Source: Pisolithus tinctorius
Taxonomy: Eukaryota > Basidiomycota > Agaricomycetes > Boletales > Pisolithaceae
Reading direction: 5' to 3'
DNA length: 64,000 nt
Assembly: GCA_024663395.1 (NCBI GenBank)
Contig: JANFAH010000002.1
Coordinates: forward strand, 1,426,001 to 1,490,000
Under the pieces are notes generated by a model. The model was not told the DNA's origin. It searched no databases and saw only the letters and a list, made by a program, of their open reading frames with translations. The number at the start of each line of letters is the position of its first letter. Position 1 is the first letter of the stretch. This document shows positions 1 to 64,000 of the stretch, in pieces. The position numbers and the translations under genes were made by a program.

Positions 1-884
1 CTAGTCCCTCAATCTGATCTCCGTGGGTGCAACCGGCCACCAAAAGTCAACCATTATGCGCGAGGTGTCATTGCCGGACCAGCAAGTGGGCTTGTGCACA
101 TTCCCCGATAGGCTGCCAGGTATTTGATCTCTCTCCCAGTGATATGGCATGCCAGCTACGCAGGGGACGAGGTGTCCTCTATCTCTGCTCACCGCCATGC
201 CATCCGCCGTGCTGACACGCAGCTTTTCCATGTGATACAGGCGGTCCATGAAGGCCGTAGTGCAGTAGCGTGGTCCTCGCTGTACTTGACGTCAGCAGAA
301 ACCGGAATCGGAACAGAACGCAGAGGCGGCCGTTTAACCTGTAGCGCCGCCGTTGATGACGGTGAGTTCGCGAGTCGTGAGCATCGACCCTGCCACCTGA
401 CTGGCCTCCCCACTTGTCGCAAGATCTGTGGGCCCATTGGCTCTATCCCCATACCAATTGTCTAGCACCAACATATCTGCAGTTGATCCTTTCCTGTATG
501 CCGTGCTCCGGTTTTGTCTGTCCGTTTTCACTTGTTGCCATTTATATTTACATCTGTCACCGACACATCCATCGCAATATTAATACCCGCATCACTTGTA
601 GAGTCCAGTCCCCGCGGTCCCAATAGTTCGATGTTCTACACCATCCTTACATATTATAACTACTCGAGAGGACAGGATCATGATTGAGGTGTGAGTTAGT
701 ACGTGAGTACTTGAGTTGACTATCCTGCCACTGGTCCTTGTGTCAATAATGGCAATAATGGCGCAGCAGTTTGCAACCTGTCTACAGCGTTTCCGCGCTT
801 ACTGCGACTTCAAGCGCTTTCCTGTCTTATGATCAACATCGACCCCATCAAGAAAAGTTTGAAAAAAATACAACTGATTCCTCA
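1..884 (+). other. NLR 5' module, copy 1 (upstream region, no clear gene)
   Basis: The ~0.8 kb upstream of the NLR first exon occurs four times in the window: here, at about 29260-30006, at 43999-44798 and at about 48022-48838. Short open frames inside it are broken differently in different copies, so I do not call a protein. A conserved TATTATAA-like box near the 3' end (about 654 here) lies ~190-235 bp before the NLR ATG in all four copies. The block is best read as a repeatedly duplicated promoter and leader. Confidence 0.5.
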
Positions 885-1271
885 ATGACTCGCCGGATTT
901 TTAGATCTGGAAAGCCGTCTGGCTCTGCATCCAACTCTACCTCTCAGAACGAAGTCGCAGACAAAAAGAAAGGGAGTATAGCGGAGAAGAGGTCGCAGGA
1001 ACAGACACTGGTACGGCTCGCCAAGGCCCGGGCTACGATGTTTGTTATGAGTATGAAAGGACGAAAGGGAAGAGAGACGAACCTAAACAGCCGTTCGACG
1101 GTCAAAGCACCTGCCTGCGCCAATAGCCGGTCAATAGATAACAGAGTGCCAAGAAACGAGAACGAGTCGCACAATGACAAGGAGCGTGGGGTTAGGAGAG
1201 GGGGAGCAGCCGTAGAAACAAACGATGTGAGACGTCTCGCCAAGGTCTTGACATTAGGCTGTCAGTTATAA
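885..1271 (+). pseudogene. Orphan NLR first exon fused to unrelated sequence (copy 1)
   Basis: The ATG at 885 opens a frame starting MTRRIFRSGKPSGSASNS, clearly the same as the first exon of the two complete NLR genes (MARRIFRSRKQSGSASNS at 30007). After about 20 codons the similarity ends. The frame continues through a K/R/E-rich stretch and then runs antisense into the 3' end of the GDSGS gene. No NACHT or WD40 part follows. It is probably a truncated NLR copy that kept promoter plus exon 1, though the ~129-codon open frame could be expressed as a small basic protein. Confidence 0.55.
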
Positions 1272-3190
1272 GTACGAGAGGATGAGGCAGAAGGAAGAGA
1301 CGAACCTGGTTGTTGTCGTCTTCGAAGTAGAGGCTGGCACCGGGGAACCGAGTCTTGATGACGTCCCAGAGCCAGTGCATTGGCGTCCCGGACATGATGT
1401 CGGAGGAATCGGTTGGTCCTGTGCCACCGGTGAGGAGCGCAACGAACTTGCCGAGGGCGTCGACGATGATGGACCCAGAGTCCCCATACATAGAGAACGG
1501 ACGGACTGGACTCGGTATCAGAGGGGAAGACTGCTGCTTCCACCGAATCGCGGCTGCCTAGGACGAAGTAGCGGTGAACATGAGACTCAAATCCATTCAA
1601 ACAGCCAATCGTGGTGAGCGTGGTGAGACCGCGTTTTATAACATATCGCATAGGGTCGCCTTTGTGGTCTCTGTTATCTGGCGTGGTATATCTTCGGCGG
1701 TGAGAATGCCTCGGAGCTTGAGGAGACGTTCGACTGGATAATCAAAATCGGACGGCGCATCGATGGGAGGGTGCATCAAGCTAATAAACTTGGCGGGATC
1801 GATCTCGGAGCCTGGAACGTGAACAGTTAGATTAGACGCCGTTAGCTGGACAGATCAGCCCACACCTAAGTGGAGCACGTTGCCCCTGAGGTTTTGCAGG
1901 AACTTCTTCTTGTCGGGCTTGACGACACAAACATCCACCATATAACTGTGAGGGGCGGTATGGACACTGACGGGAGGTGCCAAGACAACGTGTCCAATGA
2001 CCTGGTCCTTCAGCCTCGTCCACTGCTTCTTCATCTTCACTAAGAAATTCTTGAGCTCCTCAATCGCCTCTCGTGTCTTGGTCAGCTCGCGTTGAGTCTC
2101 CTCCAGGGCCCTTGCCTCCTGCTCAGCGGTAGGGCCATCACCCTTCAACCTCGCCGTTAAAGCCATAACCCGCTTCTCCAAGACACCAACCGTGCTGTTC
2201 ATGACGCCAACATGGCCCTGGATAGACATGAGAAAGTTGTGGAAAGCTTTGGTGCCCATGAGAACGACCTCCTTAGGCCTGGTTTGGTAGGTGTAGTCAG
2301 AATCGCGCTCATCTTCTTGAGGAAAAGAACGTACCGACGTAGGAGTATGCATTATGACCTTCATTTGCGGGGAAGAGGACGTGGCGGGCCGTGATGGCCT
2401 ACAGATCTTGACCCAATTTGAAGTAGAAACCCATTGGTCCCTGGGTATAGAACGTCTTGAAGCCAACGATAGGCAGGCTAAGTGTAGTAGTCACGGGATC
2501 GATGGCGGCCTTGTGGGGATCGAAATCCGAGACGGGTGCGAACAGTTCGGGACCATTGGACCCATTAGCCGCTGCCTCACGGTACGCAACATCGACGTCG
2601 GAAATGCCATGATCCTTGAGGAGATTGGAGATGTCGTTAGAAGATTGGAATTCGACCTCGCCAGTAAGAGTATTGGGCAAGACTCCCACCCAAATCGTGA
2701 CGGGAGTGGTAACGACTGGTCGAGAAATCTCACAACCTTGGAACGAATGTCAATCCGGAGATTGCTGTGCTTCGAGAAGGTAGCGAACCTTGGAACGAAT
2801 CGTGGGCCACAGATCTCCCTCGCTAAGTATGTTGTGCGCGTAGACTGGCTGAAGTTTCATGTGACGAGGTTCTTGCTCTGGCTCCAAGGGCGCTATGAAG
2901 ACATTCTTGGACGTCCGGAAGATAAACTTGGGACCCCGGCGCCTGGGGCCCTGGAGACCGAAGTAGTAAAGGTAGGCCTCGAGCTTAGGGACTTCGTGGG
3001 GAGAGGACTCGACGGAAGAAATGCTGAAGGAGTCATTCTTCCAGAGACTGCTGTGGTCAACTGCTGTGGTCAGAGGAGTAGGCTATATCGCTATCGTCGG
3101 ATAGGGAGACATTGCCAACCACCTTGGGGTAAACGGTGCACTCTTCGTCGAACGCTGGTGAGTGGACGTGAAGCTCCAAGGTATCATCCA
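1266..3190 (-). pseudogene. GDSGS-motif (trypsin-like fold) hypothetical protein, decayed copy A
   Basis: Several minus-strand exons belong to a protein family common in Agaricomycetes and usually annotated as hypothetical. The visible order is an N-terminal AYLFYFGL-like region, an IWVGVLP segment, ITARHVLFP with a catalytic-type His, a coiled coil (about 2040-2190), a VIGHVV segment, a YVIKRGLTTLTTIG segment and GDSGSIIVDALGKFVAL. The His and GDSGS pattern suggests a chymotrypsin-like serine-protease fold (inference). This copy is broken: it lacks ~175 bp present in copy B at 46620-46800, has a TAG just before ITARHVLF (about 2398), and lacks the start Met found in copy B. Confidence 0.65.
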
Positions 3191-3257
3191 CTATACGAGC
3201 GGGGCCAGTATAGAAGAAGACGAATAAAACTTAAAAGAACTTGCTTGTGAGGCGTTC

Positions 3258-3272
3258 CATCAGCAAAACGTC
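3258..3272 (+). repeat. Left TIR of outer element
   Basis: CATCAGCAAAACGTC, exact inverted match to 28501-28515. Weaker similarity continues inward through CCTTG(C/T)AAT. Confidence 0.85.
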
Positions 3273-3656
3273 CAAAAACTCCTTGCAATGCCTTATAGTC
3301 TCGGCAAGGCCCGATAAGCCATATATTACCTTACATGCAACTTACAAGTCACTTGTATTGCCTAGTATCGGCGTAGCTTTTCATCCGGATGAATGCATAC
3401 ACTTGTAATGTAATTGTAAGGACCATACAAGAAAGCAACCCCAGATTGCAAAGGCATTACAAGTGCCTTGCAGCCTCGGCAAGGCCAATATACTATTGTA
3501 GCACCTTACAATCACCTTGTAATTACTTCATGTCATAAAACTTTTGTATCAAGGTGATCACATACATTCGTAACAACCTTGCAAGGATGTTGTAAGAACA
3601 AGGGACTTCAATGCAAAAAAGCGAAAATGAAGACAATAAGATGGTGTTCAGTGATA
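3273..3656. repeat. Left subterminal region with CTTACAA-type motifs
   Basis: There is no gene here. The stretch is dense in short motifs in both orientations (CTTGTAAT, CCTTACAA, CATTACAAG, GGCAAGGCC), mirrored at 27930-28500. Such subterminal repeats are typical transposase-binding regions. Confidence 0.6.
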
Positions 3657-4431
3657 CTACAACAGAGCGAAACCTTCCATGTCAACTTCACCATCATCCC
3701 CTGCACCTTCGCCATCTTCTGCTCCTAGATCGTCTTCTTCCGGCTCGCAATCATCGACATCGTCTACCTCATTTGCTTCGTCATCAAGCCACTCTGCCAG
3801 GCCGCCATAGCCGAAGTCGTCTTCTTCATCTGGATCACTGAGAGCTTCTTTGTCGTCATCTGGCACAGTGTGTTCATTCCCACCCTCCTGGTCGTCGTCT
3901 GCCACAGTTTTGGTCATACCCAAGTCATCCTGTCGATCCAAGGTGTTGAGGTTGTCGAGGAATGTGTCGGTTGCTGAGCGCGTTGATTTGTGACCAATTC
4001 CTCCACTGTGGAATCGCATCATCATATCGCGATCACAGAATCTGTAGTAAATTATGAGATATGTACAAAGTTACACCGTTAACACTTACATGTTTACATA
4101 GTACCAGAACCAGTCTTCGTCTTTCTCAGGTACAGGGCGAGCAATGGAAAACAGCAGCAACTCTCGTGTATGACCATACATGAATGTGGGGATGAGATGG
4201 ACACCTCGGATAACTTGACGAGGATCAAGGAAGCCAAATGCATTGTCTGGATTGTCATTCACATTAAAGAAGCTGATATGGTGAAGACGTTTTGCATTCC
4301 AGCCAGATTTGTGTTGTGCATCACAAGCATACCAGTGAACCCAGAGAAAGTCTATGTGTTGGGGACTTGTATTTGTCACGTCCGTCCCACAGTATCTTAC
4401 TGTAGCGTGAAAGATGCCGATGATGCAGGCA
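3657..4431 (-). pseudogene. Plavaka transposase, C-terminal part (split by KDZ insertion)
   Basis: The minus-strand frame shows family hallmarks: GSDWYACIIGIFH, DFLWVHWY, NAFGFLDPRQVIRGVHLIP, DEDWFWYYVN, then after a short intron (about 4026-4090) CDRDMMMRFHSGGIGH and an acidic tail rich in D and E ending at 3657. This is the C-terminus of the Plavaka transposase whose N-terminal and middle parts lie at 21349-25572. The codon for WY is interrupted exactly at the KDZ target duplication. Joining the flanks with one TACCAGT copy gives HPYWYACIIGIFH in frame. Transposition is presumably lost unless the KDZ element excises. Confidence 0.85.
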
Positions 4432-4438
4432 TACCAGT
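4432..4438 (+). repeat. Target-site duplication of KDZ element, left copy
   Basis: TACCAGT, repeated at 21342-21348. One copy plus the flanks rebuilds the Plavaka reading frame. Confidence 0.85.
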
Positions 4439-4524
4439 CAGACCCTTCAGTCACATGTAATCCAGAAAGTGGGTCATCCGACATGCACATTTGGTCCTGA
4501 AAGTGGGACTAACCGACATCGGCC
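4439..4524 (+). repeat. Left TIR of KDZ element
   Basis: 86 bp starting CAGACCCTTCAGTCAC and ending CCGACATCGGCC. The inverted partner is 21256-21341. Mismatches are concentrated in the outermost 7 bases. Confidence 0.85.
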
Positions 4525-4559
4525 TATAGACCCTGATGGTGGATAGGCCGACATGTTGG

Positions 4560-5500
4560 AGGGAGGTCGGCTGACCTCACTGGGGGATGGATCCACACCC
4601 TGGAAGTGGTGTCGGCCGACCTCACTGGGGGATGGACCCACACCCTGGAAGTGGTGTTGGCCGACCTCACTGGGTGATGGACCCACACCCTGGAAGTGGT
4701 GTCAGCCAACCTCACTGGACGATGGACCCACACCCTGGAAGTGGTGTCAGCCAACCTCACTGGACGATGGACCCACACCCTGGAAGTGGTGTCGGCCGAC
4801 CTCACTGGGGGATGGACCCACACCCTGGAAGTGGTGTCGGCTGACCTCACTGGGGGATGGACCCACACCCTGGAAGTGGTGTCGGCCGACCTCACTGGGG
4901 GATGGACCCACACCCTGGAAGTGGTGTCGGCCGACCTCACTGGGTGATGGACCCACACCCTGGAAGTGGTGTCGGCCGACCTCACTGGACGATGGACCCA
5001 CACCCTGGAAGTGGTGTCGGCCGACCTCACTGGGGGATGGACCCACACCCTGGAAGTGGTGTTGGCCGACCTCACTGGGTGATGGACCCACACCCTGGAA
5101 GTGGTGTCGGCCGACCTCACTGGGTGATGGACCCACACCCTGGAAGTGGTGTCGGCCGACCTCACTGGACGATGGATCCACACCCTGGAAGTGGTGTCGG
5201 CCGACCTCACTGGACGATGGACCCACACCCTGGAAGTGGTGTCGGCCGACCTCACTGGACGATGGATCCACACCCTGGAAGTGGTGTCGGCCGACCTCAC
5301 TGGACGATGGATCCACACCCTGGAAGTGGTGTTGGCCGACCTCACTGGACGATGGACCCACACCCTGGAAGTGGTGTCAGCCGACCTCACTGGGCGATGG
5401 ACCCACACCCTGGAAGTGGTGTCGGCCGACCTCACTGGGCGATGGACTCACACCCTGGAAGTGGTGTTGGCCAATTTCACTGGGGGATGGACACAGACCT
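4560..5500. repeat. 45-bp tandem array, left end of KDZ element (~21 units)
   Basis: The period is exactly 45 bp. Each unit reads CTCACTGG-x-GATGG-x-CCACACCCTGGAAGTGGTGTCGGCCGAC, and unit variants differ mainly by transitions at CpG. Because 45 is a multiple of three, long open frames appear on both strands; they are not genes. The array shares the core CCTGGAAGTGG(T/G)GTCGG plus CCGAC with the right-end array, in inverted orientation, which suggests transposase-binding subterminal repeats. Confidence 0.9.
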
Positions 5501-5787
5501 CACCACCTGGAAGTAGGGTTGGCCAAACCCTGAAAATTCCCTTGGCATAATCAATTGCTTGTCAATTTAGATGTTACCAGAAGTATTGACTCTGATGACA
5601 CTTCCAGATGGACATACCCCCTGAGACCAGTGTTGGCCAACCTCACTGGGGGGTGGCCTTACCCCCTGAATCCATGGCCATTCTTCACCTCCAGGTGATG
5701 TCAGTGATCTCACAGGGTTTGAAACTTGCAATGAGCATGGGTAGCCATATATAGGGATCCTTTTGATTCACACCATCTACAGTTTAT
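5501..5787. other. Spacer between array and cargo gene
   Basis: This contains decayed pieces of the 45-bp repeat (for example about 5620-5660, a GTTGGCCAACCTCACTGG-like stretch) and no convincing gene. Confidence 0.4.
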
Positions 5788-8166
5788 TTATAGACCAAGA
5801 CCCAGAGCTCTCTTGGTTGGTTGACGAGCTCTAGTTGATTTCTTGCTTGCCTCTTCACCCTCCTTTGCCATCTTCTGATCAACATCCCCACTGCCTCCCC
5901 TTTTTCTTTTCCTCACATCCTTTCTTGTATTCTGGGATTCCTTCATGCCACCCCCCTGGGTGGGACAGGAATCCCCTGCACTGACCCCAGTTGTTTCCTG
6001 TGCACCAATCCCTCTGCTTGAGCCACCAGAATTCTGCTGCAGTCTTGCAACTACCAGCCCCACTGCACCCATAACATCTTCCCCCTTGTGGATATCAAGA
6101 CCTGAGCCTAGCAAAAAGCCCAGATTAGCAGCTTCAGGGTCATCTGATTCTATGTCCTGTGCTCTTTTGCACTCCCTCCACAACAAACCAAATCCCAGTA
6201 CAATGGTAAGACCTTTTTGGGTGGATGCAAACTTTTCACTTTGCAATTGATACAGTGCCTTCCAGAAGGAATCCCCATTGCCATGCATCTCCTGGGGCAA
6301 ATACTGGGCACTCCAGGCCCAAGATGCCCAGACAGGCAGGTTGACTGGTCCAGCATCAGGTTCCTGTACAAAATGTTTGTTAACCTGGTATTTGAAGAAA
6401 GTTTATCACTTACTGTCTCTGGCAAGCCATCTACAAGCTCAACAAGTTCCTGGTACCTGGGCATGATGCAAAGGGACTTTAAATATTTCACCCTGTCCCC
6501 ATTGGCATGACAAGCAGGGCTGGATTCATGAGGGGTATCTTCAGATGGGGCCCTCCCAGAGTCAAGGATATCCTGGGCCCCTGATGAAGTTGCTATAGGG
6601 GTCATACCAGCCCCACCAATTTCTTCCCCTAAATCTGAGGGCTTGGCCTCCACCCCAGCTTCACTGTCCTCCCCAGGGCTCATCCACTCTCTCTTTTTGG
6701 ATGGGGTTTTCCTGTTCCAGGGCCTTCCCAATGGCTCGTCCTCCTTTTTGCACTTGATGAATGAAACAATCACCTTATCCTCCTCCTCTTGGGAATTCCA
6801 ATGATTCCAAAGCATCCACATGTCGGCCTTGGTCCATTTTGAAGGATCTTTCATCATGAATCCTTCTGGGATGGAATCGGAACTCAGATACTCCAAATGG
6901 GACTTGATAAGCAGGCCCCAGGGAACCTTGGCCTTGGGCTTCCCTGTAAACTTTGCTATGTTTCCAACTTCCTTCAACAACTGTAGATGCACTTGACAAT
7001 CAAGAACATACCATAGGCAGCCTGGAAGACCATTCTTGCCAAACTCTGCTGGACCTTGAGTTTCTGACCAGTCCAAGCTGGTACCTCTGGGTTTCCTTCA
7101 TCATCCAAGGCTATCTCCACCTTTGGATTCTCATCATTCAAATCTTCCTCAGCTGAGTATGGAATCAACCTAGGTACACATATTACATTGATCACCAATG
7201 TTTATCACTTACCAGCTTCAGTCAAAAGATAATTGGTTAACATTTGCTCTCCCTTTAGAACCCAATCCTTGGTGGGCTCTGAAGACTCTGAGAAGGCCTT
7301 CTTCCCATCAGGGGGTTGTGTTTCAAAGCTAGGTTTCTTCATTAGCATTGGATAGACAAGGTAAAGGGGAACCTACACTGCCATCTTGATCTGAGAATCA
7401 GTAGTCTCATGAGCCAGAAACATCACTATATTTGACCACATGGTCCTCCTGACTGTTTCAATAAAGTCTCTGGCCATGTTGGGAAAATTTTTTCTCCTGT
7501 ACCTGAATTATTGCATGATTAGTATAAGACATTTGAAGTAGACCAGCACTGACAATTCATGAGTTTCTTTTGGAGCTCCCAACTTATTCCACTTGGAAGC
7601 AGCCCTCCCTGCTTCAGCCTTCTTGTCATCTGCAAGAGACTCCCACCACTGTTGGATGATTTTGGTCCTCTGACCTATGGTCTTGGGGTCCTTGGTGTCC
7701 CTCCTCTCCCTATCATAGGCATCCATGTCCTCTTTGAAGAGCTGCTGGGAGGCAGTAAAATCAGTGAAGGGTTTTCTGTAATTTCCAGCCTTGGTAGGTC
7801 TGGTCCTCTCCTCTCTGCCATCCTCATCCTCACCAGTCCCAGGCTGCTCCTTCCTCTTGTCTGTTGCAGCCAGGATGCTCTCAATGATGTGTTCCTCATC
7901 ATCCTGGTCTTCAGGGTCTAGTTCTGGCAAAAACACCCTTCTGATGGCCTAAATACACTTGAGATATGTGAAACTTGATGAAAAAGATACCCTACCACTC
8001 TCAAGTTCTGGGGCAATTCCACAGATCCTGAAGATGCTTGCTGAAGGATCTGGGATTTCACATCAGCCAGGATCTGGGCCCTGAGGTCAGGATTCCCTCG
8101 GGCATCTGTGTACTGCTCCACATAGGAGGACAGCAGATCAGAGTAGACTTCAGACCAATCAGCCAT
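5788..8166 (-). CDS. KDZ-element cargo protein, unknown function
   Basis: This multi-exon minus-strand gene starts at the ATG at 8166 (MADWSEVYSDLLSSYVEQY) and ends at 5788. Recognisable exons cover about 8000-8166, 7535-7955 (AIRRVFLPELDPED, then an HKWN-like region with QQWWESLADDKKAEAG), 7380-7500 (YRRKNFPNMARDF, MWSNIVMFLAHE), 7215-7375, then about 7000-7170 (VPAWTGQKLKVQQSLA), 6420-7000 and 5788-6360. The C-terminus is basic (RKDVRKRKRGG, KKSTRARQPTKRALG), suggesting nuclear localisation. Similar proteins occur beside KDZ transposases in Agaricomycetes, but I know of no assigned function. The exon junctions are my reading and are approximate. Confidence 0.6.
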
Positions 8167-8399
8167 GAGAGAATAAAATCAGGGGGATAATTAGCAGCAC
8201 AGATGATGGAGGTTGGAAGCAAGGTGAAAATTTTTCAGCCTTTCCCAATTTAGGCAGGAGGTTGAAGTTTTCGGCCATCACTCTTTTAGGAAAGGTACCA
8301 TTATGGTATGATTGTTTTGATGTATTTGCTATTCACTTTGATTCAGATACCAAGTGCAAAGCAAGGGTAATCGGAAAACTATACACATATACCCATGTT

Positions 8400-11300
8400 C
8401 TAAATACAATCCATTTGTTTACCTTGGAACATCAATTGGGCCTTTTTGGAAAAGTCAGTCCACAACACTATCTGCTTATGAGCATAAGCCTTTTTCCCTG
8501 GTTCCAACAATTGTAGAGCCCTTTTCTCCCATATGTCCTTCTGGAACTCAAACCATAAGATGGCCCAAACCATCTCATGCCTCACCAATGACAATTCTTC
8601 TTTCCACCTGTCCCTTCTTGCCCTTGCTTTGAGCCAGTTGATCCTGTAAACTGCCCCACAATTTATTGGTGAGATTTTTTTGAGTAGTATTAACACTTAC
8701 ACTCCTCCATTAAACCCCCCTTCTCAGCATTCAGTTGACCCTGTTCACCATCCATCATCCAAAACCATGCCATTTTGCTGGTTCCCTGCCCAAACCGGTT
8801 CTCCTCTGTAACATCCTTACTCACTGCCAGGTCCTGGGGCTGAATAGCCTGATATCTTTGTCCAATCTCTTGATTGGGTTCCAACTGGAGAATGGCCTGC
8901 CTTGCCCTCTGATAACTTCTGACCTGCTTGTTTATCCGAGCCACCACTTTTTGGATGTCCTGCTTGGTTCTTGTACCTTCCCTAGTTGATTGTGCACTGT
9001 GGAAGTTCTGTCTGTATAACATTGCCTTGTGTCCAAGGTTGGTTCGGAGCTGGTCTAGACAATCATTAGCTTGCCCAATCCTGAGTTCCATTTCTTCTTT
9101 GAGGAGGTCATGAAGGCCAAGCTCCATCAGTTTGGTTGCTCCAATGGATGAGGGCATCCATATACTCATGAGCTCAGCAGGTAGCTCCTCTCCTTCTTCT
9201 GTAGCCTCCCAATCCTCATCATCTTCCCAGTACTCTCCATTGTCATCAATTTCTTCACCTTGCCCAAGGAATGCTGGATCATCCTGGGGTATGAAGACAT
9301 CGTCCACCTCCAAACCTTTGAGAAATGCCTGGCTGGTGCCATGGAATTTGTCAATCCTGGCAGAAAGTCTTTTTCTTTTCTCTGAGACTTTGATTTCTTG
9401 TCTGGTAGACATGTGGCTCTGTCTAAGCTCAGATCTTAGCTGGTCCCTGCAGGTCTGGTTAGCAACCTATTGCTTCTGGAAACCACAGACCATACTGTGC
9501 ATCCTCTATGCTAATTCCTTCCACAAGCCAAGCCACAGAACCATGGCTCCCTGGGGACACAGGTGGATTTTTCATGAGCTTTAACTGCACTTCACCCATG
9601 GTAGGGGCTACAGGCCATCAGACATGCCCAGGGTTTCTTAGGAACATACTGACCTTTTTCCCCTTTCAACAAATAAATGTCTAGGGAATCACCTCGATTT
9701 GCTTCTGCCTCAAGAACATCCGACTCCCATTGGGCAAGTTGGCCAGGGTCTAGAACAGCTGTCAACTGCTCATATGCCTGATTCATTTCTTCTAGGCACT
9801 TGTGTGAGGTCTTGTATTTTTTCAACAGTGCAGGAACTGAGATGTACAGGGTAAATTAACTTCTCTTTGAAGAAAAGGTCTCTCACCCATGTTGACAATT
9901 TTTTTCCAGTTAGAATCTCTCATATGGTCATCATACACTTCTTGTCTGTGGGCCTGAGTCATAGACCTTGCAGTGGGAGAGATCTTATTGAATGGAGCCC
10001 ACAATGTCTCCAAAATTTCACCATCCAGATGACCAGCACCCTTGATAAAGTTGAGGCTATATCTTGGAAAGCAAGAGAGTTTGTGGGCAGCAAGATGAAA
10101 CTTCCCCACAGCAGGAATGATTTCCAGGGAGGGAGGGAGATGGAGAGAGCAGCTGGATTTTACCCGACTCTGGAAGTTAATACTCCACTGGCACCCAACA
10201 TCATAAATGACAAGGGCCTTTGTGATGCTTTCTGAATGATAATCAAGAGCACTGCAGATGGAGTAATCTGTGTTCATGTACCTAGCACAAAATGAGTTCC
10301 AAAGGCTTCCAGTACATCCATCAGGTCCACTCACTTTTCCCCTTTCTGAAAGTCCACCACAGAATGGGGAACAAAGCAACCATGCTGAGCACAGGCTGTG
10401 GCACCAATCCCAGTGGACTGGAGATTGGACTTGTTAATATTAGCAGCATTGATTGCCCTGTGATTGCTGCAGGTGGATCTCTACCAGTACAGTGGGTCAT
10501 TTAAACTCCATGACCTTGGGACAACTCACCTCCTTGTTATCCAAAGACTGCTCAAGATGGGCCTGGTAGGGCTTTTCAGCAACCATGTAACCAGTTCCAT
10601 CTGATAATGACACATCCAACTCAGGCTTGTTCATTTTCATATGCTGAGCAGTGAAGTTGCCATCCATGACATATTGCCTCATTATGGTATCACTAAGGGG
10701 GGAGGGGAGTTAGAAATCAAAACCCTACAGATTATCACTCCATACCTGTCATATCGGGTTTTCCAATCTGGAGGTAAATTAATACCTGGTTGTGGGCAGG
10801 CAGGACAAAAGAGTGCAAGTTCTCCTTGTCTAGGATCTTGTTCTTTATCATGACCAAAGCCAAACCATTTCCTATGTTTCAAATCCCTCCACAGTCTGGA
10901 AACCCTCATCAGCTCTCGGTACCTGTCCTAATTGGAAATGAATGCATTAATAGAACCCCCTAAGAGCAAATAGTGCATGGCACTCAACTGGTATACAGTC
11001 AGGAAATGCATTGTTGGTGAACCTCTTCAGCTTCTGATAGAAACTCATAGCTGAAGTCTTGCATTCCAGGGCATCAATGAGAAAGTGATTAAGAACATCA
11101 AAGGTGAAAGCAGTCTTGGGCTTTGTTATACTGGCTGGAAAGAGTCTTTCCCTGAGTAAATCAAGGTGCCAGTCCATTGGATCTGACCCAGGGCAATTGC
11201 ACCAAGAAATCTCATGAGTGAAAATTCCTTCTGTGTGCACTATGGTCATTTTTGATCTGAAGGATCTCCTGCTACCAGAGGTTAACATGGAGGCTACAGG

Positions 11301-12000
11301 ATATGACTGCCATTGACCTGTAATTGGGAGGCCCTTCCCCAGAAGTATAGCCCAACTCCTCTGAGTCTGGATCCTGATTCTGTCTGTTTTGAGGGCAAGG
11401 ACGACCCCCATGGCCAATGTGCCAAAGGAACCCAAGTGCCATCAAAGAGGTAGCCTGGTAATGAGTAGCATTCCATCTTTGTACCTTGTGGAATGGAAGA
11501 TTTTGATGCACTTTCACAGCACAAGGACCACACCAGGCATGCACACCAATGCAGGACATGCATCTGATACTTCCTTCTGCCTGACAGCACTGCTCACATA
11601 TCCCCCCCTTAGCCAGCTGCTCTCCCTCGAGAATGACTTTGAGATATTCTGCTCTCCAAGGCAGCCATTCTCTGATGAAATCATTTTGACTCTAGGGGAT
11701 AATTTAGCCAATGCAGTATCAGGCAAAACTTCCCACCTTGGTAACCCTCCTAGTATTTGGGGTATCTTCCTCATCATTCCAGTCCAAGGTAGGCATGTCA
11801 AAGGAGTCTGGGACAACATTTTGGGAGCCTATTGTCCTGGGGGTCCTTGGAGTTGAAGGTTGACTCTGAGATGGGAGGTAGAGGTGTCTAGCATCCACCT
11901 CCTTGTAGGTGTCCTTTCCTCTCCGGGTTTTAGTCACTTCAAATTTATACAAACCTCCTGCAGAGCTTTTGCCAAGGACTTTGGTTCTACGACGACGCAT
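8400..12000 (-). CDS. KDZ transposase with CxC2-type cysteine cluster
   Basis: The minus-strand gene starts at the ATG at 12000 (MRRRRTKVLGKS) and stops at 8400. In order it shows a basic/acidic N-terminus, a CxC2-like cluster (CEQCCQAEGSIRCMSCIGVHAWCGPC, then LPFHKVQRW and GHGGRPCP; about 11380-11620), WCNCPG, TAFTFDVLNHFLIDALECKTSAMSF, CPACPQPGINLP, VMDGNF, the catalytic-region motifs MNTDYS, VIYDVGCQW, GAGHLDGEILETLW, and the C-terminal RIGQANDCLDQLR and INWLKARARRDRW. These are the standard marks of the RNase H-like KDZ family, which cuts and joins the element ends. Joining the frames near 11290-11350 needs either a very short intron or a frameshift, so activity is uncertain. Confidence 0.9.
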
Positions 12001-12144
12001 GATTGAGCACAGGAAGAGTCAAAAGCAAGGTTTTCAGCTGTATTGAAAAATTTTCATCCCCAAAACAACACCACACAAGTCCAGAACAAGGTTATCAAAT
12101 GTATTTAAAATATTTGTACCCAAAAATTGCCACTAAAATGTGTT

Positions 12145-13490
12145 TTAAGTGTATCTGACAGCCAACCCAAGAATGTCCTTTTGGGTAGTCCATGCTGGTC
12201 TTGTGACCTTGAGTCGGTCATGTACTTTGTCCTTCATATAATGCACCAATGCAATTCTTTCTCCCTTCTCCCACTTTGGCACAGAATGTTGAAGGATTTT
12301 TCCTGATAGGAAAATCATGGTGCCTGGGGAATAAGCCAGTTCGGCCCCCAGATCTGGAATAAGGAATTTAGCATTGTGAGAACCCAGGCTCACTAATGAA
12401 TCCAGAAGGGTTGGGGTGGATGTGACATCTCGGTGAGAGGGAGTTTCCTGATTGACAATAATATCAATGTTGGTATAGACCGATGGCCAATCCAGGGATA
12501 TCTCATTCTCCACCCTGCCAGCCTTGGCCAACATTGCTTGATCACCAGCCCTGGCCATATCTGGCAATGAGACCTTTGCTATATTGCTCCAGAAGTGTTC
12601 CACATAAGAAATCTTGAGCAGCCATTCCCTATTGGCTTTCTGTTTGAGGGATGTGCTTTGATAGAGTGTATCAACCAACCTCTTTAAATTTGTCAGCCCC
12701 TACCATGGAAATCACAGCACCTGGACAAACCTCATGAGCCTGTTGGAATGTGGCAGGAGACATGGAAATCCTGCCATGTCCATACATGACTTGGTCAACA
12801 GGCTGATGCTTATGGCCATATCGTTTGTTAAGCTTGCTTTTGTCTTTTGGCTTGTTCTTGGGCTCAGTCTGAAGATTGTCTTTTATGGAAAGGAGAAGGG
12901 AATTGAGAAGTTCCTATGATATAAAAGCTGTAGTGAAGGGTTGTCAGAGAATGAAAACACTCACTATCCGTGCATCTGGGACAATACCAGGCAGATACCA
13001 TACTATCACCCTGCCATGCACATCCAGAACTGTGGCAGGAGCATTGATATACCCAATTTTTGGGTTTTCAAAATGGATGGTCCTGTCCTTGGCATGCACC
13101 AATGGTTCAGAAAACCTGTCTGCATCCCAATGCAACACATCTATTAAGGGTCAGACTTGGATCACTTGGAATTGTTGTGGAAATCACCTACAGGGATTGA
13201 GGATGGCATGTGTAATGACTGCGGATGCCAGCCTAACTTCCAAAGATGTAATAGCATCTGAAGTTAGACCAGATTCCCCTTGCAATGTTGCCCTGACTTG
13301 GGTTAACTCAGCCAAGGATCGAAGTCTATTATCCAACTAAATACATAGCAAGTGTAGCATCACTGCTTATGGCTTACCTTGGCTTCCTGAGCTGGTGATT
13401 TGAGAAAATAGAGCTGGAAGAGATCATAGGGACTGTTCCAAAGGCAGCCTTCAGCATTCCAACCACCATTGTATGCAGGGAATCATCCAT
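12145..13490 (-). CDS. TET/JBP-family 2-oxoglutarate/Fe(II) dioxygenase
   Basis: The last exon (12145 to about 12670) contains NQETPSHRD with the HxD iron ligands (about 12430), GTMIFLSGKILQHSVPKW with the distal His, and KGERIALVHY with the 2-oxoglutarate Arg, in the spacing of fungal TET/JBP enzymes. Upstream exons read INAPATVLDVHGRVIVWYLPGIVPD (about 12970-13060) and RLRSLAELTQVRATLQGESG (about 13260-13340). The product would oxidise 5-methylcytosine in DNA. Introns are small. The N-terminal exon (GWNAEGCLWNSPYDLFQLYF, about 13380-13470) is in a frame with no visible ATG, so the exact start is unresolved. It is transcribed the same way as the transposase, 145 bp upstream of it. Confidence 0.85.
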
Positions 13491-15060
13491 GATGATGTGG
13501 GGGGTGTTGGAAAAGTCAAAGGAAAATTTTTCAACCGCGAGAAAAATAGTTAAAAATCACTCAGTACATAAGTAGGAAGTTATTCTCCACAAGGGACCTT
13601 GCTTGACTTGGGGGAAGATCCAGAATCCAGAAACCCAACTTAGTCTACTAGATACACCATGTTTCTTGAAACATCTAGTCATGTAAGCAGGGGCCTGGAA
13701 TGGTGCAATCAAACTCAGCAGCAGTTGAACTCCAAGTCAATCCAGTCCAGCAATCTCTTGAGCATCATGGGAAACCATGGAACACCAATACTAATCTAGC
13801 AATCTAGCAACATCCAACAGCTAGGAACACATCCAGACAGCATTTGAAGGGAAGATGTTGGGTTGCTAGTAATGCCATTGGCAAGCTCTTGAGCATCAAA
13901 GGGAAACCTTGCTTAAGAAGATCAGCCATGGAACACCAGTGCTAATCTAGCACCATCCACCAGCCAGGCAGACTGACATGAAACAATACACCAAGTCATT
14001 TGCTAAGGTTAGGGTTAGAAGCAGACTTGCATGAAGAAATACACCAAGTCTTATGCTAGGGTTAGGGTTAGCACATGCTTCATTCAAAAAAAGAAGCATA
14101 GATTCCCACACAGCATTCAAATCCAATCAAAGCAGTGACATTTACAAGGTCATACATAAATTCAACTACAGTTACAATTTCAACTACAAAGGTATAATGG
14201 TTTCATAAGAAACCAAGGCTTGCCTGCATTCCAGAGGGGGCCCTCCTCCAGAAGTACAGTTGGGCCAATAAAAACCGTCCTCAATTCAACCAAGTTCCCA
14301 AAAAAGCGCACAAAAGCTGATAACAAAGATCCTAAAAACACATTAGCATCAACACAACTTTGCAAAGTTCACATACCTGAGGTGCACTCTTTATTCACCA
14401 GGAGTCAAAGATAAACAGCTCTAGAAAGTTTATGTCAGTACAACATAGATTATACAGAAGTTGAATACTCACTACACCAAAGCCTGACCAACTAGCTACT
14501 ACCAATATATACCAACACATACCACACAAAAAAACGTCATAGGCTGACCCACACAGGTGGGTACAGACCAAATAAAACGTCATAAGCTGACCTACAATGT
14601 AGGTACAGACTAGCCCCCAGATCCCATGAGCTGGCCTACAATGTAGGCACAGACTATTCCCCCAGACCCAACATATTACCCAACAACCAAAAATTGCGCT
14701 GGCCAAGCACAATCTAAGGTCAAGGGTAGCCCCTCCCTACATCCTGTAGCTGCAGACTACAGTCAATAGTGAGGCGCCAAGGATGCTGCAAAGTAACGGT
14801 AATCAAGTAATGTGAAAATTCTGGGATCAGAGGTGCCACTTACCTTATGACAGCCGAGACGATGGGCTGAGATAAAAACGAAGATGACGTAGCACAGAAA
14901 ATGGGAAAGAGAGAGGGGGAAAGGGAGATGGAGATGGAGGGAGAGGGAGGATGACGGAGGGGAAGCGTCACATCGCAGAGAAACGCAGTAAGGGAAAAAA
15001 TATGCCACTGACTGGGGGGGATTTATATACTTGAGTCTTATGTACCGTTGTTTGGCCACA
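13491..15060. other. Non-coding stretch with small repeats inside KDZ element
   Basis: I see no supportable gene. It holds repeated phrases such as ACACCAGTGCTAATCTAGCA (13.7-13.95 kb), two TTAGGGTTAG pieces (about 14008 and 14061) within a ~53-bp duplication, three hairpin-like units around CCTACAATGTAGG (14533-14655) and a purine-rich tract (14905-14965). Confidence 0.5.
14533..14655. repeat. Three imperfect hairpin repeats
   Basis: Three units of about 43 bp each contain CAT(A)AGCTGACC followed by an inverted pair (ACCCACACAGGTGGGT, then CCTACAATGTAGG twice) and ACAGAC. No coding role is apparent. Confidence 0.55.
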
Positions 15061-15760
15061 GTCCAACTAGCGAGGTCACCGTCAATGTCACGTTCTCGGC
15101 CTCGGTGCGTGTTCAGTTGCCGTGAGTGCCGGCAACTTCCTCTGAGTCAGTACCAGCGTGTCGTACTATACATCGCGAATAGCGATGTCACGTGACTCCA
15201 CTGTCACCGGATTCGGCTTCTATATACTAAATACTAAATGTTCGCTTGACATTCTCGTAATTGCATTGTCGAGCCGAGCAAGCACTCCCTCATGCCATTG
15301 GCTGAGCGGTAGTGGTGGCTTACCCTTGGGATTTCACAGAAAATGTATTGTAGTAGCACTACCGGATCATTTAATACATGTAGTCACTTATTGAAACCGG
15401 AAATCGGCCTAGCGGCGATGGACCACTCCGTATATAGTCCTACGTAATGTTCCAGAGACGCATCCGAAGTACGGGTAGACACAGTGTGATAATCATGACA
15501 GCCGTGACGTTGTTCATGTCACAATTAAGGTTGTGTCCAAGATTATCATAGGTCTCACTACGTGACCTGTCCAAAATCGAGATCTGTGCATCCGAGTATC
15601 CGGATTGACACGGTCTTTTGCTCCTCTCCTCTTGCCACACAGTGTCTCCCTCACCGACCAGTCGTTGCATTATCCCACTCTCTGGCCCCGCTGCATCTCA
15701 GCGAAATTTTTGGTATGTCAGTCGTCCTCTGGATCTCTCGCGCCTCTCCCTCTCTAAACA
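15061..15760. other. No gene seen
   Basis: This is intergenic sequence inside the KDZ element, between the divergently arranged TET/JBP and H3-tail genes. Only short shadow frames are present. Confidence 0.4.
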
Positions 15761-15765
15761 CAAAA

Positions 15766-17315
15766 TAGGTACGTCGTGCTGCATCTCCCTTCAAAAAAAA
15801 AACAAAAAAGGTATGTTGTCGAACCTCTCATGGCTTCAACACTCACATCACACACCAGGACGCTGCCATTCTTCTCAGTCTATTGCGCATTGTTCAGTGT
15901 CCCATACTACTCACAAAGCCCGTTCATTCAAAAAGAAGGTAAGTAGCTCGCAGTGTCCCTCTACAACTCACAAAACACCCCCCTCCTCTCGCCGGGTCTC
16001 ATCCAAAAAACAGGTATGTCATCCCAGTGCGCAGCGTCTCTCTACCACTCACAGAACACCCTCTCGCCTTGTCTCATCCACAAAACAGGTATGTCGTCCT
16101 ACTTCCCGGCATCCCTCTACCACTCACAAAAACACCCCCTTGCCGTGCTTATCCAAAAAAAAGGTATGTCGTCCCAACTTTGCAGCGTCCCTCTACAACT
16201 CACAGAACACCCCCTCGCTGTGCCTTATCAAAAAAACAAAAGGTAAGTCGTCCCAGGTCGCGGTGTCCCTCTACCACTCACAGAACACCCCCTCGCCGTG
16301 CTCATCCAAAAAAAAAGGTATGTCATCCCAGCTTTGCGGTGTCCCTCTACAACTCACAGAACACCCCCTCGCCATGCCTTATCCAAAAAAAAGGTAAGTC
16401 GTCCCAGGTCACGGCGTCCCTCTACCACTCACAGAACACCTCCTCACCGTGCCTCATCCAAAAAAAGGTACGTTGTCCCAGCTCGCGGCATCCCTCTACC
16501 ACTCACAAAACACCCACAGAACACCCCCTCGCCGTGCCTTATCAAAAAATAAAAGGTAAGTCGTCCCAGGTCGCGGTGTCCCTCTACCACTCACAGAACA
16601 CCCCCTCGCCGTGCTCATCCAAAAAAAAAAGGTATGTCGTCCCAGCTTCGCAGCATCCCTCTACAACTCACAGAACACCCCCTCGCCGTGCCTCATCCAA
16701 AAAAAAGGTACGTCGTCCCAGCTCGCACAGCGTCCCTCTACAACTCACAAAACACCCACAGACCACCCCCTCACCGTGCTCATCCAAAAAAAAAGGTGTG
16801 TTGTCCCAGCTTCGCGGCGTCCCTCTACAACTCACAGAACACTCCCTCGCCGTGCTCATCCAAAAAAAAAGGTATGTCGTCCCAGCTTCGCGGCATCCCT
16901 CTACAACTCACAGAACACCCCCTTGCCATGCCTCATCCAAAAAAAAGGTACGTCGTCCCAGCTCGCGCAGCGTCCCTCTACAACTCACAAAACACCCACA
17001 GACCACCCCCTCGCCGTGCTCATCCAAAAAAAAAGGTGTGTTGTCCCAGCTTCGCGGTGTCCCTCTACAACTCACAGAACACCCCCTCGCCGTGCCTTAT
17101 CAAAAAAAAAAAGGTATGTCGTCCCAGGTCGTGGCATCCCTCTACCACTCACAGAACACCCCCTTGCTGTGTCTCATCCTACAAAAGGTATGTTGTCCCA
17201 GTTCCTGGTGTCCCTGTACCACTCACAAAACACACTAGTAGGCTATCAATTCATATCTCCCTCCTGCCACACTGCATCTCCCTTGCTGTGTCTCATCCAA
17301 TAAGGTATGTTGTTG
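15766..17315 (+). repeat. Tandem array of splice-site-like modules (~20 units)
   Basis: Most units are 74-78 bp, with three of 87-88 bp. Each contains a run of A followed by AAAGGTATGT, AAAGGTAAGT, AAAGGTACGT or AAAGGTGTGT (a 5' splice-site consensus), then ~30 bp, CTCTAC(A/C)ACTCACAG (a branch and 3' splice-site-like end) and ~33 bp beginning AACACCCCCTCGCCGTG. Units therefore resemble repeated 42-nt mini-introns and ~34-nt mini-exons on the plus strand. The array leads into the H3-tail gene, whose ATG at 17599 directly follows an acceptor, ACACTCAG. It may form the 5' leader of that gene. Long open frames across it look incidental. Confidence 0.75.
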
Positions 17316-17598
17316 GACTTCTACTTCATGGTGTCCAGATGATACTTACATATCACCCTCTTTGGTCTGCTTATCCAGTGCCCAGTGTTGTGTAGTTGCA
17401 TACATTGGCTTGTCTTTTCCATAAATATGTAGATATCCATCCCTGCTGCATGATATATGTACTAAACTAAATGCATTTATTGTTATCTTACTGCTTGTCC
17501 CCTACACCTTCTGTGTCTTGTAAAGATAATAAGGTATGCTACTGTTCCCTTCTGTGTCATGTTGCTGCCACTCACTAATGTTGGCATAATACACTCAG
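17316..17598 (+). promoter_or_regulatory. Leader region of H3-tail gene ending in a splice acceptor
   Basis: It contains a final donor-like AAGGTATGCT (17531), a branch-like CTCACTAATG (17572) and the acceptor ACACTCAG (17591-17598) immediately before the ATG. This suggests the start codon opens a downstream exon after a 5' UTR intron. Confidence 0.45.
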
Positions 17599-19186
17599 AT
17601 GGTGAAGACCAAGCAGACAGCTAAGAAGACCACTGGGGGTAGAGCTCCCAGGGTATCTCTTGCTGGTCTGAAAGCTAGGGAAAAACATGCTGCCAAGTCA
17701 AGCAAGGCCCATGCTAGGAAGGCCCCTGTTGCCAAGAAGAGAAGGATGAGGAACTTGGCAAGTCTCTTTTTATATTCCATCCATCTTTCTAACATTCTAT
17801 GCAGTTCTGTGTGATGTGCAGGGATGGAGGGACATTGTGGCCTTGTGATCAGGCAGGATGCAGAAGGGTAGTGTGTAACAAGTGTGTTGTAGTACCTGAG
17901 GATTGCCTTGCAGAGGTCACCCAGCTTCCTGTGACCTTCAGGTGTGTTAACCTCCCTTTTATGAATTAATTCCATTGACTCAAACTCTGGATGAACTTCA
18001 GGTGTGTTGCCTGTCATTGGAAAATGACAAGATTTGAAAGTCCTCAGCCCTATTTTGTAAGTGCATATTGCCACCCCAATCACTTCTAACTCCAAGTACA
18101 GGGCTTCTACTTGTCAGGCAAGCCAGTCCTGAAACACCCTCTTGTGGTCATTGGGGGGTTTGAGCATGCCACCACCTCTGAAGTGGCTGGTAACTCTACT
18201 GCCATTATCCACCTCCACCTTGAGTCTCTAGAGCTTGGCCATGCCCCTGTGCATATCCTTCACACCATGTTGCAGGGATATTTCAGACAAGACACCTACC
18301 ACTTCTCACAACTGTCCTTCAACTTTGCCACTGAGGAGTCCAGAGCTGCCTATGACACTGCAGCATCAAAGCTAGCTTCAAGTCTGACTACCTTTGCTAA
18401 GGTAGTCATTTTCCTTACTACCCATACTGATGAAGACAGGGGGGATCTGTTCTCTGGAATGGAGAATAAGGTTCCAATAGCCACAGAGGTCTTTGAGGTA
18501 AGTCACCATTGTTTGACTGTCACTCCCATCTGACCAGTTGCAGTTTCTGCAAGGCCTTCTGTTACCCCTCTCCAACATTGTCAAGGGTGGAGACCTCATC
18601 TTCTTTGTATGTGGTTCTACTGTAAGGAAGGAGCAGAGCTTCCAAGGACTGAAGGCAGCTGTGCAACAGTAGGTTTTCTTTCAATGTTGGTGGTTATGGC
18701 TGACACCATATCAGTTTCAAGCCAAGGTCCATGTTGCTTTTTGATGCTGAGAGACTTCAACTAGTCACCACCATTCCCTTCCTCATGAGTGTCCTTGACT
18801 CCACCCTTGTTCAAGGCTTCCATGTCCAAAGTGCAGTCAGGTATGCCCTGAATGACTGTGGTATGTTGGGTAGGCACTCCAACATCATCCTGATGTTGTG
18901 GCAGGAGAAGGTAGTGGTGGAGAAATTTGTCTGGACTGACAAGTTCATCAGGCCTTGGGGACAACAATTGCCTGCCCAGTGCCCTCAGTGTTATAGCATT
19001 CAGAAGTGGGAAGCTGGTTGTTCAGGGCAGACTTATTCCTATGAGTGCAAGAATCCTGGCTGTGGGAAGGACACACAAGGCACATCTCAGCCTCCCCAAA
19101 CCTATACTATCTGCATGTCCAAAGGGGCTACCAAACTGACACAGGGAAAGGGGCAAACATCATCCTGGCTGTTGGAATCTTTGTAA
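17599..19186 (+). CDS. Histone H3-tail mimic with PHD-like finger and C-terminal zinc ribbon
   Basis: Exons are 17599-17757, 17805-17941, 18002-18056, 18102-18497, 18544-18668 and 18715-19186, giving 447 aa with all phases agreeing; the first intron is GC-AG. Residues 2-22 match the histone H3 tail at 14 of 21 positions, keeping T3, K4, Q5, T6, A7, K9, G12-G13 and A15-R17, with R2K, R8K, S10T and K14R. Then come a lysine-rich stretch, a cysteine finger CVMCRDGG-x5-C-x5-C-x4-C-x2-C (residues about 55-80) resembling a PHD half, and CVACHW. The middle domain has LELGHAPVHI, FLTTHTDEDRGDLFSG and IFFVCGS, which could be a caspase-like His/Cys pair (inference). The end has CPQC...CKNPGC. There is no histone fold. 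Related hypothetical proteins occur in Agaricomycetes; the function is unknown. Confidence 0.85.
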
Positions 19187-19549
19187 AATACCCTACCTTG
19201 ATACATATGATATGCATGTACTACAATCAAAAATAGCTGCTTTGTGTTTTCAAATTTCATATGACATTGAATGTTCAGAAAAAAAAGTAATTTCCTGCAG
19301 GACAATTCCTCCTTAAGTACTGATACACAACTGAGTAAATTTGCCCAATGTTAATTCCAATACAATGGCCAGATTGGTAGAGTTAACTTCAATACCACAG
19401 GATAAGGATAGGATATAGGATTTTTCCACAACCATGTGGGTTCAGCCAGCTAACTACCAAGGAAGTAGTGTACTGAGTAATAAGATTGGCCAGCCCCACT
19501 AACCCACTAGCAAGATATTGGTCTTTCTTGCAAAGTGTCTGCCCAACCA
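19187..19549. other. No gene seen
   Basis: This is the 3' flank of the H3-tail gene, AT-rich, with no convincing coding sequence. Confidence 0.4.
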
Positions 19550-21190
19550 CAACTCCAGGTCATGGTTCATTCCCCCCAGCCACATCAGCTGACCCCACTG
19601 CCAGGACATCATCCCTTCCCCCAGCCATGTCAGCTGGCCCCACTTCCAGGTCACTAATATATCCCATAGCTGGTTTGGCCAACCCCACTTCCAGGTCACT
19701 AACGTATCCCATAGCTGTGTCAGCTGACACCACTTCCAGGTCACTAATTCATCCCATAGCTGTGTTGGCCAACCCCACTTCCAGGTCACTAATCTATCCC
19801 ATCTGTGTTGGCTGACCCCACTTCCAGGTCACTAATTCATCCCATAGCTGTGTTGGCCAACCCCACTTCCAGGTCACTAATCTATCCCATAGCTGTGTTG
19901 GCTGACCCCACTTCTAGGTCACTAATTCATCTCATAGCTGGGTCGGCCGAACCCCACTTCTAGGACACTAATCTATCCCATAGCTGTGTCAGCTGACCCC
20001 ACTTCCAGGACACTAACCTATCCCATAGCTGCATCGGCTGACCCCACTTCTAGGACACTAATCTATCTCATAGCTGTGTCGGCCTGACCCCACTTCTAGG
20101 ACACTAATCTATCTCATAGCTGCATCAGCCGACCCCACTTCTAGGACACTAATTCATCCCATAGCTGTGTCGGCCGACCCCACTTCCAGGACACTAACCT
20201 ATCCCATAGCTGCATCGGCCGACCCCACTTCTAGGACACTAATCTATCTCATAGCTGTGTCGGCCGACCCCACTTCTAGGGCACTAATTCATCCCATAGC
20301 TGTGTCAGCTGACCCCACTTCTAGGACACTAACCTATCCCATAGCTGCATCGGCCGACCCCACTTCTAGGACACTAATCTATCTCATAGCTGCATTGGCC
20401 GACCCCACTTCTAGGGCACTAATTCATCCCATAGCTGCATCGGCCGACCCCACTTCTAGGGCACTAATTCATCCCATAGCTGTGTCGGCCGACCCCACTT
20501 CCAGGACACTAACCTATCCCATAGCTGCATCAGCCGACCCCACTTCTAGGACACTAATCTATCTCATAGCTGCATCGGCCGACACCACTTCTAGGACACT
20601 AATCTATCTCATAGCTGTGTCGGCTGACCCCACTTCTAGGACACTAATCTATCTCATAGCTACATCGGCCGACCCCACTTTTAGGGCACTAATTCATCCC
20701 ATAGCTGTGTCGGCTGACCCCACTTCCAGGACACTAACCTATCCCATAGCTGCATCGGCCAACCCCACTTCTAGGACACTAATCTATCTCATAGCTGTGT
20801 CGGCTGGCCTCACTTCTAGGACACTAATCTATCTCATAGCTGTGTCGGCCGACCCCACTTCTAGGGCACTAATTCATCCCATAGCTGTGTCGGCCAACCC
20901 CACTTCCAGGACACTAACCTATCCCATAGCTGCATCGGCTGACCCCACTTCTAGGACACTAATCTATCTCATAGCTGTGTCGGCCAACCCCACTTCTAGG
21001 ACACTAATCTATCTCATAGCTGTGTCGGCCGACCCCACTTCTAGGACACTAATTCATCCCATAGCTGTGTCAGCCGACCCCACTTCCAGGACACTAATTC
21101 ATCCCATAGCTGCATCAGCCGACCTCACTTCCAGGTCATCAATCCATCCTATAGTCATGTCAGCCGACCCCACTTCCAGGGAAGTTGATC
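19550..21190. repeat. 45-bp tandem array, right end of KDZ element (~36 units)
   Basis: The period is 45 bp. A typical unit is GTCGGCCGACCCCACTTC(T/C)AGGACACTAATCTATC(T/C)CATAGCTGT. Higher-order alternation of ACCTATCCC, TCTATCTC and TTCATCCC subtypes gives periods of 90-225 bp. The reverse complement shares the core around CCTGGAAGTGG-GTCGG-CCGAC with the left array. Variants are mostly C/T and G/A changes at the two CpGs of the palindrome GTCGGCCGAC. The 379-aa open frame across it is a by-product of the multiple-of-three period. Confidence 0.9.
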
Positions 21191-21255
21191 CATCATCCTG
21201 TGACATAGGCCGACCCCACCTTCACAGTCCAGCCTACCCAACCCTAGGGACCACC

Positions 21256-21341
21256 GGCCGATGTCGGTTAGTCCCAGTTTCAGGACAAAATGTACATGTT
21301 GGATGACCCACTTTTAGGACTACAAGTGACTGAATCATGTG
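21256..21341 (-). repeat. Right TIR of KDZ element
   Basis: Inverted partner of 4439-4524. It ends GTGACTGAATCATGTG, next to the TACCAGT duplication. Confidence 0.85.
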
Positions 21342-21348
21342 TACCAGT
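21342..21348 (+). repeat. Target-site duplication of KDZ element, right copy
   Basis: TACCAGT, matching 4432-4438. Confidence 0.85.
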
Positions 21349-24300
21349 ATGGATGGGGAGCAAGTCCATCCTGGTCTGGACACTTGTCTTCATGTGCTAA
21401 GACCATGATATCTGCATGTGTACGGGGGTTTAGGGAATCCTGTGCTTGGCGGCAGTTGTATGACGTATAGTTTATTCGAATTGACTTGTGTCGGTAGATG
21501 CGGTCATTGACAAAATGGAGGGCATTCTGCTGATCTCTTGTGAAAGCTTCTTCGTCACCGTCGTATTCCTTGCCGAAGATTCGAGCCAGGATGTGGTCCT
21601 TGAGTTTTGGCAAAAACTTCTGTGGAGGATGCAAAGTATTAGTGACAATGCAAGCCTGACTGATAAAAGAGTACTAACCTGAGTAGCGAGGTCATCCGCG
21701 TTCTGCCCAAGCCAGCTTGAGATATGTAACAAGTATTTTGTTGAAGGGGATATATGATACTGTTCTTTGGGTCTTGAGTAGGGTAGCGGATCTTGCTCTG
21801 AAAAGGAAAGCGCCGGGTGCGGATTAGATGCAGATGCATCTGCAGTGTGGATGCGCAAATCCCTGGCATGACAGTGGTTGCGAAGTTTGTGGAGTAAATG
21901 CTCGCGCTGTTGCTGTTTAGCGATACCATGAACAAACTTGATCTTGTTTGTCTGTGCATAAAACCGTTTGACGCGCCGATGTTCTAGCTCACCCTGAGTC
22001 ATGCAAATGGCTCTCGTTACTGCAATTTCAGTGCCAGCAAAGTGACTTACCACTTGAGTAGAGTAATTGTCTGTAGTCCCAAAGAGCCAAATTGATGCTA
22101 CATAGTCTCCCAAGGTGTGCAGTTTGTATGTTGAGAGATTGAAGGTTCACTGTCGCAGGCCAGTCTGCGCTGCAGCAGGCCTTGAATTTCCATCTCCCTG
22201 AGCTCTTGCAGCCGATGCAGCCGTACGTCGACCGCGTGCAGCCTCCTCAGATGGTAAGTCTTTTGTTGCAATTTGATCGCATACAGCAGTTTTGAAGCGA
22301 CGGAAGAGGCATCCAAGCCTTGTTGTTGAGCTATCAAGGAAGTGAAGACTTGTTTCGGTATGGAGCCGTAACTTGGCGAGTGCATGCCATGTCGCCAGCT
22401 CGAAAAGAAGGTCCATTATTGTGTCGTTGTATGGAGGGGGAAGTAGACCCTCGAAGACAGGGATTGAGCACTGCAAGGATCATAGCATGTCAGTCTCCGT
22501 TCAAAGCAAAGCAAAAACATACATACCTGCAGAAGGTCTTCGAAATCACATGCAGCGAGTTTTTTCATCGCTGATGCATTATTGCTGAACTTGCAGATGG
22601 TATCTCGACCGAACGTAGGGACCTGTCGATATCTGTGCATGCTATTCAGACGGCATGAATATAGGCACAAAACCAGTTATTACCGTTTATTCAACTCCTG
22701 TATTCTATCACCTCCAAGTGCGTACAGTATCTGTATTAAATGTGTGAATGCGGCCTTCCAGACACTGAGTTCGAACTCATGAAGAAGGTCAGGAACAAGA
22801 AGGGAATATATGTCGAGGCCAAACTGAGCTAGCGGCTCTGAAAATGCGCTCTGAACCATGGATTAGACAACAATAGAAATGGAGAAAGATGGATGATACT
22901 CACATGCAGAGGCACTAAACCATGAATACCCAGAAGAGCATCGACGACCTGACTAACAAGGCTGCGACCTTTCTCGAAGATCCATCTTCTAACCGTGTTG
23001 ATCTTCTGCCAGATACTTGGGTCATCAGAGCGTGTGTAGCACTCACGGCGTATTCGATCATTCTTGGAGCCGAGCATTAAAATTTGATCCTTCTTGACGA
23101 GGCAGCAGGGACAAGGGCATTTCCCCAGATACTTCATGCACGCGATGAGAACCCTGAACAAACTTACAGTGAGTGATACCATGTGTGAGATATGAGGAAC
23201 GATCACTTACTTTTCTGGATAGTCAGCTGCATAAGTAAAAAATCGCAGGAAAACTTTGCGAAGGACGCCATCCAGAAAGCGAATGTCGAAGCCATGTTCG
23301 TAGGCGTGTATGAACTCTGCATCCAAAATGTGATTCCATATACATCAGGAAATTAACACTTTACTATTTTTGACCTTTTTGTGACTTTTTTTGACTTTTT
23401 TGTGACTATTGTGACTATTTGTGACTTTTTGGGAAGGAACCTACTATCTGTACTTTTTTCTGACCATAAACAGCATTTTGAAGAATGAAAAGAGAACAGA
23501 ATCTATTGAGACAACTAAGTGATGATATATCTAAGCCAAGAAGACTAGAAAACATCTGAAAATTCAGAGATATTGAGCCATTGGTGTGATGCACACTGTC
23601 TGAGAGAAAAATCACATTATCTCTTTGGAACCTCCATCAATTTGAATGTATGTGGTATCCACTGAAAGCTATGAATTAGGTGGTTTGAACAAGACCAAAA
23701 TCAGTGAGAACAGTGCAGCCATGCCTGCCAGACATGGGTAACAATGGTAGATTCCTTCCCAAAATGTCACAATTGTCACAAAAAGTCAAAAATAGTAAAG
23801 TGTTATTTTCCTGATGTAGAATGGAAGAGCTCACGTCTGCAGTGGGTAAGAGTCGCGGAACTTGCACTCTTTCCAAATAGATATCGATAGACCTCTTGAA
23901 TCCGATCTGGAAGCTGTGAAAATAGAGTTAGCAATTCAGTAAAAAATGAAGTATCTGAAGTGATATTACCTTAGGGATATAGGCAAGGTGATGTGCAGAA
24001 AATGACGTTGGTTTGCAGTGGATATATTTTGATTGATTTCCGACAAACACGTAGATTGGCCAGAGCGCCGCATTTCCGAAATTTGCGAGGTGGGTTGAAT
24101 CTGACCACACCATGATAGCAGCGATAACGTTCTCTAGAGTACCAGTGGTAGATTTTTGGCATTGTATCGACTCATGCTCTGCTAGCATCGCATCACCGGT
24201 ATATAGATCACCGTAGATTTGCTCTGGTTGTGCACTAGGACTTCGTTTCCAAAAGAGCTTGAATGGCTTGATGTGAAACATCTGAGCAGAAACCTCGTTG

Positions 24301-25572
24301 AAAGCAGATCTCAATAACTCCAGCAGCTTGTGATAGAATAAGTCTGGGACCTCAAACTCAGGGGCATCGAGTTCAGAAGTGAACTGAACTTTTTCGGTGG
24401 GAAGCTTGACTTTCACAGATGTCTTGTTCCAGTTGTTGGTAGAAAGTATGGAAGGGGTATTGGTGTTGTTGGGATACTTGTCCATGCGCTGGGCCTCGCG
24501 AGTGGCACGGAAACCGCACAGATCCTCACGATCGAAATCTTCAGCTAGGATTACTTCATTCACCAAGCGATCAACATTGGCGAGCAACTTCGTATTAGAA
24601 GAATTGTAGAACCATTGCATGAGACAGAACGTAGTGGGATTTAAGAAAGGTGCAAAAAATGATCGAGCGGTGTCCTGCAGCAATTCTAGGTGTGATCCAA
24701 GCCCCAAGCCTGACCACCAAGAGTTATTTGGAGGTAGTCCACAACTTGGCTCAAATGTCGAGCTCTCAAATGTTTCATCAAGAGACTGTAGGTTCTCGGG
24801 ATCGTAGGTAGGGAAGTTACGAAAATAAGAGTGGAAGACGCCATAACTGTCAGGTTCAGTATTGACGTACGATGGCTCGAAATCTTCAAGATCAATCAGC
24901 GGAGGCGAATCGGGATGGGATGGTAAGTCAGAGGATGGAATGGCATCAGTGCCATCGTTGAGGTGGGTAACGTGAGGTACAGGATTGTGAAGCGAAGGAA
25001 GTTCATCGCAGTATCGCCTAGGAAGACAGTGCGCACGATTGGGAAGACCAGAAGGTCTATAATCAGGTTTGGGTTCTGCAAAAGGGATCTGGTGAAGGGA
25101 TTAGCTGGGGTTCTCGACGGTCACTTTTGCAGAACATGGATAGACACTTACCTCGCCTTGTACATTGTCATGCCATGCAAAGTCGTCGTCTCCTCTCTGT
25201 AGGCTCTCCAATCCAAGATCTACATTCTCCTCAGCAAGGTGCCAGACTTTTTCTGCCTCAAGTTGGAGATCCTCATCCCGTTGGTGTCGTTTTTGAAGCA
25301 CAAGGGTTGTTGATGGGAGGAAACTTGTACATTTAGACCGATGCACAGAAAGCGCCCTTTGACTAGTGAAATCAGTTCTGTGACAACCTACACAAAGAAG
25401 TTGCATCAGTAATGTTAGTAGTAGCAGCCTTTGAAGGCCTGCAAGCTGCTACTAATTGCAATAAGCTATTGGAAGGGTCTGTAAGGCGGAACAACTCGCA
25501 TGACACGATCATGTGACAATGATGCATAGACATACTTATACCTACATGAGTCGTGTCCTTAGGGGCTCGCAT
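21349..25572 (-). pseudogene. Plavaka transposase, N-terminal and central parts, interrupted
   Basis: The ATG at 25572 opens MRAPKDTTHVG. An intron follows and the next exon gives a single C2H2-like finger, GCHRTDFTSQRALSVHRSKC. Family blocks follow in order: QDTARSFFAPF (24.67 kb), EQIYGDLYTGDAML (24.2), WSDSTHLANFGNAALWPIYVFVGNQSKYI (24.05), LPTADVSSSIL (23.85), EFIHAYEHGFDIRFLDGVLRKVF (23.3), ACMKYLGKCPCPCCLVKKDQI (23.1), and further conserved exons to HPYWY at 21349. A MITE at 23343-23816 disrupts the coding exon between SSSIL and WNHILDAEF, and the KDZ element removes the C-terminus to 4431. The ancestral enzyme would have mobilised the outer element. Confidence 0.9.
23343..23816. mobile_element. 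MITE copy a (474 bp) in Plavaka transposase exon
   Basis: TIRs start CATCAGGAAA(T/A)TAACACTTTACTATTTTTGAC. It is flanked by TA (23341-23342, 23817-23818). Subterminal TTTTTGTGAC-type repeats are present and there is no coding capacity. Near-identical copies lie at 35889-36362 and, inverted, at 25762-26236. Confidence 0.9.
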
Positions 25573-25599
25573 TTTCTCCCCCCTTACTTCTTCTCTCTC

Positions 25600-27913
25600 A
25601 TGGACGACACACTGCCAAACCCAAATTCTTCCAAGTCCCTCGTTGTCAAAGGCCGTCGAAGCAAGAAAAGAAAGTAAGTACTAGTACATGCTACTCATAT
25701 AATAGTACCGTGAGACTCTGGAAGAATCGAAGATGACCCAATGGTCATTTACCATACTGTGCATCAGGAAAATAACACTTTACTATTTTTGACTTTTTGT
25801 GACAATTGTGACATTTTGGGAAGGAATCTACCATTGTTACCCATGTCCTGCAGGCATGGCTGCACTGTTCTCACTGATTTTGGTCTTGTTCAAACCACCT
25901 AATTCATAGCTTTCAGTAGATACCATATACATTCAAATTTATGGAGGTTCCAAAGAGATATTGTGATTTTTCTCTCAGACAGTGTGCATCACACCAATGG
26001 CTCAATATCTCTGAATTTTCAGATGTTTTCTAGTCTTCTTGGCTTAGATATATCATCACTTAGTTGTCTCAATAGATTCTGTTCTCTTTTCATTCTTCAA
26101 AATGCTGTTTATGGTCAGAAAAAAGGTACAGATAGTAGGTTCCTTCCCAAAAAGTCACAAATAGTCACAATAGTCACAAAAAAGTCAAAAAAAGTCACAA
26201 AAAGGTCAAAAATAGTAAAGTGTTAATTTCCTGATGTGGGACGCCACCTTGCTTATACTGTAGACATGTTCGCAAACATCTCCATCGCGTTTGGAGTTGG
26301 TATAGCTTGCGATAAGGGTGGAACTCCTGGATTCCCATTGTAAGTTCATTGCATGGTCAATGATGCACCGGTACTCACCATATTGATGTTTCAAGGCCTG
26401 ATGATGACAAAGAACACTTGCTCCGAACATATCGAGCCGTCCTTGAAGCAGTCCCTGATTTGTCCAAAGCGATCGATGATGCGAACGGGCAAACGCTTGA
26501 GGAAGCCCTCGAAATCGTAAGTCGTTCCATTCTCCATTCATCTAACTGCATATATGCACATTGTTTTAGGTCCAGGAAGGTGTTACCTGCTGCTGCACTG
26601 ATGACTGTGGCTCCCTCAAATGGCCTGGCCTTAACTACGTTCTGCTCAACACATCTGCCCTCATGCCTTCCATTCCCCCGACTGACACTTCCAAGTCATT
26701 GCGCAGTTTCCACCATCCTCAACTGGCGCGTCTCTTATGTCCGCACAAGTACATTTCTGAATTCGACCAGAATCCAAACCAGTAAGTCACTCCAGGTCAC
26801 TACCTTACAGCATACATGCTGACTATGTTGCATACTCGCTCAGATACATAGACCGCGTCTTGAATGGGGACCTCATTTTCAAAGTCTGGCTGCTACCGTC
26901 ATTCCTATATGACCAAACGAAGCCTTATAATCCGGACGACATCCAAGACAGTCTCCTCCGTGGCCATGTATTAGTATGTGTAAGCCAAGTTCACCCGTGT
27001 TGCGTTGATTGATTGTTAACATCCTATTGGTGGCAGTTTTATAAACACATCTTCTGTGGTCGCTCGACTGCTGTGGGCGCCTCCACGATCACAACAAAAC
27101 CATCCAAGAACAAGATCCACAGTATCAAAGAAGTTTCGGAATTCATGATCGCTTACGCAGCGGTAATGGCATACTTTACTTTATCGTCAGAGGAAATGTT
27201 CAGGAAGGCAGCGGGAGGACTCGTTTACGGAGACTTTTATTGTACGATCATCTCGCTTTTCGAGGAGAAGGAGACCGATCCATGGGTGAAGGAAACTTTG
27301 GCCTGGTGGAACCAGTGAGTACTTCAATTCGCCAATTGTTTCACCTCCAACCTTACTATCATCTTACAGGCAGATTTATGGCAATAATTCTTCCGAAGAC
27401 TCGAACAGCGATTTGGGTTCTGAGGAGGAGTGGCAAGCTGTCATTGCGCAGCGCGCTGCTCGTCGCCGGCTCAACCGAGTCAACTCTGTGTCCATCGATC
27501 CTGTGTTGAGAGGTAAGCCCATCGGTCTTCCCACACGACCAATCTCAACCGAAACCATCACCACAGGGGCTTCAGCCACCGCAAGCACCTCCTCTGTGCA
27601 TAACGGAATTCAGGTCGCGACCACTGTCTCCTCTGGCATTGCCCTCTCCTCTGCGCATAACGGAATGCAGACCGCGACCACCGTCAACACCAACAGTGCC
27701 TTCTCAGTCTCTGCACATAACGGAATGCAGACCGTGACCACCGTCAACACCGATAGTGCCCTCTCCTCTGTGCACAACGAAATGCACCTTGCCCCATCGC
27801 CCCTCTCCAGTCCTGAGCCTGAGGCTCGTCCTCCTCCCCACTCCACTGCTTCTCATGGGGGACCAAAAGGAAGAGGAAGAGGCCATGGAAGGGGTGCGCA
27901 CCGGGGGGCTTGA
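25600..27913 (+). pseudogene. DUF6698-type protein gene, interrupted by a MITE
   Basis: The ATG at 25600 begins MDDTLPNPNSSKSLVVKG, with a donor at 25674. The next exon reads EDDPMVIYHTV, then GRHLAYTVDMFANISIAFG after a MITE (25762-26236) inserted in frame between V and G; the MITE brings a stop. Later exons give HLLRTYRAVLEAVPDL, a cysteine patch CCCTDDC, LARLLCP, SLLRGHVLV, YKHIFCG, IHSIKEVSEFMIAYA, LSSEEMF and VKETLAWWNQQIYG, matching DUF6698 proteins that are widespread in Agaricomycetes. The tail has four ~20-aa repeats around AHNGMQTATTV and an RG-rich end (GRGRGHGRGAHRG). The function is unknown. It might still be expressed if the MITE is spliced out. Confidence 0.7.
25762..26236. mobile_element. 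MITE copy b (475 bp), inverted, in DUF6698 exon
   Basis: Same family as copies a and c, in reverse orientation. It is flanked by TG rather than TA (25760-25761, 26237-26238). The duplication of TG keeps the host frame recognisable on both sides. Confidence 0.85.
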
Positions 27914-28500
27914 ATGGGTATCTTCTGATCCCTTTTCGCTCCCTACCTCACTGACTGTCACTTCTCAAGCAGATGCTGCAATCTTCCACATCTGTGCCGT
28001 TACCCGCTCGAGTGTCGTCTTTGCTCTGCTGCCTTTTTCTCTCGCTCATGCAAGTGCTCTCATTCGTTTCTGCTGTCCTGTTGCCTGCTTCATCCTGTAC
28101 TGTCTGCTTTTGCTGTTCATGGACCAATGTCATCACTGGATGTAATGTACTACTAATACAATGATTGTGGTGCTTTATAATGTGCTTGTAAGCATTGTAA
28201 GTGGTGTAAGGTGCAAGGTGCAAAGCTGCAAAAGAAGTGCAGTAATAAACTTATAATCACATTGTAAGTTGAATGTAATGCCTTACAGGGCCTTGTAAAG
28301 CTCGCAAGACGTCGTCAGAGATGGCAACCTTATAAGCCTCACAATGGGCTTATAAACTCATGAAAGGCTTATGACGGTCATGCAGGAGTACATAAGTCTT
28401 ACAGGCTCCCGCCCGAAAGGGAGGTTAGTTATAAGGTGCTTACAGGCCTTAGTACCCTTATAAGGACTTACGGCCCTTATCAGGCAATTACAAGGTTTCC
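27914..28500. repeat. Right subterminal region of outer element
   Basis: It starts with an unannotated ~230-bp stretch. From about 28170 there are dense TTGTAAG, CTTATAA and CCTTACAG motifs mirroring the left end. No gene. Confidence 0.6.
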
Positions 28501-28515
28501 GACGTTTTGCTGATG
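28501..28515 (-). repeat. Right TIR of outer element
   Basis: GACGTTTTGCTGATG, the perfect complement of 3258-3272. Confidence 0.85.
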
Positions 28516-28834
28516 TCGGATGTTCCGCTAAGGGAGTAGCAGCCGTGCCCTATTCACAATCGTGCTGCTGGTGTTCTGAACGTACCCACTTGGAGTCCAA
28601 GTTAGGGGTCCCATGGGAAACTACGCAATGCGAGTCTCGTCCGCGGCTGTCGTAGAACAGTTCTCGCGTGTAGGAAAGCAATTGGTATGGACCCTTCAAC
28701 CCCCTCCTATCTGAAGGTTGGAGCAAGTCGAACATTCTGACCTTCAGAACACTACCACATAACACCTCAGGTAGTGCAAGCATGTCAAAGGATCTGACGA
28801 CTTCACTGTCAATTACATCATTCACAGAAGGTAT

Positions 28835-29157
28835 GTGTCCATGTTGTTCGTCACGGTCGAAACGAGTCGTTCTCTCGTCAACCCCTCTACCCGAGCTCGA
28901 GCCTACGACTTCTGTCAGATCGCATCTAGTTCCATTCCTGTGTCAGAGCTTATTGGCATCAACTCCTTCGGAACCCAATACTGTCTTTACACTTTCAAGA
29001 CTCGAACCTTCGAGCCGCACCTCACTCTGGCGGATGCCCGCTTCCTCGACGACGCTGCGCCGCGGGCAGACAGGCTTTTGATATCCTGAATGACGAAGGA
29101 GAAGTAAAGCTGAAGGATGTGGTTGCACCTGTCAAGACCATGACGGCGAATTTGTAG
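28835..29157 (+). pseudogene. Small ORF module copy (broken relative to 43338-43658)
   Basis: It reads MSMLFVTVETSRSLVNPSTRARAY and continues to EPHLTLADARFLDD. It then needs a frameshift to reach FDILNDEGEVKLKDVV and its stop near 29157. This is the same protein as the intact 106-aa frame at 43338. It lies upstream of the NLR 5' module. Confidence 0.45.
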
Positions 29158-29814
29158 GTCTTCTAAGAACGAGAGTCAGGCGAGTCGAAATTGTGGAGAA
29201 GTTCATGATGCCTTGGATTACCAAATATTCTTCCTCTCCCCGTCGCAGTGCCAACCTCAAGCAAGTGGGCTTATGCATATTCCCCGATAGGCTGCCAGGT
29301 ATATGATGTCTCTCCCAGTGATATGGCATGCCAGCTGCGAGGGGGACGAGGTGACCTCTGTCTGGGTTCACCGCCATGTCATCCGCCGCGGTGACACACA
29401 ACTTTTTCATGTGATACAGGCGGTCCGTGAAGGTCGTGGTGCAGTCATCAAGCGTGGCCCTCGCCGTCCTCGACGTCAGCAATAGCCGGAATCGGAACAG
29501 GACGCAGAGGCGGCCGTGTCACCTGTGGCGCCACCGCCAATGGCAGTGACCGCGTGTTCGCGAGTCGTGAGCATCGACGCTGCCACCTGACTGGCCTCCC
29601 CACGTGTCGCGAGAACTGTGGGCCCATTGACTCGATCCTCATAATGCCCATGCCAGTTGTCTAGCACTAGCATATCCGCTCTGGTTTTTGTCTGTCCATT
29701 TTCACTTGTTGCCATTTATATTTACATCTGTCACCGACACATCCATCACAATGTTAATATCCACATCACTTGTTGAGCCCAGTCCCCGCGGTCCTGATAG
29801 TCCGATATTCTACG
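29158..29814. other. NLR 5' module, copy 2 (no gene called)
   Basis: Homologous to 48022-48600 and to 85-650. The open frames are not conserved between copies. It is presumed upstream or leader sequence of NLR A. Confidence 0.45.
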
Positions 29815-29822
29815 TATTATAA
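29815..29822 (+). promoter_or_regulatory. TATA-like box upstream of NLR A
   Basis: TATTATAA, 185-192 bp before the ATG. It is retained with flanking CTCGAGAGGACAGGATC in the other 5' modules (44571-44578 area, and about 48608 with CTCGACAGGACAGGATC). Confidence 0.35.
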
Positions 29823-30006
29823 CTTCTCGAGAGGACAGGATCGTGACTGGGGTGTGAGTTAGTACGTGAGTACTTGAGTTGGCTAATCATGGCACAGCAG
29901 TTTGCAACGTGTCTACAGCATTTCGGCGCCTACTGCAACTTCAAGCCCTTTCCTCAACGTCAACTCCATCCAGAAAAGTCTGAACGAAATACATACTGAT
30001 TTCTCA

Positions 30007-33000
30007 ATGGCTCGTCGCATCTTTAGATCCAGAAAGCAGTCTGGCTCTGCATCCAATTCTGTTTCTGTAAGAAGTTCATTTGCCTGCAGGCAATTGTACT
30101 CATCCATCAAGAAACAGTCACAAGGTAGTGTAGCCTCGAACGCTGCAATGTCGGGCAGTGTCTCCCAGATGTCGCTTGCAAGGATGAGGCGCGTCTTTCG
30201 TCAGTCGAACCAAGGCCCCATCGCAGCACAGACTGCTGACACAGGCGCCGGTGGGGGTGCTCAAGAGCAACCAGAACGAACCCAAGCGGCCCCAACTCAG
30301 AATGTGTGTGATCTACCTCATCCCATTATTGCGATGACCTTGAGTAACAATTTTGTTGGACAGACTCAAAGGCCAACCCGCGGCTCTGAAACAGGGCCAT
30401 GCATGCCAGCTGCGCATGATGTCGATACTGTGGTCGGGCCATCCGGCGACACCAGCGAAGGTGCTGTTGGCCCTCCTAGTGGCGCCAATACCGCGCTTGA
30501 TCCGGTCTCGGCGTTGGTACGCAGTGAAGTCGACGATGCCCAACAGACCCTGGATCGCATGACGCCCATGGCAGGCATTGGCCAGTTAGCCACCGAGCTT
30601 GTTGCCCAAGCTGATACTGCGGCTGCCAGCGTCCAAAACTTCAGCAACACATACCTCCTGCCTCTCAAAACATTTAACTCCGTCGTTACTGGTATCGCCA
30701 ATGTACGCTCATTGACCTACATCTATTCACGAGTTCTGATATAAGGGTGCAGGTTCACCCCTATGCCCAGATTGCGCTGGGAATCTTAACCGCCGCTGCT
30801 CAGGTACGTGTTCACACGCGGCTGTATGTGCTGCGCGCCTCACGAGTCCCTCTGTAGTCACTTCTCAATCAAGTTAACCTGGACAGAGATGTGTCCGACC
30901 TCCTTGATACAGTTAAAACAGTCTATGGATTTCTTCTGGAAGACGATACCATTCGGAAAATTGATAGTATGAAGGAAACTTTGGGGAAGATTGCACAGGT
31001 GATTAGCGATGCGGCCCGATTTATCAAGAGTTACTCGGAGACGAAAATTTTCTGTACGTCGGTTGCGCCTTTTATCGCAAGCCTGATTCGAATTCTTCTC
31101 AGGGAAGAGACTAGGAAAGAACATAATGTCGGAGACGCAGACCACGACCGATGGTTACGTCAAGTTGCTGAACTCCTTGATGCAACAGTACCGGGATCTT
31201 GCGATCCGGGATATTCATATCAACGTGCACCAGGTACTTGAAGGTCTGAAGCGCGCGCGCGGTGAACTAGACGTCGTACGCGGGGATCTGGATGTCGTAC
31301 GTGGGGATCTGGGTCTCGTACGTGGGGATCTGAGAGAGATGAATCTGGAAGGCATGGCTTATGCAGGAGGTGCGGGTGTCAATAAGACGAAGAGGTGCCT
31401 AGATGGCACCAGAACTGAGATCCTTACGGAGATCGTCAGTTGGATCCACAACACCAATGAAGATGCTCCGCGAATTTTCTGGCTGTATGGGCAAGCCGGT
31501 AGAGGGAAGTCTGCCATAGCGCATACCATTTCCCTGTGGCTCAAGGATACCGGAGGGTTCGGGTCGTGCTTTTGCTTTGCGCGTGATAGGCAGGCCGAGC
31601 GTCGCGAGGAAAAGATATTTACCACCATTGCACGTGATCTGGCGGACCGCGACCGTACATTCCGGCGAGCTCTGGCTGACATACTTGGGGAGGACCATTC
31701 CCTCAAGACTACATCCGACGTTACGCTACAGTGGGAGAAGCTGATTTTGGAGCCGTTGTCGAAGGCGTCGAGTACTATCATTGGAAGCATGATCGTAGTG
31801 ATCGACGCGCTGGACGAGAGTGGTGCAGAACCCTCACGGCGCCACATCTTGTCTGTGCTTGGATCACTGGCGAATGATCTGCCTCCCAACTTTCGTGTCT
31901 TCATAACATCCCGCCCATTGCCGGACATTGAACATGTATTGAGAGCTGCTCGACATGTGAAGGCAACATCCTTGGACGACGTTTTTGCAGGGTGGACCGA
32001 ACGCGATATCCGTCTATATGTTTCCGAACAACTTGGACACCTTCCAGAAATCAGGGACACTGAGGTTCAGAGGATTTCCCAAAAGGCGGACTGCCTTTTT
32101 GAATGGGCACGTCTCGCCTGTGATTTCATCAGGTCAAACCAAGCCGGGACAACGGTGCGGGAACGCTATGATGAGGTGATCACTCTCGAGTCCGAAGAGG
32201 GAAGAACGCTCTTGGATGCCACTTACTTGACAGTCCTGAAGAACGCTATCCCCGATTCTACGAAAGCTCGTCAACGATATCGCTCAGTGATGGGTCAAGT
32301 TGTAATGACACTTGAAACTCTACCTATGGGGGCGTTGAATCACATGCGCAAACAGTTCCCAAACGAACAGGACCGCTATGATGTTGTTGTCATCCTCGAG
32401 TTCATGTCCCCGGTGCTTGGGGGCATTACAGATCCCTCCTCTCCTGTCCGACCCCTCCATGCATCCTTTTACGACTTCCTAACTGACCCTTCACGGAGTG
32501 GGGCCTACTTCGTTGACACCTCTTGTCCATATAACCTAGCTGTTGCCACCTTGCGAATCCTCCATGATGACCTTCGGTTCAACATTTGTAGACTGGAAAG
32601 TTCCTACTTGAGCAATGCAGAGGTTGTAGATTTACCAGGGAGAATTAGCAAGAACATTCCACCCCATCTATCCTACTCTTGTCAATTCTGGTCCCAGCAT
32701 CTGCAGAAGACTGGAATTGACTTGGTGCTTACACAGTTGGTAAAGGACCTTGTGGGAAGCGAAAAACTTCTATTTTGGCTTGAAGCTATGAGCCTACTGG
32801 GTGGAGTTAGAAATGTTGCAGCAGCACTTCTCTTGACCAAAAGATGGCTCTTGGTGAGTTTGTCATAGCTATTTGCATTTCATGTTGTCTGACTTGACAT
32901 TGAAGCATCAAGATGACATTGAGAATACCTTAGGTCTGGTAGAAGATGGAATCAGGTTTATTCAGAGCTCCAGTGGTGCAATTGCCCACAGTGCACCACA

Positions 33001-35452
33001 TGTGTATGTCTCTGCACTGCCATTTATTCCTAGGATGACATCACTGCCAATGATGCTCATGACCAATTTTTCTTCCCTTCCTGGAGTTGTGGGAGGTCCA
33101 GAGCACTGGTCAGCCACACAACTGCTTGGCTTGGAGGGGCATACAGATGTAGTCTGGTCAGTTGCATTTTCCCCTGATGGCAAAAGGATTGTGTCAGGCT
33201 CAAGGGACAAGACTGTGAGGGTGTGGGATGCTGAAAGAGGTGTGGAGATTGGCAGCCATCTTGAGGGGCATACAGATCCAGTCTTGTCAGTTGCATTCTC
33301 CTCTGATGGCAAGAGGATTGTGTCAGGCTCTTTGGACAAGACTGTGAGGGTCTGGGATGCTGAAAGAGGTGTGGAGATTGGCAGCCATCTTGAGGGGCAT
33401 ACAGATGGTGTCACTTCAGTTGCATTCTCCCCTGATGGCAAGAGGATTGTATCAGGCTCTTGGGACAAGACTGTGAGGGTCTGGGATGCTGAAAGAGGTG
33501 GGGAGATTGGCAGCCATCTTGAGGGGCATACAGATCCAGTCTTGTCAGTTGCATTCTCCTCTGATGGCAAGAGCATTGTGTCAGGCTCAATGGACAAGAC
33601 TGTGAGGGTCTGGGATGCTGAGAAAGGTGTGGAGATTGGCAGCCATCTTGAGGGGCATACAGATGCAGTCTGGTCAGTTGCATTCTCCCCTGATGGCAAG
33701 AGCATTGTGTCAGGCTCTTGGGACAAGACTGTGAGGGTCTGGGATGCTGAAAGAGGTGTGGGGATTGGCAGCCATCTTGAGGGGCATACAGATGGAGTCC
33801 AGTCAGTTGCATTCTCCTGTGATGGCAAGAGGATTGTGTCAGGCTCAAGGGACAAGACTGTGAGGGTCTGGGATGCTGAAAGAGGTGTGGAGATTGGCAG
33901 CCATCTTGAGGGGCATACAGATGCAGTCTTGTCAGTTGCATTCTCCTCTGATGGCAAGAGCATTGTGTCAGGCTCTTGGGACAAGACTGTGAGGGTCTGG
34001 GATGCTGAAAGAGGTGTGGGGATTGGCAGCCATCTTGAGGGGCATACACATGGTGTCATGTCAGTTGCATTCTCCCCTGATGGCAAGAGGATTGTGTCAG
34101 GCTCTTTGGACAAGACTGTGAGGGTCTGGGATGCTGAAAGAGGTGTGGAGATTGGATGCCATTTTGAGGGGCATACAGATGCAGTCTGTTCAGTTGCATT
34201 CTCCCCTGATGGCAAGAGCATTGTGTCAGGCTCTGCAGACAAGACCATGATGGTGTGGGATGCTGAAAGAGGTGTGGAGATTGGGAGCCCTCTTGAGGGG
34301 CATACAGATGCAGTCTGGTCAGCTGCATTCTCCCCTGATGGCAAGAGGATTGTGTCAGGCTCAGGGGACAAGACTGTGAGGGTCTGGGATGCTGAAAGAG
34401 GTGTGGAGATTGGAAGCAGTCTCAAGGGGCATAGAGATGCAGTCCTTTCAGTTGCATTCTCCCCTGATGGCAAGAGGATTGTGTCAGGCTCTTGGGACAA
34501 GACTGTGAGGTTCTGGGATGCTGAAAGAGGTGTTGAGATTGGCAGCCATCTTGAGGGGCATACAGATGCAGTCTGGTCAGTTGCATTCTCCCCTGATGGC
34601 AAGAGCATTGTGTCAGGCTCAGGGGACAAGACTGTGAGGGTCTGGGATGCTGAAAGAGGTGTGGGGATTGGCAGCCATCTTGGGGGTCATACAAATGCAG
34701 TCTCATCAGTTGCATTCTCCCCTGATGGAAAGAGGATCACATCAGGCTCAAAGGACAAGACTGTGAGGGTCTGGGATGCTGAAAGAGGTGTGGAGATTGG
34801 CAGCCATCTTGAGGGGCATACACATACAGTCATTTCAGTTGCATTCTCCCCTGATGGCAAGAGGATTGTGTCAGGCTCTTTGGACAAGACTGTGAGAGTC
34901 TGGGATGCTGAAACAGGTGTGGAGGATGATTTCCATCTTGAGGGGTGTACTGATGCAGTTGATTCAGTTTCATTCCCTCCTGATGGCAGGAGGATTGTTT
35001 CAGGCTCATTGGATGAGCACTTGATGTGTTCCATGTCCAATTTGCCCAATGAACCTCAAGTTCTATCTGACAAACCAGATGGTAAGCATAACACACTTGT
35101 CATGTGTTTTGGTTGATTAAAACCAATTTCAGTGATCAGGTCATGTCACATTTGCTTTTCATCTGTCCTTACACATGCACTTGTTGATAGTGAACAACTT
35201 ACTAATGGGCTCCTCCAGGCAGATGGGCTTACATGGGCTGAACCAGTTAATCTTCACCATGATGGTTGGATCAAAGGTCCCAAGGGTGAATTACTGCTTT
35301 GGATACCTGTAGCATTGAGGTCCCCATGGTACACAATGAAGACCAAAGTGATCATACCCAGAGGTTGTTGCATAGAGTTGGACTTGAGCCACATGGTTCA
35401 TGGGCATCAGTGGCACAAATGTTACAAGCCAATTGCAAAGGTGGTCATTTAA
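30007..35452 (+). CDS. NACHT-WD40 STAND (NLR-like) protein, copy A, 1682 aa
   Basis: Seven exons with consistent phase: 30007-30066, 30118-30702, 30753-30803, 30858-31053, 31103-32853, 32906-35081 and 35223-35452. Order: an S/T/A-rich N-terminus; a fungal NLR linker (VHPYAQIALGILTAAAQ, FWKRLGKNI, MQQYRD); repeats of VRGDLDV; a NACHT NTPase with P-loop GQAGRGKS (about residue 427) and Walker B VVIDALDESG (about 529); then fourteen exact 43-residue WD40 repeats (from about residue 957), one degenerate repeat, and a C-terminal LLLWIP/LDLSHMVHG domain. STAND proteins of this kind act in nonself recognition and heterokaryon incompatibility in fungi. Repeats are almost identical except at a few surface columns. 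The gene appears intact. Confidence 0.92.
33131..34936 (+). repeat. Fourteen 129-bp WD40-coding repeats, NLR A
   Basis: Exact 129-bp period and very high nucleotide identity between units. Differences cluster at repeat positions 7, 9 and 25 and at the last residue. A fifteenth, diverged unit follows at 34937. Confidence 0.95.
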
Positions 35453-35814
35453 CCATAGCCTGCACAGTTGCATTCCCTCATACATACCTTTTCTGTACTA
35501 TGCTATGCTCTAGTTTTTCTCTCTGTTTTCACTTGCTGCTATTTACATCTGTCCACAACAATGCATACCACATCCCTATATACAACTGCTTGAGAAAACA
35601 GATGACATCAACAGAACTCAAAATCCAGCTGCATGCTGCAGCTACTGCACAAATTACCTTGCCTCACAACTTAGCTGTGATGTTCACTTCCCAGTAAGGG
35701 ATTGGGCAGTTGAGCCATAATGTAATTTATTACAGGGAAACATTACACATAGTCGAGCAAATGAACACCTTGCCTTCCCTTTACAGTGGGTTGTTTGGAG
35801 TCAGTGCATGGTAA
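35453..35814. other. Intergenic, convergent gene ends
   Basis: 3' flanks of NLR A and the acyl-CoA dehydrogenase. Conserved in unit B (54258-54621). No gene. Confidence 0.5.
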
Positions 35815-38800
35815 CTACAGTCTGGCATTCTTTGGCATTGCTCTTATTGCTTGTCGCACACCAAGATCGGCCAAGACGTCTTTGGCTACATCAGGAAATT
35901 AACACTTTACTATTTTTGACCTTTTTGTGACTTTTTTTGACTTTTTTGTGACTATTGTGACTATTTGTGACTTTTTGGGAAGGAACCTACTATCTGTACT
36001 TTTTTCTGACCATAAACAGCATTTTGAAGAATGAAAAGAGAACAGAATCTATTGAGACAACTAAGTGATGATATATCTAAGCCAAGAAGACTAGAAAACA
36101 TCTGAAAATTCAGAGATATTGAGCCATTGGTGTGATGCACACTGTCTGAGAGAAAAATCACAATATCTCTTTGGAACCTCCATCAATTTGAATGTATGTG
36201 GTATCTACTGAAAGCTATGAATTAGGTGGTTTGAACAAGACCAAAATCAGTGAGAACAGTGCAGCCATGCCTGCAGGACATGGGTAACAATGGTAGATTC
36301 CTTCCCAAAATGTCACAATTGTCACAAAAAGTCCAAAATAGTAAAGTGTTATTTTCCTGATGTACGAAGGACCGTTTGTAAATCATAGTGTGATGCAGCA
36401 TCACCACTTACCTCCTCCGAGAAGGGAATCAAACGTGACAGTGCGGTAGTACTGTGCTCTTGTCAATACTACATGGGGAATTCAGAAAGGGACCACCCAC
36501 ATGCTCGACAAATTTGCCCATGCCTGTCTTAGTGATACCACGGCCACCAAATACTTGAACGGCGTCCCGAGCGGTATCTTGTGCGCACCGCGTGCTGTAG
36601 CTCTTCAAAAATGCTATCGGCCTATCTCATACATGAACACCAATCACTACGAACCAGCGATCAGAGATCCAACCTACCCAGCCAACTTCTGAGATTGCTG
36701 TTTGTATGTCTGAACAGTTATCGATCAATATCAAGTCAATCATGGTATGGGAGAGACGAGTCGACCACTAACCATATGTGTCATTTGATATGTGATGTTC
36801 TCTAGCCAGCTCTGCACGCTCTCAGTCCGTTCGATCATCGCTGCGATCTTAGCACGGATGACCGGCTGTGAGACGAGTGGCTTTCCAAATGCCTTCCGTT
36901 GTGTCGCCCACCTGTACAACTAGTTCAACATGGTACTACGTATGCCGAGTCTGATATGTACGCACTTCAGACATTCTTCTATCATCGTACGCTGAGCTCT
37001 TGCTGAGCTGCAGCACATGACCCATCGCTCGTGGTTGAAGTTGCTGGAATCGAGAAGTCACGTCAATTGCGCTTTACTTGTGATATTTCGGTGCAATTTC
37101 ACCTAAGGATGACGAAGATACCACCACCAACTTCTCCTAGAGTGTTACCAATCGGCACCCGGACGTTGTCAAAGGTGATGTATGCCGTTCCTGCAGCAGT
37201 GGAGTAACTTGTCTTGATTTGGCGCGTCTCGACGCCGGGCCCACACTCGACCAATATGACGGTGAGCCCATCCTTAAAGAAAGCAAGTCAAAGACAGCGG
37301 CACAACGGACGAATAGCACGCACATCGGTTCTGCATCCCACCGTGAAGCTAACAAAAGATCAAGTAGCGCTCAAAGTAGCCTACGTATTTACTTACTAAT
37401 CAGCGAACCTGACAACGGAGACTTGCGTGAGCTACGCAGCACTAAAAAGCCGGAAATCGGCACTTACGTGCCATTGGTAATCCACTTCTTTGTTCCATTG
37501 AGAATCCATTCCTTGCCGTCTTCACTTAGTACAGCTGTCGTTTGAAGTCCCATGACATCGCTGCCGGCCGCTGCCTCGGAGATGGCGAGGCAAATGAACT
37601 TCTTCCCAGCCAAAATATCTGGTACGATGCGAGCTTGAAGCTCTGGAGAGCCGAAGTTGAGTACTGGGGGCAGACCGATGACTTGCCCGCCGAGCATGCC
37701 TGAAAATAGAGCCGTTAGTTCAGCATGAGCACCATAAGCGACGACTCACCATCGCCATAACCTCGTGCACCGCATCTCACAAGCTCCTGTGTGATAATCA
37801 ACTGCAACGTACCCGATGAGTATACGCGGATAATGCCTTGTGTCGCAGCTACTGCTAACCTCATGGAAATAATCAAACTATGTCCAAATTCAATCATGTC
37901 AGAGCTCAAAATGCGAACAGAGATGTACAACCAACCTCTTCTGGCTTGACGATACCACCCATCAATACACGGCCCTTGAGATGTTTGCCAGGACCAAGTC
38001 GCATTGCATGCAAGTTCACGTCCCTGACGACAAACTGTTATCCGACATCGGTTCCAAACCAGAGCCGACTTACGCCATTTTGTCAAAGACAACCTGACTT
38101 GGTCGCTTGCCGTCTTCCTCCCGGAGCTTTCAGTAGTATACGTAAGAGCGTAGAGCAGATTGAAACCGAAACCTCATACCTGAGCATCGGGATACACGAC
38201 TTCATCTACGAACAGCCTGACAGCCTTCTGTAACTGTCGATGATTCTGGAGGGTTGGGATTAACGGCGATAATCTAGTCCAGCTAAGCTCCGCACGTACA
38301 TCTGAGTAGTACGGGCTGTGATATCCTGGAGAAAGCCAAGTGGGTTCGGCATAAGGTACTTGACTCAGTTCACCAATCCTGCGACCGAATATGACACTCT
38401 TCTGCGCTTTGATTGTGCCGATCTGGAGGCGTTTGTACTGCGGACGCTCCAACACCTCATGTCGGTGAAGCCCATAGAAAGCGTCTGTGGCGACCTTCCC
38501 GGCTGATGGCGTGCATGAATATGGTACCAGTGGCACGCTATGTCCTAGCCGACAACTCACCGACCCCTTTATCAATCAGCACAGCTATACCGCCAGGGTG
38601 GAGGTCCTTGAACCGCGTGAGGTTGTACACCTTCGAGTCGATGACGACCCACTACTCAATCGTCAGATATTTTCTCGCAAAGTCACCGCAGCAATAAAAC
38701 ACGCACCAGATCGCCGGGTTTATTATGCTGTAGAGGTTAAAAACGATGGCCTCATGCTCCTACGACGGGGATGCTCACCTGTGCGACCTCTTCGAGGGTA

Positions 38801-38826
38801 AACTCCTTGAGTTCTTTTTCAGCCAT
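35815..38826 (-). CDS. Acyl-CoA dehydrogenase with N-terminal cytochrome b5 domain, copy A
   Basis: The ATG at 38826 begins MAEKELKEFTLEEVAQ. The next exons give a cytochrome b5 fold (FKDLHPGG, then DAFYGLHRHEVLERP with the haem-binding His pair), followed by an acyl-CoA dehydrogenase: GMLGGQVIGLPPVLNFG, signature AISEAAAGSDVMG, NGTKKWITNG, FNHERW, WATQRKAFGKPL and VFGGRGITKTGMGK. The last exon ends AMPKNARL, a PTS1-type tripeptide, so the enzyme is likely peroxisomal and acts in fatty-acid beta-oxidation. There are more than ten small introns. A MITE (35889-36362) sits at the 3' edge of the last intron, but the TA duplication rebuilds the TAG acceptor, so splicing may survive. The whole-frame integrity of other exons was not fully checked. 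Confidence 0.8.
35889..36362. mobile_element. MITE copy c (474 bp) in last intron of acyl-CoA dehydrogenase A
   Basis: Flanked by TA (35887-35888, 36363-36364). Unit B shows the empty site (GGCTACGAAGG at about 54692), proving a 2-bp target duplication and element ends at CATCAGG/CCTGATG. Confidence 0.95.
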
Positions 38827-38902
38827 AGTTTCAGCTACAGAACTTGAATAAAATTCGTTGGTAATATGTGAATTGGCGCTTGATGCATCGTTGCGAGGAT
38901 GC

Positions 38903-38910
38903 TATTTAAA
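38903..38910 (-). promoter_or_regulatory. TATA-like box for acyl-CoA dehydrogenase A
   Basis: TATTTAAA (complement TTTAAATA), 77 bp upstream of the start codon. The same box and spacing occur in unit B at 57229-57236. Confidence 0.4.
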
Positions 38911-39147
38911 CAGCTGCAGGCGTCCTCATATTCGCCAGCGTCATAAGCCTGTGTAGTCACGTGACCTCCTGAGATCGCGGAGTTGCCTTATTCGGGTTGA
39001 CCGTGTTACATGATTCGCGGGTTACATTTTTGCTAGTGAAAAAGTGTAGTCCAACGGGAGAGGAACGACATCTCCTGCGGATCGCGCGCGAAATCAGCAT
39101 ACTCATTACCGGAAGGCCCCTCCTTCACATTCTCCGACTGGCTGCTG

Positions 39148-39885
39148 CAATGTCAGTGGTTTCCTCAAAGTCGGCAAGAACGATGCGGCGCCAATCTCCC
39201 GCTTACCATCAGATGTCCTTGATATCATTTTTGACGAGCGTCGTCGTGTGCTTCTCCGGTGGATAGGTTTTCCGCAGTCCTCTTCCCATCGAGGTGCAAC
39301 TATCGCACGTATATCGAAGGTTGCGTCAATTGGCTTTGAACACACCCTCTCTATGGAACACTCTACGGATTCCGATCCTTCACAGGGAAAGCGCTATCAG
39401 AACCTATTTACATCACTGCAACCAGTGTCCTCTCAGCGTCCATTTGGGACCCCAACTATCAGATCGCAGCATCATGGATGTCATCACTTCCGAGTTAATG
39501 CTACGCATTGACCAGTTCCGTGAGTTAATCTTGGACACTGGGGACCGTCAAGAACTTCACGCGTTGCTTTCTTACCTCGTAAACACAGCCGCTCCCTCTC
39601 TTCAGCGGCCAAAGATAACCAGTAGTGACCTTGTGCATGGTCAGGGGATCTTATCCCCCTATAGAAATATTCAAACAAGGCGCTCCACTGCTTTCGGATG
39701 TACGCCTCAGTGCTCTTCCCATCACCTTACCTCAGGCTGTGGTGTCTACACTCCACTTTGACCCGCTTCCTGGACCTGGAATACGCCTTTGTCGGAGTCA
39801 TTCGCTCGACATAATTACCCCTGTTGCTTCCTCGCTCACCGTGGTCTATTTGAAGGGACTCGTAAGTGGCTTCCAGCGGAACCTG
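39148..39885 (+). pseudogene. F-box protein pseudogene, copy A
   Basis: Homologous to 57560-58505. About 205 bp encoding the start and N-terminal coiled coil are missing (the junction is at about 39165). The F-box itself (ISRLPSDVLDIIFDE) is followed by a frameshift before LPIEVQLSHV and another near 39650. The copy stops at about 39885, roughly half way through the gene. Confidence 0.85.
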
Positions 39886-39919
39886 GAATGCGTTCTTTCT
39901 GTTCGTATGGTGCCTTGAC

Positions 39920-40830
39920 TTCGACCCTAGTGAACTAGTTGAAGAGGTGGCACGAATGGGAATGGATGAGTACTTGAAAGACTTACCGGCGTGAGTCCCA
40001 TCGCAGTTGCATCACACATTTTGTGAAGCTCCGCGCCATTCTTTAGGGAAACCTGAGTTAGCATCCTGTGCGACATGAGCGATGAGATCAAGCATTGCAT
40101 TGACATGTTGTTGATTGAGTACTGCGTCGAGTGCAATTTCCACGAACTCGAATTCGCGTAGTGTGTGAAAGGGGGACTGATGTAGACTACTTGATACGAG
40201 CATGGAACTCTTCGTAAGACTGGCAGAATGGTGGTTGATCGCTTCTCGGATGAAACCTGGTCTTGAATTCAGGAACTTCCGCCACACTAGAGCGAGTGGG
40301 AAGCGTCCGCACATCTCAAGGAATTGCTAGCAGTTCATAAATGCACCGAGGCGAAGACATACCTAGAGATTGGGGCATGTCGCTGTCAATGGGTTCGTTG
40401 TAATTCTCCCCCATAGCCATCCCTACCCCAGCCAGATGCAGTTTAGTTTGTCCTACAACTTAAGTACAAGTTGGACTGATCAAATTCATCAGCGTCAAAA
40501 AATCCTGTGACCATGCGGCCAGTTTCGGGCTCTCGAGGCTGCGAGTTGAGTTCTGGTACTCCCAATGCAGCTCGATGGCGAGCAGATTAAAACTATTGAG
40601 GTTAGAGAGCATTAGATCGAGTGTGTTTGCGCTACAGACCAACGTACATACCTCCTTGTTTCTCTTCGTACTGACGTCTGAAAGTTCTTTGAGCATCCTA
40701 TGACTTGCTTCGTGCTGCTTAAAACCAGCTGTCTGAAATTTCCAGTAACAGTGTGGGCACCGATGGAGAATCATGTTGTCCCGTTGAGCATTTTGACGGG
40801 GGTCGGTGTTGTGGGTGGGTGCCATGAGAG
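39920..40830 (-). pseudogene. Plavaka transposase remnant (N-terminal fragment)
   Basis: A minus-strand segment reads HTLREFEFVEIALDAVLNQQHVN, LLDLIAH-like and SLKNGAELHKMCDATA, resembling the N-terminal region of Plavaka transposases (FEFAE..L.AAL, then FKN..D...). Upstream, at about 40770, is a C2H2-like motif CPHCYWKFQTAGFKQHEASH that could be the family's finger. It is fragmentary, with no downstream catalytic part. Confidence 0.5.
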
Positions 40831-41256
40831 GACCTTGCAGGGTGTCTTACCTTCTGGTCACACGGCTGGGGCTCATTTCAATGCTGCGCTGCAACTGGAA
40901 GAGGAGTGTACTTGTCTGTTGCAGTCTCAGCCGGCCTCTCAGAACACAGTCCTGTTGCTATTAGCATCTTCTCAGAGACCCTCACGTATTCCCAATATCA
41001 GACGATGCAGCCCTCTATCAGGTTCTGCCCTCGCACGGCAAATCTCAATACTACGCTGTGGGATACGGCTTCCTCGACCTTTGGGTCTTCACCCGTCCAA
41101 ACTTAATCATCACCCACATTTTTTCGAGGCAGTCCTACCACTGATCAATTGCCTTATCGACCCCAGTATCCTGCCGACTTCAACTCATCTAGCTTGCCTC
41201 AGTCTAACGCACCTATGCATCCTCCAGCCACCGTGAACGAATCAACCCCGACGTAA
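40831..41256. other. No supportable gene
   Basis: A 178-codon plus-strand frame crosses here, but it shows no recognisable motif and overlaps the remnant on the other strand. Confidence 0.35.
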
Positions 41257-43212
41257 ATGCTTCCTGGCCCTTTGCAGTTCCCACTTTCGCAGCCACTTCC
41301 GCACCGTCAATCTGCTTTGCGGGCTCGTTTGTTCGGGGATAAAGGCACAGCTCGGCCAAGCAAACGGCCAAGACCAGCAGATGACGATGACGATGGTGCC
41401 GGTTCCTCTAACGAACAGGAAAATGCTACCAAACAACAATCGTACGTATTTTTGGTAATCGACGCATCACGTATCTCACAGACGTCGGATGCATTAGGAA
41501 TAGTGCATACATCCGCTGCAGGAGCCTGAAGGTAACTTGCAAGCAAGCCTGGAACTCTCTTGGTGTTTACAATTGCTTTCTTAGGTCCGATGTGAATCTA
41601 ACGACGTGACTTGCAAGCATTGCGCACAAGCCAATATGGAATGGGTCATACCGGACCGAAAACCTCGTCGTCCTCCGTGTGTATAACAGTCCCCCAATCG
41701 TGTCGAGGTTGATGACGACGGTTGAATAGTAATCGAGAGGTATTACTCAAGCAAATTCGCGAACAAGCTTCCCAAATTGTAGAACTGATGGCAAAACTGA
41801 AACGGTCAAATCAATCCGCAGGCCCTTCTCAAGCAGTGACCGGCCCTCTAGAGTCACAATCACCTCCTGCTACAGCAATAGACAGCAATGCGATGGACAT
41901 TTTCCCGAAATAAGAAGTACAAGACTGGATTTCACAGGCTCGAGAACCATTACAGACTTTTGGTGGGCTGATACCTGCTCCTAGCCCTACTACCAGGCAT
42001 GGAGAAAATGGCCGCGCTTCCACCGATGGAAAAGATGACGAAGATTTTCCAAACGATTCCGAATATGACACCGCGGAAGACGATCGGCCTAAAGATGGGG
42101 GGTCACCCGCACACTCCACCAAAAAGAAGGATGCGTCTGCTCATCCTTAATGAAGAAGCCGCTTACGGCCTTATGGCTCGTATGTCGATCAAGGCAGGCG
42201 CTAGACAGAAGCACGCGAATCGTCCGATGCAGTGAGAGTTACGAATGCACATTTCTTCAGGCCTAGCCGTTTTTCCTCACGCCGATGATATGAGTTGACA
42301 ATAATACCATAGGCCCCGGCCCAGACCCTATACGTACCAGTGAACTTTCCCATAACGTGCGACTTCCTCACATCCTGGCCCGCAGCATGATTTCAGTGCA
42401 TTGATGCGGACGCATTCTTCGATATGTGAGTCCCATTGCACGCATGACTATATTCTCGCTTAACGTCATTTCAGATACTTTCAGAAGATGAACCCATCCG
42501 TATCATTACTAGACCGTTACCTTCATACCCCTCAGTATGTCGCCATGCGCAGTCCCTTCCTCTTCACTGTCGGTAGGGAACCTCAATGATTGCCTAGTTG
42601 TGGAAGTGACTGACAGTAATGTAGTGTGTGCGACTGCGTCACGATTCGACAGGAAGAGACCAGAGCTTTATGGTCAATTGATGCAGTATGCACAACTTGC
42701 GGCTGGCACAGCACTCATATTAGGCCCCCAAAAATGAGGAGATGTGTGCTGCGTACATGATCCTGCAGTTATATCCGGTGCCTTCGAAATATTGGGAAGA
42801 AGATTGGGGATGGATATATCTTGGCGTTGCCATCCGGTAGGTTTGCTTACAGATCTACGGTTTGCAACAAACTAAACATCCGAAATAGGATCGCGCAAGA
42901 CATCAATCTCAACCGCCCCATGACTGCGAAGCCCCTCAACGAGCATCACGCACGTCGTCTCCTCAGTCGTACACGGATCTGATTGAATTGTTTTAACTTG
43001 GATCGGTCCATGGGTACTCAGTATGGGAAGCGGGCGATCATCCCGAATTCGGATTACGTCGCTCGACACTGATGTGTGGTGGCAATCGTCGCCGTATAAT
43101 CTCAGGGGACTTGATGTCCAAACATGCATATATAACATGGAGCTGAGGTCAATGGCAGATTTCATGGCGAAGATATATAGCGACTGGGCTCTTCAACATC
43201 CTCCTGTCTGAA
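41257..43212 (+). pseudogene. Zn2Cys6 fungal-specific transcription factor pseudogene
   Basis: It starts with MLPGPLQFPLSQPLPH and an acidic/basic stretch (GTARPSKRPRPADDDDD). A degraded zinc cluster follows (RSLK, VRCESNDVTTCKHCAQ, PDRKPRRPP with stops), then a leucine-type helix (EVLLKQIREQASQIVELMAKL). The fungal_trans region is scattered over frames: FQKMNPSVSLLD, YVAMRSPFLFTV, ATASRFDRKRPELYGQLMQYAQLAAGTALI, CAAYMILQLYPVPSKYWEED, GWIYLGVAIR, DINLNRPM, and DVWWQSSPYNLRGLDVQ. Stops and frameshifts are frequent, and the 3' end is replaced by an NLR 5' module at about 43205. Confidence 0.8.
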
Positions 43213-43337
43213 GGTGGGAATAGGTCGGATTCTTCGAGATTCCCACCTACAGAGTATTACCAAATAACACTTCAGGTACTATAAGCGTGCCAAAGGATCC
43301 GAAGACTTGACTGCACGCTACATTATTCACAGAAGGT

Positions 43338-43658
43338 GTGTTCATGTTATTCGCCGCAATCGAAACGAATCGTTCTCTGGTCGACCTCTCCGCCCGAGCC
43401 CGAGCCGACGGCCTCCGTCAAATCGCATCTGGCACCATCCCCACGTCAAAACTTATTGACATCAGCTCCTTCAGAACCCAATTCTGTGTTTACACCTTCA
43501 CCACTAAGACTCGAGCGGTTGAGCCGCACCTCATTTTGGCGGATGCCGCCACCGTTGCGTCGCAGGACAGACGGGCTTTTGATATCTTGATTTACGGAGG
43601 AGACGTGAAGCTGAAGGAGGTGGTTGCAGCCGTGAAGGCCATGGCGGCAAATTTGTAG
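43338..43658 (+). CDS. Small conserved protein, 106 aa, unknown
   Basis: An open frame MFMLFAAIETNRSLVDLSAR runs to KEVVAAVKAMAANL. The same protein is recognisable, but frameshifted or with stops, at 28835-29157 and 47597-47919, always 5' of the NLR leader module. Conservation of the reading frame between copies supports a real, formerly coding sequence. An upstream exon (SKDLTASLSIT in the other copies) may precede it through a donor near 43336. No known domain. Confidence 0.45.
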   Translation: MFMLFAAIETNRSLVDLSARARADGLRQIASGTIPTSKLIDISSFRTQFCVYTFTTKTRAVEPHLILADAATVASQDRRAFDILIYGGDVKLKEVVAAVKAMAANL

Positions 43659-44798
43659 GTCTTATACGAATAAGAGTCAGACAACTGGGAATTGCGCAGA
43701 AGTTCATGATGCCTTGGATTGCCAAATATGCTCCCCTTCCCCGTCGCAGCGCCAACCTCAACCACAATCACTGGCGACCACCAGCAAATGGTTTGTAGTT
43801 CCAAACATACCAGCCAGGCTCCCAGTCGGGACAAAGACACCGAGGGAGGTCTAGAAGGACATCGTTCGCCACCGGATTGAGGGTGATCCACACCTCGGAT
43901 AGAATTTTAAGAGACTAGTCCCTCAATCTGATCTCCGTGGGTGCAACCGGCCACCAAAAGTCAACCATTATGCGCGAGGTGTCATTGCCGGACCAGCAAG
44001 TGGGCTTGTGCACATTCCCCGATAGGCTGCCAGGTATTTGATCTCTCTCCCAGTGATATGGCATGCCAGCTACGCAGGGGACGAGGTGTCCTCTATCTCT
44101 GCTCACCGCCATGCCATCCGCCGTGCTGACACGCAGCTTTTCCATGTGATACAGGCGGTCCATGAAGGCCGTAGTGCAGTAGCGTGGTCCTCGCTGTACT
44201 TGACGTCAGCAGAAACCGGAATCGGAACAGAACGCAGAGGCGGCCGTTTAACCTGTAGCGCCGCCGTTGATGACGGTGAGTTCGCGAGTCGTGAGCATCG
44301 ACCCTGCCACCTGACTGGCCTCCCCACTTGTCGCAAGATCTGTGGGCCCATTGGCTCTATCCCCATACCAATTGTCTAGCACCAACATATCTGCAGTTGA
44401 TCCTTTCCTGTATGCCGTGCTCCGGTTTTGTCTGTCCGTTTTCACTTGTTGCCATTTATATTTACATCTGTCACCGACACATCCATCGCAATATTAATAC
44501 CCGCATCACTTGTAGAGTCCAGTCCCCGCGGTCCCAATAGTTCGATGTTCTACACCATCCTTACATATTATAACTACTCGAGAGGACAGGATCATGATTG
44601 AGGTGTGAGTTAGTACGTGAGTACTTGAGTTGACTATCCTGCCACTGGTCCTTGTGTCAATAATGGCAATAATGGCGCAGCAGTTTGCAACCTGTCTACA
44701 GCGTTTCCGCGCTTACTGCGACTTCAAGCGCTTTCCTGTCTTATGATCAACATCGACCCCATCAAGAAAAGTTTGAAAAAAATACAACTGATTCCTCA

Positions 44799-45455
44799 AT
44801 GACTCGCCGGATTTTTAGATCTGGAAAGCCGTCTGGCTCTGCATCCAACTCTACCTCTCAGAACGAAGTCGCAGACAAAAAGAAAGGGAGTATAGCGGAG
44901 AAGAGGTCGCAGGAACAGACACTGGTACGGCTCGCCAAGGCCCGGGCTACGATGTTTGTTATGAGTATGAAAGGACGAAAGGGAAGAGAGACGAACCTAA
45001 ACAGCCGTTCGACGGTCAAAGCACCTGCCTGCGCCAATAGCCGGTCAATAGATAACAGAGTGCCAAGAAACGAGAACGAGTCGCACAATGACAAGGAGCG
45101 TGGGGTTAGGAGAGGGGGAGCAGCCGTAGAAACAAACGATGTGAGACGTCTCGCCAAGGTCTTGACATTAGCTGTCAGTTATAAGTACGAGAGGATGAGG
45201 CAGAAGGGAGAGACGACCCTAGTTGTCGTCGTCTTCGAAATAGAGGTTGGCACCAGGGAACTGAGTCTTGATGACGTCCCAGAGCCAGTGCATTGGCGTC
45301 CCAAACATGATGTCGGAAGAATCGGTTGGTCCCGTGCCACCGGCGAGGAGCGCAACGAACTTGCCGAGGGCGTCGACGATGATGGACCCAGAGTCCCCGC
45401 ACCTATAGAACGGGCTGGACTCAGTATCATAGGGGAAGACTGCTGCTTCCACTGA
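44799..45455 (+). pseudogene. Orphan NLR first exon (copy 3)
   Basis: Identical to 885-1257 over the NLR-like exon and the K/R/E-rich extension. After a one-base difference the frame continues farther (to 45455), antisense to the GDSGS gene. There is no NACHT or WD40 region. Confidence 0.5.
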
Positions 45456-47251
45456 ATCGCAGCTGCCTAGGGCGAGGTAGCGATGAACATGAGACTCAAA
45501 TCCATCAAACAGCCAATCGTGGTGAGCGTGGTGAGACCGCGTTTTATAACATATCGCATAGGGTCGCCTTTGTGGTCTCTGTTATTTGGCGTGCGTATAT
45601 CTTCGGCGGTGAGAATGCCTCGGAGCTTGAGGAGACGTTCGACTGGACAATCGAAATCGGATGGCGCATCGATGGGAGGGTGCATCAAGCTAATAAACTT
45701 GGCGAGGTCGATCTCAGAGCCTGGAATGTGAACAGTTAGATTAGACGCCGTTAGCTGGACGGATCAGCCCACACCCAAGTGGAGCACGTTTCCCCTGAAG
45801 TTTTGCAGGAACTTCTTGTCGAGCTTGACGACACAAACATCTACCATATAACTATGAGGGGCGGTATGGACACTGACGGGAGGTGCCCAGACAACGTGTC
45901 CAATGACCTGGTCCTTCAGCCTCGTCCACTGCTTCTTCATTTTCACGAAGAAATTCTTGAGTTCCTCAATCGCCTCTCGTGTCTTGGTCAGCTCGTGTTG
46001 AGTCTCTTCCAGGGCCCTTGCCGCTGCCTGCCCAGAGGTAGGGCCATCACCCTCCAACCTCGCCGTTAAAGCCGTAAACCGCTTCTCCAAGACACCAACC
46101 GTGCTGTTCATGATGCCAATATGGCCCTGGGTAGACACGAGGAAGCTATGGAAAGCTTTGCTGCCCATGAGGACGACCTCCTTAGGCCTGGCTTTGTAAG
46201 TGTAGTCAGAATTGCGCTCATCTTCTCGAGGAAAAAAACGTACCGACGTAGGAGTATGCATTATGACCTTCATATGCGGAGAACAGGAGGGGGCGGGCCG
46301 TGACGGCGTACAAATCTTGACCCACTTTGAGGTAGAAACCCATTGTTCCCTGGCTATAGAGCGTCTTGAAGCCAGCAATAGGCAGGCTAAGTATAGTAGT
46401 CACGGGATCGATGGCGGCCTTGAGGGGATCGAAACCCGAGACGGGTGCGAACAGTTCGGGACCGTTGGACCCCTTAGCCACTGCCTCACGGTACCCAACA
46501 TCGACGTCGGAAATGCCGTGATCCTTGAGGAGATTGGGGATGTCGTTAGAAGATTTGAATGCACCCTCGCCGGTAAGAGTATCAGGCAAGACTCCCACCC
46601 AAATCGCGACAGGAGTGGTAACGACTGTCCCATGCGGGAAGAGCTTGATGTCGGAGTCCTCGATGTCGTAGTCATTTCCGTCACCCCCGTCATCTTCGTT
46701 GTCCTCATTCTCCTCGTCATCTTCATTCTCCTCGTCGTCCTTAACCCAGCTGAAACGGACAATGTCGACGGATGAGTGCAGGATGTTTCGCCGGTTGAGA
46801 AGTCTCACAACCTTGGAACGAATGGCAGTCCGGAGATCGATGCGCTTCGAGAAGGTCACGAACCTCAGAACGAATCGTGGGCCACAGATCTCCCTCGCTG
46901 AGTATGTTGTGCTCGTAGACTGGCCGAAGTTTCATGTCACGAGGTTCTTGCTTTGGCCCCAAGGGTGCTATGAAGACATCCTTGGACGTCCGGAGGATAA
47001 ACTTGGGACCGGCACCTGGGGCCCTGGAGACCGAAGTAGAAAAGGTAGGCCTCGAGCTTAGGGACTTCGTGGGGAGAGGACTCGACGGAAGAAACACTGA
47101 AGGAATCATTCTCCAAGAGATTGCTGTGGTCAGAGGAGTAGTCTATATCACCATCGTCGGATATGGAGACATTGCCAATCACCTTGGAGTAAACGGTGCA
47201 CTCTTCGTCGAACGCTGGTGAGTGGACGTGAAGCTCCAAGGCATCAATCAT
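45219..47251 (-). pseudogene. GDSGS-motif (trypsin-like fold) hypothetical protein, copy B
   Basis: The ATG at 47251 (MIDALELHVHSPAFDEE) and exons follow the family order: AYLFYFGLQGP, DVFIAPLGPK, YEHNILSEGDLWPTIRSEVRDLL, an acidic run (46680-46750), IWVGVLPDTLTG, LYAVTARPLLF, a coiled coil with LTKTREAIEELKNFF, VIGHVVWAPPVSV, KLRGILTAED, YVIKRGLTTLTTIG and GDSGSIIVDALGKFVALLAGG, ending EDDDN at 45219. The catalytic-type His seen in copy A (TARHVLF) is Pro here, and a frameshift occurs near 45490-45530. It is therefore probably non-functional as a protease, if the family is one. Confidence 0.65.
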
Positions 47252-47596
47252 CCACTATACGAGCGGGCCAGTATAGAAGAAGATGAATAAAACTTAAAAG
47301 AACTTGCTTGTGAGGGCGGAGCCCTATTCACGATCTGCTGGTGTTCTGAACGTACCCACTTGGAGTCGGTCCCGTGGGAAACTACGCGATGCGAGTCTCG
47401 TCTGCGAACAGTTCTCGCCTGTGGAGGAAAGCAATTGGTATGGACCCTTCAACCCCCTCCTATCTGAAGGTTGGGGCAGGTTGAACATTCTGACCTTCAG
47501 AGCACTACCAAATAACACCTCAGGGAGTGCAAGCATGTCAAAGGATCTGACGGCTTCACTGTCAATTACTCATCACTCACAGAAGGTACGTGTCCA

Positions 47597-47919
47597 TGTT
47601 GTTCGTCGCGGTCGAAATGTTTCGTGCTTTCGTGAACCCCTCCACCCGAGCTCGAGCCTATGGCTTCTGTCAAATCGCACCTGGTTCCATTCCTGTGACA
47701 GAGCTTATTGGCATCAGCTCCTTCGGAACCCAATAATGTGTTTACACTTTCACCCCTAAGACTTGAGCCTTTGAGCCGCACCTCACTCTGCCGGATGCCC
47801 GCTTCCTCGATGACGTCGCACCGCGGACAGACAGGCTTTTGATGTCCTGAATGACGAAGGAGAAGTAAAGCTGAAGGATGTGGTTGCATCTGTCTAGACC
47901 ATGGCGGCGAATTTGTAGG
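47597..47919 (+). pseudogene. Small ORF module, copy 3 (broken)
   Basis: MLFVAVEMFRAFVNPSTRARAYGF is followed by in-frame stops. It matches the intact 43338-43658 frame. Confidence 0.45.
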
Positions 47920-48838
47920 TCTTCTAAGAACGAGAGTCAGGCGAGTCGAAATGGTGGAGAAGCTCATGATGCCTTGGATTACCAAATATTCTTCCCCTCC
48001 CCGTCGCAGCGCCAACCTCAATCAAGTGGGCTTATGTATATTCCCCGATAGGCTGCCAGGTATTTGATGTCTTTCCTAGTGATATGGCATGCCAGCTGCG
48101 AGGGGGACGAGGTGAGCTCTCTCTGGGCTCACCGTCATGTCATCCGCCGCGGTGACACACAACTTTTCCATGTGATACAAGCGGTCCGTGAAGGTCGTGG
48201 TACAGTCATCAAGCGTGGCCCTTGCCGTCCTCGACGTCAGCAACAACCGGAATCGGACCAGGACGCAGAGGCGGCCGTTTGAGCTATGGCGCCGCCGCCA
48301 ATGGCAGTGACGGTGTGTTCGCGAGTCGCGAGCATCGACGATGTCACCTGACTGGCCTCCCCACGTGTCGCGAGAACTGTGGACCCATTGACTCGATCCC
48401 CATAATCCCCATGCCAGTTGCCTAGCACTAACATGTCCGCAGTTGATGCTTTCCTATGTGCCGTGCTCTGGTTTTTGTCTGTCCGTTTTCACTTGTTGCC
48501 ATTTACACCTGTCACCGACACATCCATCGCAATATTGATATCCGCATCACTTGTAGAGTCCGGTCCCCGCGGTCCTGATAGTTGGATATTCTACGCCATC
48601 CTTATATATTATAACTACTCGACAGGACAGGATCGTGATTGCGGTGTGAGTTAGTACGTGAGTACTTGAGTTGGCTGTCGTGCAGCTGGTCTTTGTCAAC
48701 AGTGGCATTAATGGCGCAGCAGTTTGCAACGTGTCTACAGCATTTCGGCGCCTACTGCAACTTCAAGCCCATTCCTGTCTCATTCCCAACGTCAACTCCA
48801 TCCAGAAAAGTTTGAACGAAATACATACTGATTTCTCA
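47920..48838. other. NLR 5' module, copy 4 (no gene called)
   Basis: Homologous to 29158-30006. It contains the conserved TATTATAA-like box (about 48608) followed by CTCGACAGGACAGGATC. Open frames differ from those of the other copies. Confidence 0.4.
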
Positions 48839-51800
48839 ATGGCTCGTCGTATTTTTAGATGCAGAAAGCCGTCTGGCTCTGCATCCAACTCTGTTTCTGT
48901 AAGATGTTCATTTGCCTGTAGGCGGTTGTATTTTCTGATTCACCAAAAAACAGTCACAAGGTGGTGTAGCCTTGAACGCTGCAACGTCAGGCAGTGTCAC
49001 CCGGATGCCACTTGCAAGGATGAGGCGCATCTTTCGTCGGTCGAACCAAGGCCCCATCGCAGCACAGACTGCTGACACAGGCGCCGGTGGGGGTGCTCAG
49101 GAGCAACCAGAACAATCCCAAGCGGCCCCAACTCAGGAGGTGTGTGATCTACCTCATCCCATTATTGCGATGACCTTGAGTAACAACTGTGTTGGACAGA
49201 CTCAAAGGCCAGCCCACGGCTCTGAAACATTGCCGGCTGCGCATGATGTCGATACTGTGGTCGGGCCATCCGGCGACACCAGCGAAGGTGCTGTTGGTCC
49301 TGCTAGTGGCGCCAGTACCACGCTTGATCCGGTCTCGGCATTGGTACGCAGTGGAGTCGACGATGCCCAACAGACCCTGGATCGCATGACGCCCATGCCA
49401 GGCGTTGGCCAATCAGCAACCAAGCTTGTTGCACAGGCTGATACTGCGGCTACCAACATCCAAAACTTCAGCAACACATACCTTCAGCCTCTCAAAACAT
49501 TTAATTCCGTCATTACTAGTCTCGCCAATGTACGCTCGCTGCCCTACATCTATTCACGAGTTCTGATATAAGGGTGCAGGTTCACCCCTATGCCCAGATT
49601 GCGCTGGGAATCTTAACCGCCGCTGCTCAGGTACGTGTTCACACGCGGCTGTATGTGCTGCGCGCCTCACGCGTCCCTCTGTAGTCACTTCTCAATCAAG
49701 TTAACCTGGACAGAGATGTGGCCGACCTCCTTGATACAGTTAAAACAGTCTATGGATTTCTTCTGGAAGACGATACCATTCGAAAAATTGATAGTATGAA
49801 GGAAACTTTGGGGAAGATTGCACAGGTGATTGGCGATGCGGCCCGATTTATCAAGGGTTACTCAGAGACGAAAAATTTCTGTACGTCGGTTGCACCTTTT
49901 ATCGCACGCCTGATTCGAATTCTTCTCAGGGAAGAGACTAGGAAAGAACATAATTTCGGAGACGCAGACCACGACTGATGGTTACGTCAAGTTGCTGAAC
50001 GCCTTGATGCAACAGTACCGGGACCTTGCGATCCGGGATATTCATATCAACGTGCACCAGGTACTTGAAGGTCTGAAGCGCGCGCGCGGTGAACTGGACG
50101 TCGTACGCGGGGATCTGGACGTCGTACGTGGGGATCTGAGAGAGATGAATCTGGAAGGCATGGCGTATGCAGGAGGTGCGGGTGTCAATAAGACGAAGAG
50201 GTGCCTAGACGGCACCAGAACTGAGATCCTCACGGAGATCGTCAGTTGGATCCACAACACCAATGAAGATGCTCCACGAATTTTCTGGCTGTATGGGCAG
50301 GCCGGCAGAGGGAAGTCTGCCATCGCGCACACCATTTCCTTGTGGCTCAAGGATACCGGAGGGTTCGGGTCGTGCTTTTGCTTCGCCCGTGATAGGCAGG
50401 CCGAACGTCGCGAGGAAAAGATATTTACCACCATTGCACGGGATCTGGCGGACCGCGACCGTACATTCCGGCGAGCTCTGGCTGACATACTTGCGGAGGA
50501 CCATTCCCTCAAGACTACATCCGACGTTACGCTACAGTGGGAGAAGCTGATTTTGGAGCCGTTGTCGAAGGCGTCGAGTACTATCATTGGAAGCATGGTC
50601 GTGGTGATCGACGCGCTGGACGAGAGTGGTGCGGAACCCTCACGGCGCCACATCTTGTCTGTGCTTGGATCACTGGCGAATGATCTCCCTCCCAACCTTC
50701 GTGTCTTCATAACATCCCGTCCATTGCCGGACATTGAACATGTATTGAGAGCCGCTCGACATGTGAAGACAACATCCTTGGACGACGTTTTTGCGGGGTG
50801 GACAGAACGCGATATCCGTCTGTATGTTTCCGAACAACTTGGACACCTTCCAGAAATCAGGGACACTGAAGTTCAGAGGGTTTCCCAAAAGGCGGACTGC
50901 CTTTTTGAATGGGCACGTCTGGCCTGTGATTTCATCAAGTCAAACCAAGCCGGGACAACTGTGCGGGAACGCTATGATGAGGTGATCACTCTCGAGTCCG
51001 AAGAGGGAAGAACGCTCTTGGATGCCACTTACTTGACAATCCTGAAGAACGCTATCCCCGATTCTACGAAAGCTCGTCAACGATATCGCTCGGTGATGGG
51101 TCAAGTTGTAATGACACTTGAACCTCTACCTATGGTGGCGTTGAATCGCATGCGCAGGCAGTTCCCAAACGAACAGGATCGCTATGATGTTGTTGTCATC
51201 CTCGAGTTCATGTCCCCAGTACTTGGGGGCATTACAGATCCCTCATCTCCTGTCCGACCCCTGCACGCGTCCTTTTACGACTTCCTAACTGATCCTTCAC
51301 GGAGTGGGGACTACTTCGTTGATACCTCTTGCGCATATAACCTAGCTGTTGCTACCTTGCGAATCCTTCATGGTGACCTTCGGTTCAACATTTGTGGACT
51401 GGAAAGTTCCTACTTGAGCAATGCAGAGGTTGCAGATTTACCAAAGAGAATTAGCAAGAATATTCCACCTCATCTATCCTACTCTTGTCAATTTTGGTCC
51501 CAACATCTGCAGCAGATTGGATTCGACTTGGCCCTTGCACAGTTAGTAAAGGACCTCATGAGAAGTGACAAAATTCTATTTTGGCTTGAGGCCATGAGCC
51601 TGCTGGGTGGAGTTGGAAATACTGCAGCAGCACTTATCTCTACTAAAACTTGGCTCTTGGTGAGTTTGTCATACTTGTTTGCATTTCATGTTGTCTGACT
51701 TTACATTGAAGAACCAAGATGACATTGAGAATACCTTGGGTTTGGTAGAAGATGGAATCAGGTTTATTCAGAGCTCCAGTGGTGCAATTGCCCACAGTGC

Positions 51801-54257
51801 ACCACATCTATATGTCTCTGGACTGGCCTTTATTCCTAGGAAGACATCACTGTCAATGATGCTCATGACCAATTTTTCTTTCCTTCCTCAAGTTGTAGGA
51901 GGTCCAGAACACTGGTCAGCCACTCAACTGCTTGGCTTGGAGGGGCATACAGATGGAGTCATGTCAGTTGCATTTTCCCCTGATGGCAAGAGGATTGTGT
52001 CAGGCTCAATGGACAAGACTGTGAGGGTCTGGGATGCTGTTAGAGGTGTGGGGACTGGAAGCCATCTTGAGGGGCATACAGATGCAGTCCTTTCAGTTGC
52101 ATTCTCTCCTGATGGCAAGAGGATTGTGTCAGGCTCTTTGGACAAGACTGTGAGGGTGTGGGATGCTGTTAGAGGTGTGGAGATTGGGAACCATCTTGAG
52201 GGGCATACAGGTGCAGTCAGTTCAGTTGCATTCTCCCCTGATGGCAGGAGGATTGTGTCAGGCTCAGGGGACAAGACTGTGAGGGTCTGGGATGCTGTTA
52301 GAGGTGTGGAGATTGGCAGCCCTCTTGAGGGGCATACACATGGAGTCTGGTCAGTTGCATTCTCCCCTGATGGCAAGAGGATTGTGTCAGGCTCTTTGGA
52401 CAAGACTGTGAGGATGTGGGATGCTGAAAGAGGTGTGGAGATTGGCAGCCATCTTGAGGGGCATTCAGATGCAGTCAGTTCAGTTGCATTCTCCCCTGAT
52501 GGCAAGAGGATTGTGTCAGGCTCTCCAGACAAGACTGTGAGGGTCTGGGATGCTGAAAGAGGTGTGGAGATTGGCAGCCATCTTGAGGAGCATGCAGATG
52601 GAGTCCTTTCAGTTGCATTCTCCCCTGATGGCAAGAGGATTGTGTCAGGCTCAGAGGACAAGACTGTGAGGATGTGGGATGCTGAAAGAGGTGTGGAGAT
52701 TGGCAGCCATCTTGAGGGGCATTCAGATGCAGTCAGTTCAGTTGCATTCTCCCCTGATGGCAAGAGGATTGTGTCAGGCTCTCCAGACAAGACTGTGAGG
52801 GTCTGGGATGCTGAGAGAGGTGTGGAGATTGGCAGCCATCTTGAGGGGCATACACATGGAGTCTATTCAGTTGCATTCTCCCCTGATGGCAAGAGGATTG
52901 TGTCAGGCTCAGAGGACAAGACTATGAGGGTCTGGGATGCCAAAAGAGGTGTGGAGATTGGCAGCCATTTTGAGGGGCATACAGATGGAGTCTGGTCAGT
53001 TGCATTCTCCCCTGATGGCAAGAGGATTGTGTCAAGCTCTTGGGACAAGACTGTGAGGATGTGGGATGCTGAAAGAGGTGTGGAGATTGGCAGCCATCTT
53101 GAGGGGCATTCAGATACAGTCCTTTCAGTTGCATTCTCCCCTGATGGAAAGAGGATTGTGTCAGGCTCTTTGGACAAGACTGTGAGGGTCTGGGATGCTG
53201 AAAGAGGTGTGGAGATTGGCAGCCATCTTGAGGGGCATTCAGATACAGTCCTTTCAGTTGCATTCTCCCCTGATGGCAAGAGGATTGTGTCAGGCTCAGG
53301 GGACAAGACTGTGAGGGTCTGGGATGCTGAAAGAGGTGTGGAGATTGGCAGCCCTCTTGAGGGGCATACAGATACAGTCTGGTCAGTTGCATTCTCCCCT
53401 GATGGCAAGAGGGTGGTGTCAGGCTCAGGGGACAAGACTGTGAGGGTCTGGGATGCTGAAAGAGGTGTGGAGATTGGCAGCCCTCTTGAGGGGCATACAC
53501 ATAGAGTCTGGTCAGTTGCATTCTCCCCTGATGGCAAGAGGATTGTGTCAGGCTCAAGGGACAAGACTGTGAGGGTCTGGGATGCTGAAAGAGGTGTAGA
53601 GATTGGCAGCCCTCTTGAGGGGCATACAAGTACAGTCCTTTCAGTTGCATTCTCCCCTGATTGCAAGAGGATTGTGTCAGGCTCTTGGGACAAGACTGTG
53701 AGGGTCTGGGATGCTGAAAGAGGTGTGGAGGGTGACAGTCATCTTGAGGGGCATATTGATGCAGTTGATTCAGTTTCATTCCCTCCTGATGGCAGGAGGA
53801 TTGTTTCAGGCTCATCAGATGAGCAGTTGATGTTTTCTATGTCCAATTTGAGCATTGAACCTCAAGTTCTATCTGACAAACCAGATGGTAAGCATTACAC
53901 ACTTGTGATGTATTTTGTTTTATAAAAGCAATCACAGTCAACAGGTCATGTCACATTTGCTTTTCACCTGTCCCTTCACATGCACTTGGTGACAGTGAAC
54001 AACTTATTGATGGGCTCCCCAAGGGAGATGGGCTGACATGGGCTGAACCAGTTAAGCTTCACCATGATGGTTGGATAAAGGGTCCCAAGGGTGAATTACT
54101 GCTTTGGATACCTGTGGCATTGAGGTCCCCATGGTACACAATGAGGACCAAAGTGATCATACCCAGAGGTTGTTGCATAGAGTTGGACTTGAGCCACATG
54201 GTTCATGGGCATCAGTGGCACAAATGTTACAAGCCAATTGCAAAGGTGGCCATTTAA
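48839..54257 (+). CDS. NACHT-WD40 STAND (NLR-like) protein, copy B, 1672 aa
   Basis: Seven exons as in copy A: 48839-48898, 48954-49529, 49580-49630, 49685-49880, 49930-51659, 51712-53887 and 54028-54257, all in phase. The NACHT region is nearly identical to copy A (GQAGRGKS, VVVIDALDESG). The linker has one fewer seven-residue VRGDLDV-type unit, and the N-terminal exon 2 is three codons shorter. It has fourteen 43-residue WD40 repeats plus one degenerate, the same number as copy A but with different residues at the variable columns and different neighbours, so repeat order has been reshuffled. The acceptor before the last exon (CAAGGGAG) is weaker than in copy A. A role in nonself or allorecognition is inferred from the family. 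Confidence 0.92.
51937..53742 (+). repeat. Fourteen 129-bp WD40-coding repeats, NLR B
   Basis: Exact 129-bp units. Several are near duplicates of each other (for example units 5 and 7, and units 10 and 11), indicating recent internal duplication or conversion. The degenerate fifteenth unit starts at 53743. Confidence 0.95.
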
Positions 54258-54621
54258 CCATAGCCCACACAGTTGCATTCCCTCATACATACCTTTCCTG
54301 TACTATGCTGTGCTCTAGTTTTTCTCTCTGTTTTCACTTGCTGCTATTTACATCTGTCCACAACAATGCATACCACATCCCTATATACAACTGCTTGAGA
54401 GAACAGATGACATCAACGCAACTCAAAATCCAGCTGCATGCTGCAGCTACTGCACAAATTACCTTGCCTCACCACAACTTAGTTGTGATGTTCACTTCCC
54501 AGTAAGGGATTGGGCAGTTGAGCCATAATGTAATTTATTACAGGGAAACATTACACGTAGTCAAGTAAATGAACACCTCGTCTTCCCTTACAGTGGGTTG
54601 TTTGGAGTCAGTGCGCGGTAA

Positions 54622-57152
54622 CTACAGTTTGGCATTCTTTGGCATTGCTCTTATTGCTTGTCGCACACCAAGATCGGCCAAGACGTCCTCGGCTACGAAG
54701 GACCGTTTGCAAATCATAGTGTGATGCAGCATCACCACTTACCTCCTCCGAGAAGGGAATCAAACGTGACAGTGCGGTAGTACTGTGCTCTTGTAAATAC
54801 TACATGGCGAATTCAGAAAGGGACCACCCACATGCTCGACAAATTTGCCCATGCCTGTCTTAGTGATACCACGGCCACCGAATACTTGAACAGCGTCCCG
54901 AGCGGTATCTTGTGCGCACCGCGTGCTGTAGCTCTTCAAGAATGCTATCGGCCTATCTCATACATCAATACCAGTCACCACGAACCAGCGATCAGAAATC
55001 CAACCTACCCAGCCAACTTCTGAGATTGCTGTTTGTATGTCTGAACAGTTATCGATCAATATCAAGTCAACCATGGTATGCGAGAGACGAGTCGAGCACT
55101 AACCATATGTGTCATTTGATATGTGATGTTCTCTAGCCAGCTCTGCACGCTCTCAGTCCGTTCGATCATCGCTGCGATCTTAGCACGGATGACCGGCTGT
55201 GAGACGAGTGGCTTTCCAAATGCCTTCCGTTGTGTCGCCCACCTGTACAACTAGTTCAACACGGTACTAAGTATGCCGAGTCTGAAATGTACGCACTTCA
55301 GACATTCTTCAATCATCGTACGCTGAGCTCTTGCTGAGCTGCAGCACATGACCCATCGCTCGTGGTTGAAGTTGCTGGAATCGAGAAGTCACGTCAATTG
55401 CTTACTTGTGATATTTCGGTGAAATTTCACCTAAGGATAACGAAGATACCACCACCAACTTCTCCTAGAGTGTTACCAATCGGTACCCGGACGTTGTCAA
55501 AGGTGATGTATGCCGTTCCTGCAGCAGTGGAGTAACTTGTCTTGATTTGGCGCGTCTCGACACCGGGCCCACGCTCGACCAATATGACGGTGAGCCCATC
55601 CTTAAAGAAAGCAAGTCAAAGAAAGCGGCACAACGGACGAATAGCACGCACATCGGTTCTGCATCCCACCGTGAAGCTAACAAAAGATCAAGTAGCGCTC
55701 AAAGTAGCCTACGTATTTACTTACTAATCAGCGAACCTGACAACGGAGACTTGCGTGAGCTACGCAGCACTAAAAAGCCGGAAATCGGCACTTACGTGCC
55801 ATTGGTGATCCACTTCTTCGTTCCGTTGATAATCCATTCCTTGCCGTCTTCACTTAGTGCAGCTGTCGTTTGAAGTCCCATGACATCGCTGCCGGCCGCT
55901 GCCTCGGAGATGGCGAGGCAAATGAACTTCTTGCCAGCCAAAGTATCTGGTACGATGCGAGCCTGAAGTTCTGGAGAGCCGAAGTTGAGTACTGGAGGCA
56001 GACCGATGACTTGCCCGCCGAGCATGCCTGAAAATAGAGGGCGTTAGTTCAGCACGAGCACCATAGGCGACGACTCACCATCACCATAACCTCGTGCACC
56101 GCATCTCACAAGCTCCTGTGTGATAATCAACTGCAACGTACCCGATGAGTATACACGGATAGTGTTTTGTGCCGCAGCTACTGCTGACCTCATGGAAATA
56201 ATCAAACTATGTCCAATTTCAATCATGTCAAAACTCAAAATGTGAACAGGGGCGTATAACCAACCTCTTCTGGTTTGACGATACCACCCATCAACACACG
56301 GCCCTTGAGATGTTTGCCAGGACCAAGTCGCATTGCATGCAAGTTCATTTCCCTGGCGACAAACTGTTATTCAACAGCAGTTTTGGACCAAAGTGGACTT
56401 ACGCCATTTTGTCAAAGACGACCTGACTTGGTCGTTTTCCGTCTTCCTCTCGAACCTTTCAGTGGTATACGTAAGAGCGTAGCGCAGATTGAAATCGAAA
56501 ACCTCATACCTGAGCATCGGGATATACGACTTCATCTATGAACAGCCTGACAGCCTTCTGGAAGTGTCGATGATTCTGGAGGATTTGGATTAGCGGGAAT
56601 AATCTGGTTCAGCTAAGCTCCACACGTACGTCTGAGTAGTACGGACTGTGATATCCTGGAGAAAGCCAAGTGGGTTCGGCATAAGGCACTTGACTCAGTT
56701 CACCAATCTTGCGACCGAATATGACACTCTTCTGCGCTTTGATTGTGCCAACCTGGAGACGTTTGTACTGCGGACGCTCCAACACCTCATGCCGGTGAAG
56801 CCCATAGAAAGTGTCTGTGGCATCCTTCCCGGCTGATGGTGTGCGTGAATATGGTACACGTGGCACGCTATGTCCTAGCCGACAACTCACCAACTTCTTC
56901 ATCAATAAGCACGGCTATGCCTCCAGGGTGGAGGTCCTTGAATCGCGTCAGGTCGTACACTTTCGAGTCGATGACGACCCACTACCCAGTTGTCAGATTT
57001 TTCTCGCACCGCAGCAATAAAACACGCACCAGGTCGCCGGGTTTATTATGCTATAGAGGCTAAGAACTCGGATGACCTCATACTCCTACGACGGGGACAC
57101 TCACCTGTGCGACCTCTTCGAGGGTAAACTCCTTGAGTTCTTTTGCAGCCAT
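54622..57152 (-). CDS. Acyl-CoA dehydrogenase with N-terminal cytochrome b5 domain, copy B
   Basis: Same architecture as copy A, from the ATG at 57152 (MAAKELKEFTLEEVAQ) to the stop at 54622. It has the cytochrome b5 segment with DTFYGLHRHEVLERP, GMLGGQVIGLPPVLNFG, signature AISEAAAGSDVMG, WATQRKAFGKPLVSQPVI and VFGGRGITKTGMGKFVEH, then YYRTVTFDSLLGG spliced to AEDVLADLGVRQAIRAMPKNAKL. AKL is a PTS1 signal. The last intron is short here (no MITE), with acceptor TTCGTAG. Likely a peroxisomal FAD enzyme introducing the first double bond in acyl-CoA beta-oxidation. Divergent from the F-box gene, with 481 bp between starts. Confidence 0.88.
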
Positions 57153-57228
57153 AATTTCAGCTACAAAGCCTGAATAAAATTCGTTGGTAAGGTGTGATTT
57201 GGCACTTGATGCGTCGTTGTGAGGACGC

Positions 57229-57236
57229 TATTTAAA
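57229..57236 (-). promoter_or_regulatory. TATA-like box for acyl-CoA dehydrogenase B
   Basis: TATTTAAA, 77 bp upstream of the ATG, with spacing identical to copy A. Confidence 0.4.
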
Positions 57237-57633
57237 CACCTGCAGACGTCCTCATAGGACATCTTGACCGGCGTCGCACGTGAAATCGACTAAGCCGGGG
57301 TAGTCACGTGATATCGCCCACGTCCTTAGATCGCGGGAGTTGCCTTATTCGGGCTGACTGTGCTAATTCGCGGGTTACATTTTTTGTTGTAGTGGAAAAG
57401 TTTAGTCCAACCAAGTTAGCGCGTACTAGCGACACTTGGAAGTTCTCCTTACGGGAGACGAACGAAATCTCCTTGCGGGTCGCGCACGCGAAATCAGGAT
57501 ACTCATTACCGGAAGGCCGCTTCTTCACATTCTCCGACTAGGACTAGCTGTTGCAATGTCAGTGGTTCCCATGTCATCCACGCTGCTTCATGGCTTCAGC
57601 TCATCTGGGCTGCAGCTACTTAGGTTATAGATC

Positions 57634-59307
57634 ATGAATTCAGCGCCTTGCCTCCACGAAGCTGCCGAAAGAGAGGTGGAAGAACTTACCACACAAATTA
57701 CTGCACTAGAGGTGAAGAGGGAGGAGCTAACAAATAACTTCCGTCGTGTCAATCATACGATCCGCTCACTTCAAAGTCGGGTTGCTCAAATCAAGAACGA
57801 TGCGGTGCCAATCTCTCGCTTACCATCAGATGTCCTCGAGATCATTTTTGACGAGAGCCGTCGTGTGCTTTTCCGGTGGACAGGCTTCCGTAGACCTCTC
57901 CCCATCGAAGTGCAACTATCGCACGTATGTCGAAGATGGCGTCAAGTGGCTTTGAACACACCCTCTCTATGGAACACTCTACGGATCCCGATCCTTCACA
58001 GGGAAAGCGCTATCAGAACCTATTTACATCGCTGCAACCAGTGCCCTCTCAGCGTCCATTTGGGACCCCAACTATCAGATCGTCGGATGATGGACGTCAT
58101 CACTTCCGAGTTAATGCCACGCATCGGCCAGTTCCGCGAGTTAATCTTGGACACCGAGGACCGTCAAGAACTTCACGTGTTGCTTTCTCACCTCGTAAAC
58201 ACGGCCGCTCCTTCTCTTCAGAGGCTAAAGATAACCAGTAATGACCCTGTGCGTGGTCAGGGATCTTATCCCCCCATAGAAATATTCAAACGAGGCGCTC
58301 CACTGCTTTCGGATGTACGCCTCAGTGCCCTACCCATCACCTTACCTCAGGCTGCGGTATCTACACTCCACTTTGACCCGCTTCCTGGACCTGGAATACC
58401 TCTTCCTCGGAGTCATTTACTCAGCATAATCACCCCTGTCGCTTCATCACTCACTGTGCTCTATTTGAAAGGATTCGTGAGTGGCTTCCATGAAGAGCCT
58501 GGAAGCGCCCCCGTTGTACTCCCTGCTCTTCGGGAATTGGTCGTCCACGATCATGCTATGATTCACGGGTTCAATGTCTTCCGCAACATCTCCGCTCCCT
58601 CATTACGATTCTTCACGCTATATGCTCTCAAGCGGCAGGCGTTGTCGTCGATACACAAGTTCATGACCCGTACCTCACCGGATCAGTTCCATTGTTTACG
58701 CTCCCTGCACTACATAGATTGCGACATGGACGACGATCTTGACATATACCTTCCCCATGCGACTTCTACTCTCACGCATCTCTCTGTCTCGCTTGGCAGT
58801 CACACACATCTCATGCGACTCCTTTCAAACAGTGACAAACAGGCTGCATTGCACAGGACCCCACCATTATGGCCCCGTTTACGTACTCTGACATTTCATG
58901 TCGCTTCGCCCTGGTCGCAGGATAGGGATGATGTTGAGTCGGACGAGGAGGATGAACTACCACCCGATATTGTGTTGCTGCTTGACGTCATTCAACTGCG
59001 GAAGGCGGTTGGAGCGGAACTGGAGCTTTTGCGATTGGAGGGTCCTCATGCTAGGGCATTCCACGATGACCTTGCCCTCGCGTTGATGAAATCGCAGCTC
59101 CAAGTGAATATGGAAGTTCTTCCGGGCCTGTCCCCGGGTAATGATTCACAACTATTAAGTAGCGGCGACTGGGCTTACTCGGGCCATTTTTATGGATCAG
59201 AATATCGAGCCCACTTATATCGGAAGATGCAGTCCGGACCTCATGGACAACATCATTTTCATTGGGGGTCAGTTCCACGAGGTCCCGGATCCCCACTCTC
59301 ACCATAG
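57634..59307 (+). CDS. F-box protein with LRR-like C-terminus, 557 aa
   Basis: A single uninterrupted frame. Residues about 8-58 form a predicted coiled coil (EREVEELTTQITALEVKREEL). An F-box follows at about 59-105 (ISRLPSDVLEIIFDE, PIEVQLSHVCRRWRQVAL, PSLWNTLRI). The rest is leucine-rich, with repeated strand-like segments (LSDVRLSALPITLP, LTVLYLKGF, LRELVVHDH). Such proteins are SCF ubiquitin-ligase adaptors; the target cannot be told. The family is strongly expanded in Agaricomycetes. It is the intact counterpart of the pseudogene at 39148-39885. The start at 57634 has an alternative open frame upstream, but the coiled coil begins here. Confidence 0.85.
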   Translation: MNSAPCLHEAAEREVEELTTQITALEVKREELTNNFRRVNHTIRSLQSRVAQIKNDAVPISRLPSDVLEIIFDESRRVLFRWTGFRRPLPIEVQLSHVCRRWRQVALNTPSLWNTLRIPILHRESAIRTYLHRCNQCPLSVHLGPQLSDRRMMDVITSELMPRIGQFRELILDTEDRQELHVLLSHLVNTAAPSLQRLKITSNDPVRGQGSYPPIEIFKRGAPLLSDVRLSALPITLPQAAVSTLHFDPLPGPGIPLPRSHLLSIITPVASSLTVLYLKGFVSGFHEEPGSAPVVLPALRELVVHDHAMIHGFNVFRNISAPSLRFFTLYALKRQALSSIHKFMTRTSPDQFHCLRSLHYIDCDMDDDLDIYLPHATSTLTHLSVSLGSHTHLMRLLSNSDKQAALHRTPPLWPRLRTLTFHVASPWSQDRDDVESDEEDELPPDIVLLLDVIQLRKAVGAELELLRLEGPHARAFHDDLALALMKSQLQVNMEVLPGLSPGNDSQLLSSGDWAYSGHFYGSEYRAHLYRKMQSGPHGQHHFHWGSVPRGPGSPLSP

Positions 59308-59756
59308 CCGGCAGTTTTTTTTTTCTGGTTCATTTGCTATCGCGTTTTGTTCTCGTCTTGTACAGTAATTATGTTGTCGACGTTATTCTGTGGTATAATG
59401 GACAGAGATACGGGACACAGCCACCGTCTGTATTGGATTACACTAGATTCGCGCTATTCGGCGGGAGCAGATTTAAAACACAACCACAATGACACCTCCC
59501 ATTTATGACGACCCTTGAGTGGCCACTATCATCCGACTTGGTGCCCTATCCAGGGATACAAAGGCGAACGCAGTCTATTATTCTCCGGTTGCTTCGTGGC
59601 TCTGCCACATCACACTCTCGTCGAACCTTCATCTCCACTTCCGAACCAGGTAGGTTCTATTCTCCTTGACATATCATTGCAGACATGCTTCCATCCTACT
59701 TAAAACGTGGAATTGGCGTGTAGGTACCTCTCAAGTCTCCTTTTAACTCCCAGGAT
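59308..59756. other. Intergenic, no gene seen
   Basis: It contains a T-rich tract at 59318 and short frames only. Confidence 0.4.
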
Positions 59757-61525
59757 ATGTGCATCGTTATTTCCTCCATCGACCAGGTAAGTTCCCGGCT
59801 CCTGGTATTCTCGCGCTTTTCTGATTTTTATTTTCCTAAATAATTTTTCAGCACTTGATGTCGCTCCAATATTTTGACGCCGGCACTCAAGACAACACAG
59901 CACATGAACTCTCGCACCTCGCTGTGCGGATCAGCGACCTTCAGTCCGCCCATGATGACGTGGCACGAGTTTTAAAGAACCTCAAGGTCACAGCTGCGCG
60001 TATCCAAAATTCCAAAGCTCCTGTGTCACGACTACCTTCGGACGTGCTATCCTTAATATTCGAAGAATGTCACCAGTCAAACCCTCAGTGGACTGGCGTC
60101 CTCTGTCTCCTCGGCCAGCTTCCCATCGAGGTGCGCTTGTCCCATGTCTCAAGCCAATGGCGGGAGGTCGCGCTCGCCACTCCGTCTCTCTGGTCGTCCA
60201 TACGATTCCCGTTCGAACAGAGGGAGGATTCCCTGATCGAGTATCTCGAACGGTCTAGGGGTGGGCTTCTCGATGTGTACCTAGGGCCGTGGGCCAAATA
60301 TCCCAATCTGGAACGGGCTTTAACGACAGTGCTTATACCTCATCTCCGCCGTTTTCAACAACTCGTCCTAGAAGCCATTTCACGCGAAACCCTCACCACG
60401 TTGCTGAGCGCATTCCAAGATCAATCGGCTCCCGCATTGCGGCGATTGAGGGTCATGTGCAGGGGCACTATTGTCACACCCGGGCCACTGACGGGAGCCC
60501 CCATTTTCAGCAAAGGAGCTCCCTTACTCACGGACGTCCGTTTGGATAATGTCGCAGTTACCCTCCCTAGCCCTGTAGCAACGACGCTATCCTTTTCCGC
60601 TTATCCTGGGCCTCAGTTTCCCATGACTAGAGAGGGGTTTTATCGGACACTGTCAGCTTGTCCGTCCCTTTCCACTCTTCACCTTCGTGGCTTCGTCGAA
60701 CTTGCCAGTCAAACACCAGTCTTCCCCGTACACCTTCCCCATTTACGTGAGTTGATCGTAAACGGACGTGTGCTTGCCAATGGGCTCCGTCTCTTCGACA
60801 TCATCTCCGCGCCGAATGTGGAAATACTCGTTCTGGAAAACGTGAAAGCCCATGCCCTCGCCTGGATTCACCGCTATATCGCGTGCGCGTACCCCCATGC
60901 ATTCCAGTCGTTGCACACGCTACGATATATTCGGTGCGATTTTGGGGGTGTGGATATGGACGTACACTTTCTCCGTGCAACGCCGGCCGTCTCAGACCTC
61001 GTGCTTTCGGTTGACAGACACATGCGCCTCATCCGCTTGCTCACCAACAGCGATAAACAGGCCGCCGTGTGCGGTTGTCCCCCTATGTGGCCAAATCTCC
61101 GCACGATCACATTACATACGCAAGGTTACTCAGGGAACGTCGTCGGTACGGGTGTACCACTGAACGAGCCGTCTCCAACAATGGCGCTTATCCAAGAATT
61201 CGTCGCGTGTCGGAACATACTCGGTAAACCCATTTCAGTCCTTCGCTTCAAAGGCCACAACGCTAGCCCGTTCAATAACGAGTTTCTGTGGGGACTAACC
61301 CAAATGAAGCAGTACGTCGCCACAGAAGTAGTCCAGAGCCCAATGCCTGCTATGCTAGCCGATGGCGGATATGTCGCGGATTGGGGCGCTTCGGTGGACG
61401 CGTACAGTGCACAGCTGAGACAGTTTCTAGCTCAAATGTCTCTTATTCGGCAGCAGATATCGCCAGTGCTACCACCGAATTTTAATATCCAGCATTTACG
61501 GCGCAGGTTAGGCGTTCCGACATGA
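59757..61525 (+). CDS. F-box protein paralog
   Basis: The main exon runs to 61525. The ATG at 59858 (MSLQYFDAGTQDN) gives ~556 aa. An upstream exon with an ATG at 59757 (MCIVISSIDQ) splices in frame through an intron from about 59789 to 59850 (donor GTAAGT, acceptor TTTCAG) and is my preferred start. Coiled-coil N-terminus, then F-box VSRLPSDVLSLIFEECH with PIEVRLSHVSSQWREVALATPSLW, then leucine-rich segments (LLTDVRLDNVAVTLP, LSTLHLRGFVEL, LRELIVNGR). Same architecture as the 57634 gene but well diverged in sequence, so an older duplicate. Confidence 0.83.
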
Positions 61526-61738
61526 CATGACGCCCAAGTGATATCGGATTGCACCTTGGGAGGCGAGTATGTATTACCCCGATGTTTATTGTGTTCGTCA
61601 CTGCAGAAAAATCCTTTCTTCATTCAGTGGTATTCGGATTGGTTGATAATGGAGCTTAGACGATAAGGACTTAATTTACATTATCCCACGGATGCTTTGG
61701 GGTTTCGTCGTGATAGTTATTTACATACATCTACATCC
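61526..61738. other. Short intergenic between convergent genes
   Basis: Nothing recognised. Confidence 0.4.
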
Positions 61739-63307
61739 TCAGAGCTTGCAGCTGGATATAACTTCATGCTTGGCTTCGTCGCCGAACGCACCGTCTGACA
61801 CGAGTTCTGTTATCTCCCCTCTCGACAAACCAATTTCCATGAGAACTTCTTGCGTGTGCAAACCTGGCTCGAGGACCATGCCAGATTTCGCCACGGAACG
61901 AGACAGCGGTGGCGTCCTGCTGAGGTGTGGGTGTGGAGACGGACGGACTGATCTCGAAGGATCAAGAAGTGCGGCCTCCTCGGGAGTGAGCACAGGTGCA
62001 ACACATGCATCCGAACCTAAAGGATCAAGGAAAACGCACCCGATCGCTTGTCTTACAATCTTAATTGCACAGCACAAACTCACCATGAAAAAGGCTAGCC
62101 CAGTAGTCTCGTGGTTTGCTATTGAATCCGTTCTCTAAGTAGGCGCGCAGCTTCGGCCAGTCCTCCCTACGAGTTCGCGACTCTGGCGTAGGGGCCCAGC
62201 TAGGTTGCAAGCCGTTCATGCATAAAGCATTCTTGAATATATTGATGAAGGTTATGAAAAACTGGGGCTCCAGGCATCCCACGCTCATCCATTTACCATC
62301 CGAACACGTGTAGACGTCATAAAACGGTGCACCCCCATCAAGGAGATTCGTGCCGCGCGGGCCGCCGAGTAAGGGTGACGTGCTCGTGGCATGCAATAAT
62401 GGGAATGATGAAACATAACGTGTACCCGAGACCTGCAGCCCCGTGATTGACTAGACGATGGGGGTTCCGGACACATGACCTTACCATATTAACATCCACG
62501 ACTTGTCCTCGGCCGCTTTTACAACGCTCAACTAGGGCCAACAAGATACCTGTGGCGCACATGAGACCACCACCTGCGAAATCAGCCAGGAGGTTTAGGG
62601 GAAAGGTAGGTTTATCTTGGCTCCCTGGAAGTATCTAGAGATCTTATGGGTCAGTGGCGGCCGCTATGTACCAGGGGAGCCCGTACGGAAAGAACTCCGC
62701 TTAAAGCGAGGTAATTTATCTCGTGGCCTTTCACAAACATAAGATACTATGATGATAATGACTGGAAATAGGATCAACGTACCGGCCATAGACTTGTATG
62801 CGCCTTGACACCGTCAATTATCGATCTTGATACATGATGAACGCGCTTACCATCAGCAGGGAAACTAGGAAGGGTTTCATTACACCTGAACAGGCCGGTG
62901 TAATTTCCACTCACCCTGCAACCCGCGCATAGATGAGCCTATCGTTAACACCTATAGTGCCCTCACCATCGTGGAAGACCTCCGGTCCGAGACCCATTTT
63001 TTCCATCACGCCAGGCCTGAATGGGTCGATAAGCACGTCAGCACGTGCGATGAGCCGTCTTGCCACAGCTAAGCCAGCTGGGCTCTTGAGATCCAAGACA
63101 ATGGAACGTTTCCCAGCGCAAAGAACATCGCTATTAGGCGAAGACGGTCTGTCGATACGGATCACGGATGCACCATGATGAGCGAGCACAAGTCCAGCGA
63201 ATGGTCCAGGTGCAAGACCGGCAAACTGATCGTGCACTTGTCTCAGTGGACTCGCGGCTCGATTGGAACACACACACCTCGACGACGTTCAACCCCCTCA
63301 GCGCCAT
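61739..63307 (-). CDS. Alpha-methylacyl-CoA racemase-like (CoA-transferase family III), PTS1 end
   Basis: The ATG at 63307 ([10 protein letters not shown]) is joined by an intron starting GTGTGTGT to [27 protein letters not shown]. Then come [116 protein letters not shown], and [18 protein letters not shown]. It ends SSCKL at 61739. The family epimerises 2-methylacyl-CoA so that peroxisomal oxidases and dehydrogenases can degrade branched acyl chains. CKL fits the PTS1 consensus. Several small introns; junctions around 62640-62910 are approximate. It lies 4.6 kb from the peroxisomal acyl-CoA dehydrogenase. Confidence 0.85.
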
Positions 63308-64000
63308 GAAGAACGTTATAAATATGGAATCTGCCGAGAATAGTACTACGGATGTGAGTTAGGAGACCAACGGAGGGTACTGAGAATGTCATACTCACTG
63401 GAAGCTGGGAGGGCGCCGGGAAGAACGATCGGGATGCGAGCGAGAACAAATTATCGCGGGACAAGGTCACATGTATATAGTACGCAGAGATCAAAGCGGA
63501 GGAATGGAACAACATGATCCGTACACAAGCCAGGGTTTGAGATTCATTTCATGCCACGCACAGCCTGGTTTCACGCCGATATCAATCGCCTTGTACGGCT
63601 ACAAACCCACTAGTAGTGACTTAGTAGGGACGCGCATGGCTGAGAACAAGAAAACGGCAAGTACATCGGCTCGGGGGCCCTCAGTCAGCGTTGGGTCGAC
63701 CCGCTCGATCAGTGGCACTTTCCACAGAACCAAACGCCGTCAAATTGTTTACCTGTCCAAACAATCTAATACACACTATCATCTATCTAAGTGCTTGGAA
63801 CCCGACTAAACTCTCTGCAACTGAGAGCGACGGAAGGTCCAGCATGGCTCCGGTCCAACCGGCCCGCTGAAGGGCACAGTAGTTAGGAGGCAAGTTAGGG
63901 GTGTTTAGGGAGGGGACTCCGACCTCGTTGAACTTGCTCTCGACGTTGCTTTGACCGCTAACCTTCGGCACCGCTCCCGGGCATCGCACTCTTTTCGTCT
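63308..64000. other. No gene recognised
   Basis: Upstream region of the racemase-like gene. Short frames on both strands lack recognisable motifs. A partial gene entering from the right edge cannot be excluded. Confidence 0.35.

Follow-up and report, generated by a model that had tools for sequence, protein, structure and literature searches.

The window, as we call the whole 64,000-nucleotide stretch of Pisolithus tinctorius DNA that was analysed, carries a six-exon gene whose predicted product starts with an imitation of the histone H3 tail and continues into a cysteine finger of the type that reads H3. The gene is a structural gene of a Kyakuja-type KDZ DNA transposon, within which it lies together with a CxC2-KDZ transposase and a TET/JBP gene. 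The features are listed by position.

4432..4438: left 7-bp target site duplication, TACCAGT (from uninterrupted sites)
4439..21341: complete Kyakuja-type KDZ element, 16,903 bp, 5'-CA...TG-3' (both end points shared to the base by the copies listed)
5791..8180, minus strand: further element reading frames (no Pfam match; one matched at 65% in the C42 element)
9825..10433, minus strand: KDZ transposase reading frame (Pfam KDZ PF18758, E 1.9e-28)
10950..11441, minus strand: CxC2 cysteine cluster before the KDZ domain (Pfam CxC2 PF18803, E 5.3e-24)
12148..12699, minus strand: TET/JBP dioxygenase reading frame (Pfam Tet_JBP, E 3.2e-9, 36.7 bits, cut-off 34.9)
17599..17757, plus strand: predicted exon 1, 53 codons covering the H3-tail mimic (residues 1-21 after Met) and a basic linker (from sequence and conservation)
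17805..17941, plus strand: predicted exon 2, the first six Cys of the PHD-like Cys8 finger (PHD/ADD fingers matched by profile)
18002..18056, plus strand: predicted exon 3, the finger's last two Cys and His (FRCVACHW)
18102..18497, plus strand: predicted exon 4, first half of the middle domain, T223-x-H225 and RGDLF (strand-helix order predicted, low confidence)
18544..18668, plus strand: predicted exon 5, middle domain with C272-G273
18715..19186, plus strand: predicted exon 6, remainder of the middle domain, then C4 zinc ribbon and stop
21342..21348: right 7-bp target site duplication, TACCAGT (from uninterrupted sites)

The six-exon model is open throughout and, with the predicted splicing, encodes 447 amino acids in the order H3-like tail, PHD-like Cys8 finger, middle domain with conserved H225 and C272, and C4 zinc ribbon. 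The finger comes after the tail, and no Pfam histone match was obtained for the protein, hence it has no histone fold. Intron 1 is GC-AG in window-type copies and GT-AG, at the same place and 46-87 bases long, in nine copies of other subfamilies. The exon order recurs in the better-preserved subfamily copies (the tail exon and, after a short intron, the finger exon, then a middle exon of 396-417 bases, one of 125-128 bases and the last exon), a recurrence that would be hard to explain if the predicted splicing were wrong. Exons 2 and 3 are fused in some subfamilies, and the L052 model includes one more intron, placed within the last exon.

The exon 1 product from the ATG at 17599 is MVKTKQTAKKTTGGRAPRVSLAGLKAREKHAAKSSKAHARKAPVAKKRRMRNL, and the exon starts with MVKTKQTAKKTTGGRAPRVSLA. 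After the Met the tail runs V1 K2 T3 K4 Q5 T6 A7 K8 K9 T10 T11 and onward G12 G13 R14 A15 P16 R17 V18 S19 L20 A21; the rest of the exon is rich in Lys and Arg in the window copy. The tail shares 14 of 21 residues with canonical H3 1-21 (a sequence taken from general knowledge) and 15 of 21 with the host H3, the T10 of the host H3 genes (L065-L068) accounting for the higher score. By comparison, the 1,209 stop-free ATG 22-mers of the window outside 17500-19300 match H3 1-21 at no more than 6 of 21 positions, with a mean of 1.26. In the 92.5 Mb genome the degenerate DNA pattern M-x-[RS]-TKQTA occurs at 15 places, which are four histone H3 genes, one H3 first-exon fragment and ten members of the mimic family; the reversed pattern occurs at none. 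Searched against PDB, the whole 447-residue protein has histone H3 as its best match (E 0.0024), and the mimic-family profile A1 finds H3 at E 1.1e-4. These results confirm that the tail is a genuine imitation of the H3 tail. The first-pass annotation had described 14 identities with R2K, R8K and K14R, followed by a finger, TTH and VCGS motifs and a zinc ribbon in place of a histone fold, all inside a KDZ element beside a TET/JBP gene. On rereading, the count, the three substitutions and the coordinates are correct, every motif is present and the histone fold is absent; KDZ and TET/JBP are confirmed by Pfam and lie in the same element, 4439-21341. The observation is thus confirmed, and the interpretation built on it is partly supported, as discussed below.

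Three of the H3-related loci in the genome have features of their own. The fragment at L064 is an H3 first exon (MPRTKQTARKTTGGTAPRKQ) upstream of a different, repeat-containing reading frame that is not a histone fold. L065 and L066 are variant H3 genes about 12 kb apart on opposite strands (C39:381441 and C39:393343); their intron sits at a different place, and they read ...APRKQLAAKSAGSKKT....

Searches of this one genome with three different middle exons gave 76 distinct family loci in about eight subfamilies, whose middle domains fall to 25% identity. Each of the 41 exact tail starts lies within 1.1 kb of a middle-domain match. We modelled 55 loci, 54 of them distinct since L035 and L057 denote the same place; the window copy is L015. 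Among the 31 distinct window-type loci, Met and tail are present in 30 and the gene is intact throughout in 23, and among the 23 divergent loci Met and tail are present in 17. The tail is kept without a Met codon in L039 and L040, from about residue 13 onward in L045, and as a remnant without Met in L063; L076 has a tail without Met, and L077 a tail with a frameshift behind it. The first-pass annotation had named homologs without the H3-like start as evidence against its reading. Among the 56 loci (of 76) that were read, the tail-less ones, L044 and L058, contain frameshifts and stops and are 5'-truncated or heavily decayed, and the likeness of L044 to its relative ends just before the finger exon. 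Among the other 20, window-type loci were covered by the exact tail pattern, C3:4014737 and C11:1165100, of another type, were seen through the second pattern only, and the upstream of some loci (e.g. C14:558606, C125:37820 and C1:1436807) was left out of the tail count. In this genome, all members that were examined and whose 5' end is preserved keep the H3-like start, so that this check did not refute the reading. In viral contigs, none of 34 pattern stretches was a relative.

The tail starts with MVKTKQTAKKTTGGRAPR in the window copy, MARTKQTAKKVTGGLAPR in L043, MPRTKQTAKKSNGGVAPR in L047, MARTKQTAKKSACGTATR in L054, MARTRQNTKKTTSGIVPR in L049 and MVRTRSSTKNAKGGSASR in L055. R8K is found in all subfamilies and no host H3 gene has K8; this speaks for a single origin of the tail. 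K4 is replaced by R in two subfamilies and by Q in one; K9 is replaced by N in one (L055), whose tail has drifted to 6 of 21. Wherever a modelled copy has the Met, the next residue is V, A or P, before which methionine aminopeptidase removes Met. The likeness to H3 stops at about residue 17 and the first coding exon of the canonical host H3 ends after residue 19 (L067), so that descent of the tail from a captured H3 first exon is a reasonable reading of the sequences. Separately, L050, L051 and L062 share with L049 a stretch of only 1.82 kb containing the mimic gene (L049 2518-4341); the flanks differ and no inverted repeats are visible around the common stretch. From these alignments, the mimic gene seems to change carriers.

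Selection was compared between protein regions in six subfamily representatives (15 pairs). The pN/pS ratio was 0.30 for tail residues 2-11, 0.40 for residues 2-22, 0.43 for the finger, 0.59 for the middle domain, 0.60 for the C-terminus and 0.81 for the linker, whose mean identity is 14%; synonymous differences are near saturation, so these values are contrasts between regions and not absolute rates. Within the tail, differences are 2.5-3.4 times as frequent at synonymous as at nonsynonymous sites. Non-basic H3 residues, among them Q5, G13, A15 and P16, are mostly retained, and T3 is retained throughout. When 427 windows of 20 residues were ranked, the one starting at residue 1 came seventh and the one starting at residue 2 came 26th, the top places being taken by the regions around TTH..RGDLF, the PWG motif before the zinc ribbon and the finger. 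The tail is among the best-kept parts of the protein, not the single best.

The finger has eight Cys in cross-brace spacing and a final His, invariant in 8/8. Its profile matched PDB entries of SP140 (E 1.9e-5), CHD4 (4.4e-5), the ATRX ADD domain (4.2e-4) and AIRE (4.4e-4), and more weakly PHF21A (3.3e-3), TRIM24 (7.4e-3) and TRIM33 (0.011). The fingers of these seven proteins bind H3 unmodified at K4. MLL1 PHD3, a K4me3 reader, was also reached (E 0.013). The Pfam PHD model stayed far below its cut-off (best E 7.6, in 1/7 members) and the PDB profile search was significant; we therefore use the label PHD-like. The PHD/ADD fingers of SP140, CHD4, ATRX, AIRE, PHF21A and TRIM24/33 share the spacing of the Cys and a C-x2-C-x-[DN]-G core with the mimic finger (E 1.9e-5 to 0.012), which differs from PHD fingers in having Cys at the fifth ligand, CH at the end and no general acidic R2 contact. 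The fifth PHD ligand is usually His, and ADD fingers too have Cys there. An acid (D) follows the third Cys in only 3/8 fingers; we take this position to correspond to the BAZ2B aspartate that holds H3 R2. The AlphaFold model of tail and finger was of low confidence (mean pLDDT 33.8).

In Pfam, CK_II_beta was matched by 5/7 members (best E 0.0075), which was taken for generic zinc-ribbon similarity; NCBIfam and PADLOC returned nothing usable.

KDZ transposases were reportedly named by Iyer et al. in 2014. The ends of the window element were located by DNA searches with both flanks, the best 40 candidates being scored for each. At six uninterrupted sites (C16, C104, C19, C6, C4 and C7) the two halves overlap by 7 bases, for example at C16:177926-177932, and the element termini form imperfect inverted repeats in which 49 of the first 60 positions match. 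The element sits in another repeat (window 3300-4438 and 21342-25500), whose uninterrupted copies give the empty sites; a Plavaka transposase match was seen at 23931-25100. By eye, the element contains three tandem-repeat arrays, at 4500-5550, 15600-17240 and 19560-21340. The array between the TET and mimic genes may explain some of the variation in spacing from copy to copy.

The association of tail and transposase, which the first-pass annotation had proposed to survey, was counted for the exact tails. A window-type KDZ gene, counted over 40 KDZ places with 72% identity or more, lies within 20 kb upstream on the other strand of 34 of the 41 exact tails (at 7-8 kb in 23 of the 34), and no window-type KDZ lies within 20 kb of the remaining 7. 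A window-type TET/JBP match lies near at least 23 of the 41, and KDZ and TET/JBP are both present in at least 22; this count used 24 window-type TET places among the best 150 of 186 candidates, so TET misses are upper bounds. The C42 element is a relative with the same gene order, in which the KDZ core is 84% identical, a further KDZ frame 73%, CxC2 56-73%, the accessory frame 65%, TET 60% and the mimic middle exon 53%, the mimic being the most diverged part. For L052 and L055, the 9.6 and 9.8 kb upstream contained no match to the window KDZ, CxC2, TET or accessory frames (tblastn, E 1e-3), and ten selected frames there had no transposase match in Pfam; on the opposite side of the L052 copy, some 10 kb away, there is a KDZ match at 39% identity (C17:353902).

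The element genes have almost no CpG left for a CpG-mutating process. CpG counts are 0 over the 1,588 bp of the mimic gene, 5 over 2,410 bp of accessory frames, 15 over 3,571 bp of the KDZ stretch and 8 over 1,371 bp of the TET gene; the spacer and minisatellites of the element are less depleted (0.40-0.84), and outside the element the window has 0.7-0.9 of expectation. The genes of L041, L043 and L040 are equally CpG-poor, and intact genes of the L047-L055 types are CpG-rich. Decayed CpG-rich copies differ from their relatives mainly by CpG to TpG/CpA changes (L054 to L061, 86 of 105 differences; L055 to L060, 37 of 41; L050 to L059, 71 of 112; L049 to L053, 41 of 78), and in the CpG-poor pair L043/L041 such changes make up 2 of 27. 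The family loci therefore meet a CpG-mutating process. The pattern of decay would be the signature of CpG methylation or of a RIP-like process, and the process is probably methylation-driven.

What would such a protein do? The reading that we favour, with slightly less than even confidence, is competitive mimicry of the H3 tail, in cis on the protein's own finger, in trans on host readers, or both, with an anti-silencing effect. Removal of Met before V, A or P would expose an N-terminus imitating unmodified H3 residues 1-17, and the fast-evolving linker would tether this tail to a PHD-like finger of the unmodified-H3-reader type. In cis, the tail would occupy the surface of its own finger meant for the H3 N-terminus, from which nucleosomal H3 could displace it as in a switch. 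In trans, it would occupy host H3-tail readers that silence repeats. TET/JBP would attack the DNA-methylation arm in parallel. This mechanism is favoured because the tail is kept in about eight subfamilies despite the divergence of the middle domains; the small residue 1, R or K at position 2 in most, T3 and K8 fit recognition of an unmodified N-terminus. Against it stand K2 instead of R2 in the window copy, the scarcity of the acid after the third Cys, the reach of the finger profile to MLL1 PHD3, the Pfam PHD score below cut-off, the drifted L055 tail, the tails that have no Met codon, and the tails and subfamilies with no window-type KDZ gene in the stretch covered.

The same evidence bears unequally on what the first-pass annotation had inferred. 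Binding of the tail by the protein's own finger, one of its suggestions, is somewhat favoured by the closeness of the finger to PHD/ADD fingers that read unmodified H3. Its other suggestion, that the tail sequesters H3K4/K9 writers, is weakened by K8 in all subfamilies, by R or Q at K4 and by N at K9 in some, so that methylation of the tail is no general requirement. H3K9 methyltransferases use R8; R8K throughout and K9N in L055 disfavour a bait for K9 methylation, and the subfamilies with R or Q at K4 do not need K4 methylation. The anti-silencing role that it had proposed is kept here as a putative one.

Alternatively, the tail might be purely a decoy in trans, without cis contact with its own finger. 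The targets could be UHRF1-type PHD readers, an LSD1-type demethylase (as for SNAG-domain proteins) or the H3-tail module of a maintenance DNA methyltransferase. An exposed N-terminus and A1-R2-T3-K4 are what such factors read, and the UHRF1 PHD is said to be a reader of unmethylated H3. Three SRA-domain matches in the host genome exceed the family cut-off, each of them partial. The DNMT5 chromodomain is described as engaging the H3 N-terminus (PMC13297926), and SNAIL1 and influenza NS1 are known histone mimics (PMC5663869). However, a decoy of this kind leaves the constant presence of an H3-reader-type finger in the same protein unexplained, and K4R in two subfamilies would impair some targets. 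We regard it as rather unlikely.

A third explanation places the activity in the middle domain, as a caspase/CHAT-like cysteine protease (H225, C272) that would clip H3 tails or silencing factors, with the K8 tail as pseudosubstrate or targeting device. In seven aligned subfamily members T223, H225, R230-G231-D232-L233-F234, C272-G273, F300 and A302 are invariant, and both H225 and C272 follow hydrophobic stretches. K8, common to all subfamilies, would suit a pseudosubstrate. The structure prediction that the first-pass annotation had called for was obtained for exon 4 alone and at low confidence (mean pLDDT 53.9); helices and strands alternate in it and the His comes directly after the third long strand. 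This half-domain model had no Foldseek match with E under 0.001, however, and for the middle domain neither a PDB sequence match nor, in Pfam, a match to CHAT or caspase families was obtained. When the domain was compared with CHAT sequences by hhalign, the best alignment had both dyads in register but was not significant (P 0.34); it scored 15.1, against 13.0 +/- 2.5 across 59 shuffled profiles, which reached at most 22.8, and 13.7 with the profile reversed. Among decayed copies, L056 and L063 have Tyr in place of the Cys, and L053 has lost the RG of RGDLF. A protease is improbable on this evidence. Equally speculative is a combined scheme in which the H3-reader finger would hold the tail until unmodified nucleosomal H3 displaces it, freeing a His/Cys catalytic domain to act on H3 tails or silencing factors; TET/JBP would be a second arm, directed at DNA methylation, and the genes, purged of CpG, would offer little to methylate. 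We give this scheme little credence.

It is similarly doubtful that the tail, captured as an H3 first exon, now serves only as a basic segment for nuclear localisation or DNA binding. The extent of the likeness relative to the host exon and the Lys/Arg-rich remainder of exon 1 agree with this view, but the linker is not conserved while the non-basic tail residues named above are largely kept. An artefact or chance, such as a coincidental match or a pseudogene exon of H3 next to a gene that has nothing to do with it, has a precedent of sorts in the fragment at L064 and can be practically discounted, since the exon order and short first intron are the same across modelled subfamilies, the background maximum is 6 of 21 and the tail's synonymous sites differ more often; chance, pseudogene exon and mis-splicing were rejected on the subfamily evidence.

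We return to competitive mimicry, which sets the element beside several known systems. As described in the available text, TET+ Kyakuja elements of Agaricomycetes have a KDZ transposase, TET/JBP, 7-bp target duplications and CA...TG termini, and two L. bicolor Kyakuja families are without terminal inverted repeats (Kojima 2025, PMC12730594). The window element resembles them in all four features and differs from the two L. bicolor families in its imperfect inverted repeats, so we call it Kyakuja-type and do not assign it to Kyakuja. The main text of that paper, as far as available, has 'PHD' and 'zinc finger' 0 times each and 'histone' 4 times, none on an H3-tail/PHD third protein. CxC2 precedes KDZ in the window element, as the cluster precedes the transposase in intact KDZ elements of P. 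ostreatus (PMC7641404, in the part available). We found no report of an H3-tail mimic encoded by a DNA transposon in the open-access literature, a scope outside which Iyer et al. 2014, a paper that may mention accessory proteins, falls.

Histone mimics are known among viral proteins and host regulators. If the proposed role is true, mobile elements would counter histone-based and DNA-methylation-based silencing with one gene set, and the natural tail variants R8K, K4R, K9N, V1 and P1 would serve as evolution-tested probes of what readers require. Compared with histone H3 itself, residues 1-17 are alike, and the mimic is without the histone fold and has R8K in all subfamilies. Influenza NS1, G9a, SNAIL1 and the BAZ2B linker likewise have a short H3-like segment that competes for or recruits binders of the H3 tail, and the BAZ2B segment competes with H3 for the PHD of the same protein, according to the accessible part of PMC5663869. 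Unlike these mimics, the segment described here spans about 17 residues, has a predicted free N-terminus, is carried on a DNA transposon and has been kept while the rest of the protein diverged deeply.
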